From: Pomacea canaliculata
Taxonomy: Eukaryota > Mollusca > Gastropoda > Architaenioglossa > Ampullariidae
Reading direction: 5' to 3'
Length of the DNA stretch: 64,000 bases
Assembly (NCBI RefSeq): GCF_003073045.1
Contig: NC_037594.1
Span: 31,670,737 to 31,734,736, forward strand
Under the pieces are notes generated by a model. The model searched no databases, was not told where the DNA came from, and saw nothing but the letters and a program-made list of their open reading frames with translations. This document shows, in pieces, positions 1 through 64,000 of the stretch. Positions within the stretch are counted from its first letter, which is position 1. The number at the start of each line of letters is the position of its first letter. The translations under genes were made by a program, and so were the position numbers.

Positions 1-95
1 ACTGAAGATTAAATATATACTAATGTTAGGTCGATTTCTCACAACAAGTCTGCAAATACCGATCTGTTAGCCTAATTCCCTGCGAGAGTTCATCA
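1..95 (-). other. probable 5' flank of a GPCR paralogue lying off the window
   Basis: This stretch aligns loosely with the region just upstream of the GPCR at 1010-2509 (about 2585-2650): both carry a TCGATTT word, then a CACAACA/GACAACA word, GCAAA, GTTAGC, and GCGAGAGTT/GCGAAAGCT. The same flank is also upstream of the second GPCR copy near 32185-32255. I infer that another minus-strand copy ends just outside the window. The alignment is by eye and gapped. Confidence 0.3.
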
Positions 96-1009
96 AAACC
101 ATCAGATGAGGGATGTGCGCACATCCGCAGTGTTGCCATTCATCAGGAGAAAGAGACTGTATTACTAGAAAGAGACTGTTTTACTATATAGAGACTGTAT
201 TGAGATAAAGTTTCGTAATGTGAACTTCGTAACCTTACTGAGCTGAAAAACAATGATGACGATGACTTTAATGGTGATTTCCTCATAAAATATCGTTCAT
301 CATTCCCTTTTATATAACATTAAAAGTACAGTTTGATGGTTTTGTTCAAATAGCCTGATGGTATGCCATTCTGTTTGTTTATTAAAATAAATTTGGAACA
401 AATAACATCACAACCAGCAGTAAATTACACAAGTATTTTATGAAGAACAAATAATCGACAAATCTTCATTGGATATTTTATTTTATCGGGTTTTATTTTC
501 TAGATTGCTGTGTTTGTGCTGTTTAATTGTTATAGCAATAACAAATAACAGCGTTTGACGCATGGGAAGGGAAAACTGCACGTGCTCATTCTAGCTTTTT
601 GTTTGTTTGTTTTGTTTAAAGTTCACGTCAGTGACCCATATGACATTTTGCATGTACATGTATTGTCCATTTGTTCTTTTTGTTTCTACATCAACTTCCC
701 GGTTGAGGACAGGAACAGTCTGACTAGAGCTGTACACACGTGTACTGAGAGCACCTAAAGTGGTCTTCACATTGTCTAACATTGTCAAAAATCACCGCAA
801 TTCTACGAGCTGATAGGTGTGTGTGTGTCTGTGGGCACCTCCGTCAGGTCTGTCAGACCACCGACTGTTTGCCAGATGCACATACTCCCCTTGGAGTCAG
901 TAACAAGCGAAAAGAAACATACATAGACACATAGATTTGTTTATCCTGATTTCAATGATACCAAAAGAATTTAGTTTTTCATTTATCGTAGATACCAGAA
1001 AATCACATA
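96..1009. other. no gene seen
   Basis: AT-rich sequence with no coding signal. A short GT run lies near 818-830. Open frames here are short and resemble nothing recognised. The last part is the 3' flank of the minus-strand GPCR. Confidence 0.6.
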
Positions 1010-2509
1010 TTAAGTTTGTCTCATAAACACGCAGTGAATGAAATTAATAAAAAGCCTCTTATAGGCTTTCCGGTACTCAATATTTTTCCAAGTGTACACG
1101 GCAAAGTTTAGCAAAGAATTTGCGAAAACAGGCATTTCTATTGCAGCAATAGTTTCTTCGTCATTATCCAATCCTTTGTCAAAGAAAATGGAATAAATCA
1201 CAAACGGAAACCAACTGACCGAAAACAGGATGTTTACAGCCACAAACATACCAACATTTTGACTGTTCTTCGAGTTCCTGTCATTCTGAGGGACGCAGCA
1301 AGTGACAGGAGGCTTAGAGACTCTGACTTGAAGACTTTGGTGTACAGGGCCAGTCTCTGGACCACCAGCATGTAAACATAAAGAGTTTGTAGCCAAGGAA
1401 ACGTCAACATCAACTGACTGAGCAGCTACGTGGTCAATGCCGTTAACGTGAGAACGTGATTGGAACTCTACGTCACTACTGTCCTGACAATGTGGACCTG
1501 CCTGAAGTGTGTCACCATGGTTACTTGGATCTTGAACAGTTGGGACAGTTTGAGGTTGAAGGTGAACATTCTCCTGAGCTTCTTCTGCAGACATATGCTT
1601 ATCAGATATACCTACACTTGTCTTCGGCCTCACCTGTTTGTCTTCAGCAGGAGCATGGTTATCATTGCACAAGACCTCATTCTCTTTCGAACTGATATTC
1701 GCCTTCACTTGTGACATGGTCCTAATTCGACGCTTCTGATTTCGGACAACACAGGCGATCCATATGTAGCATGCACCCGATACGAAAAACTCGAAAAGCA
1801 GCGAAATATTTAGAATGATCCTTTCATATGCATTTCCTCCTGCAAAAATCTTACAGTCCCCTGTTAAAAATCTTTTTTGGAAGACTCTAGTTGTGGAACT
1901 AATAATTACAGATGAACACCAAATTGTAAATATCAATGCCTTGGTGAACCTGTCACTTACGAAGCGCTCGTAGAAGAAAGGATACACGATGTAACACAGG
2001 CGGTCCAGCGCAATGGCCAGCATGGTGACATGGGATACAGAGATAAAGACAGTGTAAACAATCGCTCCTGAGATACACAACACGTAGCTGCTGTTGATGA
2101 TGGCTCTGGCCTCCGGTATGAAGAGACAGGCCATCCACACCAACGCCGCTCCAACTAGAAGGTCGGCTACTGCCAGACTCAACACATACATATTGGCCTG
2201 CCACTGGTCACTGTGACGTAGTTGCGGCGTCCTCAGGACGACCACGATGGTCAACAAGTTGACTGCAATGACCAGCAGACCTATCATTAATAACACCGCT
2301 GCTATCAACGTCTTGTCCAGTATGGTTGCCATGGAGCTGGAAAGTAATGGCTCTGGATTCGAAACAGTTTTGTCAACACAGTGATCGGAAGATAGCTCAA
2401 TGTAAGTAGTTTGCACACAGTGTTTCTTCAGTTGTTCTGCAATGTCTACACGTGACCTGACAGTGCAACGGTGGTGACAATCAGTGGAAAACACTTTACC
2501 GTTATCCAA
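1010..2509 (-). CDS. intronless rhodopsin-like (class A) GPCR, orphan
   Basis: A single uninterrupted frame of 499 residues encodes a seven-helix receptor. Approximate helices: TM1 67-92 (Asn84), TM2 105-127 with LSLAVADLL (Asp116), TM3 141-163 followed by DRL at 169-171 instead of DRY, TM4 181-203 (Trp187), TM5 230-255, TM6 418-442 with SWFP in place of CWxP, TM7 449-472 ending NFAVY in place of NPxxY. Cys145 and Cys219 could form the usual TM3-ECL2 disulphide. The third intracellular loop is very long (about 160 residues, polar, Ser/Thr/His-rich). Met60 is a plausible alternative start, because the N-terminal 59 residues contain no signal peptide and are polar. A frameshifted copy lies at 30632-32119 and a fragment at 7390-7596. 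The ligand is unknown; altered DRY, CWxP and NPxxY motifs mark a divergent, lineage-specific receptor. It is confidently a GPCR; subfamily not assignable. Confidence 0.88.
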   Translation of the reverse strand: MDNGKVFSTDCHHRCTVRSRVDIAEQLKKHCVQTTYIELSSDHCVDKTVSNPEPLLSSSMATILDKTLIAAVLLMIGLLVIAVNLLTIVVVLRTPQLRHSDQWQANMYVLSLAVADLLVGAALVWMACLFIPEARAIINSSYVLCISGAIVYTVFISVSHVTMLAIALDRLCYIVYPFFYERFVSDRFTKALIFTIWCSSVIISSTTRVFQKRFLTGDCKIFAGGNAYERIILNISLLFEFFVSGACYIWIACVVRNQKRRIRTMSQVKANISSKENEVLCNDNHAPAEDKQVRPKTSVGISDKHMSAEEAQENVHLQPQTVPTVQDPSNHGDTLQAGPHCQDSSDVEFQSRSHVNGIDHVAAQSVDVDVSLATNSLCLHAGGPETGPVHQSLQVRVSKPPVTCCVPQNDRNSKNSQNVGMFVAVNILFSVSWFPFVIYSIFFDKGLDNDEETIAAIEMPVFANSLLNFAVYTWKNIEYRKAYKRLFINFIHCVFMRQT

Positions 2510-2569
2510 CGGACGGTCCTGCTGCAGGTCCTTGAGATCATCTTCCCCGCGTGCTGCAGCTTAAATAGA

Positions 2570-2577
2570 AATTACAT
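2570..2577 (-). promoter_or_regulatory. possible TATA-like box upstream of the GPCR
   Basis: On the minus strand the word CTATTTAAG lies about 60-70 bases before the receptor start codon. The same word with matching surroundings (GCAGC then TTAAATAGAAATTA on the plus strand) lies at about the same distance upstream of the duplicated receptor at 32119. Conservation in both copies is compatible with a promoter, but it also follows simply from duplication of the flank. Confidence 0.35.
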
Positions 2578-2639
2578 CAGATCGATTTGTGACAACAGGC
2601 CAGCAAACACTGAACCATTTCTGCCGTTAGCATGCGCGA

Positions 2640-3299
2640 AAGCTAACCTAAACTGTTTGGATAAGAGAGATGGGATAACAAATACATTTAGAGATATTAA
2701 CTTTATAATATGTGCCTCAAAACTCCCAAATTTGAAAGATTTATTAAAGATTTGAAAAATGCTTATGTTTTCGAAGGCTCTCTCTACGTGTGCCTACAGA
2801 ACTTCACGTGCACCAACTACGCGAGACAACCCCACACAGCCAACATATACTGGACGTCACATGCACACACAAGTTCCACTATCAATAGCACCACAACAGC
2901 TGAAAGAAGACAAAGCACAGCAAATATCATAAATTAATCGGCAAGCCAAACTTACAGTTCAAAAGAATTAAAGTCTCTCTCTCTCTCACACACACACACA
3001 TAAATATACACCTTGTCGTGGCAGGTAGAGTATTTAGATTATTCTGGTGTACCTTTTGTTCAGTGAAAGTCCACGTGTTCTCCCTCGATGCATGTCAAAT
3101 CTGGTAACATTTGGAAAATATTTCGAAATCGTCCAAAAATTCATGTGAAATGAAACAAGCGCCATCCCGCGCCCCCCCCCCCCCCCCCCAAACACATACA
3201 CTTTTTTGTTTCTTTTCCTTTACCACCCACATAAGAGTTGAGAAACTAAATTAGACCTACGAAACTAAATATTACAGAAAGAAGGAAGAGAATAAGAAA
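2640..3299. other. no gene; microsatellites and a C18 run
   Basis: No coding signal. A CT run followed by a CA run lies at about 2971-3000, and an 18-base poly-C tract at 3172-3189 breaks otherwise AT-rich sequence. Confidence 0.6.
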
Positions 3300-3433
3300 A
3301 GGGTTTGCCTACAGCACCCGAAAACTGCTTGGAAATAAAGGAAATGTGTAAAAGTTCACGACACTTCACAAGAAGACTATGAAATCAATAAAAGAAAGAA
3401 AAGCAAAAGGTTTGCCTACAGCACCCGGTGTTC
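3300..3433 (-). repeat. two short fragments of the 5S 3' end
   Basis: Two pieces of 5S rRNA 3' sequence lie here in the same orientation as the full gene at 4422-4541. One, near 3303-3320, is only GTTTGCCTACAGCACCCG. The other, about 3372-3433, also carries downstream spacer (GAAAAGCAAAAGG, including the Pol III terminator) and runs into the gene as far as GGTGTTCC, where it breaks into unrelated CG-richer sequence. They are relics of former 5S units or of a 5S-derived mobile sequence. Confidence 0.7.
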
Positions 3434-4270
3434 CGCCGGCAAGCAGGCAGCACCCCCACCCCACCTCCCCTCTACCTTGACCAAGCAAGACAAGCATAGC
3501 CAGGAGAGCCCCACGCACGCCCCCAAGAAGCGCATCAACGCAGCTCCCGAGGGGCTCTGTGCCTAAAAGGACTTACATCGACAACGTAACGACAGACACA
3601 GAACCCAGCAAACGCAGCAAGGAGACGCGCCACCGCCCGGAGGACGACGCCTCTTTGATCGACGATGACGACACTATGTGGCAATAACATGTGTTACCTG
3701 TGCCGAAAGTGCCCCTCATTCAGCACGAAAACAACGATGGAGATTTCATAGGCAGACCTGCGCACCTGTGTTCCTCACTTTGGATAACGCCGCCACCGCA
3801 CCTGTGGACAATAACTCTACTTGGCCTAGACGCCAACAACGACCCCTGCCTTCGATGACTGATGCTACAACCTGTGTGTTCCTCACTTTGGATAATGCCG
3901 CCACAGCACCTGTGTGGACAATAACTCTATTTGGCCTAGACGCCAACAACGACCAATGCCTTCGATGACCGATGCTACAACCTCCAACCTCGCAGTGAGT
4001 ACCTTCCACACCCATTACTAGAACACCACGCACCTCGGAGCGACCTGATGGGAACGACAGCAGCAACAGCGCGAGAGGAGGAAATCCTCCTCTCCACACC
4101 CCACGCACCTCGAAAAAAGAATATGTGAAAGCAACGAATGAACAATGACTTTTCGAAACCCAGATTTCAAATAAGTGAAAGGAACTCTTGTTTTTGACAC
4201 TTGTACATTCTTGTTAATATTTTGTTTACCCTTGTTTTTAATGTTTGAATAAACAAACATGGAAAAAAAA
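3434..4270 (+). mobile_element. unidentified retro-element 3' end with 108-bp repeats and poly(A)
   Basis: CG-richer than its surroundings. It contains a direct repeat of period 108 (copies beginning TTCCTCACTTTGGATAA at 3771 and 3879). It then changes to a 3'-UTR-like AT-rich stretch with AATAAA at 4248-4253 and an A8 tract at 4263-4270. Immediately after the A tract comes a piece of U2 snRNA (4271-4297). A polyadenylated end abutting a U2 gene is what U2-targeting non-LTR retrotransposons (Utopia, Keno) leave, but I see no reverse transcriptase or endonuclease here, so the identity is inference. A SINE or processed cDNA end is an alternative. Confidence 0.4.
3771..3986. repeat. direct repeat, two copies of about 108 bp
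   Basis: The two copies share TTCCTCACTTTGGATAA, GGACAATAACTCTA, GGCCTAGACGCCAACAACGA and CTTCGATGAC, with few substitutions between them. They lie inside the presumed retro-element 3' region. Confidence 0.85.
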
Positions 4271-4297
4271 TCTGTTCTTATCAGCTTAATATCTGAT
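4271..4297 (+). pseudogene. U2 snRNA fragment (about nt 40-66)
   Basis: 27 bases identical to the U2 gene at 5093, from TCTGTTCTTATCAGC through ATCTGAT. The left side is interrupted by the A8 tract, and the right side passes directly into the spacer that lies downstream of 5S. It lacks the U2 5' end and everything from the Sm region onwards. Confidence 0.85.
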
Positions 4298-4414
4298 GGG
4301 TCCTCGCATAGGACCAAACAGCAGGGCACCGCGTACTGCTGCTAAGGCCGCCTCTGAAAAATATACAGAAAACTATGAATAGATGAAATCAGTAGAAATC
4401 GACGGAAGAAAAGC

Positions 4415-4418
4415 AAAA
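4415..4418 (-). terminator. Pol III terminator of 5S rRNA
   Basis: TTTT on the minus strand a few bases after the 5S 3' end, the usual RNA polymerase III stop. It is kept in the truncated copies at 3411 and near 6592. Confidence 0.75.
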
Positions 4419-4421
4419 GGT

Positions 4422-4541
4422 TTGCCTACAGCACCCGGTGTTCCCAGGCGGTCACCCATCCAAGTACTAACCGGGCCCGACGTTGCTTAACTTCGGTGAT
4501 CGGACGAGAACCGGTGTGTTCAACGTGGTATGGCCGTAGGC
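4422..4541 (-). rRNA. 5S ribosomal RNA
   Basis: Full-length minus-strand 5S of about 120 nt. It begins GCCTACGGCCATACCACG, and its first bases pair with the 3' GCTGTAGGC to close helix I. Conserved segments visible include GTCCGATCACCGAAGTTAAG, GGGCCCGGTTAGTACTTGG and ATGGGTGACCGCC (internal Pol III promoter region). It matches the invertebrate 5S pattern with no obvious disabling change and is followed by a T run. It lies head-to-head with U2, about 550 bases away. It is a single complete copy rather than an array in this window. Confidence 0.95.
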
Positions 4542-5092
4542 GAGGAAAGCAGCATTACAAAGCTTTATAAAACAGCCGCACACTCACTGACAGAGACTAT
4601 AGCAGTGAAGGATCAGAATTTACAAGTATATCCAGATCAAGGTTAGGTGAGCCAGTACGACCAACGTAGTCAACAACAACTTCGCCAGACACCTGCTCTA
4701 CTCCCCGACCAACACGTACGATGACGTAAGATCAATGGAGACAGCAACCGGCGCACTTTGTCACGAACTAATACTATCGCTATATCCGTTCATAGTTAGT
4801 TGCAAAGCTAGCGAGGGACTCACTCACTCGTGTTGTTTCCCTTGTGTCGCTCGGAGAAGACAGCTGCAGTTTTAACCCCTGAACGTTGCTCCGCTATTTC
4901 GTAGTGACAACGTAGCTGCAGAAATACGGTAAATCTTTGAAGATAGTATTTGCAGTCAGAATATCATGCAATTTCTTAAAAGCATGGCGACTTTCTACAT
5001 TGAAAGCTACTTAAATGGCATGCTAGTTTGCCAAACCCGAATGTGACGGAAAGCCAGACGATACTGTCATGAATGTCTGGCACATTCTAGTT
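4542..5092. other. spacer between divergent 5S and U2 genes
   Basis: About 550 bases separating the 5' ends of 5S (minus) and U2 (plus), so it should hold the upstream control regions of both. I cannot point to a sure proximal sequence element. Confidence 0.5.
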
Positions 5093-5281
5093 ATCGCTTC
5101 TCGGCCTTTTGGCTAAGATCAAAGTGTAGTATCTGTTCTTATCAGCTTAATATCTGATACGTCCTCCATTGGGGGACTTCGATATTAAACTGATATTTGA
5201 AACATGACGGACTGTTAGGGGCTTGCTCCACCTCTGTCACGGGTCGGCCTGGAATTGCAGTACCTCCAGGATCGGCCCACT
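5093..5281 (+). ncRNA. U2 spliceosomal snRNA (gene or slightly altered copy)
   Basis: Begins ATCGCTTCTCGGCCTTTTGG. It contains the branch-site recognition word GTGTAGTA, then the stem IIa region CTGTTCTTATCAGC and AATATCTGATACGTCC, and ends near ACCTCCAGGATCGGCCCA. Length about 189 nt, normal for U2. The extra A in ATCAAAGTGTAG (versus vertebrates) is also found in insect U2. The Sm-binding site is unusual: where AATTTTTGG-type sequence is expected the copy reads GATATTTGAAAC, so assembly with Sm proteins could be weakened. It is either a divergent functional gene or a recent pseudogene. Confidence 0.85.
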
Positions 5282-6478
5282 CTCCTCCTGGAGAGTAATC
5301 ATAATCAATGTCAAACTAGGAACCTCTTTGGTGAACGATGCAGGGTGACGACTGCTAACTAGCCTGTCACCACCCATACAGTGAGGCTTGACTTCCTTCC
5401 ACAGAGAAAAAGTTCATTTTCTTGATGATCAACTTCGGCACTATATATACACTGTAACAACAGGAACTGGCAACTGATATTCCGTAAATCTATACATCTG
5501 CAATGTTCTTCCACACTTACAAATTCTCTTCAATCACAAACAAAACACAGCTCAAGTCTCCACTTCGGGACAGACGTTATGCTACTCTAAATGACGCTGT
5601 CTGTGGGCACGAGCGACCTCAACTTTCCTGGGCCACACACATGCTCCAATCAAATACCAATAAAAACGGAACAACTCACAACAAAACAAAGCATAAACTC
5701 TTCAAATATTTTATGGCATCTGCCAGGCCCATTAGTACGTGGCTAGTACGCCAGGCCCAAACACTCAACGGCGCAGCAGACTGCGCCTATAACCACAAAC
5801 ATTACTCATTAATTATCCATATATTTTAAAGAAAAAGAAAAGGAAAAAGTCAGCATACAAACATCCTCAGATGCACAAAAATACGAATACTACACCTTTC
5901 TAGGAAAACGTACCCTCCACTCCTCCTCTGCACGTAGTGTGTCGGCACTCGCCGTGTTTCTCTGCATGGAAAGTGAAGCTCTGACCGGCAACAGTCTATC
6001 CCCTTTTTCTAAAATAAATAAATAAATAAGTAAATAAATAAATAAATAATAAAAACTCTGTTAGACATTCAGCAGGTGGGCTCAGCCACCATCGATGATC
6101 ACACGAGTTGTTAGCCTATGACGTAGAAAGAATATATCGTGTAAAAAAAAAATGTTTGGAGAGAAGCACAATAGAGGCTGAACAGTGGTATGGTCATTTT
6201 AAGACAGTACTTGAAGCTAGCGAGATAATCCATTCCAAACATACTACAAGAAGATGCGAACTTGGATTAACGTGTAACTAAAATTGAGGTTGTACAAGCC
6301 TAAAAGTCATATATTTAATATTAAAAAAAAAAACTTACACACACACAAAACCAAAAACCAAACCAAAAAACTAAAAAATGGTTTATGACAATAATTATGC
6401 TTACATATAGATGGTAATGGAGGCCCGCGATAGGAGATTCTTGTGGTACGGTAGGCAGCCTACACTTACGGCTCTCGG
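5282..6478. other. no gene; AAAT microsatellite
   Basis: No coding signal. An (AAAT)n tract lies at about 6011-6049. Several A-runs follow at 6300-6380. Confidence 0.6.
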
Positions 6479-6663
6479 CCCTCGCATAGGACCAAACAGC
6501 AGAGCACCACGTACTGCTGCTAAGGCCGCCTCTGAAAAATATACAGAAAACTATGAATAGATGAAATCAGTAGAAATCGACGGAAGAAAAGCAAAAGGTT
6601 TGCCTACAGCACCCGGTGTTCCCAGGCGGTCACCCATCCAAGTACTAACCGGGCCCGACGTTG
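6479..6663 (-). pseudogene. truncated 5S unit (3' half plus spacer)
   Basis: 185 bases nearly identical to 4304-4489: the 5S downstream spacer (CCTCGCATAGGACCAAACAG and on), the T-run terminator, and 5S from its 3' end to GCCCGACGTTG. It then stops abruptly at 6663, and the following sequence (AAGCAAATGGATTGAAAAA) recurs at 7652, so the breakpoint is clear. The promoter-bearing 5' half of 5S is missing. Confidence 0.9.
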
Positions 6664-7389
6664 TTAAGCAAATGGATTGAAAAACCAAACAGGAAAGTTA
6701 TTTAGCAACGAAGCTGTAAAATAAATTTCAGCTGTCTAAACCGCGTTCCCTCTAGAGATGAGAAATGCCACCATTTTGGAGTCGTTACAAGTTGCATTCT
6801 GGGCAGTACAGTAGTTATAATTGGAATGAGAAATACACTCGGCGTGAGACAAATTAAAAAGTTTGGAACTTCTTGAAATAGTTTTGGATTATTATCTATG
6901 TTTTTAATTTGTTGACGCAGAACACTCGGCTGCAGACGTCGAAGAATTGTTTCTTCTTACACCTTGCCTCTCTATTGTGGTGATGAAAATGCTGACCAGA
7001 TTAATAGAACTAGAAAATTCGATAGTTTAAATATTTGTTCTTGACAATGAATGGCAGTGACTGGTTATCATCGCCGTATTTGTGAGCTTAAATTCTTATT
7101 GACACAAAAGTCTCCTCTATCGTTTTCATGGAGATAAAACACGCAAAATGCCTTTGGGAGTGTGGGCGGTCGTGATTGTGGTGGTGTTTGAGGTTACATG
7201 TTTGCATGGCTTTTGAAATGCCTTTTTGTTTATGGAGAATAAACAGAGCACAATTATGTTGTAAGTTTATTTAGTATTAATTTCCTAGGGTGAACTTTCA
7301 GGCATAAATCAAGGGAGGTGGCAATTAACATCTCGATTATGTCAAAACAAAGTCATTAATTAGATATAAAGACAAGCAACAAAATGAAA
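6664..7389. repeat. dispersed repeat copy; no gene
   Basis: The first ~90 bases (AAGCAAATGGATTGAAAAA ... TTTCAGCTGTCT) recur in diverged form at about 7650-7740. The remainder is AT-rich with no coding signal. Confidence 0.55.
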
Positions 7390-7596
7390 GTTCGTCTCAT
7401 AGACACGCAGTCAATGAAAGAAAAAAAAGCCTCTTACAGGTTTTTCAGTACTCAATATTTTTCCAGGTGTACACAACAAAGTTCAGCAAACAGTTTATGA
7501 AAACATATATTAGTGCAGCTACAGTCCCTTCGTGATTTGTCAAAGAAAATTGAGTGTACAACAAACGGAAACCAGCTGAAAGAAAACAGGATGTAA
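7390..7596 (-). pseudogene. GPCR fragment (TM6-TM7 and C-terminus)
   Basis: Aligns with the 3' end of the receptor at 1010-2509, from GTCTCATAGACACGCAG through the TM7 region (CTCAATATTTTTCCAGGTGTACAC) to the start of TM6 (AAACAGGATGT). Indels and lost codons make it non-coding. It shows that this receptor family has at least three copies in the window. Confidence 0.85.
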
Positions 7597-8613
7597 ACCC
7601 CGAATATGCAACATTAATAAAGATTTGAAAAAAAGTGTATGTTTTAAGTTATAAGCAAATGGATTGAAAAAAACTCAAAAGCTATTAATGAAGGATATTT
7701 TTTTCAGCTGTCTGAAACTCAAGCCTCCTGTTTAGAGACATTGAATCCTTTTTCAGTGGTTAGAGTAAAACTTAGAACCTATCTTTACCACATCGACTTT
7801 GAAAGTTCTTTACACCATACATTGATGTCGATGTTTCATCAGAGTACAGTAGTTCTCGACAGTACAGTCATCGTAACACCAGAAGTCTTTAACACATTCA
7901 TGAACTGTGAGTCCACAAATGGTCCCTGCACAGGCAGTAGCCAGACTTAAACATCATTCCTACATCTTTTTCTAGTGAGTCATCCCTCCTGGTCCCTTGC
8001 ACCCACTGCTTGCAGCATAAGAGACAAAACCGCCATCAGAACAGTGATGCAGGTGCATGTGCACTCTATCTCTTCGTTCGTTCAATTACCAAAACAAATG
8101 TCAACAAGAAATCACTAGCTTCACACAAACTACAAAATAAATCCATATCTATCAGAAAATTGATCAACCTACCAAAATTATGACATCTATGATCACTTTT
8201 GGACAACGCATATGTACACAATCGTGAAAACGAACTGTGGCAGACGACATCGTTCAGCATCGATAAAACACATCAAACAATTTTTGTGTCTAAACAGAAA
8301 GTATTGTAAAAATAATCATGTGGTAGCCTTTTGTGCAGTGAATGGCGTTACACGAGTCACAACCCTGCAGTTCGACATTTCGCTTTAGCCGCGTGGCGCT
8401 AGGTGGCGCTCGCTTCGCTGTCACCGTGCAAAATCCAGTGCAACATCTTGTAGTATTTACCATCTTTTTTCTAACTTTAGGCCGGACGAATTCCTACTTT
8501 TGTTCATTTAAATTCCCGTCACAGCCAAACACAAACTTTTTTCCTTCCATCAGGATATTACCATACACAAGAGTAGCTCTCTCGCCCTCTGATCTCGCTG
8601 ATTGCAAGTGTAC
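7597..8613. other. no gene seen
   Basis: After the second copy of the 6664 repeat (about 7650-7740) I see no coding, RNA or mobile-element signal I can name. Confidence 0.5.
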
Positions 8614-9608
8614 AGACACTTGTACATGGCTCTCACTTGCGGAGAGAGGTCTTCACAATATGAATGTTAGTTCCTTTCAGTTTGTTGAGTTGTTTTAACA
8701 TTAGAGTTTTGTCATTTAAGAATGTAGTTCTTGCAATGATTAGAGTGTCTGTGAACTCGGTCAAAGGCAATCGACTTCTAAACTTGCAGTGGGTGCCATA
8801 ACGCTGTCAAGGGCTGAGAAAGATGAGCTAGAAAGATGGGAAATGTCTAGACACAGGCAAGCACTAAGATAAGTTAGGACTCTAAAACTTCAATACTCTA
8901 CATAAAGATCGCGGGAATACCTCGTTTGTTTTTAGAGGTAGTTTCTATTTGCATTGCTCACAAAAATGTACTTTCACAATATTTTGAGCCCTTTGTCACA
9001 TATCCAAGGCCTTTCATTAAGGGTCGGTTATGCACAGACGCAAACATGGTCACACCTCAGTTGGAGCTTATCTTTTTAAGATGCACCCTAATGTTCTATC
9101 CACTTTTTCTTTTGGCTTCAAAGTCACCATTCATTATAATAATCGATGTGCTAAACAGAGAAATAAAGTAACATTGTCATTATAGCAACCATTTGTGTAC
9201 AGTATTTTAAATAGAAGTCGAAGAATTGTTTGGCCTTAAACTTTACATTTCTTTTGGAAATGTCTGATTTAAAAAGTCAGCTATTAATTAACAAGTTGTG
9301 ACCGTCGATGGTTATTTTCATCTTTCCAAGTCATTGTTTTGTCAGAGATTTCACGGTCATCTTGATAATGATGTTAATGGTGTGACAAAAGGCATGCAGG
9401 CATTGTTACATGACCCTTTAAGTTAAGTTTTTTTTTTTTTGAACAGCAGAGTGATGTACATAATAATACTTAATATTACGTACGTTAAACAGTTTCTTTG
9501 AAAAAAAGACATGAAAGAAGATAAAATTATGCTTGCATTTTTTATTTACCTTTTACTGTTTACCTTTTATGACAAACATTTTTTTGTCTCGGGGTTGATT
9601 GGATTTCA

Positions 9609-9618
9609 GCTATATAAA
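9609..9618 (+). promoter_or_regulatory. candidate TATA box
   Basis: CTATATAAAG within AT-rich sequence, also present at about 30478 and 36469 in the other repeat copies. Just downstream the 30 kb copy reads AAAGGTGAGTAAGT, a consensus splice donor. Confidence 0.35.
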
Positions 9619-9688
9619 GCAAGTTTATTATCAAGTAATCAAAAAACAAAGCACATCAATATAAATGTGAGTATTTATCTAAAATAAG

Positions 9689-9878
9689 GCTGGGTCGACT
9701 CATGGACTAGCAACGACAGACTTACTCTGATCGAGTCAATTCGATCACAATGCCCAGAAAATGATTCTTTGTCATATAAAGTAAGAGAAAATACAATAAA
9801 CTGGGATAAAGTGACTGTCGGCAATCACAGTACAGTACAGAGCAATGCCGAAGAATGTGGAAAGAATTGGAAAAGCAG
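9689..9878 (+). pseudogene. UBF-like N-terminal (dimerisation) exon, frameshifted
   Basis: Translation gives DSWTSNDRLTLIESI, then SLSYKVRENTINWDKVTVGN and MWKELEKQ, ending at a GTATGG donor. This follows the UBF (UBTF) N-terminus closely in order and spacing (W-S-x-x-D-x-L-T-L-L-E, then MDWEKVAF, then C-x-x-K-W-x-E-I). A five-base duplication (GTACAGTACAG, about 9829-9840) puts the last third out of frame. The copy is isolated: no VRKH or HMG exon follows it here. Confidence 0.75.
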
Positions 9879-10313
9879 GTATGGTGTGTGTTTTAGAGAT
9901 TTTTCTGTTTTTCCAGTTTAAAGCATGGACAGCTCAGCCTAAAACATTTTCTCAAGAACCACAACTATTACATTGGCACTAAAGTAAGTCACATATGAAG
10001 CTCATAATGAAGATTTGTCTGGACAAAAATGGCATAGCTGATATGAAAAATTTGAATGGCAGGCATAAAACCTTTGAAATATAAAAATGGAGTTAAAAAA
10101 CAGTATCTTTTTGTGTACTAAAACTTTGTTTTAACTATTAAACTCTTGCAGTACTTTCTCCTCCTGTTGAAACATGATGTGAGATGTGTTTTGGCAGGGC
10201 TATGCATTGCTACTGTATAATGTATCACATAAAAAATCAGTTTTTAGAAGCTACTGCAATGATGAAAGCAGATATGGACTAAGTTCACATACATCATACA
10301 GTTTTATTTTGAA

Positions 10314-12765
10314 TGCCGCGACGAGCGGCCCAGAACAAGGACACTGCCGGTGTCGTCCTGACACGATGGTGTGAACCAGGCGGCTGTAGTAGCAGGGGAC
10401 TGATGTCTTGACGAGTGATGAATGGCACTTTTGAAACACAAATATCAAAAGTCGAACTGATGTGTCTGTGGCGATGAATGCAAAGGAATACTTTGTCAGG
10501 ATAGTTCTTAGGGTGATTGAAGTGATAACTGAGCCGACGATCGCAGGCAACAACTTGCAGTAAATCCCATTTAAACGAATGGACAGTGACTCTTCGAACC
10601 CTTCGGTTTGTTGTGTAGTCACCTGGGTTTTTTGGTATTTTACCGGGCTGAATCATATCTTAGAATTTTGAGACCTACCGGCAAAAAGAAAACTTTGTCC
10701 ACCTTTGTTCTAAAAGCAAAATGTTAGATTGTAGATTTAGGGCTTTGGGTTAAAGTTAGGGAGTGGACGTTTGTGTTGTAGTAGAATTAATAAAGTAGTG
10801 TTGTAGATTATTATGGTCTCGTGTTATATGTCCACTGCTATCTTCTCTGCTATTCACACTTTGTCCTAATGTGACGAAGCCACGTGGTTCCCAGCATGTC
10901 GGGTAAGTGTGACCGATTGTGGCGGGTAGCGAGGTGCGCAGTTTCACTCTTTTATTCACATCTTTCTTTTCTTCTATTCTGTAGCAGGTGCGTTCTCCCG
11001 GTGCAACTGGTCGAGCAATCTCCAGATGTTTGGGGCGTTGGGTATCGTGGGGACTTACCCCAGTGCCGTGGGAGCGTCCCCCGTTATACTATCATCAGGC
11101 CTGAGGAGAGGGGGGGACAGGGGGGTCTGGTGTACCCGGGCCCGCGGCTGTCAAGGGGGCCCGGCCTTGGTCAGTGGATTTTTTTTTCTTCTTCTCCTTT
11201 TCTTTTTCTTTTAAAGAAAGGTCTAAGGACAGAACACCCAAGCATTACACATGCAGAAGTTGAGTTTGAGTGTAGATATTGAGATTCGAATTGTAAACAT
11301 ACATTATATACTGGGAAAATAATTTACGATTACAAGTACAAGGGGCCCGGAGAGGTCTGTCCCGGGGCCCGGGCTGGCTCTCGGCGGCCCTGACTATCAT
11401 AGACCAAAGATTTTTAAATCACATACCTAGACTGCTGAGATCGGTAACATTAAAGTGTTCACTGAGAATTTAAAAAATAAATTGAAATCGCGTCAGAATT
11501 GGATTTGTTACCAATTTTTGAAATTTTGTGAAAATCTAATTTTTCATATTTTAAAAATCAAAGGTGCTCATCTATTTCACTAAATAAGCACAATAAATAC
11601 AAAGACAAAAATTACATGTTTTACAAGTAATTCAAAATCCCAAAACACCATTTATCAACAGAAAAGAACAAACATTTGCTTATACATGTAATTCAAAGTT
11701 TATTCACATTTGCTGCAGTAATGATCAAAGCCCTAGGCGATCACATTTATGCAAAATTCTAAACATATTTCTTAATGGCTTAACACGAAAAATCGGCATT
11801 CCATTTTCAGTAGAATTTTACATTTTGAAAAATATATGATATGTAATGTAATGATATATGATACTATATATTAATTATAATAATTTGCTGTTTTTAAAGG
11901 TTATAAAATATCTTTACTTATTATGCACTCGTGAAGACCCTCCCACTTTCGGTCAAGACTGTTTTGAACACTATGACATATTGTTCAATTGGCAAAATAT
12001 GTTTACATTTCACACCTACATAGATGATACATATATCACTAAAAGGATTGTTCTCTGCTACTTGTAACTCACTTAAGAGGGGCAAAATCGGCCACCCGTG
12101 TTGAGTGCATAAAGAAAGAGTTAAGCTTTCATCTATGTGAGAGGTTAGTTCTACTTACATAGCAAAAATCAAAATATATAAATACATTGTAACTTTTTTC
12201 TTTTCTTCTACAGGGATTCCACCCTCATGGATCGATTTTGTGTCATATTTTTCTATCTTTTATGTAAATTGTTTGACTTAATGTTATAAATAATTATTTC
12301 AAAAATAACTTTCATGGGGTAAAACATTATTGAGTGTAATTTTTATGTAAATAATTGGATGAATGCTTATGTTCAAAAACAACTCTAATGCTTTAAATAA
12401 TGTAAACTGTTAAAATAGTTTTTTGGTGTAAATAATAAAATTGTTTAATGACATCTCTTGCCTACTATTTATGTGTTGTGAGGAAACGAGATTTTGAAAA
12501 GCTGTTGAATGTTTTCTTCATGGTGTGCAAGCCTGTGTACCAGTGTAAGTAAAAGTGAGATAGGGTGAGGGCCCCATGAGTTCTTGCAGGCTGGGTTTAC
12601 ATTTTCAACATCGGATCACAACTGGATTTGTAATATTTTGATTTAATTTTTAACTTTATTAAACCTAAGGGTAATTAAATTATTTGCAAATTTTTATCAT
12701 CATTATAAATATAACATTTTTATAAGTTAAAAGCTTCACAAGGGTCTAGCATTTACTAATACCCC
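10314..12765. other. no gene; GC-rich mobile-element-like patch
   Basis: No convincing coding region. 11030-11400 carries G/C-rich words (GGGCCCG, CCGGGGCCCGGGC, CGGCGGCCCTG) of the kind seen at DNA-transposon ends, but I cannot pair termini. 11400-12760 is strongly AT-rich. Confidence 0.45.
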
Positions 12766-12865
12766 AAAGAATTTAGCCTTAGCAGAAGCCCTGAATATTT
12801 ATATTCTGTCTATGCACTTGCTTTAAATTTGAAAATTGATATGTATTTTGTGTGTGTGTGTCTAG

Positions 12866-13042
12866 AATGGCAAGAGCATTGTTTGCAACTGCCAGCAGTT
12901 TACAAGGGAGGTAACCTCATCTACACATTGCCAACAAGTGGTGGGAAAACATTAGTTGCTGAGATTCTCATTTTGAGACAACTGTTGTGCAGAAAGAAAG
13001 ATGCTATAATGATCCTTCCATGTGTCAATAGTACAGGAAAAG
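12866..13042 (+). pseudogene. HELQ-type helicase exon, copy 1 (2-bp deletion)
   Basis: After a TCTAG acceptor the frame reads [14 protein letters not shown], then [19 protein letters not shown], the Walker A (motif I) region of the superfamily 2 helicase HELQ (also close to POLQ), a DNA-repair helicase. Compared with copy 2, two bases are missing near 13020, so the frame ends as PCVNSTGKG instead of PYVSIVQEK. Donor GTAAGT is kept. Confidence 0.75.
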
Positions 13043-13527
13043 GTAAGTTAAATGATTTTTACCACAAAGTTTAGATCTATTTATTAACATTAATTTGATG
13101 TTCATCATTACCACCAGTGGAAATTTATGATTTGGTCCACTGCTTATTTCAGTGAAAAGAGAAGACTTTTAGAAGACTTAGGACAAACAGCAACCAAACG
13201 GTTGAAACTTACATATGACACAGATTCCGGCTAATAAAATCTTGTCTCAAATTAGCCATAACAGTCTAAATAGCCATCTATTAGTCCAATTCTGCTTTCA
13301 GACTTGGAGAGCTCTAATTCAGAGAAACTGAAGGCTACAAAAAGTAAAAGAATACTTGAAGCAACTATTTGCAAGAGATAGTTCCTCCGTACCAGCTGAA
13401 AAAGGGGTCCCTGGGACCCCAAAGAATTTAGCCTTAGCAGAAGCCCTGATATATTTATGGTCTGTCTATACATTTGCTTTAAATTTGAAAATTGATATGT
13501 ATTTTGTGTGTGTGTGTGTGTGTCAAG

Positions 13528-13706
13528 AATGGCAAGAGCATTGTTTGCAACTGCCAGCAGTTTACAAGGAAGGTAACCTCATCTACACATTGCCAACAAG
13601 TGGTGGGAAAACATTAGTTGCTGAGATTCTCATTTTGAGACAACTGTTGTGCAGAAAGAAAGATGCTATAATGATCCTTCCATATGTGTCAATAGTACAG
13701 GAAAAG
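13528..13706 (+). CDS. HELQ-like helicase exon, copy 2 (intact)
   Basis: One open exon of 179 bases with an AG acceptor after a GT-rich intron end and a GTAAGT donor. It encodes [34 protein letters not shown] (Walker A: SGGKT) and [12 protein letters not shown], the same order as in HELQ ([31 protein letters not shown]). No other helicase exon (DEAH, motifs III-VI) is in the window, so this is either one exon of a gene with very long introns or an orphan duplicated exon. Confidence 0.72.
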
Positions 13707-14508
13707 GTAAGTTAAATGATTTTTACCACAAAGTTTAGATCTATTTATTAACATTAATTTGATGTTCATCATTACCACCAAAACAGATGATGGCAATTAA
13801 AGATAATTGGTATATCTTATCTTTCTCCTGAATACTATCACCTTATGATAAATAATAAATAACAGGGGTTTAAGGTGCTAGTCATCCTAGATGGGTAAAC
13901 AAAACAGATTTGTAATTGTCTTTTACCACTCGAGAACAGTAGACCTATCTAACGATAATGCACGTCTTACGGACATGACCACATGCTTGCATACACAGGA
14001 GCAAGGACATGTACATCCATCCCTCCAAATTTTAATGCACTTTATTGTTTCAGTATTGCAAGCTGAACAAATCTGTTTTGAGACTGCCTACTTAAAATTC
14101 ATGATTATAGATGTAAACTTCTTTGTTTGTGGTGAAAAATATGCAGTACATTTTGAGATCTATAATTATTTTACTATCAAAGTTTTATTAAGCTATCATT
14201 AAATCTGTTTATCTCATTCAATATCAACGCGATTAAAAAAGAGTGTATTTGTGCCCATGAATGTGCACACAAGGAGAAGATCCTTTTGTACATTGGTGCA
14301 TAAAACGTAGTGCACCTAGGTGTGATGGCAAGTGTGTGATTAGTGATTGTCAAGAAAAGGGTTGCCATTGTTATCTTGCGTTCACTTGGAAAATAAATTC
14401 TTATCATAATTCCAGGACAAATGATGTGCATAGTTAACATTGTAGAGGGGCTACTATATATTCTTCCATTGTCATTGATCATTTCTGCTGTTCAGGTGCG
14501 TATTCTCT

Positions 14509-14536
14509 CTTCCATGTGTCAATAGTACAGGAAAAG
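14509..14536 (+). pseudogene. HELQ-type exon 3' scrap
   Basis: The last 28 bases of the exon (CCATGTGTCAATAGTACAGG) plus the donor and following intron reappear. The ATGTGT form matches copy 1, not copy 2, so it was copied from the copy-1 lineage. Confidence 0.7.
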
Positions 14537-14819
14537 GTAAGTTAAATGATTTTTACCACAAAGTTTAGATCTATTTATTAACATTAATTTGATGTTCATC
14601 ATTACCACCAGTGAAAAGAGAAAGTATGAAGACTTAGGGCAGCCAGCAACCAAGGGTTGAAACTTACATATGACACAGATTCCGGGTAATAAAATCTTGT
14701 CTCAAATTAGCCATAACAGTCTAAATAGCCATCTATTAGTCGAATTCAGAATTCAGACTCAGAAAGCTCTAATTCAGAGAAACTGAAGGCTAAAAAAAAA
14801 AAAGGAAAAGAATACTTGA

Positions 14820-14985
14820 AGCAATTGACTATTTGCAAGAGATAGTTCCTCCGTACCAGCCGTCACGTAGCCTGCGCTCAGGCTCCCAGTCACGCTTCTG
14901 TCTCCCTGCAGTGGAAGACACCAACAAGAAGCGCACTGGAGCCAGGGCCTTCAAAAACGCGGAACCTAAGCTATGCTGTCCATTT
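14820..14985 (+). mobile_element. LINE 3' coding end (CR1/L2-like)
   Basis: Frame reads [20 protein letters not shown] and later ARAFKNAEPKL, which is the C-terminal tail typical of CR1/L2/Jockey-type LINE polymerases (PYQPSRSLRS ... RAFSxxAPxLWN). It is truncated before the WNSLP motif and followed by a T run. Confidence 0.65.
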
Positions 14986-15119
14986 TTTTTTTTTACTTTT
15001 CCTGGTGTTTTATATATTTGTTAACTTTATTTGTTCTTCATTTGTTCTTTTTTCTGCGCAATGAGCATTCTTCGGAATGGATACCTGCGCATTACAAATC
15101 GACATCAACATCATCATCA

Positions 15120-16750
15120 TCAATATCCACCTGAGTGCTTTCCTTTGGGTGACCCACCTGAGGAATTTTCTCGCGGTGATCCACCTGACTGCCTTTCCTT
15201 AGGTGACCAGCCCGAGGACTTTTCTTGTGATGATCTGCCTGTCTGCTTCTGCAATGAGCCAAATGTCTTCTGTGGCGATGGTGAAGATGCTTTTGAAAGC
15301 ATATGGAGAAGATCATGGCCATTCACTGAAACCTGTACGTCAAATGGAGATGAAGACCCAACAAATCTAACCTTGACATCCACTTCGAGGGCTGTCTTGG
15401 AAAGCTTGCAGGCAATCTGTGGGTTCCATGATGAAGGCCCATTAAGCGACAAGGAAAAGCTTGAATAGGAACTGCCAGCAGATCAGGGTGTAGGCATTTC
15501 AACTGGTTTGTCGGTGAATATTCTGAATTTCCATAGTCTACAAACTGCACCAAAGCCTTGCCACCACTGATCAACAGCACACGGGACCTCTACCACCAGC
15601 CATCAGCTGAGAAACAAGCACAGCAAATAGTGCCTTTGGATATGGCTCCCTTCAAAGGTATGCCGCTGCCAACACACATAGACTGCACAGTGGCAGATGC
15701 TGAGATAGCTGAGAAGATGCACTAAGAAGTTGGATGTAGAAAATGCAAGTTTCCTCCTCTATATGTGTAATGATTGTATCAGATGATCCTGCAGGTGGAG
15801 AAGGTTCTTTGAAGACTTCCATGACAGATGCCTCTTTAAACACCCTTTGCTGGTACAGGGACTCGCCAACATCAACATTCCCTACCTAACTTAAACATTC
15901 TTTCCACCAGTGAAAGTTCTTTTTTCTGTGACCATGTTCTCAAAAGTTGCTATAGGTGCAGCATCAGAAGAGCTGGGCTCAAATCCCTCCAGACAACATT
16001 CTAGTGCTAAAGTAGGTTGAGTAATGAGGTCTGCAGAGATTGGCTTTACATTCTCCCTTTTCACAAGTTCAGAGTTCCCATAGTCAACAAAATGCACATT
16101 CACTTTCGTTTCATGCACAGACATAACCACAGCACAATACCACAGACCATCTTCGTCATAGAGGGCGCAACAAGGCTGTCCTGGTGACAAGGCTGCCAAA
16201 GCTGGCCTGGAGCCAAAACCATAGTGCTGACCTAAAGTTTCTTTCATAGAGTCTAGCTGCTTATCTGTGCCAACAAACTGCACCCAAAATCGAGGAATGG
16301 ACTCAACAAAACTGATATACGCTTGAATGGTTTGTCCAGCTGCAATATTCATGCAGGCATATCCTGTTCCCTCTCTGGACATCAAAGGTTTGTCAGTGAT
16401 TTTCCCTAATGTTGCTTTCAGTTCATCTGTAACTGACTGGTTATTCTTGAACAAATGAACAATAAGCCTGTAACCTTCCTTTGTTTCACCCTCATGTCCA
16501 GTTCTTCCTCAGTGATCTTTACAAATTTTTCCAAGAGACTATCTGCATTTCAGCCTTCATGGATATCCAGAGAGCAATGAATGGCTTGGGCAGGCAGTCA
16601 AGAATGCAGGATCTAACCTGAACACTGTAGTTCGAGGAGATGTCTGGATATTGCCATAATCCACAAACACATCCACATCATGTGCTGTGAATGACTGCAC
16701 TCGAGCTCTGTACCTCAGCAAACTGGGCAAACTTCATGGCATACCGACCT
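15120..16750 (-). pseudogene. multi-Tudor gene copy 1, 3' part (decayed)
   Basis: Three or more Tudor-type segments on the minus strand. (a) 16454-15891: CCALYDEDGLWYCAVVMSVH then VNVHFVDYGNSELVK. (b) about 15700-15480: SRVLLISGGKALVQFVDYGN. (c) 15452-15120: VDVKVRFVGSSSPFDVQVSV, followed by a Ser/Gly/Pro/Lys repeat of SGGSP type. Part of a further core lies near 16700-16600 (HDVDVFVDYGN), intact here but frameshifted in copy 2. Frame changes near 15930, 15450 and 16480 and an in-frame TAG near 15570 argue against function. Confidence 0.8.
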
Positions 16751-18383
16751 GAAAGCACAGGCAACATTTTTTAAAATTTAATTTTGGTTTCAAAAGAAAG
16801 GAAAAAGAAAGTGTCAGCATTTTTCATCCATAAAATGCAAGATCCCAATTTAAAATTGCAGTGGTTAAAACTTATGGGGGTTTTAAACAGATACAAATTA
16901 TTAGGGGAGGGGTAGGGTACCTGCCTGTCTCAGAAAGAAATGCACATTAATATACATTTTACTTATCTTGCTCTTGATTCAAGACACAGATATCAATTAG
17001 TTTTATATTTATTTCATGTTATTAGTTTCAAGTTTATTTCCCATGTCCTGCTTACATCACTACTCACTACAGATCCATAGTTTTTCCCATAATTCACCTT
17101 TTCAAAGGTTTAGGAAATAAGCACTGCTAAAGACATATGATAACAACTAATGACAAAGTATCAGCTTTGATATATGTAGCTTACGACAAAATGTCTTACA
17201 AATTACAAAGAACTCTGGTGTCTTACTGTTTACATGTTTAGACCCCTTTTTAAAAAATTACCTTGATATATTTGGTGCAATCTAAAAAGATTTACATGTT
17301 TCTACAGAATAGAAAACATGAAACAATGTCAAATAATAATCAGTTAACATAAAGACAATATTTTACTTATCACATAAAATAGAGTAAATAACACACAAAA
17401 CATACAGACATGCTATCAAAAATATCATATCAGCACATTCAAACCACCATCTTGTGCTCAAAGAAAACCATTGACCTACCAGAGGAGAGATGAGAGGTCA
17501 GGGCTGAATACTGGAGCTCTGACCATTCAGGTCTGACATCAAACTGTCAAGGTTATCCATGTTTGTAGACAGCTGGACATAAAAGTTCTCCTAAGAGTGC
17601 AACACATACACCTTGGTAAATTGTCCTAGCACCAAATTCACATGTGTGAATTGCTTGGTGTGACCAGTTGGTGCTGGCTCTGGCGTTCAGTGCCCCACAG
17701 AAAGAGCTGCCATTTCTTCACCAATGTCTCTGCTGTGAGCTTCAAGCTTCACCAAGTATTTAGCTTTCTTGCAACCAAGAATTTTACATGTTGCTCCATT
17801 CTCTGTTAGCCTTTCCAAGAAATCTTTTGCATCAACATTCCATGCCTGTCCTTGCAGAGGATGTACACCATCTAAGCAACAACAGATAGCCTGTGCCAGT
17901 ATGTGTAAAAATTGGGAATCTAACTGCTGTAAATCCGCCAGTGATACTTTTTCAGAATTTCTAAAGTCTACAAATTCCACTGTTGCATCTTGACCAAGAT
18001 ACAAAATACTTCCACGGTACCAGGCCCCATCTTCTGAAAACTTTGCAGCAACTAAAGAACCTAAATGTAGCAAAGAAGCAGGAACAGCTTTAGGACTTGT
18101 ATAGAACTCCTGCAGACCATCAGTCAGTCTCTCCAGAACTGATTGGTTATCAGCAAACTGAATGTAGAATTCTTCTGGTTATCTCACCCAGCTAAGAAAC
18201 ACCTACACACACAGAAAGAAAACATCATGTTAAAAGCAAATTTGAAATGCACATCTTTGCAACTTTCTATCTTTCTTTTTTTCTGTTTGCACAATCACCA
18301 ACTACAGATCCATAATTTCCCCCAAAGTTCACATCAATTTCAAAGGTTTTATGTACAAGCGTAGATACTTGAAATTTCCAAAA
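15479..18383 (-). repeat. segmental duplication, copy 1 (partner 58128-61028)
   Basis: About 2.9 kb, exons and introns alike, nearly identical to 58128-61028 in the same orientation. The edges are sharp: left at CAGATCAGGG, right at TTTCCAAAA. The left edge lies inside a Tudor exon, so different C-terminal parts follow in the two loci. Confidence 0.92.
17490..18175 (-). pseudogene. multi-Tudor gene copy 1, middle block
   Basis: From about 18168 the frame reads EEFYIQFADNQSVLERL, then LHLGSLVAAKFSEDGAWYRG and VEFVDFRNSEKVS, a complete Tudor core with flanking staphylococcal-nuclease-like strands. It is closed by TGA near 17687, after which the same frame would continue into the next Tudor. 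In the 60.3 kb copy that stop is also present. A deletion near 17590, not in copy 2, removes residues of the ESVENFYVQL segment. Confidence 0.8.
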
Positions 18384-20780
18384 ATGATGTATGTTCATGC
18401 ATTAGTAATCAGCATTTCCTGAAATAAAAGACAAAAGGCTACTCTTTGCCCTGGAATGTGAAAAAGATCTTTTAATCCCCCCAAGAAAATCATCTGAATT
18501 TCTCAAAGACCACTATGAAAATGATCAGTCTACAATATCTTCAAGCTCAACATGCAATCAAGTATTAATGGCTTATTTGCAATGTCATTGAATGCATGTG
18601 CACAGCATGATAGTTACTAGGAGACACTTCTTAACTTGGTATTTATATATAAAAGTTTAACAAAATTGTGTGAACATCACAAAAAACGAAAACAAAGCCC
18701 CAGTGATTTTGGAATAAATGTTCAGGACATTAAAACACAGGTAAGACAACAAACCAGACAAATTATTTTGATATGAATTGCTTCCCTTTATGACCCTTAA
18801 GCAGGGTGTCACTAGATAAAACTGATAGACCAAGCAGCACACACATATGTTTTCTGAGCTTTTCTTACCAGGTTTCTAGAACAAAGCATACATTCTCTCC
18901 CCTTGACCAAAAAAAACAAAAAACCTTCACAATAGCAAAGAATTGTTCCTTCATACATACTGAAAGTAAAACTAAAACATACTTGTAAAATCTAAAATAA
19001 AAGGGTTGCAGCATGAACACACCTGGAGTTGATTAGAAACCTTTTCTAGAGTGTCTGCACTGCTTTCCAGTTGTACAAAGAAGTTGTGAGGATCTTTGAC
19101 AAAGGTAACATACACATCCTCAATAGAACCCGGTCCTAGGGTTCTATCTGTGTAAGTCTTTTGCCTTAACATTTTTGTATTGTCTTCAAGCAGAACGCAC
19201 TGTCAAAATCTGTAAAAGGCACAAAACAACCCAAATAAAAATTCTCTCACAGTAATTTGTAGTTCAACAGTTTTATATAAAAATTAATCATTGCAATTTG
19301 CATCTTGAAGAGTCATCATGCACTTCATTAGCGTACATGGTTTTTATGTTAAGGGTGTGACTTCAAATCCTTTGGATGTAATCAGTATGTTTGTACTTTA
19401 AACTAGCTTTCCATTCTGTTTTAGTTCATTTTTTTTTTGCTTAACACTATCCTTTTTAAAGCACAGCCAGAATTCTTACTGGAGCTAAACTTACACTAAC
19501 ATATTTTGATGAGAAAGGTATTTGCTAGAGGCTTCTCCAATGGGATCTATTAAAATCAAGTGAACAATTCTTTTGTTCAAATCTTGGATCATCCAAAACT
19601 CAGTGTCCATAATGTAAAACATGATTGTAACCGTTAACATTAAAACTTATTCGCTACGTCAGGGTTCAACGAGGTCACATTCCCCTCGTGCGCATGGAAA
19701 TTCACCAATTTCAAAAAATCATTAAAAAAATGATAGAAAAAAATTTAAACTAATAATACGAGATCAAGCTGTGTGAAACAAAAATGTTTACATCTGAATC
19801 CTGCATGAACAGTCACTTATTAAGTAATCCAAAGCAAATTAGGTATGTGTAATTGAATTTTAAAAATCTTTTCACGCAGGGTTGCATAGGATATATCATG
19901 CTAGCACGAGGTACACCTCCAGGAATCACACTTTGATAACCGCATATAAACTTGAAATGAAAAAACAGTGTTCTAGTTAAAAAAAATGAGATTGACGTAT
20001 TTAATAATATTATTATCGGTTCGCTACGAAGAGCCGCGCGAAGATAATTCACTACGAAGCACCGAGTCCATGCGAAGAAAATGTTCACCGGTGTTTTAAA
20101 AAAAATTATATCTGGTAAACTACAAAAAAGATAAATATATGTGATACGCCGTTTAAAAGAGTGACGATAACTTAATAAACTGCTTGTTGTTATTGTCAGG
20201 CTTAACGTGAAGACATGAGTTCAATAATTTGCTTAATTAGAACTTAGAAGCGCATTCTGAACGTCATTTTTTTTTCTTTTGTCACAACATGTTTAACACA
20301 GCGAGCAATAGGTCATAAAGATGACCTCGGGTAAGGTGACCAGACGTTTCGGGGGCGAAAGCGGGACGCGTGCCGATGATGGTGTCGTCACCGACAAAGA
20401 ACGCCGATAAATGGGGGGGAGGGTACTTTCCTCTGACTTTGCCTATTAGTGATGATTTCAACGGCAGATCTGTCCACGCGACTTCAGTATTCCATTTTAA
20501 ATAGAAAACCGGTATTTAAAATTTAAATTAAAATATTCCTACCTTATCTCCCGCTCAGCCAACTTTGCGGACGTGCAGGTGAGTCGCTGTATAAATTATC
20601 GTGGCAATAATTGTCCGGCACCTTTGTCATCTTGCGGGGCTGTTGCTCCCAAACTGTACTTCATAGACCGTGAATCTCCTTGTAAAGTTTCGGCTACTGC
20701 AAGATAATGCCATAATTTTTTCAACAAGGTGTAACCAACACGTCCAATGGCTACGTAGACTGGGCTGTCGTACCAGAAAT
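18384..20780. other. no further gene (apart from the exon at 19024-19199)
   Basis: AT-rich non-coding sequence. I see no RNA gene or mobile element that I can name. Confidence 0.5.
19024..19199 (-). CDS. Tudor-protein exon upstream of copy 1
   Basis: Open exon bounded by ...TTTTGACAG and a GTGTGT donor. It encodes GSIEDVYVTFVKDPHNFFVQ then LEKVSNQLQ, the first strands of an extended Tudor domain (VxVTFVxxPxxFFVQL). This exon has no counterpart in the 56.6-63.8 kb locus, so copy 1 is not simply a fragment of that locus. Confidence 0.7.
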
Positions 20781-20884
20781 AACAAAGATTGAATTCCGCA
20801 CTGAAGTGTTTTATTCAGTTTTGCTCAGCAGCTGGCCTAACTGCTCTCTCAAATTCACAAAAGCTCCCACACCACTGTCAGCCC

Positions 20885-21065
20885 TGCTATTTACCCTCGA
20901 ACATTCTAGCCCTTCCTCGCACAAAGACATTCTACATTGTTGAACATCATTTCCTCTCTCGCATAAAGACAAGACATTTTACTTTGAACATTGATACATT
21001 GTTGAACATCATTTCCTCCCTCGCACAAGGCATTCTACTTTTTACATTGCTGCCGTGCTGAACAT
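20885..21065. repeat. irregular tandem repeat
   Basis: The phrase ACATTGTTGAACATCATTTC followed by CTCTC/CTCCC and TCGCA occurs twice (20934 and 20996), with related words (GAACATTCTAG, CCTCGCACAA) on either side. Possibly part of a degenerate LTR or SINE; family not recognised. Confidence 0.5.
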
Positions 21066-21836
21066 TCTAGAATATAGATGCAAATCTACAACCCAAAGAC
21101 ATTATACTTCGTACACTTCTAGAGTGCTACACTTACCGGGCGAAAGAAAAAAAAATGTTTCCTTTCGATTTCCATTCGAAAGAACAGAAACATCAACCTA
21201 ATACCAAATAAGATTTCCCATTGAACAAATCTGCAATATTATATACATCAAAGTTTCGTTAACATAACAAGTATTACACCTCCCTGTACATCAATTCCAT
21301 ACAACATTTCAGAACTACCCTTAAAAGTGTCATTCAAAATAATGTTATTAAAGAAAAGAATCAACCGATCATACATCAGTTTCAATTAGAGGTAAGCTAA
21401 ACCACCTGTCCAACACCTCCATTACTTCATTTATAGCCCACCATACAGACTGCATCATCTGGTGGGGAGCTTTCTGACTAGAAGCTAAAAGACTTGCCAT
21501 CTCTTATCGGACACCATGCAGCCTCGCCCTGTCCGACTGATTTCCACTGGCACATCGGTGCATGAGGTTTAGTCTATCCACCGGTCGGCGGAAGTACATC
21601 GTAATGGAAATTACAATTAACCAAAGTCTACAAAAAAAAAAAAAAAGTGTCTAGTCCACCGCCGAGAGCCAGGCAGTGTTTCTCCGCTTCGATCTGGCGC
21701 CCAACGAATCAGTCTCATGCACATCGACATCTAATACATGAATGCTACAGCATGCAACACCAACTAACTAATGAGTGCAGTCCAGCTTGATTACTAGTAC
21801 TGTCTACGTTCACTAGCGTTTGTTTACACCTGCTTG

Positions 21837-22119
21837 TGTAACGGGATGAAGCTTCCTAGCAGGACTAAACTTCTCAGTATAGTCTGCGCATGCGCATGAA
21901 GCGAAAGTTCACTTCGTTATAACTGCATAGCCATTTTTTTTCTTTTCTTCGCCGAGTTAGTAAGTAAAATAGTAAAAGTAAAAATGTTATAGCAAATCGG
22001 CGAAGAAAAGAAAAGAAAAAAATGGCTACGCAACGATAACGAAGTGAACTTTCGCTTCATGCGCATGCGCAGACTATACTGAGAAGTTTAGTCCTGCTAG
22101 GAAATTTCATCCCGTTACA
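21837..22119. mobile_element. foldback MITE with ~120-bp terminal inverted repeats
   Basis: Starts TGTAACGGGATGAAGC and ends with the inverse (TTTCATCCCGTTACA). The arms run inward for about 120 bases each (through AGTCTGCGCATGCGCATGAA and TTCTTTTCTTCGCCGA) with only a few mismatches, around a short AT-rich centre. The 4-bp direct repeat CTTG flanks it (21833-21836 and 22120-22123). Non-autonomous DNA transposon; superfamily not assigned from these termini. Confidence 0.85.
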
Positions 22120-22123
22120 CTTG

Positions 22124-25100
22124 CAGTTCATGCTACATCGCGCAGACTGTCTACCCAACAGGCGTAGACACATCAGGTAGCAACAACCAAGTATCATCAA
22201 TTATGCAAAACGGATGACTACTGGCCGGGTGGGAGAGGGGTTAAAGAGACATCATAGAGTACGGGTACATGCACTGTTGTTAACGACCTTCTTGCACTTG
22301 CGACGATAACGACGGAGGGACAGCCGCCACGTGTGACTTGCAGCACAGACCACTACAGGCAACACCATAGGCAGAAAGCGTGACCACGATGACACGTATA
22401 AATGCGGGTAGGGGGGAGGTCAACAGGCGGCAGGTCATTCTTGTGTGACCAAAGCGTTGTCCATTGTCTCGATTCACCATTAGGTGTAGGACGGCCGAGT
22501 GCGTGGTAAGCCAGCCCATGACGTCACCATGTGACTGGCTGGTGAGTACGGTATCAAGTGGTCATCTACAGCTCTGTAACAACTACAACCTTTTCCTCAA
22601 TCAATCCTCGATACCGAAGGAATTTTTGTTTTTTTTTTTTATAAAAAGGAAATGACCAGTTGGTTTGAAACACTTCGCTGCTCACATTTTCATGATTACT
22701 GAATTTACGAAAATTTGATACATTCTATGATGTTAAAAAAAAATTCTGGTTTTTGCGTCTGAGCCCTTCAAGAGTTTTCGAAGAAGAAAAAAATAAAAAG
22801 GAATCGCGGCGAAATTTATACGAAAAGTAAAGAGCAATGATGCTCAATGTACATACAAGTAAGTTTTCATAACATTATTTACAAAGCGTTGGACTCGCTT
22901 AACAGAAGCCACACTTTGCTTATACTCACTCAAGAAACGAATATGTATCTTCATCAAGAAATATTTAGTAAACCGACTGCTCAGGCTTTTTGTTAAATTT
23001 GTATTGTCAACTACGCTAGTTTTATTCTTGGAACTGTTTATACAACTAGCCCTATCTGATGTTATGGGGGAAATGTTTCCTGAACAAAACCAAACAAAAA
23101 GGTCAGAGTAAAACAGAAATAGTCACTGAGTCACGCAAAGTATAAAATCACTGGCATTGTTTGCAGGGCCCAGATTTGTTAGGTTTTGCACTGTGTCAGG
23201 CCTATTTTGGAGAAAACCTTATCTACGGCCACCTTACCCTCTGACCGGTACAGGAGTTTGTTTTTTAAATTATTATTTACCTTGACATTCTTTAACGCAG
23301 ATGCCGCCATATGCAACCTTGGCATCGGGATTTATTATGTTGATCATCTGTCGAAAGTCGTAAATAATGGTTGGCGGGCAGTACGGCACACACTTCCCAT
23401 CGTCGATAAAACTGCGACAAGCCTGTGGACAAGATGGTTAAAATGCAGGTACAGGTCAGCACGAAAAATGACGGGGAGTAACAGTTTTGTATATTCGTTT
23501 TTATGATATTGTGACGTAACGAGGCGGGGAGAAGGATGAGCCACTCACCCACCCGTTCGCACGTCCGCACGCGTACTGACCACTAGTCACACTCACCCGC
23601 GTGCGCAAACACACCTAACAAGATAGTGTACAACGTAAAAGATTATAATTAAACAAAAAAGAAAATTAGGTAGACATGAAATCAGTTACAGAATAATGAA
23701 CTTAGGAGATAATTTGGTCTTACGTTTCTATCTGTCGGTTGTGCTGGAGTTGTCACGATTCCCAGACAAACTCACAGCAGAGAATCTGAACAGCCCTGAA
23801 CAGATTTCGGCTACAACCTTCCTCCTCGAGCATCAGTGCGAAAGACAACGAGTCTTGACCGATCACCCCACTAAATCCTCGTCTGTGAGGATCATCCTCT
23901 CTCGCGATTGGTCAAACATACTTCAGTCTTACCTTCAACCATTCTGCTACCTAGCTACAACCAATCATACGTAGCTAACGCATGATAGACAGGTGGTCCT
24001 GTGGCTTACTCCAGCCCCAAACTACACCCCCTCTTTACCCCCCTCTCACTAGCAACGCGATCCTGCGACTTCGGCGCCGTCCAGTCTGGCTTTCTATTCA
24101 CCCTGTGTCTAGCGTGTGACAATAAAAGGTAGCGTTGTTGTCCTGTTACAGGTATGTCGCGGACTTCTATAATTCACGGGCGTCCGTCATGATGTAAGCG
24201 GTCTGCGGTCAGGGGCTTACTGATTCCAGGGGAGATAAACAGTGGCGAGACTTCCTGGCCCTTTGTCCACCCGACGGTCCAGTGCCGCCAAAGGCCGGCT
24301 ACTGGTCTCGACATACCTCACTGCAACCACACTCTGCAATTACCCATTCCACCTTCTGACAGTCTGCAAACCAGCGCGTCCGCCTGTTCTGTGGAGGGAG
24401 CAGAAGCGAGATACCAACACTATAGCCCTATACTAGTTATCACATGATACTGTCTATGTTCCTCTTTCTAACGGTCGGCCACATCAACCTTCGACGGTCG
24501 CGACACATAGTCTGGTTCTCTCCTTTAGCACCGGGGTCCAGTCGGTGGCAATGAAACAAGAAACCGCTGTTCTCATGGCCGAGTGTACTGGCCTTTCAAT
24601 TAACAACCGTACCCCAGCCCCCCATTTCGTAATCGGAGTCCATTCCCAGGCTCAGCCACCACAAAGGGAGATAACATCTTTACCCCTATTGTCCACTCAC
24701 CGCCTTGTATCGCCCCAGGGTACCAACTGCCCCTCTTTAATGTTTCCATTACTTTCGGCCCTGTTTTCTGGCCTTGAACCAGGCTGGTTCATGACAATAT
24801 TTATTATATATTTATATGTTAGGCGAACGGAGCATGCTAAGCCTGTCACACAATAGAACAATAGCTCGTACCAGTACTGTTAATAAACAGCAAAATGTTA
24901 ATAAGGTTCGAACAGAAATCGAAAAAGGAATACTAAAGATATATCATCACCAAATCTTTGTCAGTATCGTTATCATCACTGACTGCGCCAAACATAATAA
25001 CACTGGACAAATAACAAGCTCTGTAAAAAAAAACTTAGAAAGGACTTTATGCATGTACTGAGTAGCGTGAAAGACAAAATCGACCAAATCACCAAGAAAA

Positions 25101-25862
25101 ACAAGAATGAACACTGACTACACAATGAAACTTGCACTTGAGGCGGAATAATTAGAAAACATGGGAGTGTTAGCAAAGCAAAAACGTGGGGGGAGGGAGT
25201 GAGCGTGTTATAAACTTGAAAACGAACCAACGGAAAACAAAGAAAAAAAGGCACAAGTTGAATGCTAATAATTACATCCAAATCACATAGAAAAATCTTG
25301 CGCTCTTACAAAACAGTCCGTCTTCTTTGGTCCGTTACAACCACCAGCACCCCCTGATAGCAGCACTGGTTGGTGAGTTTGCCGAGGCACGCTGTGCTGG
25401 CAGGAAGGATGACACACATCCCCCTGGCTCACTGTAACATCGACACAAGCGGCGTCAGCAAGAACCTTTTCGATTTTATTTCTTTAGTAGCTTCCCGACA
25501 ACAATATAAGGAACACATGTAATCATGTATCCCTTACGTCTCCTTGTAGTCTGGATACCCTATAGTCCTATACCTACTTGAAAATGTTTGTGAGGAGACG
25601 TGTTTTCCTTCCCCTATTTAACATTTATAAATTTGAAGGTAATATGTAGGTGAGCTATACCTTGGATATAACTAATATCAAATGTTTATAAATAAGTATA
25701 AGTCAAGTGTGTGATTGAAATGTTCAGAGTGCCTGAAATATGTGTTATTTATGGACGTATGTTGAAAGCTATCTGTATTTGTGTAAGTTACGACTAAATG
25801 CCGACTACTCCCAGAGAGGGGCACAGGTCTCTCCACCAGCGCAAAAATTCCTCCTCCGCCCC
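22124..25862. other. no gene seen
   Basis: No long or recognisable coding region on either strand. Around 23700-24260 there is LTR-like composition, with AATAAAA at 24120 and a TGGCGAGA word at 24242, but no paired LTR is visible. Confidence 0.45.
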
Positions 25863-25863
25863 G

Positions 25864-25907
<44 letters not shown>

Positions 25908-26760
25908 CTTGGAAGGGAGAGTGCTTCCACCTCAAGGCGATTTCGCACTATGGGGGAGGGGGGCCAGGGATTTTCAGGGGAGGGAAGGTCTTTGGAGAGG
26001 GTAGGTGACGGTGGGGAGGAGGGGAAGGGAGTGGGAGCAGGGTTGCCGTTGGTTGTTTTTGCCGCAGGTGTTGTCTACTGGTGTTGGTGCCCTTTTCCCA
26101 TCGGAGTTGCTGTGCTCGTGCTGTCCTGGAGTCCTGGCAAGTCTGCAGTGGTGGTGTACTACCCGGGTTGCCACACCCTTTTTGTTGCCCTATAACTATA
26201 TCCTAGGATTTTTTTTCCTTAAATAAATTTTTTTCCCTATGTATATTTCCCTATGTATATAGAAACTTATGGAGGGTTAGGCTTTGGCGTTGTGTTTTTT
26301 TTTTAACCTGTTTATATGAGTTTAGCATGCGGGTGGCTTGCCACCGTTGTTACTACTAACGTCAGTATGGAGTGCCATATGTCTTTTGGTGGGTTCAGAC
26401 AGTTGTTAATGTTTAAGGCCAGCCTATGTTTATTTAAGACCTGACTTAATACATCTCTTTCATCTTTGTTTTCATGACACTCCAAAAGCACATGTGGGGT
26501 GCTAAGCCTATCTCCACATGTGCATTTCGGAGGGTCTTTATATGTAGTTAGATATTCTCCGCTAAGCCTCATTCTGGCTATCTTGGATTGGTGGGGCCTA
26601 TTTGTGCCAAAGAAAAGTAGAGTATTACTGGGTTGTTCATCTAGCAGTCTCCTAGTTCCTTTACCTTCACTTTTGTATTGCTCTTGCCACCTTATGTTTA
26701 TTGCTGGTTTAATTGCCCCGCCGTCTTCCCAGTCCACATATACCTGTGTGGCAGGTTTCT
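25863..26760 (-). mobile_element. I/Nimb-type LINE, 5'-truncated, with (CAA)n tail
   Basis: On the minus strand, 26737-26312 encodes the C-terminal part of an RNase-H-bearing LINE polyprotein (IARMRLSGEYLTTYK, CTCGDRLSTPHVLLECHE, LNPPKDIWHSILTLVV). A 3' UTR follows, and the element ends in a CAA/GTT microsatellite of about 15 units at 25863-25908. The 3' UTR (GGAAGGGAGAGTGCTTCCACCT on the plus strand) matches, in inverse, the UTR of the longer copy at 52143-53492. RNase H itself is lost here. Confidence 0.85.
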
Positions 26761-28520
26761 ATAGGCTTCGAGAAACCTCCAGAACCTTTCCCTACCCACA
26801 GGGCCCAGCGTCCGCGAGATAATACACGTTACAAAGAGGCACAGCCTTATACCTGAACTCGGTGTCCGCACACCGTGGGAAAATAGCCCCATCCACCCCA
26901 AAGAGAACCAAAGAGACCAGAGAGGAAGGGACGCAAGGCTACCCTATAATTAAGGCCATAAACTGGCCAGACCACCGTGGCAAGGGGACGAAACTAGGGT
27001 GGGAATGGCCACAGGGCCACCCCTTCCTCGCTCCGCTACCCGACGGTGCTGAGCCAGCGATGCGACACGTTCTATGGCCATCTACCAAAACACTGACACA
27101 TATATACAAACCAAACAGTATAACACAGATAACTTATGTTGAGTACCAGCCACAGTCGTTGATGATAAAAGAACGAACGAACGAACGAACTTTTATTGAC
27201 TCAGGCCACGTGGCCTCAACATTCAGGTGATGAGCACAGCTTGTACAATATCATGAGGCCTAACCACTTCGGTATAATATATCGTAATATCGTATCATGA
27301 GCAATGACATAAAATAATACAGAATAATTAAACAATACCACTTTGAACTTTACGACGTTTAAAGCAATAGTACAGGTATCTAGCAAGACAGTTAAGGTGT
27401 GAAGCATCATTAAACAAAAGATTAATTGTAAAATATGATGTTGATGATAAAAGAGTGCCCTTGTGTAGTTTTAGAAATGGTACTTATGCACTTCCCCCTG
27501 AGTCGTAGATAGCAATAATACCAGTCTCTCTGTCTCAAAAGAAAACTACCAATATAGGGACTCAGAGTCTTTGCCTTACTTAGGTGAAGTCAAAGCCGTC
27601 AATTCGCACTAAACCGTTGGTGTCTAGTAAGATGGAAGTCCTCGTGCTTCGCTAGCTTTTCACAAAGTGTAAGGGTTCCTGTCTGATTGGCAAGACTCAC
27701 TGGGGTATTGGTATGCAACTAATTCGTTACTGGCTTTCTGAGTTCCCGATGGCCAGTGCGGCCCCTTGGGTTGTAAGGAATGTAAGCGATAGCAGATAAT
27801 TTTAGGGTGACAGCGAGTGGGTGGGGGATGTTTTATGTTGGTCAAACGAAAACCGCCAAAGAAAAGGCGTCGCATTATGGGGGAGGTGGGAGGGAGACGA
27901 CACTCGATGTACCGATGTACTGTCCGGCTGCTTTCTTCGCTCAGGCTTCAACACAGCCTGCAATTAGCATGGCAAACAATACCAACAGACTGTCCCCGAT
28001 CTGATCGTCAGAGGTGTTCGAGCCTCCACTTGCCTCAGGGCCCGCTTTTGTGACGGTGATGACCGTCTCCTCTCTACATTCTCCTACCTTTCTTCAGTTC
28101 TTTGCTCTTTGTGAGGAATTACGTCTCAAATATTGGTGGGAGGGGGGGCAAAAGGATATTCATGCCCCCCACCCTGTATTTTCCTTGACATGACGTGACA
28201 GTACAATACACAATCACCACTCTCAGTGTAGACATGGCACTACAAGATGTTAGTTCTGGTAGAGACTTCACTGGTAGAGGTCTACAACACTACCAGCATT
28301 GTTAATAATAGGACATTACTTGTGGTTACAACAATAGCCACTGGTCAGCGTACAGTGGGGTGGACACGATACTGGCAGCCGGTATTATACTAGTACCAAC
28401 TATACAATGTTAGTTACATACAGTGTCGGTGACAGTACAGTGGGGTGGACAATACACATTAGCCATTATCATTACAGTACCAGCAAAACAAGTTAGTAAC
28501 AATACAGTGTTAACCCTTTA
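26761..28520. other. no gene; LINE-like 3' end at a GAAC repeat
   Basis: A (GAAC)5 tract lies at 27171-27190, directly followed by TTTTATTG. Read on the minus strand this is CAATAAAA followed by (GTTC)n, the usual 3' end of a short retro-element extending rightwards. I cannot classify it. The rest shows no coding signal. A TACAGTGGGGTGGACA word repeats at 28348 and 28436. Confidence 0.4.
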
Positions 28521-28528
28521 TGTCACAG

Positions 28529-28651
28529 CACCCAGCGCCGTGCGGGAGCTGCACGTGAAGGCGTATGGTGTGGGGTACGTCCTTCTGAAGTGGCTTCCAC
28601 CCGACCAACCTAATGGCCTTCTACAAGGCTACGACATAGCTTACCAGCCCA
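28529..28651 (+). CDS. orphan fibronectin type III exon
   Basis: Open 123-base exon between a CACAG acceptor and a GTAAGT donor, both phase 1 as is usual for FN3 modules. It encodes SAVRELHVKAYGVGYVLLKW and LPPDQPNGLLQGYDIAYQ, the first half of an FN3 domain (strands A-C; conserved Trp and the PNG-x-x-x-x-Y-x-x-x-Y motif seen in neuroglian/L1-type adhesion proteins and receptor phosphatases). No partner exon for strands D-G is evident nearby. Single exon, so the gene cannot be named. Confidence 0.65.
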
Positions 28652-29204
28652 GTAAGTTGTTTGTATTTGTGGACACACTTGTTGCTGGGACACGCCACCC
28701 ATTACAAATGTTTTGAACTCTATTCTCTTCGCCTTGTGTACGTAGGTGGAAACAACAAACATTATTTCTGTCTTGTCCCACCCTTGAGTTTTATTTGGCC
28801 CTTGATGATCAGACACCCGTATGAGTGGTGTCATCAAATTCTACTTACACTGTGACAGTCTCAGTGACAGCATCATTACACTGTCTCCTTCAGTGACAGT
28901 ATTGTCTCACTTGTCTCCAGCAGACTTGTTACAAGAGGTATGTCAGAATGCAAGTTGACATTATACCCGTATGATGGCCTCCATGTGTTGTAAACACGAC
29001 TGCTGCAGTAGCGACTGCTCCATCTCACCATGGTAAGTGTCAACCGTTGCAATAATAATCAGTTCTTCGTGGGCCTTGTAACCGGCGCCACAATGTTACA
29101 ATGATGTGAGTGGTCAGCCGAGGACAGTCAGGGTAGCTGTGACGTCATCTACCCGCCGGTCGCTGTCCGTTGTGCTGCGCGTGGCTGCAGGATGGCGGCT
29201 GTTT

Positions 29205-29256
29205 GGTGTTGGTATTGGTGATGGTGTTGGTGATGGTGTTGGTGATGGCGTCGGTG
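29205..29256. repeat. 12-bp minisatellite
   Basis: Imperfect GGTGTTGGTGAT units, about four copies. Confidence 0.75.
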
Positions 29257-29744
29257 TCATCCATGCCAGTGTTTGCTGTGTGTCATCACAACCTTGCCAG
29301 TCTGGCTATCGTGGACAGGCCGCTGTGTGCGCCTCGCAAACATGTCGGTTCCCGCAAACACCTCCTTTTCTCTCTCCTTATCTGAAAAAACGTCGACAAA
29401 AATGTCTGCAGTTTTCATTGGTCGGGGCTTTGCAGATTCCCTGATTAGTTTCAACGCCGAGGGCGAGAAAGAGATTTTGTTTTTGCTGACTGCAGGGCGG
29501 AGGAGGTGGTGTTGTAGCCCCTGACAGCGCGTGTTAACCATCCTGCGGCTGTGAACGGTCATGTGAACACCACTTCCTGCTGCTGTACTTTGAATGGAAT
29601 GCGTGCAGCAGACGACAGGTCAAACAGCGGATCACACTGCACCTCATCTGTACTTTTCCTCCAATCTCTTTGCCAGGTCTTGTGTAATTAGTGCGTCAGC
29701 CTTGTGTATGAGTGTGTGCGTGTCCGTGTCCTTGTACTGACATG

Positions 29745-29818
29745 CGTGTGTGTGTGTGTGTGTGTGTGTGCTAGTTTGTGAGAGAGAAAATGTGAGAGTA
29801 TGTGAGAGAGAGAGAGAG
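29745..29818. repeat. (GT)n and (GA)n microsatellites
   Basis: A GT run at about 29746-29771 is followed by a GA run near 29804-29818. The surrounding 28652-30084 shows no gene. Confidence 0.8.
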
Positions 29819-30084
29819 CAAGCGTCAGCAGTAAAGGTACATACAGGTAGATAATTAGCATCCTCATCTGTGTCAGTATAAATAGTAACCATGATCAACT
29901 TTATTTGTCCCCACGATATCCACACGATATCCACACAATATCCACGCAATGTCCACTGCTAACACTAAAGCGCTGCTGTTCCTAGACATCTCGACCACAA
30001 GCAGGACAAAAGACTAGTGTAGGTAACTCGACCACAAGTAAGAAGCTAAGATAACTGTGCTGTGAACACCAAACGTTTTAAACA

Positions 30085-30600
30085 GAAGTAAAAATATTGT
30101 TTGGTCTTAAACTTTACCTTTCTTTTGGAAATGTCTGATTTAAAAAGTCAGCTATTAATTAACAAGTTGTGACCGTCGATGGTTATTTTCATCTTTCCAA
30201 GTCATTGTTCTGTCAGAGATTTTGCGGTCATCTTGATAATGGTGTTAATGGTGTGACAAAAGGCATGTAGGCATTGTTACATGACCCTTTAAGTTAAGTT
30301 TTTTTTTTAACTGCAGAGTGATGTAAATAATAATACTTAATATTACGTACGTTAAAAAGTTTCTTTGAAAAAAAGACATGAAAGAAGATAAAATTATGCT
30401 TGCATTTTTTTTATTTACCTTTTACTGTTTACCTATTATGACAAGCATCTTTTTGTCTCGGGGTTGATTGGATTTCAGCTATATAAAGCAAGTTTATTAT
30501 CAAGTAATCAAAAAACAAAGCAAATCAATATAAAGGTGAGTAAGTATCTAAAAAATAAGTATTTAAATAATAAAACATTAAAAGCATTATCCCAAAAAAA
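30085..30600 (+). repeat. dispersed repeat, copy R2 (partial)
   Basis: Shares GTCTGATTTAAAAAGTCAGC through CTATATAAAGCAAG with R1 and R3. It ends before the UBF-like exon, just after a consensus donor (AAAGGTGAGTAAG). It abuts the 3' end of the second GPCR. Confidence 0.8.
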
Positions 30601-30631
30601 ACTTTACAAAATTACAATTGCGATTTTTATT

Positions 30632-32119
30632 TCACATACCAGAATTTCTCATAAGCACACAGTGAATGGAAGTCATAAAAAGCCTCTTATAGGCTTTTCG
30701 GTACTCAATATTTTTCCAGGTGTACACGACAAAATTCAGCAAAGAATTTGCGAAAACTGGCATTAAAATTGCAGCTACTATCCCTTCGTCATTATCCGAT
30801 CCTTTGTCAAAGAAAATCGAGTGAACTACAAACGGAAGCCAGCTGACAGAAAACAGAATGTTTATAGTCACAAACATAGCAATACATTGACTTTTCTTCA
30901 AGTTACTGTCGTTTTGAGAGGTGCAAGGATTAGAGACTGGACTAGTGTGAGTCTCTGGAGTGCCGTGTAAACATTGGTGTCCGTGGCCAGTCCTGTCCTT
31001 TTGTCTGTCTGTGTTGTCAACGAAAGGTCAACATCAGGTGACTGAACTACCCCGCTAACATGAAAATGTGAGGTAAGCACCACCTCACTATCTGGACCAT
31101 CTGGACCTGCCTGTCGTGTGCCGCCACAGTTGCCTTCATCTTGAACAGTTGGGACGATCGGAGGTTCAAGATGACCATTCTCTTGAGATTCCTCTGAAGA
31201 CATATGTTTACCAGACTTATACATCCTTCCATTAGGCCTAAGCACTTTGTCTTCAGTAGTAGTATGGTTATCTTGGCACAGAAAACCATTCTCTGTTGAC
31301 CTGATATTTGCTGTTACGTGTAAAGTTGTCTGTATTCGACGTTGATGATTCCGAACAAGGCAGGCGATTCTCATGTAGCACGCACCTGACAGGAGAAACT
31401 CTAAGACTAGCGACCCATTCAAAAATATTTTTTCGTACACGTTTACTCTTGTAAAAAACCTACAGCCCTCTGTTACAAAGCTGCTGTGCAAGACGATGAC
31501 AGTGCAACAAATAGCTACAGATAAACACCAGATTGTGATTATCAATGCCTTGGTGAACCTGTCACTTACAAACGTCCGTAGAAAAAGGGATACACGATGT
31601 AACACAGGCGGTCCAGCGCAATGGCCAGCATGGTGACATGGGATACAGTGATACAGATAGTGTAAACAAACACTCCTGACATACACAACACGTAGCTGCT
31701 GTCGATGATGGCTCTGGCCTCCGGTATGAAGAGACAGGCCATCCACACCAGCGCCGCTCCAACTAGAAGGTCGGCTACTGCCAGACTCAACACATACATA
31801 TTGGCCTGCCACTGGTCACTGTGACGTAGTTGCGGCGTCCGCAGGACGACCACGATGGTCAACAAGTTGACTGCAATGACCAGCAGACCTATCATTAATA
31901 ACACCGCTGCTATCAACGTCTTGTCCAGTATGGTTGCCATGGAGCTGGTAAGTAATGGCTCTGGATTCGTAACAGTTCTGTCAACACAGTGATCGGAATA
32001 TAACTCAATGTAAGTAGTTTGCACACAGTGTGCTTCTTCAGTTTTTCTGCAATGTCCACACGTGACCTGACAGTGCAACGGCGGTGAGATTCAGTGGAAA
32101 ACACTTTACCGTTATCCAA
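30632..32119 (-). pseudogene. second copy of the intronless GPCR, frameshifted
   Basis: Near-complete duplicate of the receptor at 1010-2509, with the same N-terminus (MDNGKVFSTE), TM1-TM3 almost unchanged and the same long third loop. One base is missing at about 31572 just after TM3 (at the ERFVSD turn), and another net frame change lies at about 30900 before TM6, so three frames are needed to read it through. Indels also shorten the third loop. Either a pseudogene or a copy with two sequencing errors; the independent in-loop indels favour real decay. Confidence 0.85.
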
Positions 32120-32365
32120 CGGTCGGTCCTGCTGCAGGTCCTTAAAATTACCTTCTCCGCGTGCAGCAGCTTAAATAGAAATTAAAGCAGATCGATATTT
32201 GCTAATGAGCCTGAAAATACTGCAAACACATTTTGCTCATTAGCATGCGCGAGAGCTTACTGAAACCATTGGAATCAGAGAGCTTCGCATCTCAGCAGAG
32301 ATAACTGGAGCAGGAGATAGAGACTACTTATTCAACAATTCACTGACTTCCTACTAACCGGCACA

Positions 32366-32890
32366 GCGCATGAAAAAGAAGGTGTACACAGGGAAACCCG
32401 CACGAAGAGCAGGTGCCAAGTGGTTCGACAAAGAATGCAGAAGAAAGAAACAAAGCGCAAGGAAATTACTCCGCGAATATACTCGAACACAAACAATGGC
32501 AGGTAAAGAAGACTACAATCAAGCTCGAAAAGATTACAAAACCACACTTGTGCTCAAAAAAAGAAAATATAACCAAGGAACGTGTCGATTCTTATTGGAG
32601 AACATGAACAATAGCTCTGCATTCTGGAAATTTATGAGCAGCTCAAGTCGAAGAAAAAAAAGAACAGTCTTCTATCTATTACAATAGAGGAGTGGGAAGC
32701 ACATTTCCGTACTGTATTCAGTAGTCACAGGCCACGAGTGGACAGCCGACACAGCACGTGCACGAGGAGACAAACAGAGAAATCCCGGACCTCGACGGAC
32801 CGATTTGTGAGCACGAAGTTACCGAGGCTGTACACAGACTGAAAACTAACAAAGCAGCAGGACTGGACCAAGTGCTGGCCGAGACCAGCA
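32366..32890 (+). mobile_element. LINE polymerase fragment (between endonuclease and RT)
   Basis: Frames read AKWFDKECRRKKQSARKLL and, later in a shifted frame, HEVTEAVHRLKTNKAAGLDQ, which are the linker after the endonuclease (WFDxEC) and the first RT motif (L-x-x-x-KAAGxD) of Jockey/CR1/RTE-type LINEs. Truncated at both ends and frameshifted. Confidence 0.8.
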
Positions 32891-33546
32891 GTACACCAGA
32901 GTAAATCAGAGTACAGCAGTGTACACCAGAGTACACATACAGCGGTGTACACCAGACTACACCTGTTACACAAGGGGATGGGGATGGGGTATGGAGGCAG
33001 ATAACACGACTAACATCCCAGGAGCAGTTGAGACCCAGTGGCTACAGCCCCTGTGACGTGTGGATGTCCGCAGTCTTCAAAAAGACTTTCACAAGAAATA
33101 TTTTGTAAGACTCGATGAGTGAGAACCTTTGTACGTCACCAGACTGGTGTGAGGCCTGTAGCTGCTGCGGTTACGCACGTGTCAGGCTGGCACCGCTAGC
33201 AAGTGTAAAGGGAAGACCCTGTGAAACACTCGGAGAACTCGCTTCTTCCGTGTAGCATTATTACAACTTTGCCGCCCTGGGTGCGCACCACAGGCCGTGT
33301 GTGTCAAGGTGTTCAGTAGGCGCCTGATCCCGAGCACGTCACATCTGAATTCACAGCGAGGCGCCTTGTTACATGCAAGCTTCTTGTTTCTTGCTGTTTA
33401 CTTATTTTTAAACACCAGTTTAAGGTGGACTTGTAACACACACACAAACAAACATACTTGTACAAACTTGTAGATGTACGCATAGACACGTGACGTGCTC
33501 GTGCATCATAACGGGAAGTCATACGTAGGGCTTCTACTGTCAGCAT

Positions 33547-33641
33547 GCAGCTGGTCTGCCACTACATACCTGCCACTACATGTCTATAGCTGGTCTGTCA
33601 CTACATGTCTATAGCTGGTCTGTCACTACATGTCAATAGTT
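33547..33641. repeat. 25-bp minisatellite
   Basis: Units of ATAGCTGGTCTGTCACTACA TGTCT spaced 25 bases (33586, 33611), with diverged units before. Around it, 32891-34450 shows no gene. Confidence 0.8.
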
Positions 33642-33707
33642 CTCTCGCACTGCGATCATCTCCACCACTTTCTCCTGCAATAGCAGTTGATCATGCGACT
33701 CTTAGCG

Positions 33708-33790
33708 GGGCTGGTGCTGATGTTGGTCATGTGACTGTCTAGCGCTGATGTTGGTCATGTGACTGTCTAGACTCTATAGAGGGAGGGGGG
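33708..33790. repeat. 28-bp direct repeat
   Basis: GCTGATGTTGGTCATGTGAC followed by TGTCTAG occurs twice in a row, with a third degenerate copy near 33795. Confidence 0.7.
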
Positions 33791-34359
33791 CTGGTGCTGA
33801 TGATGCTGGTCATGTGATGTTTGACGGCGCAGGCGGAAGTGTTGACCCTCCACTCCATCTCGCGGTGTGTACCCGCTTTGCCTTATCAAGCGCCAAGTCC
33901 ACGCGACTCTTTGTTAGCCCTGGCACCGCTTTCACAGTGACCCCGCCTTCCCCTCACCTCCCCTCCCCACCACACACCCCCAACACTTTTTCTCCGCCTC
34001 CCTCTCCTCTTTCTGTTTCTTTTTCTTCTGATTTTTCTTTCTTTCGCTCTCTTTCTCTGCTCTTGATCATTAACGCTGCAAGTGTGGCCCGCTAGTCGCG
34101 TGTTTGCGTTCTGATGCTAATCAAGTCATTAGGCCCGCCAGCCCAGCTCGCTAGCCATTGGCTGCTGCAGCGCGTGCATTCATCTGACCGCCGGCAGAAT
34201 CGTCGAGTGGAGAGCGATGTGTTGCTGGTGTGAACTGTCCTTAAAGTGACACCTGCCTGTCAACACTGGTCGGTATAATCGTGCTTTTGGCACCTGGTCA
34301 GTGTGCGAACCTTGCAGTTCATCTTACATATCCTTTGGCGTCCAGTGTATGCGTGCGTG

Positions 34360-34403
34360 TACGTGCGTGCGTGCGTGTGTGTGTGTGTGAGAAAGAGAGA
34401 GAG
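34360..34403. repeat. GT/GA microsatellite
   Basis: GCGTGCGTGTGTGTG run followed by AGAGAGAGAGA. Confidence 0.7.
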
Positions 34404-34450
34404 ACATAAAATATCATCCCAAATTCATACACGTTATGTACCCCTAACAG

Positions 34451-36545
34451 ACTCTTGTATATGGCTCTCACTTGCGGAGAGAGGTCTTCACAATATAAAT
34501 GTTAGTTCCTTTCAGTTTGTTGAGTTGTTTTAATATCAGAGTTTTATCCTTTAAGAATGTAGTTCTTGCAATGATTAGAGTGTCTGTGAACTCGTTCAAG
34601 GCAATCGACTTCTAAACTTGCAGTGGGTGCCATAACACTGTCAAGGGCTGAGAAAGATGAGCTAGAAAGATGGGAAATGTCTAGACACAGGCAAGCACTA
34701 AGATAAGTTAGGACTCAAAAACTTCAATACTCTACAGAAAGATCGCGGGAATACCTCGTTTGTTTTTAGAGGTAGTTTCTATTTGCATTGCTCACAAAAA
34801 TGTACTTTTACAATATTTTGAGCACTTTGTCGCATATCCAAGGCCTTTCATTAAGGGTCGGTTATGCACAGACGCAAACATAGTCACACCTCAGTTGGAG
34901 CTATCTTTTTAAGATGATGATGATGATGATGATGATGATCTAGTTTTGTAACGCCTAGTATCCGCATCACAAAGATGCGCTCAATGCGCGGTGATCCCAG
35001 CAGCCACCAAACTGCAGGTCAAATGAGGAACTTCAAATATTTCTAAACAAGTGAGACTTAAGATTTCTCTTAAAAGAGGCAAGACTATTAGACTCCTTGG
35101 TCGAGAGGGGAAGCGAGTTCCACAGAAGCGGGGCTACATTGGAGAAGGATCTGAAACCCATAGACTTCTTGTTAGTATTTCCTGACTGAACAGACGGTCG
35201 TCTAAGTCTGAAGTGGCTGCTGAACGAAGGTTCCGCTGAGGTTGGTGACGGCGAATGAGTTCTTGTAGCATCCATGACTTTGACCTCTAAACAACACTCT
35301 TCTACTGCACAGACAGCCTCACGCACCGGCTCACTGTCTGTACTGAATGAACGATAGAGTTCAGTGTCATCTGCAAACATCTTACGGTTCACACTATGCT
35401 TCTCAATGAGAGGACCAAGCTGAGATGTGTAAATAGAAAATAGAACAGGGCCCAAAACAGAGCCCTGCGGGACACCGCACAACAATGGAACTGTCACTGA
35501 AGAAGCCTGATTGACCATCACCCTTTGTGTACGGTCACTGAGGTAGGAATGGAACCCCTGCAAGGCGGAACCACCAATGCCCACCTTCATCTGGAGACGA
35601 GTCAGAAGAGTGGTGTGATCAATGACATCGAAGGCCGCACTCAGGTCAAGGAGGACCACAAGAGTCACTTTCCCTGCATCCGCACTGCACAGAAGATCGT
35701 TCATAAGACAGAAGGGCTGTCTCACAGCTGTGCTTGGGTCTGTACGCCGATTGGAATTTATCCAAAATGCTGTAGCGATCCAGGTGGAGTGTCAACTGCT
35801 GAGCAACTACACGCTCCACAAGTTTCGAAACAAAAGGCAAATGCGACACAGGTCTATAGTTTTTACACAAGCTAGGGTCCAAGTTGTGCTTCTTTAAGAC
35901 AGGCTTGATCACAGCTGTTTTAAATTGTCTAGGTACAGTGGCAGAGAAAATGCACCCCAATGTTCAGTCCACTTTTTCTCTTGGCTTCAAAGTCACCATT
36001 CATTATAATAATCGATGTGTTAAACAGAGAAATAAAGTACCATTGTGGCATTGTCATTATAGCAACCATTTGTGTACAGTATTTTAAACAGAAGTCGAAG
36101 AATTGTTTGGCCTTAAACTTTACATTTCTTTTGGAAATGTCAGATTTAAAAAGTCAGCTATTTATTAACAAGTTGTGACAGTCTTTCCAAGTCATTGTTC
36201 TGTCAGAGATTTTGCAGTCATCTTGATAATGGTGTTAATGGTGTGACAAAAGGCATGCAGACATTGTTACATGACCCTTTAAGTTCAGTTCAGTTTTTTT
36301 TTTTTTTTTTTGAACAGCAGAGTGATGTACATAATAATACTTAATATTACATACTCCAAACAGTTTCTTTGCAAAAAAGACATGAAAGAAGACAAAATTA
36401 TGCTTGCATTTTTTTATTTAGCTTTTATGACAAACATTTTTTTGTCTCGGGTTGATTGGATTTCAGCTATATAAAGCAAGTTTATTATCAAGTAATCAAA
36501 AAACAAAGCACGTCAATATAAATGTGAGTATTTATCTAAAATAAG
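34451..36545 (+). repeat. dispersed repeat, copy R3, interrupted by a LINE
   Basis: Same sequence as R1 (8614-9688): left part 34451-34915, right part 35949-36545. Between them sits a minus-strand LINE. The right part again has CTATATAAAG followed by the UBF-like exon at 36546, and then runs into the tandem array. Confidence 0.88.
34916..35948 (-). mobile_element. CR1/L2-type LINE, 5'-truncated
   Basis: The minus strand encodes RT motifs NYRPVSHLPFVSKLVER, FQSAYRPKHSCETALL, LLDLSAAFDVIDHTTLL, GVPQGSVLGPVLFSIYTS and KMFADDTELY (YADD box as FADD), then the C-terminal PLLWNSLPLSTKE tail. Two frames are needed (switch near 35700), and the palm-thumb segment after FADD has an internal deletion. 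The 3' end is an (ATC)n microsatellite at 34914-34940, as in L2-like elements. R1 provides the uninterrupted target (TTTTTAAGATGCACCC, about 9073-9088). Confidence 0.92.
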
Positions 36546-36729
36546 GCTGGGTCGACTCATGGACTAGCAATGACAGACTTACTCTGATCGAGTCAATTCG
36601 ATCACAATGCCCAGATAATGATTCTTTGTCATATAAAGTAAGAGAAAATACAATAAACTGGATAAAGTGACTGTCGGCAATCACAGTACAGAGCAATGCC
36701 GAAGAATGTGGAAAGAATTGGAAAAGCAG
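36546..36729 (+). pseudogene. UBF-like N-terminal exon, 1-bp deletion
   Basis: Same exon as at 9689: DSWTSNDRLTLIESIRSQ, NDSLSYKVREN. One G is missing in the TGGGATAAAG word (about 36660), which shifts the frame before DKVTV. It begins the UBF-like cluster. Confidence 0.78.
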
Positions 36730-37088
36730 GTATGGTGTGTGTTTTAGAGATTTATTTGCAGGGCTATGCATTGCTACTGTATAATGTATCACATAAAAAA
36801 AATCAGTTTTTAGAAGCTACTGCAATGATGAAAGCAGATATGGACTAAGTTCACATACATCATACAGTCTTATTTTGAATGCTGTCTGCTTCACACACAC
36901 AAAGGCTTACCAATGCAGTATTTTAGCAAATATGCATGTTTAATGTTCATATTCAAAGTGAGCGCATTTATGAAAATTAACCATGACACTAGCCAGCACG
37001 TGTGATTTACAGTTTACAGTTGATTAAAATAAAAGTATTACTGATGCTAGTGAAGGATGTTTTCGATGCGTAAATGATTTTGTTACAG

Positions 37089-37213
37089 CTGAGCACCTCT
37101 CAGTTATCTGACAAATTGCTTGCAAAGTATTCAAAGCTGGAGCCCTCAAAAAAAAAAAAAAAAAAAAAAAGAAGTGGAGTAGTAAAGCCATGGAAGCAAT
37201 ACCAGATTATGAG
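37089..37213 (+). pseudogene. HMG-box exon LSTSQ, unit 1 (out of frame)
   Basis: TTACAG acceptor, GTAAAG donor. Reads LSTSQLSDKLLAKYSKLEPS, then a lysine run encoded by poly(A), then intended WSSKAMEAIPDYE: helices 2 and 3 of an HMG box. Here the A tract has 23 As, which puts WSSKAM out of frame. Confidence 0.7.
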
Positions 37214-37592
37214 GTAAAGTCAATAAGAGCAGCTTGTATGTTGCTGTCAGTTTATTTTGTAGCTATAATGGGAATGAACTATCTTATAGAGTGTGGTGAT
37301 GCATATTTGTTTGCACACTCTGCATATGTGTGTGTGTGTTTTGTATGTTAATGGCATAGGCCATTGTACCTAACCCTGTCTCTTTTCATGTGTTTTAAGG
37401 GCCTTCTTATAAAGGTCTTGTTGGTTGCATTTTTTTTAAACAGTGACTGGGTAAAGCTCAGTGCAAAATGCTATTTCCCTAGATCTGACTAAATATTTTT
37501 GGTTCTCAAAAACAATTTATGAACCATCACAATTTGACTTCTGTAAAGTTTGGATCTATTGGATTCTTCATTTTTTTAAATTTTTTTTTAAG

Positions 37593-37664
37593 GTACGAAA
37601 GCATCGTACCCTTAGTGATATTTTGGAGGATGCTAAAGCAGCATCACCAATAAAAGTGAAAAGG
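37593..37664 (+). CDS. UBF-like linker exon VRKH, unit 1 (open)
   Basis: 24 codons, AAG acceptor and GTGAGT donor, both phase 0. VRKHRTLSDILEDAKAAS corresponds to UBF's VRKFRTLTELILDAQ segment that links the dimerisation region to HMG box 1. Confidence 0.72.
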
Positions 37665-38021
37665 GTGAGTATCAAGTTTTTTCCTGTCATTTTACTTCTA
37701 CCTTGCAAACCTTATAATGTTGTAGGCAGGTTGACTGCTTTGAATTAGGATATAGTATCGTAACAATAACAACAGTTAAATTTAGTACAGCGCATTTTCC
37801 TGTGCAGAGTTGAGCGCTAAGCTATACTTATGACTAGAAACAAGTAGCTTAACATACAACAAAGCAGACGCTTAAACACATAAAATTAGATTCCTATAGA
37901 TTGACTAACATTTAATTAGTTGTGGAGTCAATGAGAATAGAATGTTTAGATTTCTGAGGAAAATAATCCTTATGTCTTCTTGTTGCTTTTAGCTTTTTAA
38001 ATTACTTCTTAAACTGTCCAG

Positions 38022-38165
38022 CAGCCAGTAAAGCCATTGTCTCCAGAAAAAACATATATCAAAAAGCATTTTGAGAAAACGAAGAAAAAATATCCAACAA
38101 CGAAAAAAAAAGAGGTTGAGCAAAATATCTTGCACAGGTGGGAAAACCTCCCACGAAGGAAACGG
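38022..38165 (+). CDS. HMG-box exon QPVKP, unit 1 (open)
   Basis: 48 codons between a CCAG(CAG) acceptor and a GTAAAT donor. QPVKPLSPEKTYIKKHFEK ... KYPTTKKKEVEQNIL..WENLP has the HMG-box 1 layout of UBF (KPLTPYFRFF ... HPEMSN..LTKIL ... YKELP). The conserved Trp precedes ENLP. Start coordinate uncertain by one or two bases. Confidence 0.72.
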
Positions 38166-38558
38166 GTAAATTAAAAAATTTTCTGCTCTAAATTCTTTAA
38201 AAGTTTTCATTTAGTCCCTTGCTACTTATTAATATGACTTCAAATTCTCTTGAAAAATTCATCTTTGAAAAAGATGAATTCATGATGTGATCGCTGGAAA
38301 TACCAAATCTGTTTTTCTTTTTTTAGTTGAACATGAAATGTTGAAGTTCTGCTGTCTGTAGAAAATATGTTTTCTACCTTTGTGTGTATATATATATATG
38401 TGTATGCACTTTTTGTGTAATTATATTCTTTTGATTCATACTGAAGTTTCTATATTTTAAGAAATGTGTTGTAATTAAGCGAGTGGGCGCATGCTGGACG
38501 AGTGCATGGGAGTAAAGTGAACCATTGCGCGCAGGATCCACATTGCAGTCCATTACAG

Positions 38559-38660
38559 TCATATAAAGTAAGAGGCAAGAAAATAAACTGGGATAAAGTG
38601 ACTGTCGGCAATCACAGTACAGAGCAATGCCGAAGAATGTGGAAAGAATTGGAAAAGCAG
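38559..38660 (+). CDS. UBF-like N-terminal exon SYKVRG, unit 1/2 (open)
   Basis: 34 codons, ACAG acceptor, GTATGG donor, phase 0 at both ends. SYKVRGKKINWDKVTVGN then EQCRRMWKELEKQ, matching UBF FKTTESHMDWEKVAF..C..KWVEI. The upstream half of this exon (DSWTSNDRLTLIES), present at 9689 and 36546, is absent from the array copies; a new acceptor (CATTACAG) sits in its place. Confidence 0.75.
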
Positions 38661-39020
38661 GTATGGTGTGTGTTTTAGAGATTTATTTGCAGGGCTATGC
38701 ATTGCTACTGTATAATGTATCACATAAAAAAAATCAGTTTTTAGAAGCTACTGCAATGATGAAAGCAGATATGGACTAAGTTCACATACATCATACAGTC
38801 TTATTTTGAATGCTGTCTGCTTCACACACACAAAGGCTTACCAATGCAGTATTTTAGCAAATATGCATGGTTTAATGTTCATATTCAAAGTGAGCGCATT
38901 TATGAAAATTAACCATGACACTAGCCAGCACGTGTGATTTACAGTTTACAGTTGATTAAAATAAAAGTATTACTGATGCTAGTGAAGGATGTTTTCGATG
39001 CGTAAATGATTTTGTTACAG

Positions 39021-39146
39021 CTGAGCACCTCTCAGTTATCTGACAAATTGCTTGCAAAGTATTCAAAGCTGGAGCCCTCAAAAAAAAAAAAAAAAAAAAA
39101 AAAGAAGTGGAGTAGTAAAGCCATGGAAGCAATACCAGATTATGAG
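39021..39146 (+). CDS. HMG-box exon LSTSQ, unit 2 (open)
   Basis: 42 codons. The A tract encodes nine lysines in frame, so LEPSKKKK...WSSKAMEAIPDYE is continuous. HMG-box helices 2-3; compare UBF box 2 (KDSLGKQWSQLS...KWIHKALEQRKEYE). Confidence 0.72.
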
Positions 39147-39520
39147 GTAAAGTCAATAAGAGCAGCTTGTATGTTGCTGTCAGTTTATTTTGTAGCTATA
39201 ATGGGAATGAACTATCTTATAGAGTGTGGTGATGCATATTTGTTTGCACACTCTGCATATGTGTGTGTGTGTTTTGTATGTTAATGGCATAGGCCATTGT
39301 ACCTAACCCTGTCTCTTTTCATGTGTTTAAGGGCCTTCTTATAAAGGTCTTGTTGGTTGCATTTTTTTTAAACAGTGACTGGGTAAAGCTCAGTGCAAAA
39401 TGCTATTTCCTAGATCTGACTAAATATTTTTGGTTCTCAAAAACAATTTATGAACCATCACAATTTGACTTCTGTAAAGTTTGGATCTTTGGATTCTTCA
39501 TTTTTTAAATTTTTTTTAAG

Positions 39521-39593
39521 GTACGAAAGCATCGTACCCTTAGTGATATTTTGGAGGATGCTAAAGACAGCATCACCAATAAAAGTGAAAAGG
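39521..39593 (+). pseudogene. linker exon VRKH, unit 2 (+1 base)
   Basis: Identical to unit 1 except for one inserted A (AAAGACAGC for AAAGCAGC), giving 73 bases and a frame change. Confidence 0.72.
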
Positions 39594-39950
39594 GTGAGTA
39601 TCAAGTTTTTTCCTGTCATTTTACTTCTACCTTGCAAACCTTATAATGTTGTAGGCAGGTTGACTGCTTTGAATTAGGATATAGTATCGTAACAATAACA
39701 ACAGTTAAATTTAGTACAGCGCATTTTCCTGTGCAGAGTTGAGCGCTAAGCTATACTTATGACTAGAAACAAGTAGCTTAACATACAACAAAGCAGACGC
39801 TTAAACACATAAAATTAGATTCCTATAGATTGACTAACATTTAATTAGTTGTGGAGTCAATGAGAATAGAATGTTTAGATTTCTGAGGAAAATAATCCTT
39901 ATGTCTTCTTGTTGCTTTTAGCTTTTTAAATTACTTCTTAAACTGTCCAG

Positions 39951-40094
39951 CAGCCAGTAAAGCCATTACATCCCGAACAAATGTACATTAAAAAACATCT
40001 GATGAAGATGAAAAGCAAACAGCCCCTAACAAACAGAAAAGAGATCTACAAAAAGATCTTGGAGAGGTGGGAAAACCTCCCACCAAGGAAACGG
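39951..40094 (+). CDS. HMG-box exon QPVKP, unit 2 (open, strongly diverged)
   Basis: 48 open codons: QPVKPLHPEQMYIKKHLMK ... KEIYKKILERWENLPP. First 16 and last ~26 bases equal unit 1, but about 37 of 144 positions differ in between, most of them changing the residue, while adjoining introns are practically unchanged. Confidence 0.74.
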
Positions 40095-40486
40095 GTAAAT
40101 TAAAAATTTTCTGCTCTAAATTCTTTAAAAGTTTTCATTTAGTCCCTTGCTACTTATTAATATGACTTCAAATTCTCTTGAAAAATTCATCTTTGAAAAA
40201 GATGAATTCATGATGTGATCGCTGGAAATACCAAATCTGTTTTTCTTTTTTTAGTTGAACATGAAATGTTGAAGTTCTGCTGTCTGTAGAAAATATGTTT
40301 TCTACCTTTGTGTGTATATATATATATGTGTATGCACTTTTTGTGTAATTATATTCTTTTGATTCATACTGAAGTTTCTATATTTTAAGAAATGTGTTGT
40401 AATTAAGCGAGTGGGCGCATGCTGGACGAGTGCATGGGAGTAAAGTGAACCATTGCGCGCAGGATCCACATTGCAGTCCATTACAG

Positions 40487-40588
40487 TCATATAAAGTAAG
40501 AGGCAAGAAAATAAACTGGGATAAAGTGACTGTCGGCAATCACAGTACAGAGCAATGCCGAAGAATGTGGAAAGAATTGGAAAAGCAG
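40487..40588 (+). CDS. UBF-like N-terminal exon SYKVRG, unit 2/3 (open)
   Basis: 102 bases, identical in translation to 38559-38660; same acceptor and donor. Confidence 0.74.
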
Positions 40589-40947
40589 GTATGGTGTGTG
40601 TTTTAGAGATTTATTTGCAGGGCTATGCATTGCTACTGTATAATGTATCACATAAAAAAAATCAGTTTTTAGAAGCTACTGCAATGATGAAAGCAGATAT
40701 AGACTAAGTTCACATACATCATACAGTCTTATTTTGAATGCTGTCTGCTTCACACACACAAAGGCTTACCAATGCAGTATTTTAGCAAATATGCATGGTT
40801 AATGTTCATATTCAAAGTGAGCGCATTTATGAAAATTAACCATGACACTAGCCAGCACGTGTGATTTACAGTTTACAGTTGATTAAAATAAAAGTATTAC
40901 TGATGCTAGTGAAGGATGTTTTCGATGCGTAAATGATTTTGTTACAG

Positions 40948-41073
40948 CTGAGCACCTCTCAGTTATCTGACAAATTGCTTGCAAAGTATTCAAAGCTGGA
41001 GCCCTCAAAAAAAAAAAAAAAAAAAAAAAAGAAGTGGAGTAGTAAAGCCATGGAAGCAATACCAGATTATGAG
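40948..41073 (+). CDS. HMG-box exon LSTSQ, unit 3 (open)
   Basis: Same as unit 2 (nine-lysine tract in frame), 126 bases with phase-0 ends. Confidence 0.72.
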
Positions 41074-41454
41074 GTAAAGTCAATAAGAGCAGCTTGTATG
41101 TTGCTGTCAGTTTATTTGTAGCTATAATGGGAATGAACTATCTTATAGAGTGTGGTGATGCATATTTGTTTGCACACTCTGCATATGTGTGTGTGTGTTT
41201 TGTATGTTAATGGCATAGGCCATTGTACCTAACCCTGTCTCTTTTCATGTGTTTTAAGGGCCTTCTTATAAAGGTGTTGTGGGTTGCATTTTTTTTTTAA
41301 CAGTGACTGGGTAAAGCTCAGTGCAAAATGCTATTTCCCTAGATCTGACTAAATATTTTTAATTGGTTCTCAAAAACAATTATGAACCATCACAATTTGA
41401 CTTCTGTAAAGTTTGGATCTATTGGATTCTTCATTTTTTTTAATTTTTTTTAAG

Positions 41455-41527
41455 GTACGAAAGCATCGTACCCTTAAGTGACATTTGGAGGATGCTAAAA
41501 CAGCATCACCAATAAAAAGTGAAAAGG
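41455..41527 (+). pseudogene. linker exon VRKH, unit 3 (stop)
   Basis: An extra A after CCCTTA gives VRKHRTLK followed by TGA; other small changes (AAAACAGC, AAAAAGTG) show further decay. 73 bases. Confidence 0.72.
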
Positions 41528-41884
41528 GTGAGAATTAAGTTTTTTCCTGTCATTTTACTTCTACCTTGCAAACCTTATAATGTTGTAGGCAGGTTGACTG
41601 CTTTGAATTAGGATATAGTATCGTAACAATAACAACAGTTAAATTTAGTACAGCGCATTTTCCTGTGCAGAGTTGAGCGCTAAGCTATACTTATGACTAG
41701 AAACAAGTAGCTTAACATACAACAAAGCAGACGCTTAAACACATAAAATTAGATTCCTATAGATTGACTAACATTTAATTAGTTGTGGAGTCAATGAGAA
41801 TAGAATGTTTAGATTTCTGAGGAAAATAATCCTTATGTCTTCTTGTTGCTTTTAGCTTTTTAAATTACTTCTTAAACTGTCCAG

Positions 41885-42026
41885 CAGCCAGTAAAGCCAT
41901 TTAAATCCGGAAAAATGTACATAAAAAACATTTTAAGAAGAAAAAAAGAAAATATCCGACAACAAAGAAAAAAGAGATGAGAAACAGATCATGGAGAGGT
42001 GGGAAAACCTCCCACCAAGGAAACGG
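41885..42026 (+). pseudogene. HMG-box exon QPVKP, unit 3 (2-bp loss)
   Basis: 142 bases. QPVKPFKSGKMYIKN.., then frameshift to a TGA. Without the loss it would resemble unit 1 (KKYPTTKKKE) at one end and unit 2 (ERWENLPP) at the other, so the core is a mosaic. Confidence 0.7.
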
Positions 42027-42420
42027 GTAAATTAAAAAATTTCTGCTCTAAATTCTTTAAAAGTTTTCATTTAGTCCCTTGCTACTTATTAATATGACTT
42101 CAAATTCTCTTGAAAAATTCATCTTTGAAAAAGATGAATTCATGATGTGATCGCTGGAAATACCAAATCTGTTTTTCTTTTTTTAGTTGAACATGAAATG
42201 TTGAAGTTCTGCTGTCTGTAGAAAATATGTTTTCTACCTTTGTGTGTATATATATATATATGTGTATGCACTTTTTGTGTAATTATATTCTTTTGATTCA
42301 TACTGAAGTTTCTATATTTTAAGAAATGTGTTGTAATTAAGAGAGTGGGCGCATGCTGGACGAGTGCATGGGAGTAAAGTGAACCATTGCGCGCAGGATC
42401 CACATTGCAGTCCATTACAG

Positions 42421-42522
42421 TCATATAAAGTAAGAGGCAAGAAAATAAACTGGGATAAAGTGACTGTCAGCAATCACAGTGCAGAGCAATGCCGAAGAAT
42501 GTGGCAAGAATTGGAAAAGCAG
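42421..42522 (+). CDS. UBF-like N-terminal exon SYKVRG, unit 3/4 (open)
   Basis: 34 codons with three replacements relative to the other array copies (VSNHSAEQC, MWQELEKQ). The intron after it is the TTTTTCTCTG variant and the LSTSQ exon of a fourth unit is missing. Confidence 0.72.
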
Positions 42523-43279
42523 GTATGGTGTGTGTTTTAGAGATTTTTCTCTGTTTTTCCAGTGTAAAGGTTACAGAGATTGCTACTATCTTATAGAGCG
42601 TGGTGATGCACATTTGTTTGCACACTCTGCATATGTGTGTGTGTGTTTTGTATGTTAATGGCATAGGCCATTGTACCTAACCCTGTCTCTTTTCATGTGT
42701 TTTAAGGGCCTTCTTATAAAGGTGTTGTGGGTTGCTCAGTGCAAGATGCTATTTCCCTAGATCTGACTAAATATTTTTAATTGGATAATACAAATAACTA
42801 TTAGTCTAGAATCATCAAACGTGTAATTAAAAGTAGCACACTGATTTTGTGATTGCACTACTTGGAATATGTACATATTGTCTGAATTTTTGTGTGTGTA
42901 CTAACCTACTGTTAGTGTTGATTTTGTTGTCTGAACATATGTCTGCATGTTTCACATTTTTTACTGTTACTGTAACCCACAAGTTCGTCACTTGTCAGGC
43001 ACTGAAAGTTGTTGCTCATGCTTGTAAACTGCTGAAGTCTGTGTACATGCATGTGCAATCATGAACGCACATGTATGCTGAGTAGGTTGTCTTTGGTTTT
43101 TGCAAAAAAGAGTATTTGTGATAATAGAGGCAGCTCACTGAGAAGGACTATAAAGTTGGATACTTTCCTGTCAAAAAAAAAATTTTTAATTGGTTCTCAA
43201 AAACAATTATGAACCATCACAATTTGACTTCTGTAAAGTTTGGATCTATTGGATTCTTCATTTTTTTTTCTTTTTTAAG

Positions 43280-43354
43280 GTTCGTAAGCATAGAACACTT
43301 CCAGAACTTTTATCTGATGCTCAGACTGTTTCACCTAAAGTAAAAAGGAAAAGA
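43280..43354 (+). CDS. UBF-like linker exon VRKH, divergent copy (open)
   Basis: 25 codons: VRKHRTLPELLSDAQTVS then KVKRKR, closer to UBF (VRKFRTLTELILDAQ) than the array copies are. The ~80 bases upstream and ~55 downstream are almost identical to the array introns, whereas the exon itself is heavily substituted. Confidence 0.75.
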
Positions 43355-43435
43355 GTGAGTATCAACTTTTTTCCTGTCATTTTACTTCTACCTTGCAAAC
43401 CTTATAATGTTGTTGTTGTTTTGTTGTTGTAAAGC

Positions 43436-44250
43436 ACTGAGTCATTAGGAATGACCCTCTATAAATAATCCTTATAACTACTTTCGGCGCTGCGCTTAGT
43501 GACAACATGGTCTGTGTCTATGTTCTGTAATAGTAACCAGTGGCAGACACTTTACTGAGAAGGATTAATAAAGATGTTTTGTATTCGTGTTGTATTTGTA
43601 AGCCTTTCTGTCATTCACCGACTGTAGGAACGCTTTAAGACAACGGACAGAACTAAAAGCTTTGGCCATGAAGACGACAGCCTACCAGCTACGTCATTCG
43701 AGACAAGCAAAATCTTAAATTCCTTTGACGTCACGCCATGATGCAATATTGTGAATTGTGTCACATCAATCACGTGAGAGTGTACCTAACGTGTTCGGCC
43801 ACATTTAAGTGTGTAAGGAACCATTCCAGTAAGTTAAATCGCCAGCCATTACAACCAAGCTGAGGTTTTACGGAGAGATAGTGAAGAAAAACAGTAAGTA
43901 GAGGTGAATATGTGTGGATGTACGAGTGAATGAAACCACTCTAAGACATTTTAAGATGTAGATTACACAGTGTCAATAACAGTAAATAATTTCTGAGAAA
44001 TAAATTTGATTTGATTTAAAAGTTTGATATATTTGAAAGTGTTTTATATGTTGATAATTTCTTCTTAATATTTAATGGATGATAGGTGAATATGTAGTCA
44101 CAACCATCGTGTCGGAAATTTTATGTTTGATACTGTTTGCAAATCACTTTATCTGATACCTGATTACAAGCGCGTTTAAAGCTGTATTTTAATTTTAAAA
44201 CTTTATTTGCTCACCGTTTTATGTTTTGTTCATTTAATCTGAATTTCAAG
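43436..44250. other. no gene; possible gene start region
   Basis: AT-rich. Contains AATAAAG-like words (43567) and a start codon context at 44251, but nothing decisive. Confidence 0.35.
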
Positions 44251-44307
44251 ATGGCAACGACATCAGGTACTCAAGAGCCTCAGGAGGCCGGAATAACTCC
44301 TGAAAAG
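44251..44307 (+). CDS. candidate first exon (weak)
   Basis: ATG in the context TTCAAGATGGC opens MATTSGTQEPQEAGITPEK, then a poor donor (AAG/GTCCGG) or read-through to a stop at about 44350. Polar, acidic residues as in the N-terminal tail expected before a UBF-like module, but no homology can be claimed. Confidence 0.25.
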
Positions 44308-44803
44308 GTCCGGCCAACGGTTAAGACATTTAATGTTTATGAAATTAATTAGCGATGAGATGTAGATGACACAAAATAAAAGAACGCTACTCCCTCAGCG
44401 TCAACCTCCTCCTACGGTTAACAGACGGGCTGGCGGGATGACTGATTGGACCAGCAGGTTAATCCAATGAATTACTTCACGCAGTTCGTGAAGTTAAGGT
44501 GATTAAAGCCGTATCGGCGAAGATGTTATATTCCGATTGAATTAATTACTACACCACACTCGGAATACACATGTTAATACTCCACTGGAAAAAACGTTGG
44601 ATATCCGTTGAAGGCAGTTAACCCACACACAGTTCACTCCCCACGGAGCTCTGTACTCTCCAACTGCTTGGTCTCGACTGTCTCGAGAAACGTTAGAACC
44701 ACCCAGTTAACTCATCCTTTTTCTCCTCCTGACCAATCAGGCCCCCCTAGCGACCAGGTAACTAGGACGACCTCCTAACAGTCTTTCTTGGAGACCTCTC
44801 CAG

Positions 44804-45010
44804 AGTCGCCCTTCGATGGACTCCAGACGGCCGAAGAAAACGAGGCCGCCCAAAGGAAACTTGGAGGAGAACAACTGAAAGGGAGATGAAATTAAAGGGC
44901 TGGACATGGTGTCACCTAGAGCGGGTTTCAGCCGATCGACATCGGTGGCGGACTCTGGTCGAGGCCTTATGTGCAACCTGATGCACGAAGAGGACAAGAA
45001 GAAGTCTAAG
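44804..45010 (+). mobile_element. RTE/Proto2-like LINE 3' coding tail
   Basis: Reads VALRWTPDGRRKRGRPKETW, then RRTTEREMKLKGWTW and RWRTLVEALCAT, the well-known C-terminal extension (RWxPxGxRxRGRPKxTWRR...DRxxWR) of many invertebrate LINEs. The open frame extends to a TGA near 44980. RT not present. Confidence 0.8.
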
Positions 45011-45110
45011 ATAGGCTCCAGTAATTTTTTTGTTAGGGGATGTGGGGTTAATTTTCAAGCATAACAAGCCATCGGAAAATTTCATTTAATCTGTACCTCT
45101 TTATTTCCAG

Positions 45111-45186
45111 TCTGTGAGAGCCCAAGCTATGACACACTTTATGACATTTGCTTTTGGGAGTGACTTCAAAATAACACGTGTATCAG
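45111..45186 (+). CDS. UBF-cluster exon of unknown content (form A)
   Basis: TTTCCAG acceptor, GTGAGA donor, 76 bases, open: SVRAQAMTHFMTFAFGSDFK. The flanking introns match those around 49773-49858, but the exon does not. Not recognised as an HMG segment. Confidence 0.45.
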
Positions 45187-45941
45187 GTGAGAAATTTAAT
45201 GCTTATGATTTGCAGTGATCTTCGCTTTGGTACTTTAAATCAGAAATAAATTATTATGACAGAATTCTGAAGCCACAAGTTTTAATCTTACAGTCATTAA
45301 TGTTCAAGATTTATTAGTCATTGCTCTCTTTATATCTGTATATATATATATATAAAATTTTTGCTTTGAATTTCTAGAATTTTGCTTATGTTGGTATGAA
45401 ATGAAGTGATTAAGCCAGTGTTAGGTTATTAGTTTATTCCTTGTCGCTCCATTGAGGAGCATTATAGGGTCACAAAGCCAAAGTTGGTGATGTCAACATC
45501 TTTAGCAAAATCTGCTAAACGTGGCAAAACCAAAGAATTTCATTTATATTATACTCAGAAATGGTTATTATATAACCACGGACGTATATAGTTCTTGATA
45601 TAACGAACGGCCCTCAGCGTGCGACAGAAAGCATCTCCACACAGTTTTCAGTAAGTTTTTCACAAGGGAGGTAACGCCAACACACTTCCTAAGTAACTGG
45701 GTTAAGAAAGCGTGGTTAAGTGTGCACTGATGGTCCAAGAACAGGAGATGGAATCTACCTTTTATACCGCGAAACTTCAAAATTGAAGGTGTGGCAGTAG
45801 CCAACTTGCGACGAAGCTAGTCGCATCGCAGGGTGCACGGAGAAAAAGTCCGAGTTAGAAATCTTCCCTGTCTTATCGCTGCAACCCACTGTGGTCCTCT
45901 CCCCTACCATTATGTGCATCCTCCATTGATCCTCTTTACAG
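45187..45941. other. UBF-cluster intron copy; no gene
   Basis: Intron-like sequence shared with 49859-50640 (TTCGCTTTGGTACTTTAA, TCGCTCC..TTGAGGAG, AACGAACGGCCC), with a TA run at 45340-45353. Confidence 0.6.
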
Positions 45942-46042
45942 TCATATAAAGTAAGAGGCAAGAAAATAAACTGGGATAAAGTGACTGTCAGCAATCACAG
46001 TGCAGAGCAATGCTAAGAATGTGGCAAGAATTGGAAAAGCAG
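45942..46042 (+). pseudogene. UBF-like N-terminal exon SYKVRG, 1-bp deletion
   Basis: As 42421-42522 (VSNHSAEQC) but one base is lost at TGCTAAGAATG, creating a TAA stop. Preceded by CTTTACAG, so its left flank differs from array copies. Confidence 0.72.
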
Positions 46043-46176
46043 GTATGGTGCGTGTTTTAGAGATTTTTTCTGTTTTTCCAGTGTAAAGGTTACAGAGATT
46101 ACTACTATCTTATAGAGTGTGGTGATGCATATGTGTTCGCACACTCTGCATATGTGTGTGTGAGTTTTGTGATCAG

Positions 46177-46317
46177 CCAGCAAGGCCACTGACACCACAA
46201 AGACGTGTTATAAAGGAACAGAGACAAAAAGTGAAAGCAAGAAATCCTGGAATAAAAGCGCCAGAGATTAACAGACTGTTGTCTGAGAAGAAGCAAAGTC
46301 TGTCACCCAGGAAACGG
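46177..46317 (+). CDS. HMG-box exon, divergent copy PARPLTP (open)
   Basis: 47 open codons: PARPLTPQRRVIKEQRQK, ARNPGIKAPEINRLLSEK, SLSPRKR, a clearer HMG box (helices 1-2) than the array copies, although the helix-2 Trp is Lys here (LLSEKKQSLS versus LLSQKWQSLS at 55.5 kb). The downstream intron equals the array intron; upstream the long intron has been lost, and sequence normally following the SYKVRG exon abuts it. Confidence 0.72.
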
Positions 46318-46664
46318 GTAAATTAAAAAATTTTCTGCTCTAAATTCTTTAAAAGTTTTCATTTAGTCTCTTGCTACTTATTAATATGACTTCAAATTCT
46401 CTTGAAAAATTCATCTTTGAAAAAGATGAATTCATTATGTGATCGCTGGAAATACCAAATCTGTTTTTCTTTTTTAGTTGAACATGAAATGTTGAAGTTC
46501 TGCTGTCTGTAGAAAATATGTTTTCTACCTTTGTGTGTATATATATATGTGTATGCACTTTTTGTGTAATTATATTCTTTTGATTCATACTGAAGTTTCT
46601 ATATTTTAAGGAATGTGTTGTAATTAAGCGAGTGGGCGCATGCTGGACGAGTGCATGGGAGTAA
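46318..46664 (+). repeat. UBF-array intron copy
   Basis: Same intron as after each QPVKP exon (TTCATCTTTGAAAAAGATGAA hairpin included), ending at GCATGGGAGTAA where the Gypsy fragment begins. Confidence 0.85.
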
Positions 46665-48310
46665 CTGTGGTGTCGAGCAGCTTGCCACGCTGGTAGCCCA
46701 AAAGTTAAGAGAGTGGAACAACACCACACCAGCGCAACCAGCCCCACCCCCACCAGCTTAGGCAACACCAACGACCTTTTTCAGAGAGGACGCCACCCGG
46801 TGTCCGCCCAGCGGGACTGCCACCTCGCATGCGTCAGCAGGGGAGAGGACTGTGCTACAGGTGTGGAATTCAAGGACATCTGGCGAGAGAGTGTCGGGCG
46901 AGTACTCCACGACATTTAAAAGGCAACCAGTCACTGTTAAGGTGCGGACAGTGACTGCACCAGCGACACCTATCTTGAGGACAAGGGAGCTCCAGACTGA
47001 TCATGCAGAACGAGACTCGTCCGAATATTTAGATGCTGTGTTGGTACCCTCCTTCGAATGTGATGTTACTGTTTGTGGTTTTGGTACACGCGTCTTGCTA
47101 GACAGTGGGTCACAGATCACGACCGTGGCAGAGCAGTTCTATCGAGATAATCTCTCTCACATTCCCCTATTGAATGTAGAGGAGATTTTGGGCTTTAAAC
47201 AGTCAGTGAGGGGAGCGGGTGACCAGGTGGTACCTTACACAGGTGCCATCAAGGTTAGCTGTTGTCTGCCAGCGACCGTAGTAGGGAGCAGTGATACTGT
47301 ACACGTTGTAGCACTAGTGAGTAAGGACACAGAGTATTCCTCTAAAGTACCTATCATTATCGGGACAAACCTTTTTAAGCAGTTAGCGGGGAAGGGAAAC
47401 CCTGAGGCCATTTTTCAGCAGATCCCTTCCGAAGTCGCGCTGGCAGTACGGCTTAAAGGGAGTGATGTCATTCTTCCAGCACATTCCCAGGTCATGGTAC
47501 AAGGAACCTCCAGGGGAACAGTACCACGGTCAGGTGTTGCAGTCTTAGTCCAAGAGCCCGTTTCACAACCCCTTCCAGAAGGTTTAGGTGTAATAACCAC
47601 CAAGGTAGTGGTAGCAGATTTGTCCAATATCGACGTCCTGTTATGTAATATCTGACAGGGACGTGAATCTAAAAGGGGGGGGGGGGGTGTCTGTGGTTGC
47701 AGATATTATGCGTATTGAGGCCGAATATGATGTCTACCAATTGTTACAGGAATTACATGCCGATGTGGTAAGTAATCATGCGAGCCCTGAGGTTCAAGGT
47801 CAAACTCGGACAAGAAATAGTAGTGGGTATCATTTCAGTTTGGACAGAACGTACCCGACGATTGGAGGGAACAATTTGAACAAAAACTTCAGGAATATAA
47901 AGATCTCTTTGTGCAGGACGAGTTTGACATTGGCCGGGCAAACACGGGCACAGAGTTTAATATGGAAGTCCAACCAGGGCCTAAAATTCGAGAGCGCGCT
48001 AGGCCGCTATCACCCCAAGACTTTCAGGACTGCAAACAGCATATCCAAGGGTTGCTAGATGCCGAGATTATCAGGCCCTCGACATCCTCCTTTGCTAGTC
48101 CTCTAGTCTTGGTCAGGAAGAAATCAGGGGCCCTGCGTATGTGTGTCGACTATCGCAAGCTGAACAGCCGCACTGTGCAGGACAGTTACAGCATTCCGAA
48201 GGTAGAAGACCTTTTCCTTACCCTAAGTCAGGCAAGATATTTTTCCAGCATGGACCTATGTAAAGCCTATTACCAGATTCCAATTGGACATAAAGCCGGA
48301 AGTACGTCAT
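46665..48310 (+). mobile_element. Ty3/Gypsy LTR retrotransposon fragment (gag 3' end to RT)
   Basis: A gag zinc knuckle (CYRCGIQGHLARECR, from 46853) is in one frame. Overlapping it one base behind is the pol frame with a retropepsin site LLDSGSQIT (about 47097) and, after a G9-G11 homopolymer frame break near 47675, RT residues CVDYRKLNSR and SSMDLCKAYYQIP. It stops inside RT at about 48305; no RNase H, integrase or LTR is visible. Dead fragment inserted in a UBF-array intron. Confidence 0.9.
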
Positions 48311-48713
48311 AAGCTATCATCTCACTGCCACCAACAGCTGTGCAGCCTTGACGTCACCTGCGAAAGCGCCGTTAGGTCCAAGTCACATGAAGCATCTTCA
48401 CCCTCGTCACCGGAAGTCAGCAGTGAAAAGGTCGTTGCGATGGAGACGAACGCCGAACCTGCTGACTGACACCAAGGAACCCTCTCTGAAAGCTCTGTCC
48501 GAAGCGGAAGACACCAAGACAGTGCTGAGCTCCGCACATGCGTACATCACAGTAGTTATAAGCTGGCTCTGTGTAAGAGAATCCTCACTGAGCAATTTAT
48601 AAAAAAGAAAAAGCATGTTACTTGTCAGCTGAGCCTGTATAATGAGCTTAGAAGATCCTAATGATGAAAATCACAACGAAATTCAAGATTCTTTGTTCTG
48701 TCACCCTCTAAGG
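48311..48713. other. unassigned; copy of 53527-53693 at right
   Basis: 48345-48540 has a Ser/Glu/Lys-rich open frame without recognised similarity. 48552-48713 (AGTAGTTATAAGCTGGCTCT onward) is a copy of 53527-53693. Confidence 0.5.
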
Positions 48714-49052
48714 CAGTGGTTCTCAAAGTGTGGTCCGCGGACCACTAGTGGTCCCCGGGCATAAGTCAGGTGGTCCGCGGCTGACAGTCGTCATATGTCA
48801 GCAAAGTGATGTTTAAAGTGATACATTCCTCGCATTAACATTTTAATTACAAATAACGAGGTAGTTTTATGTCAACTTATTACTATACTACTGTCACAGA
48901 AGGACATTTATTTAGTTTTGAATTGTAATAAAACAAATGCGGCAATTTAATTTTGAAATTCATAGTACAGAGGGATTTTAGGCCTTGGTGGTCCGCCATA
49001 TTTTTTACTTAAGTAAAGTGGTCCGCGGTCCGAAATACTTTGAGAACTACTG
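48714..49052. mobile_element. hAT-type MITE, copy 1
   Basis: Starts CAGTGGTTCTCAAAGTGTGG and ends CTTTGAGAACTACTG, the inverted terminus. CAGNGG..GAGAACC-type ends and 8-bp target duplications are hAT hallmarks. Non-coding, 339 bp. Left flank CTCTAAGG, right flank GTCTATAC: they do not match each other (see copy 2). Confidence 0.9.
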
Positions 49053-49772
49053 GTCTATACCAGCTCTCCGTGGCAGTGCTTCTCCCAGTCCCTATGTCTG
49101 TCCTTATTTGGAAGAGAAGACATTTTTCAGCTCACATGAGGCAGACAAAATTTGTTACAAAAACAGACAGTGCCCGTTGCCCGTTGCAATGCCACCCTTC
49201 ATAGTGTTTAAAATTGTTGATTTATCAGAAGAACATGTTCATATGTCGTGGGTACGGGTGTGGCTGAGCGGGGTGGAGGAGGAAAAATAAAAATACAAAC
49301 CGGGAAGAGGCCGTGCAGTTGTCTGGTGGCGAGCTCAGGAGACAGAATGGTAAGTCAACCTGTTACACTTGCGTCTTTGAAATTACTTTATTTTTTTGAT
49401 TGTTTGCCTTCCTTTCCTAATAATATTAGATATGACTGTTGACATTGTCGCATGAGTTCAGCTACGGGAACACAACGAATGAATAAGACTGTAAAGCACA
49501 AGATTTACATACAGATTGCGACGGACATTATTTGCGACAGCAGACTTGACTTAAACTTATGAGATTGACTCAGATGCTAAGACGATCGTGGCCCAAGCCA
49601 ATTATAGGATACCAGTTTTAACAGCCTTCCATTTTCAGTCGCCAGTGACCAATGGAGTATTTACAATGCATAATCTGCAGTTGTACCATTAATCCCATTT
49701 TGCATGTCTGGATGGAAATGGATATATGGGTTAAACTGAAATTATGTTTAATCTGTACCTCTTTACTTCCAG
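49053..49772. other. unassigned sequence between MITEs
   Basis: No recognised gene. The last ~40 bases are UBF-cluster intron. Confidence 0.4.
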
Positions 49773-49858
49773 TCTATGAAAACATATCAGTGTTTATTTG
49801 GTCGCACATCGACTTTCCCAATCTCTGAATGAGAGTGGCATCGAAGAATCTGTGTCAG
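49773..49858 (+). pseudogene. UBF-cluster exon of unknown content (form B)
   Basis: Same position relative to introns as 45111-45186 (TACTTCCAG acceptor, GTGAGA donor) but unrelated sequence and length (86 bases). The frame starting SMKTYQCLFGRTSTFP meets a TGA. Confidence 0.4.
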
Positions 49859-50639
49859 GTGAGAAATTTAATGATTATGATTTGCAGTGATCTTCGCTTT
49901 GGTACTTTAATTCAGAAATAAATTATGACAGAATTCTGAAGCCACAAGTTTTTAATCTTACAGTCATTAATGTTCAAGATTTATTAGTCATTGCTCTCTT
50001 TATTTCTGTATATATATATAAAATTTTTGCTTTGAATTTCTAGAATTTTGCTTCTGTTGGTATGAAATGAAGTGATGTGTCAAAATGTAAGCCAGTGTTA
50101 GGTTATTAGTTTATTCCTGGTCGCTCCCTTGAGGAGTATAGGGTCACAAAGCCAAAGTTGGTGATATCAACATCTTTAGCGAAATCTGCTTTTTGTTGAT
50201 CTTTTGATGTTTTGGGTTTTTTTTAACCTCTAGTAGTGCATTTTGTAATAGATAATATAAAAATTACAATATTTGCTTTGGTGACTAAGTCCTTAAAATT
50301 GTGATGTTATCTAGGAGGTTTTGAAATGTAAAAAATCTGTAATGTGGCCTTCGATCAGGGCAAACGATCAGACGGAAGATTTCTAACTCAGACTTTTTTC
50401 CTCCGTGCACTCTGCGATGCGACTATCTTCGTCGCAAGTTGGCTACCGCCACATACAATTCAATTCTATAAAACTTGGCAAAACCAAAGAATTTCATTTA
50501 TATTATACTCAGAAATGGTTATTATATAACCACGGACATATATAGTTCGTGATATAACGAACGGCCCCCAGCGTGCGACAGTTAACAGCAAGTTTTTCAC
50601 AAGGGAAGTAATGCCAACACATTTCCTGAAGTAACTGGG

Positions 50640-51640
50640 TTAAGATGGTGTTCATTCCTGCTAAGTTTTTATGTTATTCTAGTACTCGATATTTTGCGTT
50701 AAGGGCTCTAATTTCTTTGTTTCTGGCTTTTGCTTTGCTTTTGCTGTGTTGGATTGTTATGTCTTTGAGTCTTTCTTTTAGTCGGTCCCACCAGTCCAGG
50801 AGAAGGAGGCCTTTTAGTTTGGTTAGTGAGGCAAAGTGTAGCAGGATGTTGATTTTATTGATGTAGTGTCTTGCAGGAGTGATGTATTCAATTTCCAAAA
50901 GCTCTTACCTACGTTGGTTGGTGTCGTGTGGGAAAGTTCTATTTGGACATAGTCGTGGTCGGAAAAGGGGCATACTATGTGTTCGGCCGTTAGTACGTGT
51001 TGGGCCAGGCTGTGGGAGATGAAGATTTTGTCAAGTCTACAGCCTACCTGGGAGCTATGCCATGTAACGCTCGTCGTGTTGGGGTGCAGGAGTCTGTATG
51101 CGTCTACAAGTCTATGGTCCCTTACCGCTGCCGATAGTTCGGCGTGACCGATCTTTCCTGTGTCTGGGTTGCCCCCTATTTTGTCTAATGTGGAGTTAGC
51201 GATGCAGTTGAAATCTCCAGCGAGGATTTGCGGGTGAGATGTGGCTAAAAGTGGGTATAAATCTTTGAAGAAAGTTTTACGCTCGCACAGGTCGTTGGGG
51301 GCGTATATGTTGGTGATTTGCATCGTGCATGCGTTGATCGTTACTGTGGCTGTTATGTACCTACCGAGGAAATCTGTCTGAAAGTGGTGTATTTCTGCAT
51401 TTAGTTTGTTGTTTATGTAAAGGGCTGCCCCCTTGCCCCTTGGGGTGGTGAGCGACCATATTATTTTGCCGTCGAGTTTCTGGGCGATCTCATTTCCTAT
51501 CTGCAGGGAATCTGTGTGTGTTTCCTGAAGTAAGAGGATGTCTATGTTGTGTTTCTGTATGTGTTGGTGAAGTGCGTTGATTTTGTGGTCGTGTCAGAAC
51601 CTCTGCAGTTGAGGTTTGATATGCGCATGGTCGCCGTTTG
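50640..51640 (-). mobile_element. Tx1/L1-type LINE ORF2, 5' part
   Basis: From about 51637 the minus strand reads MRISNLNCRG, then (frame change) NIDILLLQETHTDSLQ, ITNIYAPND, ILAGDFNCIAN, and PFSDHDYVQIEL: the apurinic endonuclease domain with its QETH, GDFN and SDH catalytic motifs. After a second frame change the linker WWDRLKERLKDITIQ follows. No RT; the element stops at about 50640. Confidence 0.85.
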
Positions 51641-51673
51641 TGTTACGAGGTGAAGTGTGATGATGGTGTATAC

Positions 51674-52040
51674 CAGTGGTTCTCAAAGTGTGGTCCGCGG
51701 ACCACTAGTGGTCCGTGGGCATAAGTCAGTTGGTCCGCGGCTGACAGTCGTCATATATCAGAAATGTGATGTTTAAAGTGATGCATTCCTCGCATTAACA
51801 TTTTAATTACAAATAACGAGGCAGTTTTATGTCAACTTATTACTATACTACTGTCACAGAAGGACATTTAGTTTTGAATTAAAATGAAACAAATGCGGCA
51901 ATTTAAATTTGAAATTCATAGTACAGAGTGATTTTTAGGCCTTGGTGGTCCGCCATATTTTTTACTTAGGCCTTGGTGGTCCGCCATATTTTTTACTTAA
52001 GTAAAGTGGTCCGCGGTCCGAAAAACTTTGAGAACCACTG
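51674..52040. mobile_element. hAT-type MITE, copy 2
   Basis: Same orientation and ends as copy 1 (CAGTGGTTCTCAAAGTGTGG ... CTTTGAGAACCACTG). A 31-bp internal duplication (GGCCTTGGTGGTCCGCCATA...) makes it 367 bp. Left flank GTGTATAC, right flank CTCTAAGG. Confidence 0.9.
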
Positions 52041-52142
52041 CTCTAAGGGATATTGAGATATTAAAAATATATCCATACACAACTGATTTAAGGTAAATGT
52101 GTCAAGAAATATGTCAAACTGGATACCATCTACAAGTACTAC

Positions 52143-53492
52143 ATGCAGATATACACAGATGGCTCCCACGACCCAGAGACATTTGAAACTGGACTAGGAG
52201 TCTATAGTCCTGACTACATAAACCTTTCAATCAAACTACCAACCCACACCTCCATTTTCACAGCTGAGATGACTGCTATACAGACAGCCCTTGAGAATAT
52301 ACATCTCACAATGGGAAACACCACAAGACAACAGTTCTTAGTACTTTCAGACTCCTTGTCAGCACTCCAGGCTCTTCAAAATCTATCATCTAGCAGACTA
52401 GACATTGTTTATGAAATACTGTCCCTCATAAACAAGATCACCACTGGAAATGGTGCTGTCAGGTTCCTTTGGGTTCCCTCCCATATTGGGTTAAAAGGGA
52501 ACGAGGAAGCCGATAAACTAGCCAAAAGGGCAGTAAAACAAACCAACAATCATAAAATAACTACCCTAAACATCTCTATTTCACCTGCGGAGAGGAGAAT
52601 GGCTATAAAACCAGCAATAAAATTACGATGGAATGAGAAGTACAAGTTTAAAGGTAAAGGAAATAGGAGACTGCTAGATGATCGTCCTAGTACTACCCTG
52701 ATTTTCTTTGGCACTAATAGGTTCAGTCAATCAAAGATAGCCAGAATGAGGCTTGGCGGGGAATATTTCACAAAATATAGGTTACACCCTCTTTCATGTA
52801 CATGTGGGGATAGGCTTAGCACTTCGCACGTACTTCTGGAGTGTTATGAAATCAAAGATGACAGAGTTGTCTTAAGTCGGGTCTTAAATAAACACAGGCT
52901 ATCCTTAAACATTATCAACTGTCTTAACCCACCAAAAGATATATGGCACACCATACTGTCATTGGTAGTGACCGTGGTGGCACACCACGCGTGTGGTAAG
53001 CTTATTTAAACAGGTTTCTATAGGTTGGACTAAACAGGTTGAAGGTAGTCCTGAGTAAGTCTTTCAAAGTTTACTTATATGGAGATCAACTATCTACCGG
53101 GTGATTGATCATCAGAACTACAGCTGAACTGAATACTTATTATATTTAATATTTATTATTTTAAATTTGAGAAAGTAAATAAATAATTCGTTCATGTAAT
53201 TAACGGCTTAAATAGTAGAAATATGGCAACATATCTGGTAACCTGGACTCTACATCACCTCTGCGGACCTGGCAGGCCTCCAGGACATCCTAAGCGCTGC
53301 ATCAAAGATGGTACAGGGCTCCAATAAACAGTGCTTGCTGAACCCGTGACCGGCATCCCTTCTCCTTTTCCTACTGGTTCCGCCACTCTCAAAAACTTCC
53401 CATCTCCTAACCTCTACCTCCCTTACCCCCTCCCCCACAGTGTGAAATCGCCTTCAGGTGGAAGCACTTTCCTTTTAACTACAACAACAAAA
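52143..53492 (+). mobile_element. I/Nimb-type LINE: RNase H, C-terminal domain and 3' UTR
   Basis: 52143-53009 is one open frame of 288 residues. RNase H motifs are complete: IYTDGS (Asp), FTAEMTAI (Glu), LVLSDSLSAL (Asp) and WVPSHIGLKGNEEADKLAK. Then the conserved tail IARMRLGGEYFTKY and CTCGDRLSTSHVLLEC (Cys/His cluster). The 3' UTR ends in ACTACAACAACAAA at about 53492. 5'-truncated: RT and endonuclease absent. Longer and more intact than the copy at 25863-26760. Confidence 0.92.
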
Positions 53493-53526
53493 TATGGCTT
53501 CCCTTGATAAACTATACTGTGGTACA

Positions 53527-53725
53527 TTACAGTAGTTATAAGCTGGCTCTGTGTAAGAGAATCGTCACTGAGCAATTTATAAAAAAGAAAAAGCATGTTA
53601 CTTGTCAGCTGAGCATGTATAACGTACTAAAAAGATCCTAATGATGAAGATCACAACGAAATTCAAGATTCTTTGTTCTGTCACCCTCTAAGGGATATTG
53701 AGATATTAAAAATATATCCATACAT
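53527..53725. repeat. unoccupied copy of the MITE target region
   Basis: Same sequence as 48552-48713 joined directly to 52049-52080, with a single CTCTAAGG at 53686-53693. It shows what the locus looked like before the 48714-52040 segment arrived. Confidence 0.9.
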
Positions 53726-53867
53726 GTTCATCTTTATAAATAGTGTCTGTTATTCACATACACTCACTGGTTGGTTGTTGAAAGCTTTTGAAAAACCTAA
53801 CAGCAGCAGCAACAAAAAAAAAAAATGAAAACTAATTCTTGGTATCATACGCTCCAATCCAGAGGAA

Positions 53868-54032
53868 GAGATAGTAGAGGATACAAAGGAGGACCTCGAC
53901 TCGTGAACTAGACTAGCAATGACAGACTTACTCTGATCGAGTCAATTTGATCACAATGCCCAGATAATGATTCTTTGTCATATAAAGTAAGAGAAAATAA
54001 AATAAACTGGGATAAAGTGACTGTGTGTGTAA
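53868..54032 (+). pseudogene. UBF-like N-terminal exon with acidic leader
   Basis: Extends further upstream than other copies: PEEEIVEDTKEDLDS precedes the TSNDRLTLIESI segment. A 5-base duplication (ACTAGACTAG), a CGA to TGA change in ESIR, and loss of the end of the exon inactivate it. Confidence 0.68.
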
Positions 54033-54116
54033 TCACAATTGCTGCTGGTGATTAAAATGGAAGTATTACTGATGTTAGTGAAGGATGTTTTCGATGCAGA
54101 AATGTTTTTGTTACAG

Positions 54117-54235
54117 CTGAGCACCTCTCAGTTATCTGACAAATTGCTTGCAAAGTATTCAAAGCTGGAACCCTCAAAAAAAAAAAAAAAAAAAAGTGGA
54201 GTAGTAAAGCCATGGAATCAATACCAGATTATGAG
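54117..54235 (+). pseudogene. HMG-box exon LSTSQ, outlying copy
   Basis: A20 tract followed by GTGGAG puts the second half out of frame. Donor changed to GTCAAG. Confidence 0.68.
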
Positions 54236-54613
54236 GTCAAGTAAAAAAGAGCAGTTTGTATGTTGCTGTCAGTTTATTTTGTAGCTATAATGGGAATGAA
54301 ACAAGCAGTCAGCTTAGTTAAATTTGAGGCAGGTTGACTGCTTTGAATTAGCATATAGTATCGTAACAATAACAACAGTTAAATTTAGTACTGCGCATTT
54401 TCCTGTGCAGAGGTGAACGCTAAGCTATACTTACAACTAGAAACAAGTAGTTTAGCACACAACAAAGCAGACGCTTTACCACATAAAATTAGATTCCTAT
54501 AGATTGACAAACATTTAATTAGTTGTGGAGTCAATGAGAATAGAATGTTTGGATATAATCCTTATGTCTTCTTGTTGCTTTTAGCTTTTTAAAGTACTTC
54601 TTAAACTGTCCAG

Positions 54614-54694
54614 GATTCGGATCCTGGAATAACAATCCCAGATATTACCAGACTGTTGTCTCAGAAGTGGCAAAGTCTGTCACCCAGGAAATGG
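54614..54694 (+). pseudogene. HMG-box exon, 5'-truncated (PGITIPDITRLL)
   Basis: The usual acceptor (AAACTGTCCAG) is kept, but only the second half of the exon remains (PGITIPDITRLLSQKW, SLSPRKW), 81 bases and open. Confidence 0.65.
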
Positions 54695-55215
54695 GTAAAT
54701 TAAACAATTTTCTGCTCTAAATTCTTTAAAAGTTTTCATTTAGTCCCTTGCTACTTATTAATATGACTTCAAATTCTCTTGAAAAATTCATCTTTGAAAA
54801 AGATGAATTCATTATGTGATCGCTGGAAATACCAAATCTGTTTTTCTTTTCTGGTGGGGTGAGCGATGGTCATACCGGAGGAAGGACGTGTGCGTGACTT
54901 CGTCCGATAAAAAATTTGTTTTTTGGACACAAAACGAATGTGCAGCCTATAAATGACAGAGGATAGTGTACTGATGGATATATATATATATGTTATAACC
55001 TCACTTCAGACTTGTTTTTCTAAAAAAAAATATGTGATTCGAGAGATATCTGCGGTGGGAAAGTGCGGGGATACGTGCAACGTGCGAACATACAACTGCT
55101 GACCTCTGGTCAACTAAGAAGTTGGTGTTGGACGATCGCGTGGCCTGTGTTTGCAGGTGTTGTGATTCTTGATGCTGTGTTGTCCTTCCTTTCTGCCTCT
55201 TTAGAACGTTAAGCA

Positions 55216-55371
55216 ATGGCTCCGAAAAAAGACAAGAAAAGGAAACAAGAATCAAGCGCCGAAGAAAGTTCTTTCAGCACGCCTCAGAAGATGGAAGAGA
55301 TAGAAAAATCAAGGGACAGTCGTCAGAAGGAGAGAGCGGGAAGCGTGACCAAAAAAAGTAGACCATCCCAA
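55216..55371 (+). CDS. candidate first exon of an HMG-box protein
   Basis: ATG in context AAGCAATGGC opens MAPKKDKKRKQESSAEESSF, a basic/acidic low-complexity tail typical of nuclear proteins, preceded by a non-coding region with no UBF-array intron. It is followed within ~60 bases by an HMG-box exon. The donor that would join them in frame is uncertain (AAAAAAA/GTAGAC is one option). Confidence 0.45.
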
Positions 55372-55427
55372 TCACATGACAGACAGACTCTCCTAACTCA
55401 AACCTTCTCCTTTACAGTCTCAGAAAC

Positions 55428-55559
55428 ATGCTGACTCCATATATACGTTACATAAGGGAACACACAGAAAATGTTAAAGCAAAGAATCCTGGAATAACAC
55501 TCCCAGATATTACCAGACTGTTGTCTCAGAAGTGGCAAAGTCTGTCACCCAGGAAATGG
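55428..55559 (+). CDS. HMG-box exon (helices 1-2), best-conserved copy
   Basis: TTTACAG acceptor and GTAAAT donor. Reads NMLTPYIRYIREHTENVKAK, NPGITLPDITRLLSQKWQS, SLSPRKW. LTPYIRYI matches UBF box 1 (LTPYFRFF) and the helix-2 Trp is intact. The intron after it is the array intron. With the exon at 56252 it makes one complete HMG box. Confidence 0.75.
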
Positions 55560-56251
55560 GTAAATTAAACAATTTTCTGCTCTAAATTCTTTAAAAGTTT
55601 TCATTTAGTCCCTTGCTACTTATTAATATGACTTCAAATTCTCTTGAAAAATTCATCTTTGAAAAAGATGAATTCATTATGTGATCACTGGAAATACCAA
55701 ATCTGTTTTTCTTTTTTAGTTGAACATGAAATGTTGAAGTTCTGCTGTCTGCAGAAAATATGTTTTCTACTTTTGTGATATTTAGTGTACTTAGTGTGTT
55801 ATTCGGTTGGGGTAAGGTTGATTAGAATGGTTAAAGTAGTGAACTGGTCAAGCAGGCGGATCATCAGCCCGACTGACGCGCGAAATGTCTGGCTCCCCTA
55901 TTCAACACCGGTGGCCAGTCAGCACTAGCGACAACACCTGACGTAAGCGGCCGCGATTCAACCACGGAAGCGAAGTCTGGGGCAGGGGTGGCGTGTTAGA
56001 GAACAGCCGACGGAGATCCGTCTGGTGTGAGACGTTAAAAAGGTCCCAGGGACTTGAGATATGATTGTATCTGGATGTAAGGAATCTTTTGGTGAACTGT
56101 AACGGATGGTCGTGGTGCGAAGCTAGGAAAACAGTGCTTTCTCTCTAAAGGTTTGATCTTTTTATTCATACATAGTGTACGAGAAGATGCAGGGCCAAGA
56201 AATTTGCAAAGGTGTTCTTTTTGCACTCACAGTTTTACTGTGTTGTTTTAG

Positions 56252-56316
56252 GAGAAGTATCACTTGCATTACAGTAAGGATCGGGAAGACTTTGTGAAAG
56301 CAAATGAAGAGTTCTT
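56252..56316 (+). CDS. HMG-box exon (helix 3)
   Basis: TTTTAG acceptor, GTGAGT donor. EKYHLHYSKDREDFVKANEE is the third HMG helix, corresponding to UBF's KYIQDFQREKQEFERNLARF. It is the last UBF-like exon before the convergent Tudor locus; later exons are absent. Confidence 0.72.
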
Positions 56317-56603
56317 GTGAGTATACTCTGCAGAATTTTAAGTTAAGTTTTTTTTTAATCCTAACTGATCAAATTGGTCAGTTTAAAAAAGATAAGACCA
56401 TATCAAATTATTGTTTGCTCTTTGAAATACCTTTCTACTTCGTGCTAAAAAAACAATGGTAGAGAAAATATATCTTTAAGTGAAGGAAAGTGATTGAAAT
56501 TACAAATTCAAAACTGAACCCATTAGCCAATGACTGATCTGATTATTTTTTTTATCTACTAAAATAAAATAAGTATAACTCTTACTTATCAGTCACAAGT
56601 TCC
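56317..56603. other. intergenic between convergent loci
   Basis: AT-rich. The final Tudor-locus frame (FEELVTD, about 56620-56590 on the minus strand) ends here. No clear poly(A) signal pair can be assigned. Confidence 0.5.
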
Positions 56604-57330
56604 TCAAAAGCTGCGACCACACTGGCTCCAGCCATTGTCTATATTCGTCACTCCAGCCAGCCTGCAAGCAGTGCTCTGACTGGGCACAGACTCAAACTCT
56701 GTAGAAAGTGTGTACAAAGATGAACAAGGTACTGTGGCAGTGTTCCCAAAGTCAACGAAGAACAAATCACATGCATCAGTGTCTACACACAAGGTAGTAA
56801 CCTTGGCTCTGTACCAGGTCTTTTCACCAAACTGGGCTGCACATAGCTGGTTAACCAGCTCATCCTTCTTAATGTGGCATTCTTCAAGTTTGGAGTAGTG
56901 TTCAAACATTGAGTCTATTAAAGAGTTTAAGCAGCCTTGAGAATCCTTGCGCTGAATATAAAACAGTGAAGGGGAGACTACACAACTAACAATTACTGCT
57001 ACCTGCTGACCAGGAAATAATGTAATCACAACTTTCATCAGGATTCCTGTTGCAAGAGACTGCTTCTGTTTCATCTGCAGGCATGATGACAACATCAGAT
57101 GTGTCTTTTGTTTCATCCACGGGTGTGAAGTGAATGTCAGATGTGTCTTTTGTTTCATCTGCATGTACACTGTTAACATCAGATGCGCCCTTGTTTACTG
57201 CCACTTGACTAGCAACTATATCTTTAACACTAGACCCATCTTCCAGAGTCAGTCTCACTGTATATGGATGATGCTGGCTTGGCTCAAGAAACCTAACATG
57301 GAATGTATGCTGTAGAACAATCTCCTCCAA
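56590..57330 (-). pseudogene. multi-Tudor locus copy 2, last Tudor and linker
   Basis: 57330-56986 encodes an acidic linker with three ADETKDTSD-type repeats. A frame change near 57010 leads to VSPSLFYIQRKDSQG, QFGEKTWYRAKVTTL and LFFVDFGNTATVP, a full extended Tudor. Another one-base change near 56620 separates GWSQ from VAAFEELVTD. Confidence 0.8.
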
Positions 57331-57338
57331 TTTTGCAC

Positions 57339-57935
57339 TTATCTCTTTTTTTTTGCAGCAGCACAGCCATCAAATTCTAGTCTACAGCTATAAGAAAGTG
57401 GGGGAACATTAGAACTGCACGGTGTGAGACTTCTCAGATCATTTTTAGCAACATCTTTACTGCCATAGTCTATGAATCGAACCACCACACTGTCTTCATT
57501 AATGTCCTCAACAACTGCACGATACCAAGCACCATCTTCGGAGAATTTAGCAGAGTATAAAGAGCCGACAGTGAGTGAGGTGATGACTTCACTGCAAGAT
57601 GATTCACATTCTTCCTGTAGTTTCTCAGTCAGGGAGTCTCTGGCTTCATCATCCACACTCAACTGAACATAGAAGCAGCAATCTCTATCAAAATGAGACA
57701 CAACACAAGTATCTGATTCTGGTGGGAATTGTGATGGTAATAGAGGAAAAGGTGAAAGTTTTTGATCACTAGCAGTCAGAGGAACTCTTTCTTTTGATAA
57801 GTTTTTGCATTCTGGCTTCTCAATTACTACTTGTGTATTTAAACCGGAAGTCTCACCCTCTAGAAGTTCAAGGCCTATGCTGCGAGTCATTTCAACATCA
57901 TATGGTGGCTTGGATGAAAGAAATGAGACACTCAC
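57339..57935 (-). pseudogene. multi-Tudor locus copy 2, Tudor with long leader
   Basis: 198-residue open frame: leader with PLLPSQFPPESD, then HFDRDCCFYVQLSVDDEA and the core LYSAKFSEDGAWYRAVVED / VVVRFIDYGSKDVAK. Aromatic-cage residues (W-Y-R, F-I-D-Y) are in place. It ends in an A9 run (57346-57354) where a length change breaks the frame from KLEEIVLQHTFHVRFLEP onward. Confidence 0.82.
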
Positions 57936-58330
57936 AGTTTTCTTTTCTGTCAGTGTTTAGAACTTCTCTTTCTGTTCTTCTGTCCACTTATCAACACCAT
58001 GCAGTCTGCACTCATAAGCAAATGCTGACTTGGTCATGAAGTCAGAGGGAAGCTTTACAATACTTGTCTTCTCTGTCTGTCTTCTAGTGCCTAAGTCCAC
58101 AAGAAGTACCTCCATAACAGATCAGGGTGTAGGCCTTTCAACTGGTTTGTCGGTGAATATTCTGAATTTCCATAGTCTACAAACTGCACCAAAGCCTTGC
58201 CACCACTGATCAACAGCACACGGGACCTCTACCACCAGCCATCAGCTGAGAAACAAGCACAGCAAATAGTGCCTTTGGATATGGCTCCCTTCAAAGGTAT
58301 GCCGCTGCCAACACACATAGACTGCACAGT
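57936..58330 (-). pseudogene. multi-Tudor locus copy 2, Tudor remnants at the duplication edge
   Basis: SRVLLISGGKALVQFVDYGN (within the duplicated block) then, past its edge at 58128, MEVLLVDLGTRRQTEKTS and WTEEQKEKF, a different Tudor. TAG in the WW-stop-RSRV word (shared with copy 1) and TAA after QKEKF interrupt it. Confidence 0.75.
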
Positions 58331-58340
58331 GGCAGATGCT

Positions 58341-59093
58341 CTAGCTGAGAAGATGCACTAAGAAGTTGGATGTAGAAGTTTCCTCCTCTATATGTGTAAT
58401 GAATGCATCAGATGATCCTGTAGGTGGAGAAGGTTCTTTCAAGACTTGCATGACAGATGCCTCTTTAAACACCCTTTGCTTGTACAGGGACTCGCCAACA
58501 TCAACATTCCCTATCCTAACTTTAACATTCTTTCCACCAGTGAAAGCTAGTGTAAGTTCTTTTTCTGTGACCATGTTCTCAAAAGTTGCTATAGGTGCAG
58601 CATCAGAAGAGCTGGGCTCAAATCCCTCCAGACAACATTCTAGTGCAAAAGTAGGTTGAGTAATGAGGTCTGCAGAGATTGGCTTTACATTCTCCCTTTT
58701 CACAAGTTCAGAGTTCCCATAGTCAACAAAATGCACATTCACTTTCGTTCCATGCACAGACACAACCACAGCACGATACCACAGACCATCTTTGTCATAG
58801 AGGGTGCAACAAGGCTGTCCTGGTGACAAGGCTGCCAAAGCTGGCTTGGAGCCAAAACCATAGTTCTGACCTAAAGTTTCTTTCATAGAGTCTAGCTGCT
58901 TATCTGTGCCAACAAACTGCACCCAAAATCGAGAAATGGACTCAACAAAACTGACATATGCTTGAATGGTTTGTCCAGCTGCAATATTCATGCAGGCATA
59001 TCCTGTTCCCTCTCTGGACATCAAAGGTTTGTCAGTGATTTTCCCTAATGTTGCTTTCAGTTCATCTGTAACTGACTGGTTATTCTTGAACAA
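58341..59093 (-). CDS. multi-Tudor locus copy 2, intact 250-residue Tudor block
   Basis: Longest open block of the locus: SRFWVQFVGTDKQLDSM, CCTLYDKDGLWYRAVVVSVH and VNVHFVDYGNSELVKREN, followed by the second half of the extended Tudor (CCLEGFEPSSSD, TFENMVTEKELTLAFTGG). Cage residues (Y-D/L-W-Y-R/F-V-D-Y-G-N) are all present, as in domains binding symmetrically dimethylated arginine of Piwi proteins. Upstream sequence (GHEGETKEGFRLIVHL) continues in frame to about 59130, then a frame change. Confidence 0.82.
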   Translation of the reverse strand: MFKNNQSVTDELKATLGKITDKPLMSREGTGYACMNIAAGQTIQAYVSFVESISRFWVQFVGTDKQLDSMKETLGQNYGFGSKPALAALSPGQPCCTLYDKDGLWYRAVVVSVHGTKVNVHFVDYGNSELVKRENVKPISADLITQPTFALECCLEGFEPSSSDAAPIATFENMVTEKELTLAFTGGKNVKVRIGNVDVGESLYKQRVFKEASVMQVLKEPSPPTGSSDAFITHIEEETSTSNFLVHLLS

Positions 59094-59400
59094 ATGAACA
59101 ATAAGCCTGAAACCTTCCTTTGTTTCACCCTCATGTCCAGTTCTTCCTCAGTGATCTTTACAAATTTTTCCAAGAGACTATCTGCATTTCAGCCTTCATG
59201 GATATCCAGAGAGCAATGAATGGCTTGGGCAGGCAGTCAACAATGCAGGATCTAACCTGAACACTGTAGTTCGAGGAGATGTCTGGATATTGCCATAATC
59301 CACAAACACATCACATCATGTGCTGTGAATGACTGCACTCGAGCTCTGTACCTCAGCAAACTGGGCAAACATGGCATACCTACCTGAAAGCACAGGCAAC
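59094..59400 (-). pseudogene. multi-Tudor locus copy 2, frameshifted Tudor core
   Basis: YRARVQSFTAHDV is followed by a missing base (ACATCACATC; copy 1 has ACATCCACATC near 16668) that breaks the VFVDYGNIQT motif. Further linker residues (LEKFVKITEEELDM) follow. Confidence 0.75.
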
Positions 59401-60149
59401 ATTTTTTAAAATTTAATTTTGGTTTCAAAAGAAAGGAAAAAGAAAGTGTCAGCATTTTTCATCCATAAAATGCAAGATCCCAATTTAAAATTGCAGTGGT
59501 TAAAACTTATGGGGGTTTTAAAAAGATACAAATTATTAGGGGAGGGGTAGGGTACCTGCATGTCTCAGAAAGAAATGCACATTAATATACATTTTACTTA
59601 TCTTGCTCTTGATCCATGTCTTAGATATCAATTAGTTTTATATTTATTTTAATGTTATTAGTTTCAAGTTTATTTCCCATGTCCTGCTTACATCACTACT
59701 CACTACAGATCCATAATTTTTCCCATAATTCACCTTTTCAAAGGTTTAGGAAATAAGCACTGCTAAAGACATATGATAACAACTAATGACAAAGTATCAG
59801 CTTTGATATATGTAGCTTACGACAAAATGTCTTACAAATTACAAAGAACTCTGGTGTCTTACTGTTTACATGTTTAGACCCCTTTTTAAAAAATTACCTT
59901 GACATATTTGGTGCAATCTAAAAAGATTTACATGTTTCTACAGAATAGAAAACATGAAACAATGTCAAATAATAAACAATAAACATAAAGACAATATTTC
60001 ACTTACCACATAAAATATAGTAAATAACACACAAAACATACAGACATGCTATCAAAAATATCATATCAGCACATTCAAACCACCATCTTGTGCTCAAAGA
60101 AAACCATTGACCTACCAGAGGAGAGATGAGAGGTCAGGGCTGAATACTG

Positions 60150-60840
60150 GAGCTCTGACCATTCAGGTCTGACATCAAACTGTCAAGGTTATCCATGTTT
60201 GTAGACAGCTGGACATAAAAGTTCTCCACAGACTCTGAGTGCGACACATACACCTTGGTAAATTGTCCTTGCACAAAAAATTGTCCTTGTGTGAATTGCT
60301 TGGTGTGACCAGTTGGTGCTGGCTCTGGCGTTCAGTGCCCCACAGAAAGAGCTGCCATTTCTTCACCAATGTCTCTGCTGTGAGCTTCAAGCTTCACCAA
60401 GTATTTAGCTTTCTTGCAACCAAGAATTTTACATGTTGCTCCATTCTCTGTTAGCCTTTCCAAGAAATCTTTTGCATCAACATTCCATGCCTGTCCTTGC
60501 AGAGGATGTACACCATCTAAGCAACAACAGATAGCCTGTGCCAGTATGTGTGAAAATTGGGAATCTAACTGTCGTAAATCCGCCAGTGACACTTTTTCAG
60601 AATTTCTAAAGTCTACAAATTCCACTGTTGCATCTTGACCAAGATACAAAATACTTCCACGGTACCAGGCCCCATCTTCTGAAAACTTTGCAGCAACTAA
60701 AGAACCTAAATGTAGCAAAGAAGCAGGAACAGCTTTAGGACTTGTATAGAACTCCTGCAGACCATCAGTCAGTCTCTCCAGAACTGATTGGTTATCAGCA
60801 AACTGAATGTAGAATTCTTCTGGTTATCTCACCCAGCTAA
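60150..60840 (-). pseudogene. multi-Tudor locus copy 2, Tudor with shared TGA
   Basis: EEFYIQFADNQSVLERL, then LHLGSLVAAKFSEDGAWYRG, VEFVDFRNSEKVSLADL; TGA at about 60332 after EEMAALSVGH; the same frame continues as KVYVSHSESVENFYVQL, the start of the next Tudor. FRN replaces the usual YGN. Confidence 0.8.
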
Positions 60841-61028
60841 GAAACACCTACACACACAGAAAGAAAACATCATGTTAAAAGCAAATTTGAAATGCACATC
60901 TTTGCAACTTTCTATCTTTCTTTTTTTCTGTTTGCACAATCACCAACTACAGATCCATAATTTCCCCCAAAGTTCACATCAATTTCAAAGGTTTTATGTA
61001 CAAGCGTAGATACTTGAAATTTCCAAAA

Positions 61029-62300
61029 GTAAATTCTTCATTTAAATTTTTTTTAATGATTTCTTTTGTATCAGAATAATCAAATATAAAATAATTAGCA
61101 AACAAATAAAAATAAGTTTTTAAGAAGTTACAATGAAAACTTTGACTTTCAAAAATGTACTATTATTTCAAAATTTGTTTCAGACAGTACTGATAACAGA
61201 ACAAAGATTACTGATTTTAGTGTTAGTGTAAAGTACAAATTATCTAAATTTGTAAGCATGCTCATTTTGATATTTTGTAAAGTCTTGGGTACTGTGAGGT
61301 TAAAGAGGGTATCCCCACAAAAACTGAACCAGATAACTAAAATCAATAACTTACAGGTATATATATACTGGCCATTTAACTATATAATTTAACTCAAACA
61401 TAGCATTTCAAGCATACAAAAGTTGTTTTATTAGTATTTTTGTCACAACATTATCCCTACATTTGGATATGCATGAATTGCATCCACTGTTTCAGCTGAT
61501 GCACTCAGCACAGGTCTACTAAAATTCATATGTATGCTGCCTGGTTAAGTTTTCTTTAATAATGATTTCAAACCTGTAATTTTCTATTTGGGGAGACCAG
61601 TTAATACATATAAAAAAAGATTTATAGCATATACCTTGTTTTATCAACTTGATTATTCACATTGAATCATGCTGTCCTTTTGTTTTTAAGTAATCGTGAA
61701 AAAATTGCTTATAGAAACCAAATTAGGCACTACGGATAATTTTAGTAACTGCCATACTTTATTACCAATGGCACATGTGAAAAAAAAGTTGCACTTCGAC
61801 ATTATCGGCATGTGCTTGTCATTTTCTACTCAATTGGCTTTCTTTCATCGTGCATTTCCATGTTTTGGATGTTTCTTTTCACAATGTTTTACTTTATATA
61901 AGTTTATTATTTTCCATCACAAATAAAAAATCCACTGAATTGTGAAATAATATCTCGGGTACCTCTAATAGAGTGGACTAAGGGAATGATTTCATTATGC
62001 CATGTCCAGTTTAGAACAATGGATGTGGGCACAACTAAGGCTAAGACAGGAGCGATTTATGGTATGTCAAAGTATCAAAATCTATGGTTGTCTTATTGAT
62101 CCCAGCACCCCAAAACCGATTTCTTCTGGAGCTGTCTCCTACCTTAAGTCCAGCTCAGCTCTCAACCTGTTTTCTTATTAAATACTTACTGATACTGAAG
62201 TAGTAGTTGTAACGGAGAGGACAGGTAATTTTGGAGGACTGGTTCCTTTCATGATAATTCCAGTACTTATGTTGATGCCTGATGTTATAGCATGAACATC
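61029..62300. other. no gene seen
   Basis: AT-rich, probably intronic to the Tudor locus. I see no exon on either strand. Confidence 0.5.
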
Positions 62301-62319
62301 AGAAGAAAGACATTCTCAG

Positions 62320-62395
62320 AAAAGTCGAGACAACATCCTTCTTTCCAATCATGTCAAACAGCTGGACCATGTAACTACCAATGAAAAAGGTGTAT
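62320..62395 (-). CDS. short Tudor-locus exon
   Basis: Minus strand reads GSYMVQLFDMIGKKDVVST, the strand that follows a Tudor core (compare NTYMVQLMGENDEN at 63.5 kb). Exon limits uncertain. Confidence 0.5.
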
Positions 62396-62544
62396 ATTCT
62401 TTATTACATTTCTGTTCAAAATCAGGGAAAATAAGACACATTACATATCTGTCATTGATATACAAAGTGACCAAAATATGACAGAAGTATTGGTGTAAAA
62501 TCAAGAAGGGACTGTCAAATTTGTGCTAAACAAGAAAACACCTA

Positions 62545-62775
62545 ATTCTCACCTTTCCTGAGTATCTCGATTAAGTATGTTGGCCATGAATGTATGATCC
62601 ATCACAAGCTCCTCAAAGATCTTTTGCAGCATCATTGTTCCACATACCACTAGTAGGAACAATGCGATGAAGTGAGCATTTCACAGCTTGTGCTGGAAGA
62701 CCCCGAAACGTTTCCTTCAGTTCTTTCACATTAGCTACAGAGACAATCTCTGTTACCATAGTCTAGGGAAAAATA
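62545..62775 (-). pseudogene. Tudor-locus exon, frameshifted
   Basis: TAG acceptor, then DYGNR, then (two bases out) EIVSVANVKELKETFRGLPA and VKCSLHRIVPTSGMWNND. A second frame change near 62630 leads to FEELVMDHTFMANILNRD and a GTGAG donor. Confidence 0.7.
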
Positions 62776-63077
62776 CAGAGACATCTTGGCCAGACACCTG
62801 GGGAAAAAAGGAAGCAGTTAACAGACACATGCCCACATACATAACTTTGCACCATCTTTCAAACATCTTCAAAAACATCACTTAAGGTGTTCTGCCAGTT
62901 TGCAGATGCACACGCATGAGAGAAAGAGAGGTGGATTGGATTACCTAATATGTTTGGTTTATTACACAATGTCTGACTGGTTGTTGAATGTGATTGGATC
63001 AAACAGTGATCCTGTTTACAAAGTTGCAAACACATTCAAGACTACGTATTTAAAAATAAACACATTTGCTTCAATGC

Positions 63078-63835
63078 CAACCAACCTTCTCTATGATGGC
63101 TCTGTACCAAGTCTCATCAGCAGATGACAGTGCAGCACATACATAACCTTGCTGGAGTACACGAATAGCAAGATCTCTCATTCCCAATGTGCTGTACTCA
63201 GAATTCAGCTCTTTTGACATTCGTGCATTTTGCTGACTAAACTTGCTGGCCTCAAAATTCCACAGGGCTTTTAACAAACATAACTGTGAACTCCACCTTT
63301 TCTCCAACATTCAATCTAACATGCTGAAGAGGTCTTGGTGAGGTTGCTACATGTCCATCTGCTTCAACACCTAGTGACTTGGCAATGCCACATGTTGGTT
63401 TGGGGAAGCTACCAGCACGGATGGTCACCTGAAGATCCTTGTCACCACTTGCCTGCACACTGCGAGAACTACCAAGTTTGTTCCCACCCCCAGTCTCTGA
63501 GCAGGACATTTCTAGCTCTGCCAGTAGGCAAAACTGGTGGTTCAGGTTCTCATCATTTTCTCCCATCAGCTGCACCATGTATGTGTTGGTACTAGCATTG
63601 TAACTTTTCAAGACAGTTGTGACCGATTTGTCAAGAACAAGGTCCTCAAACTGTGCAATGTGTTCAGGAGACCAGAAGTTCTGCAATGGTGCCATACCCT
63701 GCAGTTCACAGTGAAAGCTAAGCTTGGGTTCTGAGAGGAGATTAGGAGGCAAGCAGCGTACATTCTCTACAGACACAAAATCTGTATTTCCAAAATCCAC
63801 AAACTGAACTTCCAACACATTTTCCACTGGATGAC
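63078..63835 (-). pseudogene. Tudor-locus exon (5'-most in window), one frame change
   Basis: CTAG acceptor at 63835. NVLEVQFVDFGNTDFVSVEN (Tudor core end), STNTYMVQLMGEN, a linker rich in Ser/Gly, then VEFTVMFVKSPVEF followed by an in-frame TGA at about 63252. The next base-shifted frame continues SKFSQQNARMSKELNSEYS and SSADETWYRAIIEK to a GTTGGT donor at about 63078. The gene continues past the window end. Confidence 0.78.
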
Positions 63836-64000
63836 CTAGATTTTAGAAAACACACAGATAATACATGACATCGATTAGAAAGTAGAATTTTCAGTTGAAA
63901 CTGATTTTATTAAAAGCACATACAGCTACATATCTGTGAGCTTACAATAAGGAACTGTGAAGCAATAAATCAGGGACATTTCTCTTTTCTTGATGAGACA
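63836..64000. other. intron of the Tudor locus at the window edge
   Basis: AT-rich, no coding signal. Confidence 0.5.

Follow-up and report, generated by a model that had tools for sequence, protein, structure and literature searches.

The window, which is the whole 64,000-nucleotide stretch of Pomacea canaliculata DNA that we analyzed, harbors an array of 3 rearranged units, each of ~1.93 kb, of a UBF-like gene. The array lies on C5 and an intact UBF-like gene on another chromosome, C4; the array exons match the exons of the C4 gene, which follow the order N-C-A-B-E-F-D, but are arranged C-D-A-B. Unit 1 consists in its first half of a C exon, a piece of the F-D intron, a D exon, and the C-A intron, and in its second half of an A exon, the A-B intron, a B exon, the start of the B-E intron, and a dispersed repeat, and its beginning is the head of another copy. 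Single-base indels are present in the units. In unit 1 the C exon is one base short and the register of the D exon is lost within an A run; exon A of unit 2 equals A1 plus one extra base, with no other change; the frames of unit 3 are broken by a TGA inside exon A and by two single-base gaps in exon B. The features are as follows, with fractions here and below giving differing sites over sites compared.

36628..38558, + strand, unit 1
37593..37664, + strand, exon A1 (VRKHRTL...)
37665..38021, + strand, A-B intron of unit 1
38022..38165, + strand, exon B1, covering the first two HMG box 1 helices as judged against P0001 and P0002
38166..38557, + strand, B-C intron of unit 1, its first ~220 bases a UBF-like intron, with a dispersed repeat from ~38389
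38559..40486, + strand, unit 2
39521, exon A2
39951..40094, + strand, exon B2, protein identical to the middle of annotated P0001 (LOC112564878 isoform X4)
40487..42420, + strand, unit 3
41455, exon A3
41885..42026, + strand, exon B3 (142 bases), with a broken frame in the present assembly
43280..43354, + strand, exon A4, another A type
46174..46317, + strand, exon B4, 26/144 from the intact gene
54614..54694, + strand, B5, 3' part of an intact-type B exon (2/66)
55431..55559, + strand, B6, intact-type B exon (7/126)
56252..56317, + strand, exon E, third helix of box 1, intact type (5/66)

The six B-type exon positions given in the preliminary description were correct within three bases, with the exception that 54614 marks the 3' part of an exon only.

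Judged from its sequence, the gene of the array is a putative relative of the ribosomal-RNA factor UBF (UBF-like HMG-box family), with exons A and B encoding the linker and helices 1-2 of HMG box 1. P0001 scored 30.8 bits for HMG_box, above the cut-off of 25.4, and exon B1 alone scored 19.3 bits, under it. The predicted model has helices at residues 40-55, 61-73, and 77-104, with residues 31-100 confident and a whole-model pTM of 0.47. Box 1 of P0002 matches human UBF box 1 (PDB 1k99, E 1.5e-11), and protein searches matched P. canaliculata proteins as well as distant ones. The likeness to UBF/UBTF (nucleolar transcription factor 1) lies in the exon content and sequence of P0002; the array differs in repeating exons C, D, A, and B only, in a changed order. 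Vertebrate UBF has an acidic C-terminal tail, and such a tail is not visible by eye in P0002 (isoform X2 only). The exon A of the annotated isoform carrying B2 fits either unit 1, with B1 passed over, or a mended unit 2, and these sources are indistinguishable because they differ by one base only. No description of the array was found, by title or start of abstract, among the open-licence papers listed.

We confirmed the initial observation that the HMG-box exon cores diverge while their introns stay nearly identical, and found that it reaches further than described. Exons B1 and B2 are both open, as had been stated, and differ at 36/144 sites on recount (the hand count had been about 37); the residue changes in 17 of the 26 differing codons, in line with the claim that most differences alter it, and the remaining 9 are silent only. 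Their edges had been called unchanged, which is true of the first 17 bases, whereas the last 26 hold one difference (38155). Protein identity is 65% between B1 and B2 and 42-44% between either of them and intact box 1. The flanking introns of units 1 and 2 are indeed nearly unchanged, with 0/357 and no indel in the A-B intron and 0/391 and one indel in the B-C intron; the A-B intron of both units is 2/357 from unit 3, and the intron after exon B4 is 2/224 from unit 1. Between units 1 and 2, the exon B core differs at 34/100 sites vs 3/1,721 in the remainder of the unit (Fisher P 2e-42), a comparison from which the C exon (4/102) was excluded because unit 1 starts with another copy's head. Exon B3 is not open, and its core differs at 26/98 sites from unit 1 and 22/98 from unit 2, with two single-base gaps. 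Unit 3 had been taken for a mosaic of units 1 and 2, which the runs test did not bear out (29 informative sites, 13 runs, P 0.27).

Two other causes were tried and rejected. Exon divergence as a general trait of local duplications was set aside on a single control duplication from within the window (15479-18383 vs 58118-61028), which shows no excess in open frames (20/1,110, vs 35/1,781 in the rest, P 0.78). Introns kept alike by a known RNA were likewise set aside, as there was no Rfam match at gathering score in 36000-46700 and exons D, E, and F have young silent sites as well. A single 46-base intron pattern searched in viral contigs gave no match.

In the B1-B2 core, dS was 0.83 and dN 0.31, and in the B1-B3 core dS was 0.77 and dN 0.21; constraint on the cores is apparent from the resulting dN/dS of 0.37 and 0.27, respectively, and from the retention of VRKHRTL in exon A. 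Strong diversifying selection, proposed earlier as the driver, is not supported by these two pairs, in which core silent sites diverge more per site than replacement sites. For B2-B3 (dS 0.14, dN 0.26, ratio 1.88) and B4-B6 (dS 0.20, dN 0.24, ratio 1.25), the point estimates on core codons put dN above dS, and on core codons dN does not exceed dS for B1, B2, and B3, each against B4 and B6. Third codon positions are in excess between B1 and B2 (18/36 differences, P 0.028), and 9 silent codons among 31 residue-conserved codons compare with 0/748 intron sites (P 7e-14). With core silent sites just as divergent, the B exons look older than their introns. We searched the assembly with B1 (8 matches) and B2 (7 matches) and found no outside donor; all matches are UBF-like family members, except C1:24650918 (E 0.14, internal stops) and C3:36247592 (E 7.1). 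The other earlier suggestion, conversion from diverged paralogues, therefore survives in part: cores and introns differ in age, but no donor was found for B1 and B2, so old cores within homogenized introns fit better than import from a paralogue.

Core and flank also disagree on which units are nearest, the flank joining units 1 and 2 and the core units 2 and 3 (22/98 vs 26/98 and 34/100). Silent-only codons number 1 for B2-B3, vs 7 and 9 in the other two pairs. Among two-state sites in 37278-38360, 15/17 outside the core and 6/34 within it unite units 1 and 2, for three units and without a root; this equally unrooted contrast of site patterns has P 1.6e-6, or 0.0014 without exon A. The test was reported both ways because the A3 alignment overcounts substitutions, scoring as 8 a shifted stretch that is really ~2 substitutions plus 3 indels. 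With the rest of the unit added, 17/23 non-core sites unite units 1 and 2 (P 3e-5, or 0.006 without A, again unrooted). Most of the flank pattern sites are changes in unit 3. B2 and B3 share 5 silent states against B1, of which the intact gene polarises 3, two being changes in B1 and one common to B2 and B3.

Exon A has three types, set in similar introns. A1 is 22, 25, or 29/72 from the intact gene in three alignments, with bordering introns 3-4% apart, and 4 of the 7 codons of VRKHRTL are silently changed between the two. A1 differs from A* at 3/72 sites, and no substitution separates exon A of unit 1 from that of unit 2. A4 differs at 24/72 sites from A1 and at 14/75 from the intact gene; it is also 24/72 from A3, though its flank has derived variants in common with that of unit 3. 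Homogenization has not reached even those silent sites of exon A that lie 3 and 6 bases in from its edge. Against the C4 gene, array introns differ at 34/852 sites summed (counts that take in a 53-base intron tail with 6 differences; the A-B intron is 11/357), exons A and B at 31-42%, and the other exons at 6-11% (31/396, exon C being compared as substitution counts only). Introns and most exons are near-identical between units, and exons A and B are far more diverged, silent sites included.

We give about even credence to the reading that concerted evolution homogenizes the introns while the box-1 exons persist as protected old islands. Copies of the UBF-like cluster would undergo unequal exchange and gene conversion, and selection would have removed exchange tracts that replaced a box-1 exon, whether the exon variants do different jobs or serve as alternatives in one gene. 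A core diverged by a quarter may itself block exchange through it, leaving islands with sharp edges. Had the C4 gene been copied recently from a member of the C5 cluster, the slightly diverged introns that it shares with the array would be explained. Silent core divergence, constraint on the cores, the conflict of nearest pairs between core and flank, the A3/A4 comparison, and the absence of an outside donor were counted in support of protected exons. Against them, the site-pattern test is unrooted, and common ancestry cannot be established from three units alone; C4-array divergence outside A and B is fairly uniform and looks like one recent duplication, not a patchwork of conversion; the island edges are very sharp, silent sites of exon A near the edge included; and the extra exon A changes of unit 3 are not explained by selection on the protein.

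Comparable systems are on record. Primate L/M opsins, in which gene conversion homogenizes introns around protected exons, are, like the array, tandem copies whose exons diverge more than their introns, at silent sites too, according to PMC3213168 and PMC3924837, and in gibbons both synonymous and non-synonymous exon divergence are given as exceeding intron divergence (PMC3213168). Exon and intron trees are described as disagreeing in the opsins (PMC3213168; PMC3924837), whereas the array offers an unrooted difference in nearest pairs only. The contrast in the array is far larger, about a third vs zero, and the array has 70-100-base islands with sharp edges, more than two variants, and a UBF-like factor in a snail. 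In the GOT1 paralogues of Tigriopus californicus, as in the array, islands of divergence are reported to persist under gene conversion (PMC3728101); those are enzyme genes compared across populations, and the abstract does not mention islands of a single short exon (PMC3728101).

Less likely, though the strongest rival, is replacement confined to exons. The units would then have duplicated recently, and diverged sequence would have taken the place of exons A and B time and again, either through short-tract exchange or from an RNA or cDNA template, which would keep the change within exons. Such replacement agrees with everything except A and B being of about one age against the C4 gene, with divergence edges close to splice sites, and with an exon A that is far from the C4 gene yet ordinary between A1 and A*. 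A replacement after the split of units 1 and 2 (introns 0/748) would, however, be so recent that donors should survive, and none was found for B1 or B2; moreover, ordinary homologous recombination does not extend to 70-100-base tracts in sequences that differ at a third of their sites. A precedent is ASSET in the three-finger toxin genes of snake venom, described as having, like the array, highly similar introns and radically different exon segments, by a mechanism left unexplained (PMC2474615; PMC2711939). The array segments are, unlike those, still recognizable homologues with silent divergence and not unrelated replacements, and B1 and B2 have no genome match beyond their own family, two weak ones aside. 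It is doubtful that a process acting on exons alone, perhaps with RNA or cDNA as its template, replaces whole short exons or shields them, leaves the introns as they are, and so keeps a panel of alternative HMG-box-1 exons; were this so, the annotated isoform would represent the choice of B2 among them.

An assembly fault is rather unlikely; it would mean that consensus polishing evened out the flanks of distinct repeat copies, or that errors ended up in the exons. The assembly is described as PacBio smartdenovo with Pilon correction and Illumina libraries of 350-base insert (PMC6129957), the units carry single-base indels, and the annotated proteins derive from the same assembly and are not independent of it. 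Yet units 1 and 2 do not differ by any substitution in the introns adjoining the unique cores, a region to which short read pairs can be assigned; B1 and B2 both have open frames, resemble HMG boxes, and are biased toward silent differences; and nothing unusual is seen in the single control duplication of the window. Quite improbable is exon-targeted hypermutation in place, which would account for silent and replacement sites being affected alike and for the extra exon A changes and indels of unit 3, but not for an exon A free of substitution between units 1 and 2 or for the coding constraint seen in exon B; the differing nearest pairs of core and flank, a weak point without a root, weigh less here because for most of the silent states common to B2 and B3 a derived origin is not shown. 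Least probable of all is diversifying selection on point mutations in box 1 following recent duplication, which has in its favor the point estimates of dN > dS for B2-B3 and B4-B6 and the location of residue changes in the DNA-binding box, but is contradicted by the silent sites for B1 against B2 and B3 (0.77-0.83 vs zero to 0.6% in introns) and by the third-position excess between B1 and B2.

The array shows with unusual clarity exons whose apparent age far exceeds that of the introns around them, in the DNA-binding box of a gene of a ribosomal-RNA-factor family. Divergent exons in near-identical repeats need not imply positive selection, and it is the silent sites that decide. Two tests become possible in the array: how short diverged exons halt exchange tracts, which the venom genes likewise leave open, and whether different DNA targets account for the retention of UBF-like box 1 variants.

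Two annotated Pomacea canaliculata proteins were found by sequence: P0002 (nucleolar transcription factor 1-B-like isoform X2), encoded by the intact UBF-like gene on contig C4, and P0001 (uncharacterized LOC112564878 isoform X4), on the array contig C5, of which the window occupies 31670737-31734736. Using exon letters coined in this analysis, the C4 exon order for P0002 is N, C, A, B, E, F, D, then further exons; exons A, B, and E make up its linker and HMG box 1, and residues 143-225 match human UBF box 1 (PDB 1k99, E 1.5e-11). The array comprises, within the window, three units of ~1.93 kb with exon order C, D, A, B, each also carrying pieces of the corresponding C4 introns; their B-C spacers contain a dispersed repeat.

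36628..38558, + strand, unit 1 (exons A1, B1)
38559..40486, + strand, unit 2 (exons A2, B2)
40487..42420, + strand, unit 3 (exons A3, B3)
43280..43354, further exon A copy, A4
46174..46317, further exon B copy, B4
54614..54694, further exon B copy, B5
55431..55559, further exon B copy, B6
C5:31746011, exon E' of P0001
C5:31746341, exon F' of P0001

P0001 joins the last part of D to an exon A and B2, then to E' and F'. Its exon A is identical to A1, from which A2 differs by one extra base only, so the gene model may use either. The predicted structure is confident for residues 31-100, with helices at 40-55, 61-73, and 77-104 (whole-model pTM 0.47). The sole sign of array expression is the existence of this annotated isoform. 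B exons are open in 2 of the 3 units. Unit 1 has an intact exon A and a C exon that is one base short; exon A gains one base in unit 2 and contains a TGA in unit 3. Some of these faults may be long-read errors, since the assembly was built from PacBio reads with short-read correction (PMC6129957).

The preliminary description, that HMG-box exon cores diverge inside near-identical introns, was borne out for exon B (helices 1-2 of HMG box 1). Units 1 and 2 differ at 34/100 core sites, compared with 3/1,721 in the remainder of the unit (adjacent introns, at 0/357 and 0/391, included) without the C exon, which itself differs at 4/102 because unit 1 starts with the head of another copy. The unit 3 core differs from those of units 1 and 2 at 26/98 and 22/98 sites, its introns at 2/357 and 2/391.

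Silent change is also high in the core, with dS and dN of 0.83 and 0.31 for B1-B2, 0.77 and 0.21 for B1-B3, and 0.14 and 0.26 for B2-B3, the dS estimates resting on only ~20-23 silent sites per pair. Between B1 and B2, 9/31 codons with an unchanged residue differ silently, against 0/748 intron sites. Strong diversifying selection, proposed earlier, is not supported as the driver for B1-B2 and B1-B3; among these three pairs, dN exceeds dS in B2-B3. B1-B2 differences at codon positions 1, 2, and 3 number 10, 8, and 18 (third-position P 0.028); none of the other nine pairs had a third-position excess significant at 0.05, B1-B3 being nearest (0.0503). Given silent and replacement divergence beside unchanged introns, the box-1 exons look older than their introns, with some constraint.

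Comparing unit 1 with the C4 gene again gives more divergence in exons than in introns: the introns differ at 11/302, 11/357, and 6/140 sites (short tail, 6/53), exon B at 59/144, and exon A at 22, 25, or 29 of 72 under three alignments. A milder excess is present in exons C, D, E', and F', which, at 31/396 in sum, are about twice as diverged as introns (34/852, P 0.006). By exon B, B5 (2/66) and B6 (7/126) are close to the intact gene, B4 is intermediate (26/144), and B1 and B2 are far (59/144, 61/144); in the intron that follows, all six window copies lie within 2.3% over the initial 157-224 bases aligned. The A-B intron of B5, at 24/303 from the intact gene, exceeds its own exon, the ordinary order. 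Exon A occurs as three types, intact, A4, and A1 (A1 vs A4, 24/72), and unit 3 shares derived variants with the intron upstream of A4.

Several other repeats and duplications were observed. The end of the B-C spacer (38389-38557) is a ~170-base dispersed repeat with >30 other genome places (40 of 106 candidates scored). A fourth array copy lies in C5:31744001-31754000 (local 1122-1193 and 1548-1660), its truncated B exon passing straight into an A4-type exon. Copies of the stretch directly 5' of the first C4 UBF-like exon lie at 45517-45763 (~94%, including the start of that exon) and 50454-50642 (~86%). A 2.9-kb duplication (15479-18383 and 58118-61028), with reading frames named Tudor-like by eye, shows 1.9% substitutions without excess in its open frames, and a receptor-like gene pair (GPCR, by eye; 1486-2669 and 31095-32282) is 85% identical, the latter copy split across two frames.

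Core and flank disagree on the nearest units, 1 and 2 by flank versus 2 and 3 by core. Within 37278-38360, 15/17 two-state non-core sites join units 1 and 2; of 34 such core sites, 6 join units 1 and 2, 16 join 2 and 3, and 12 join 1 and 3, all three units differing at 5 additional sites. The patterns differ (P 1.6e-6; 0.0014 without exon A), as they do between the core and the rest of the whole unit (P 3e-5; 0.006 without exon A), in a comparison that is unrooted and in which many flank sites are simple changes in unit 3. Codons differing only silently number one for B2-B3 and nine and seven for the other pairs; polarised by the intact gene, only one silent state common to B2 and B3 is demonstrably shared and derived. 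The conflict speaks for exchange between units, short of proof.

Donors were searched across 440,159,624 bases in 24 contigs using B1, B2, P0001, and the A-B intron. B1 and B2 proteins gave at least 8 and at least 7 matches, all in the UBF-like family apart from a single weak match for each query (E 0.14 and E 7.1); P0001 gave at least 9, on C4 and C5, and the A-B intron at least 7 places, all in this family. For repeats and large families such counts are minima.

The array has the signature of gibbon L/M opsins, where silent and replacement exon divergence both exceed intron divergence, interpreted as intron gene conversion opposed by selection in exons (PMC3213168); a review places the divergence peak around selected exon sites (PMC3924837). 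Three points weaken a conversion reading: the island edges are very sharp, all that lies outside the islands has a rather uniform age between C4 and C5, and unit 3 is decayed. Its chief competitor is replacement confined to exons, described for snake venom genes without a mechanism (PMC2474615, PMC2711939). By analogy with the opsins, we infer that conversion with protected exons may hold for the array: its introns would be kept alike by gene conversion, selection would act against conversion in the exons, and a core differing by a quarter would block exchange through itself.
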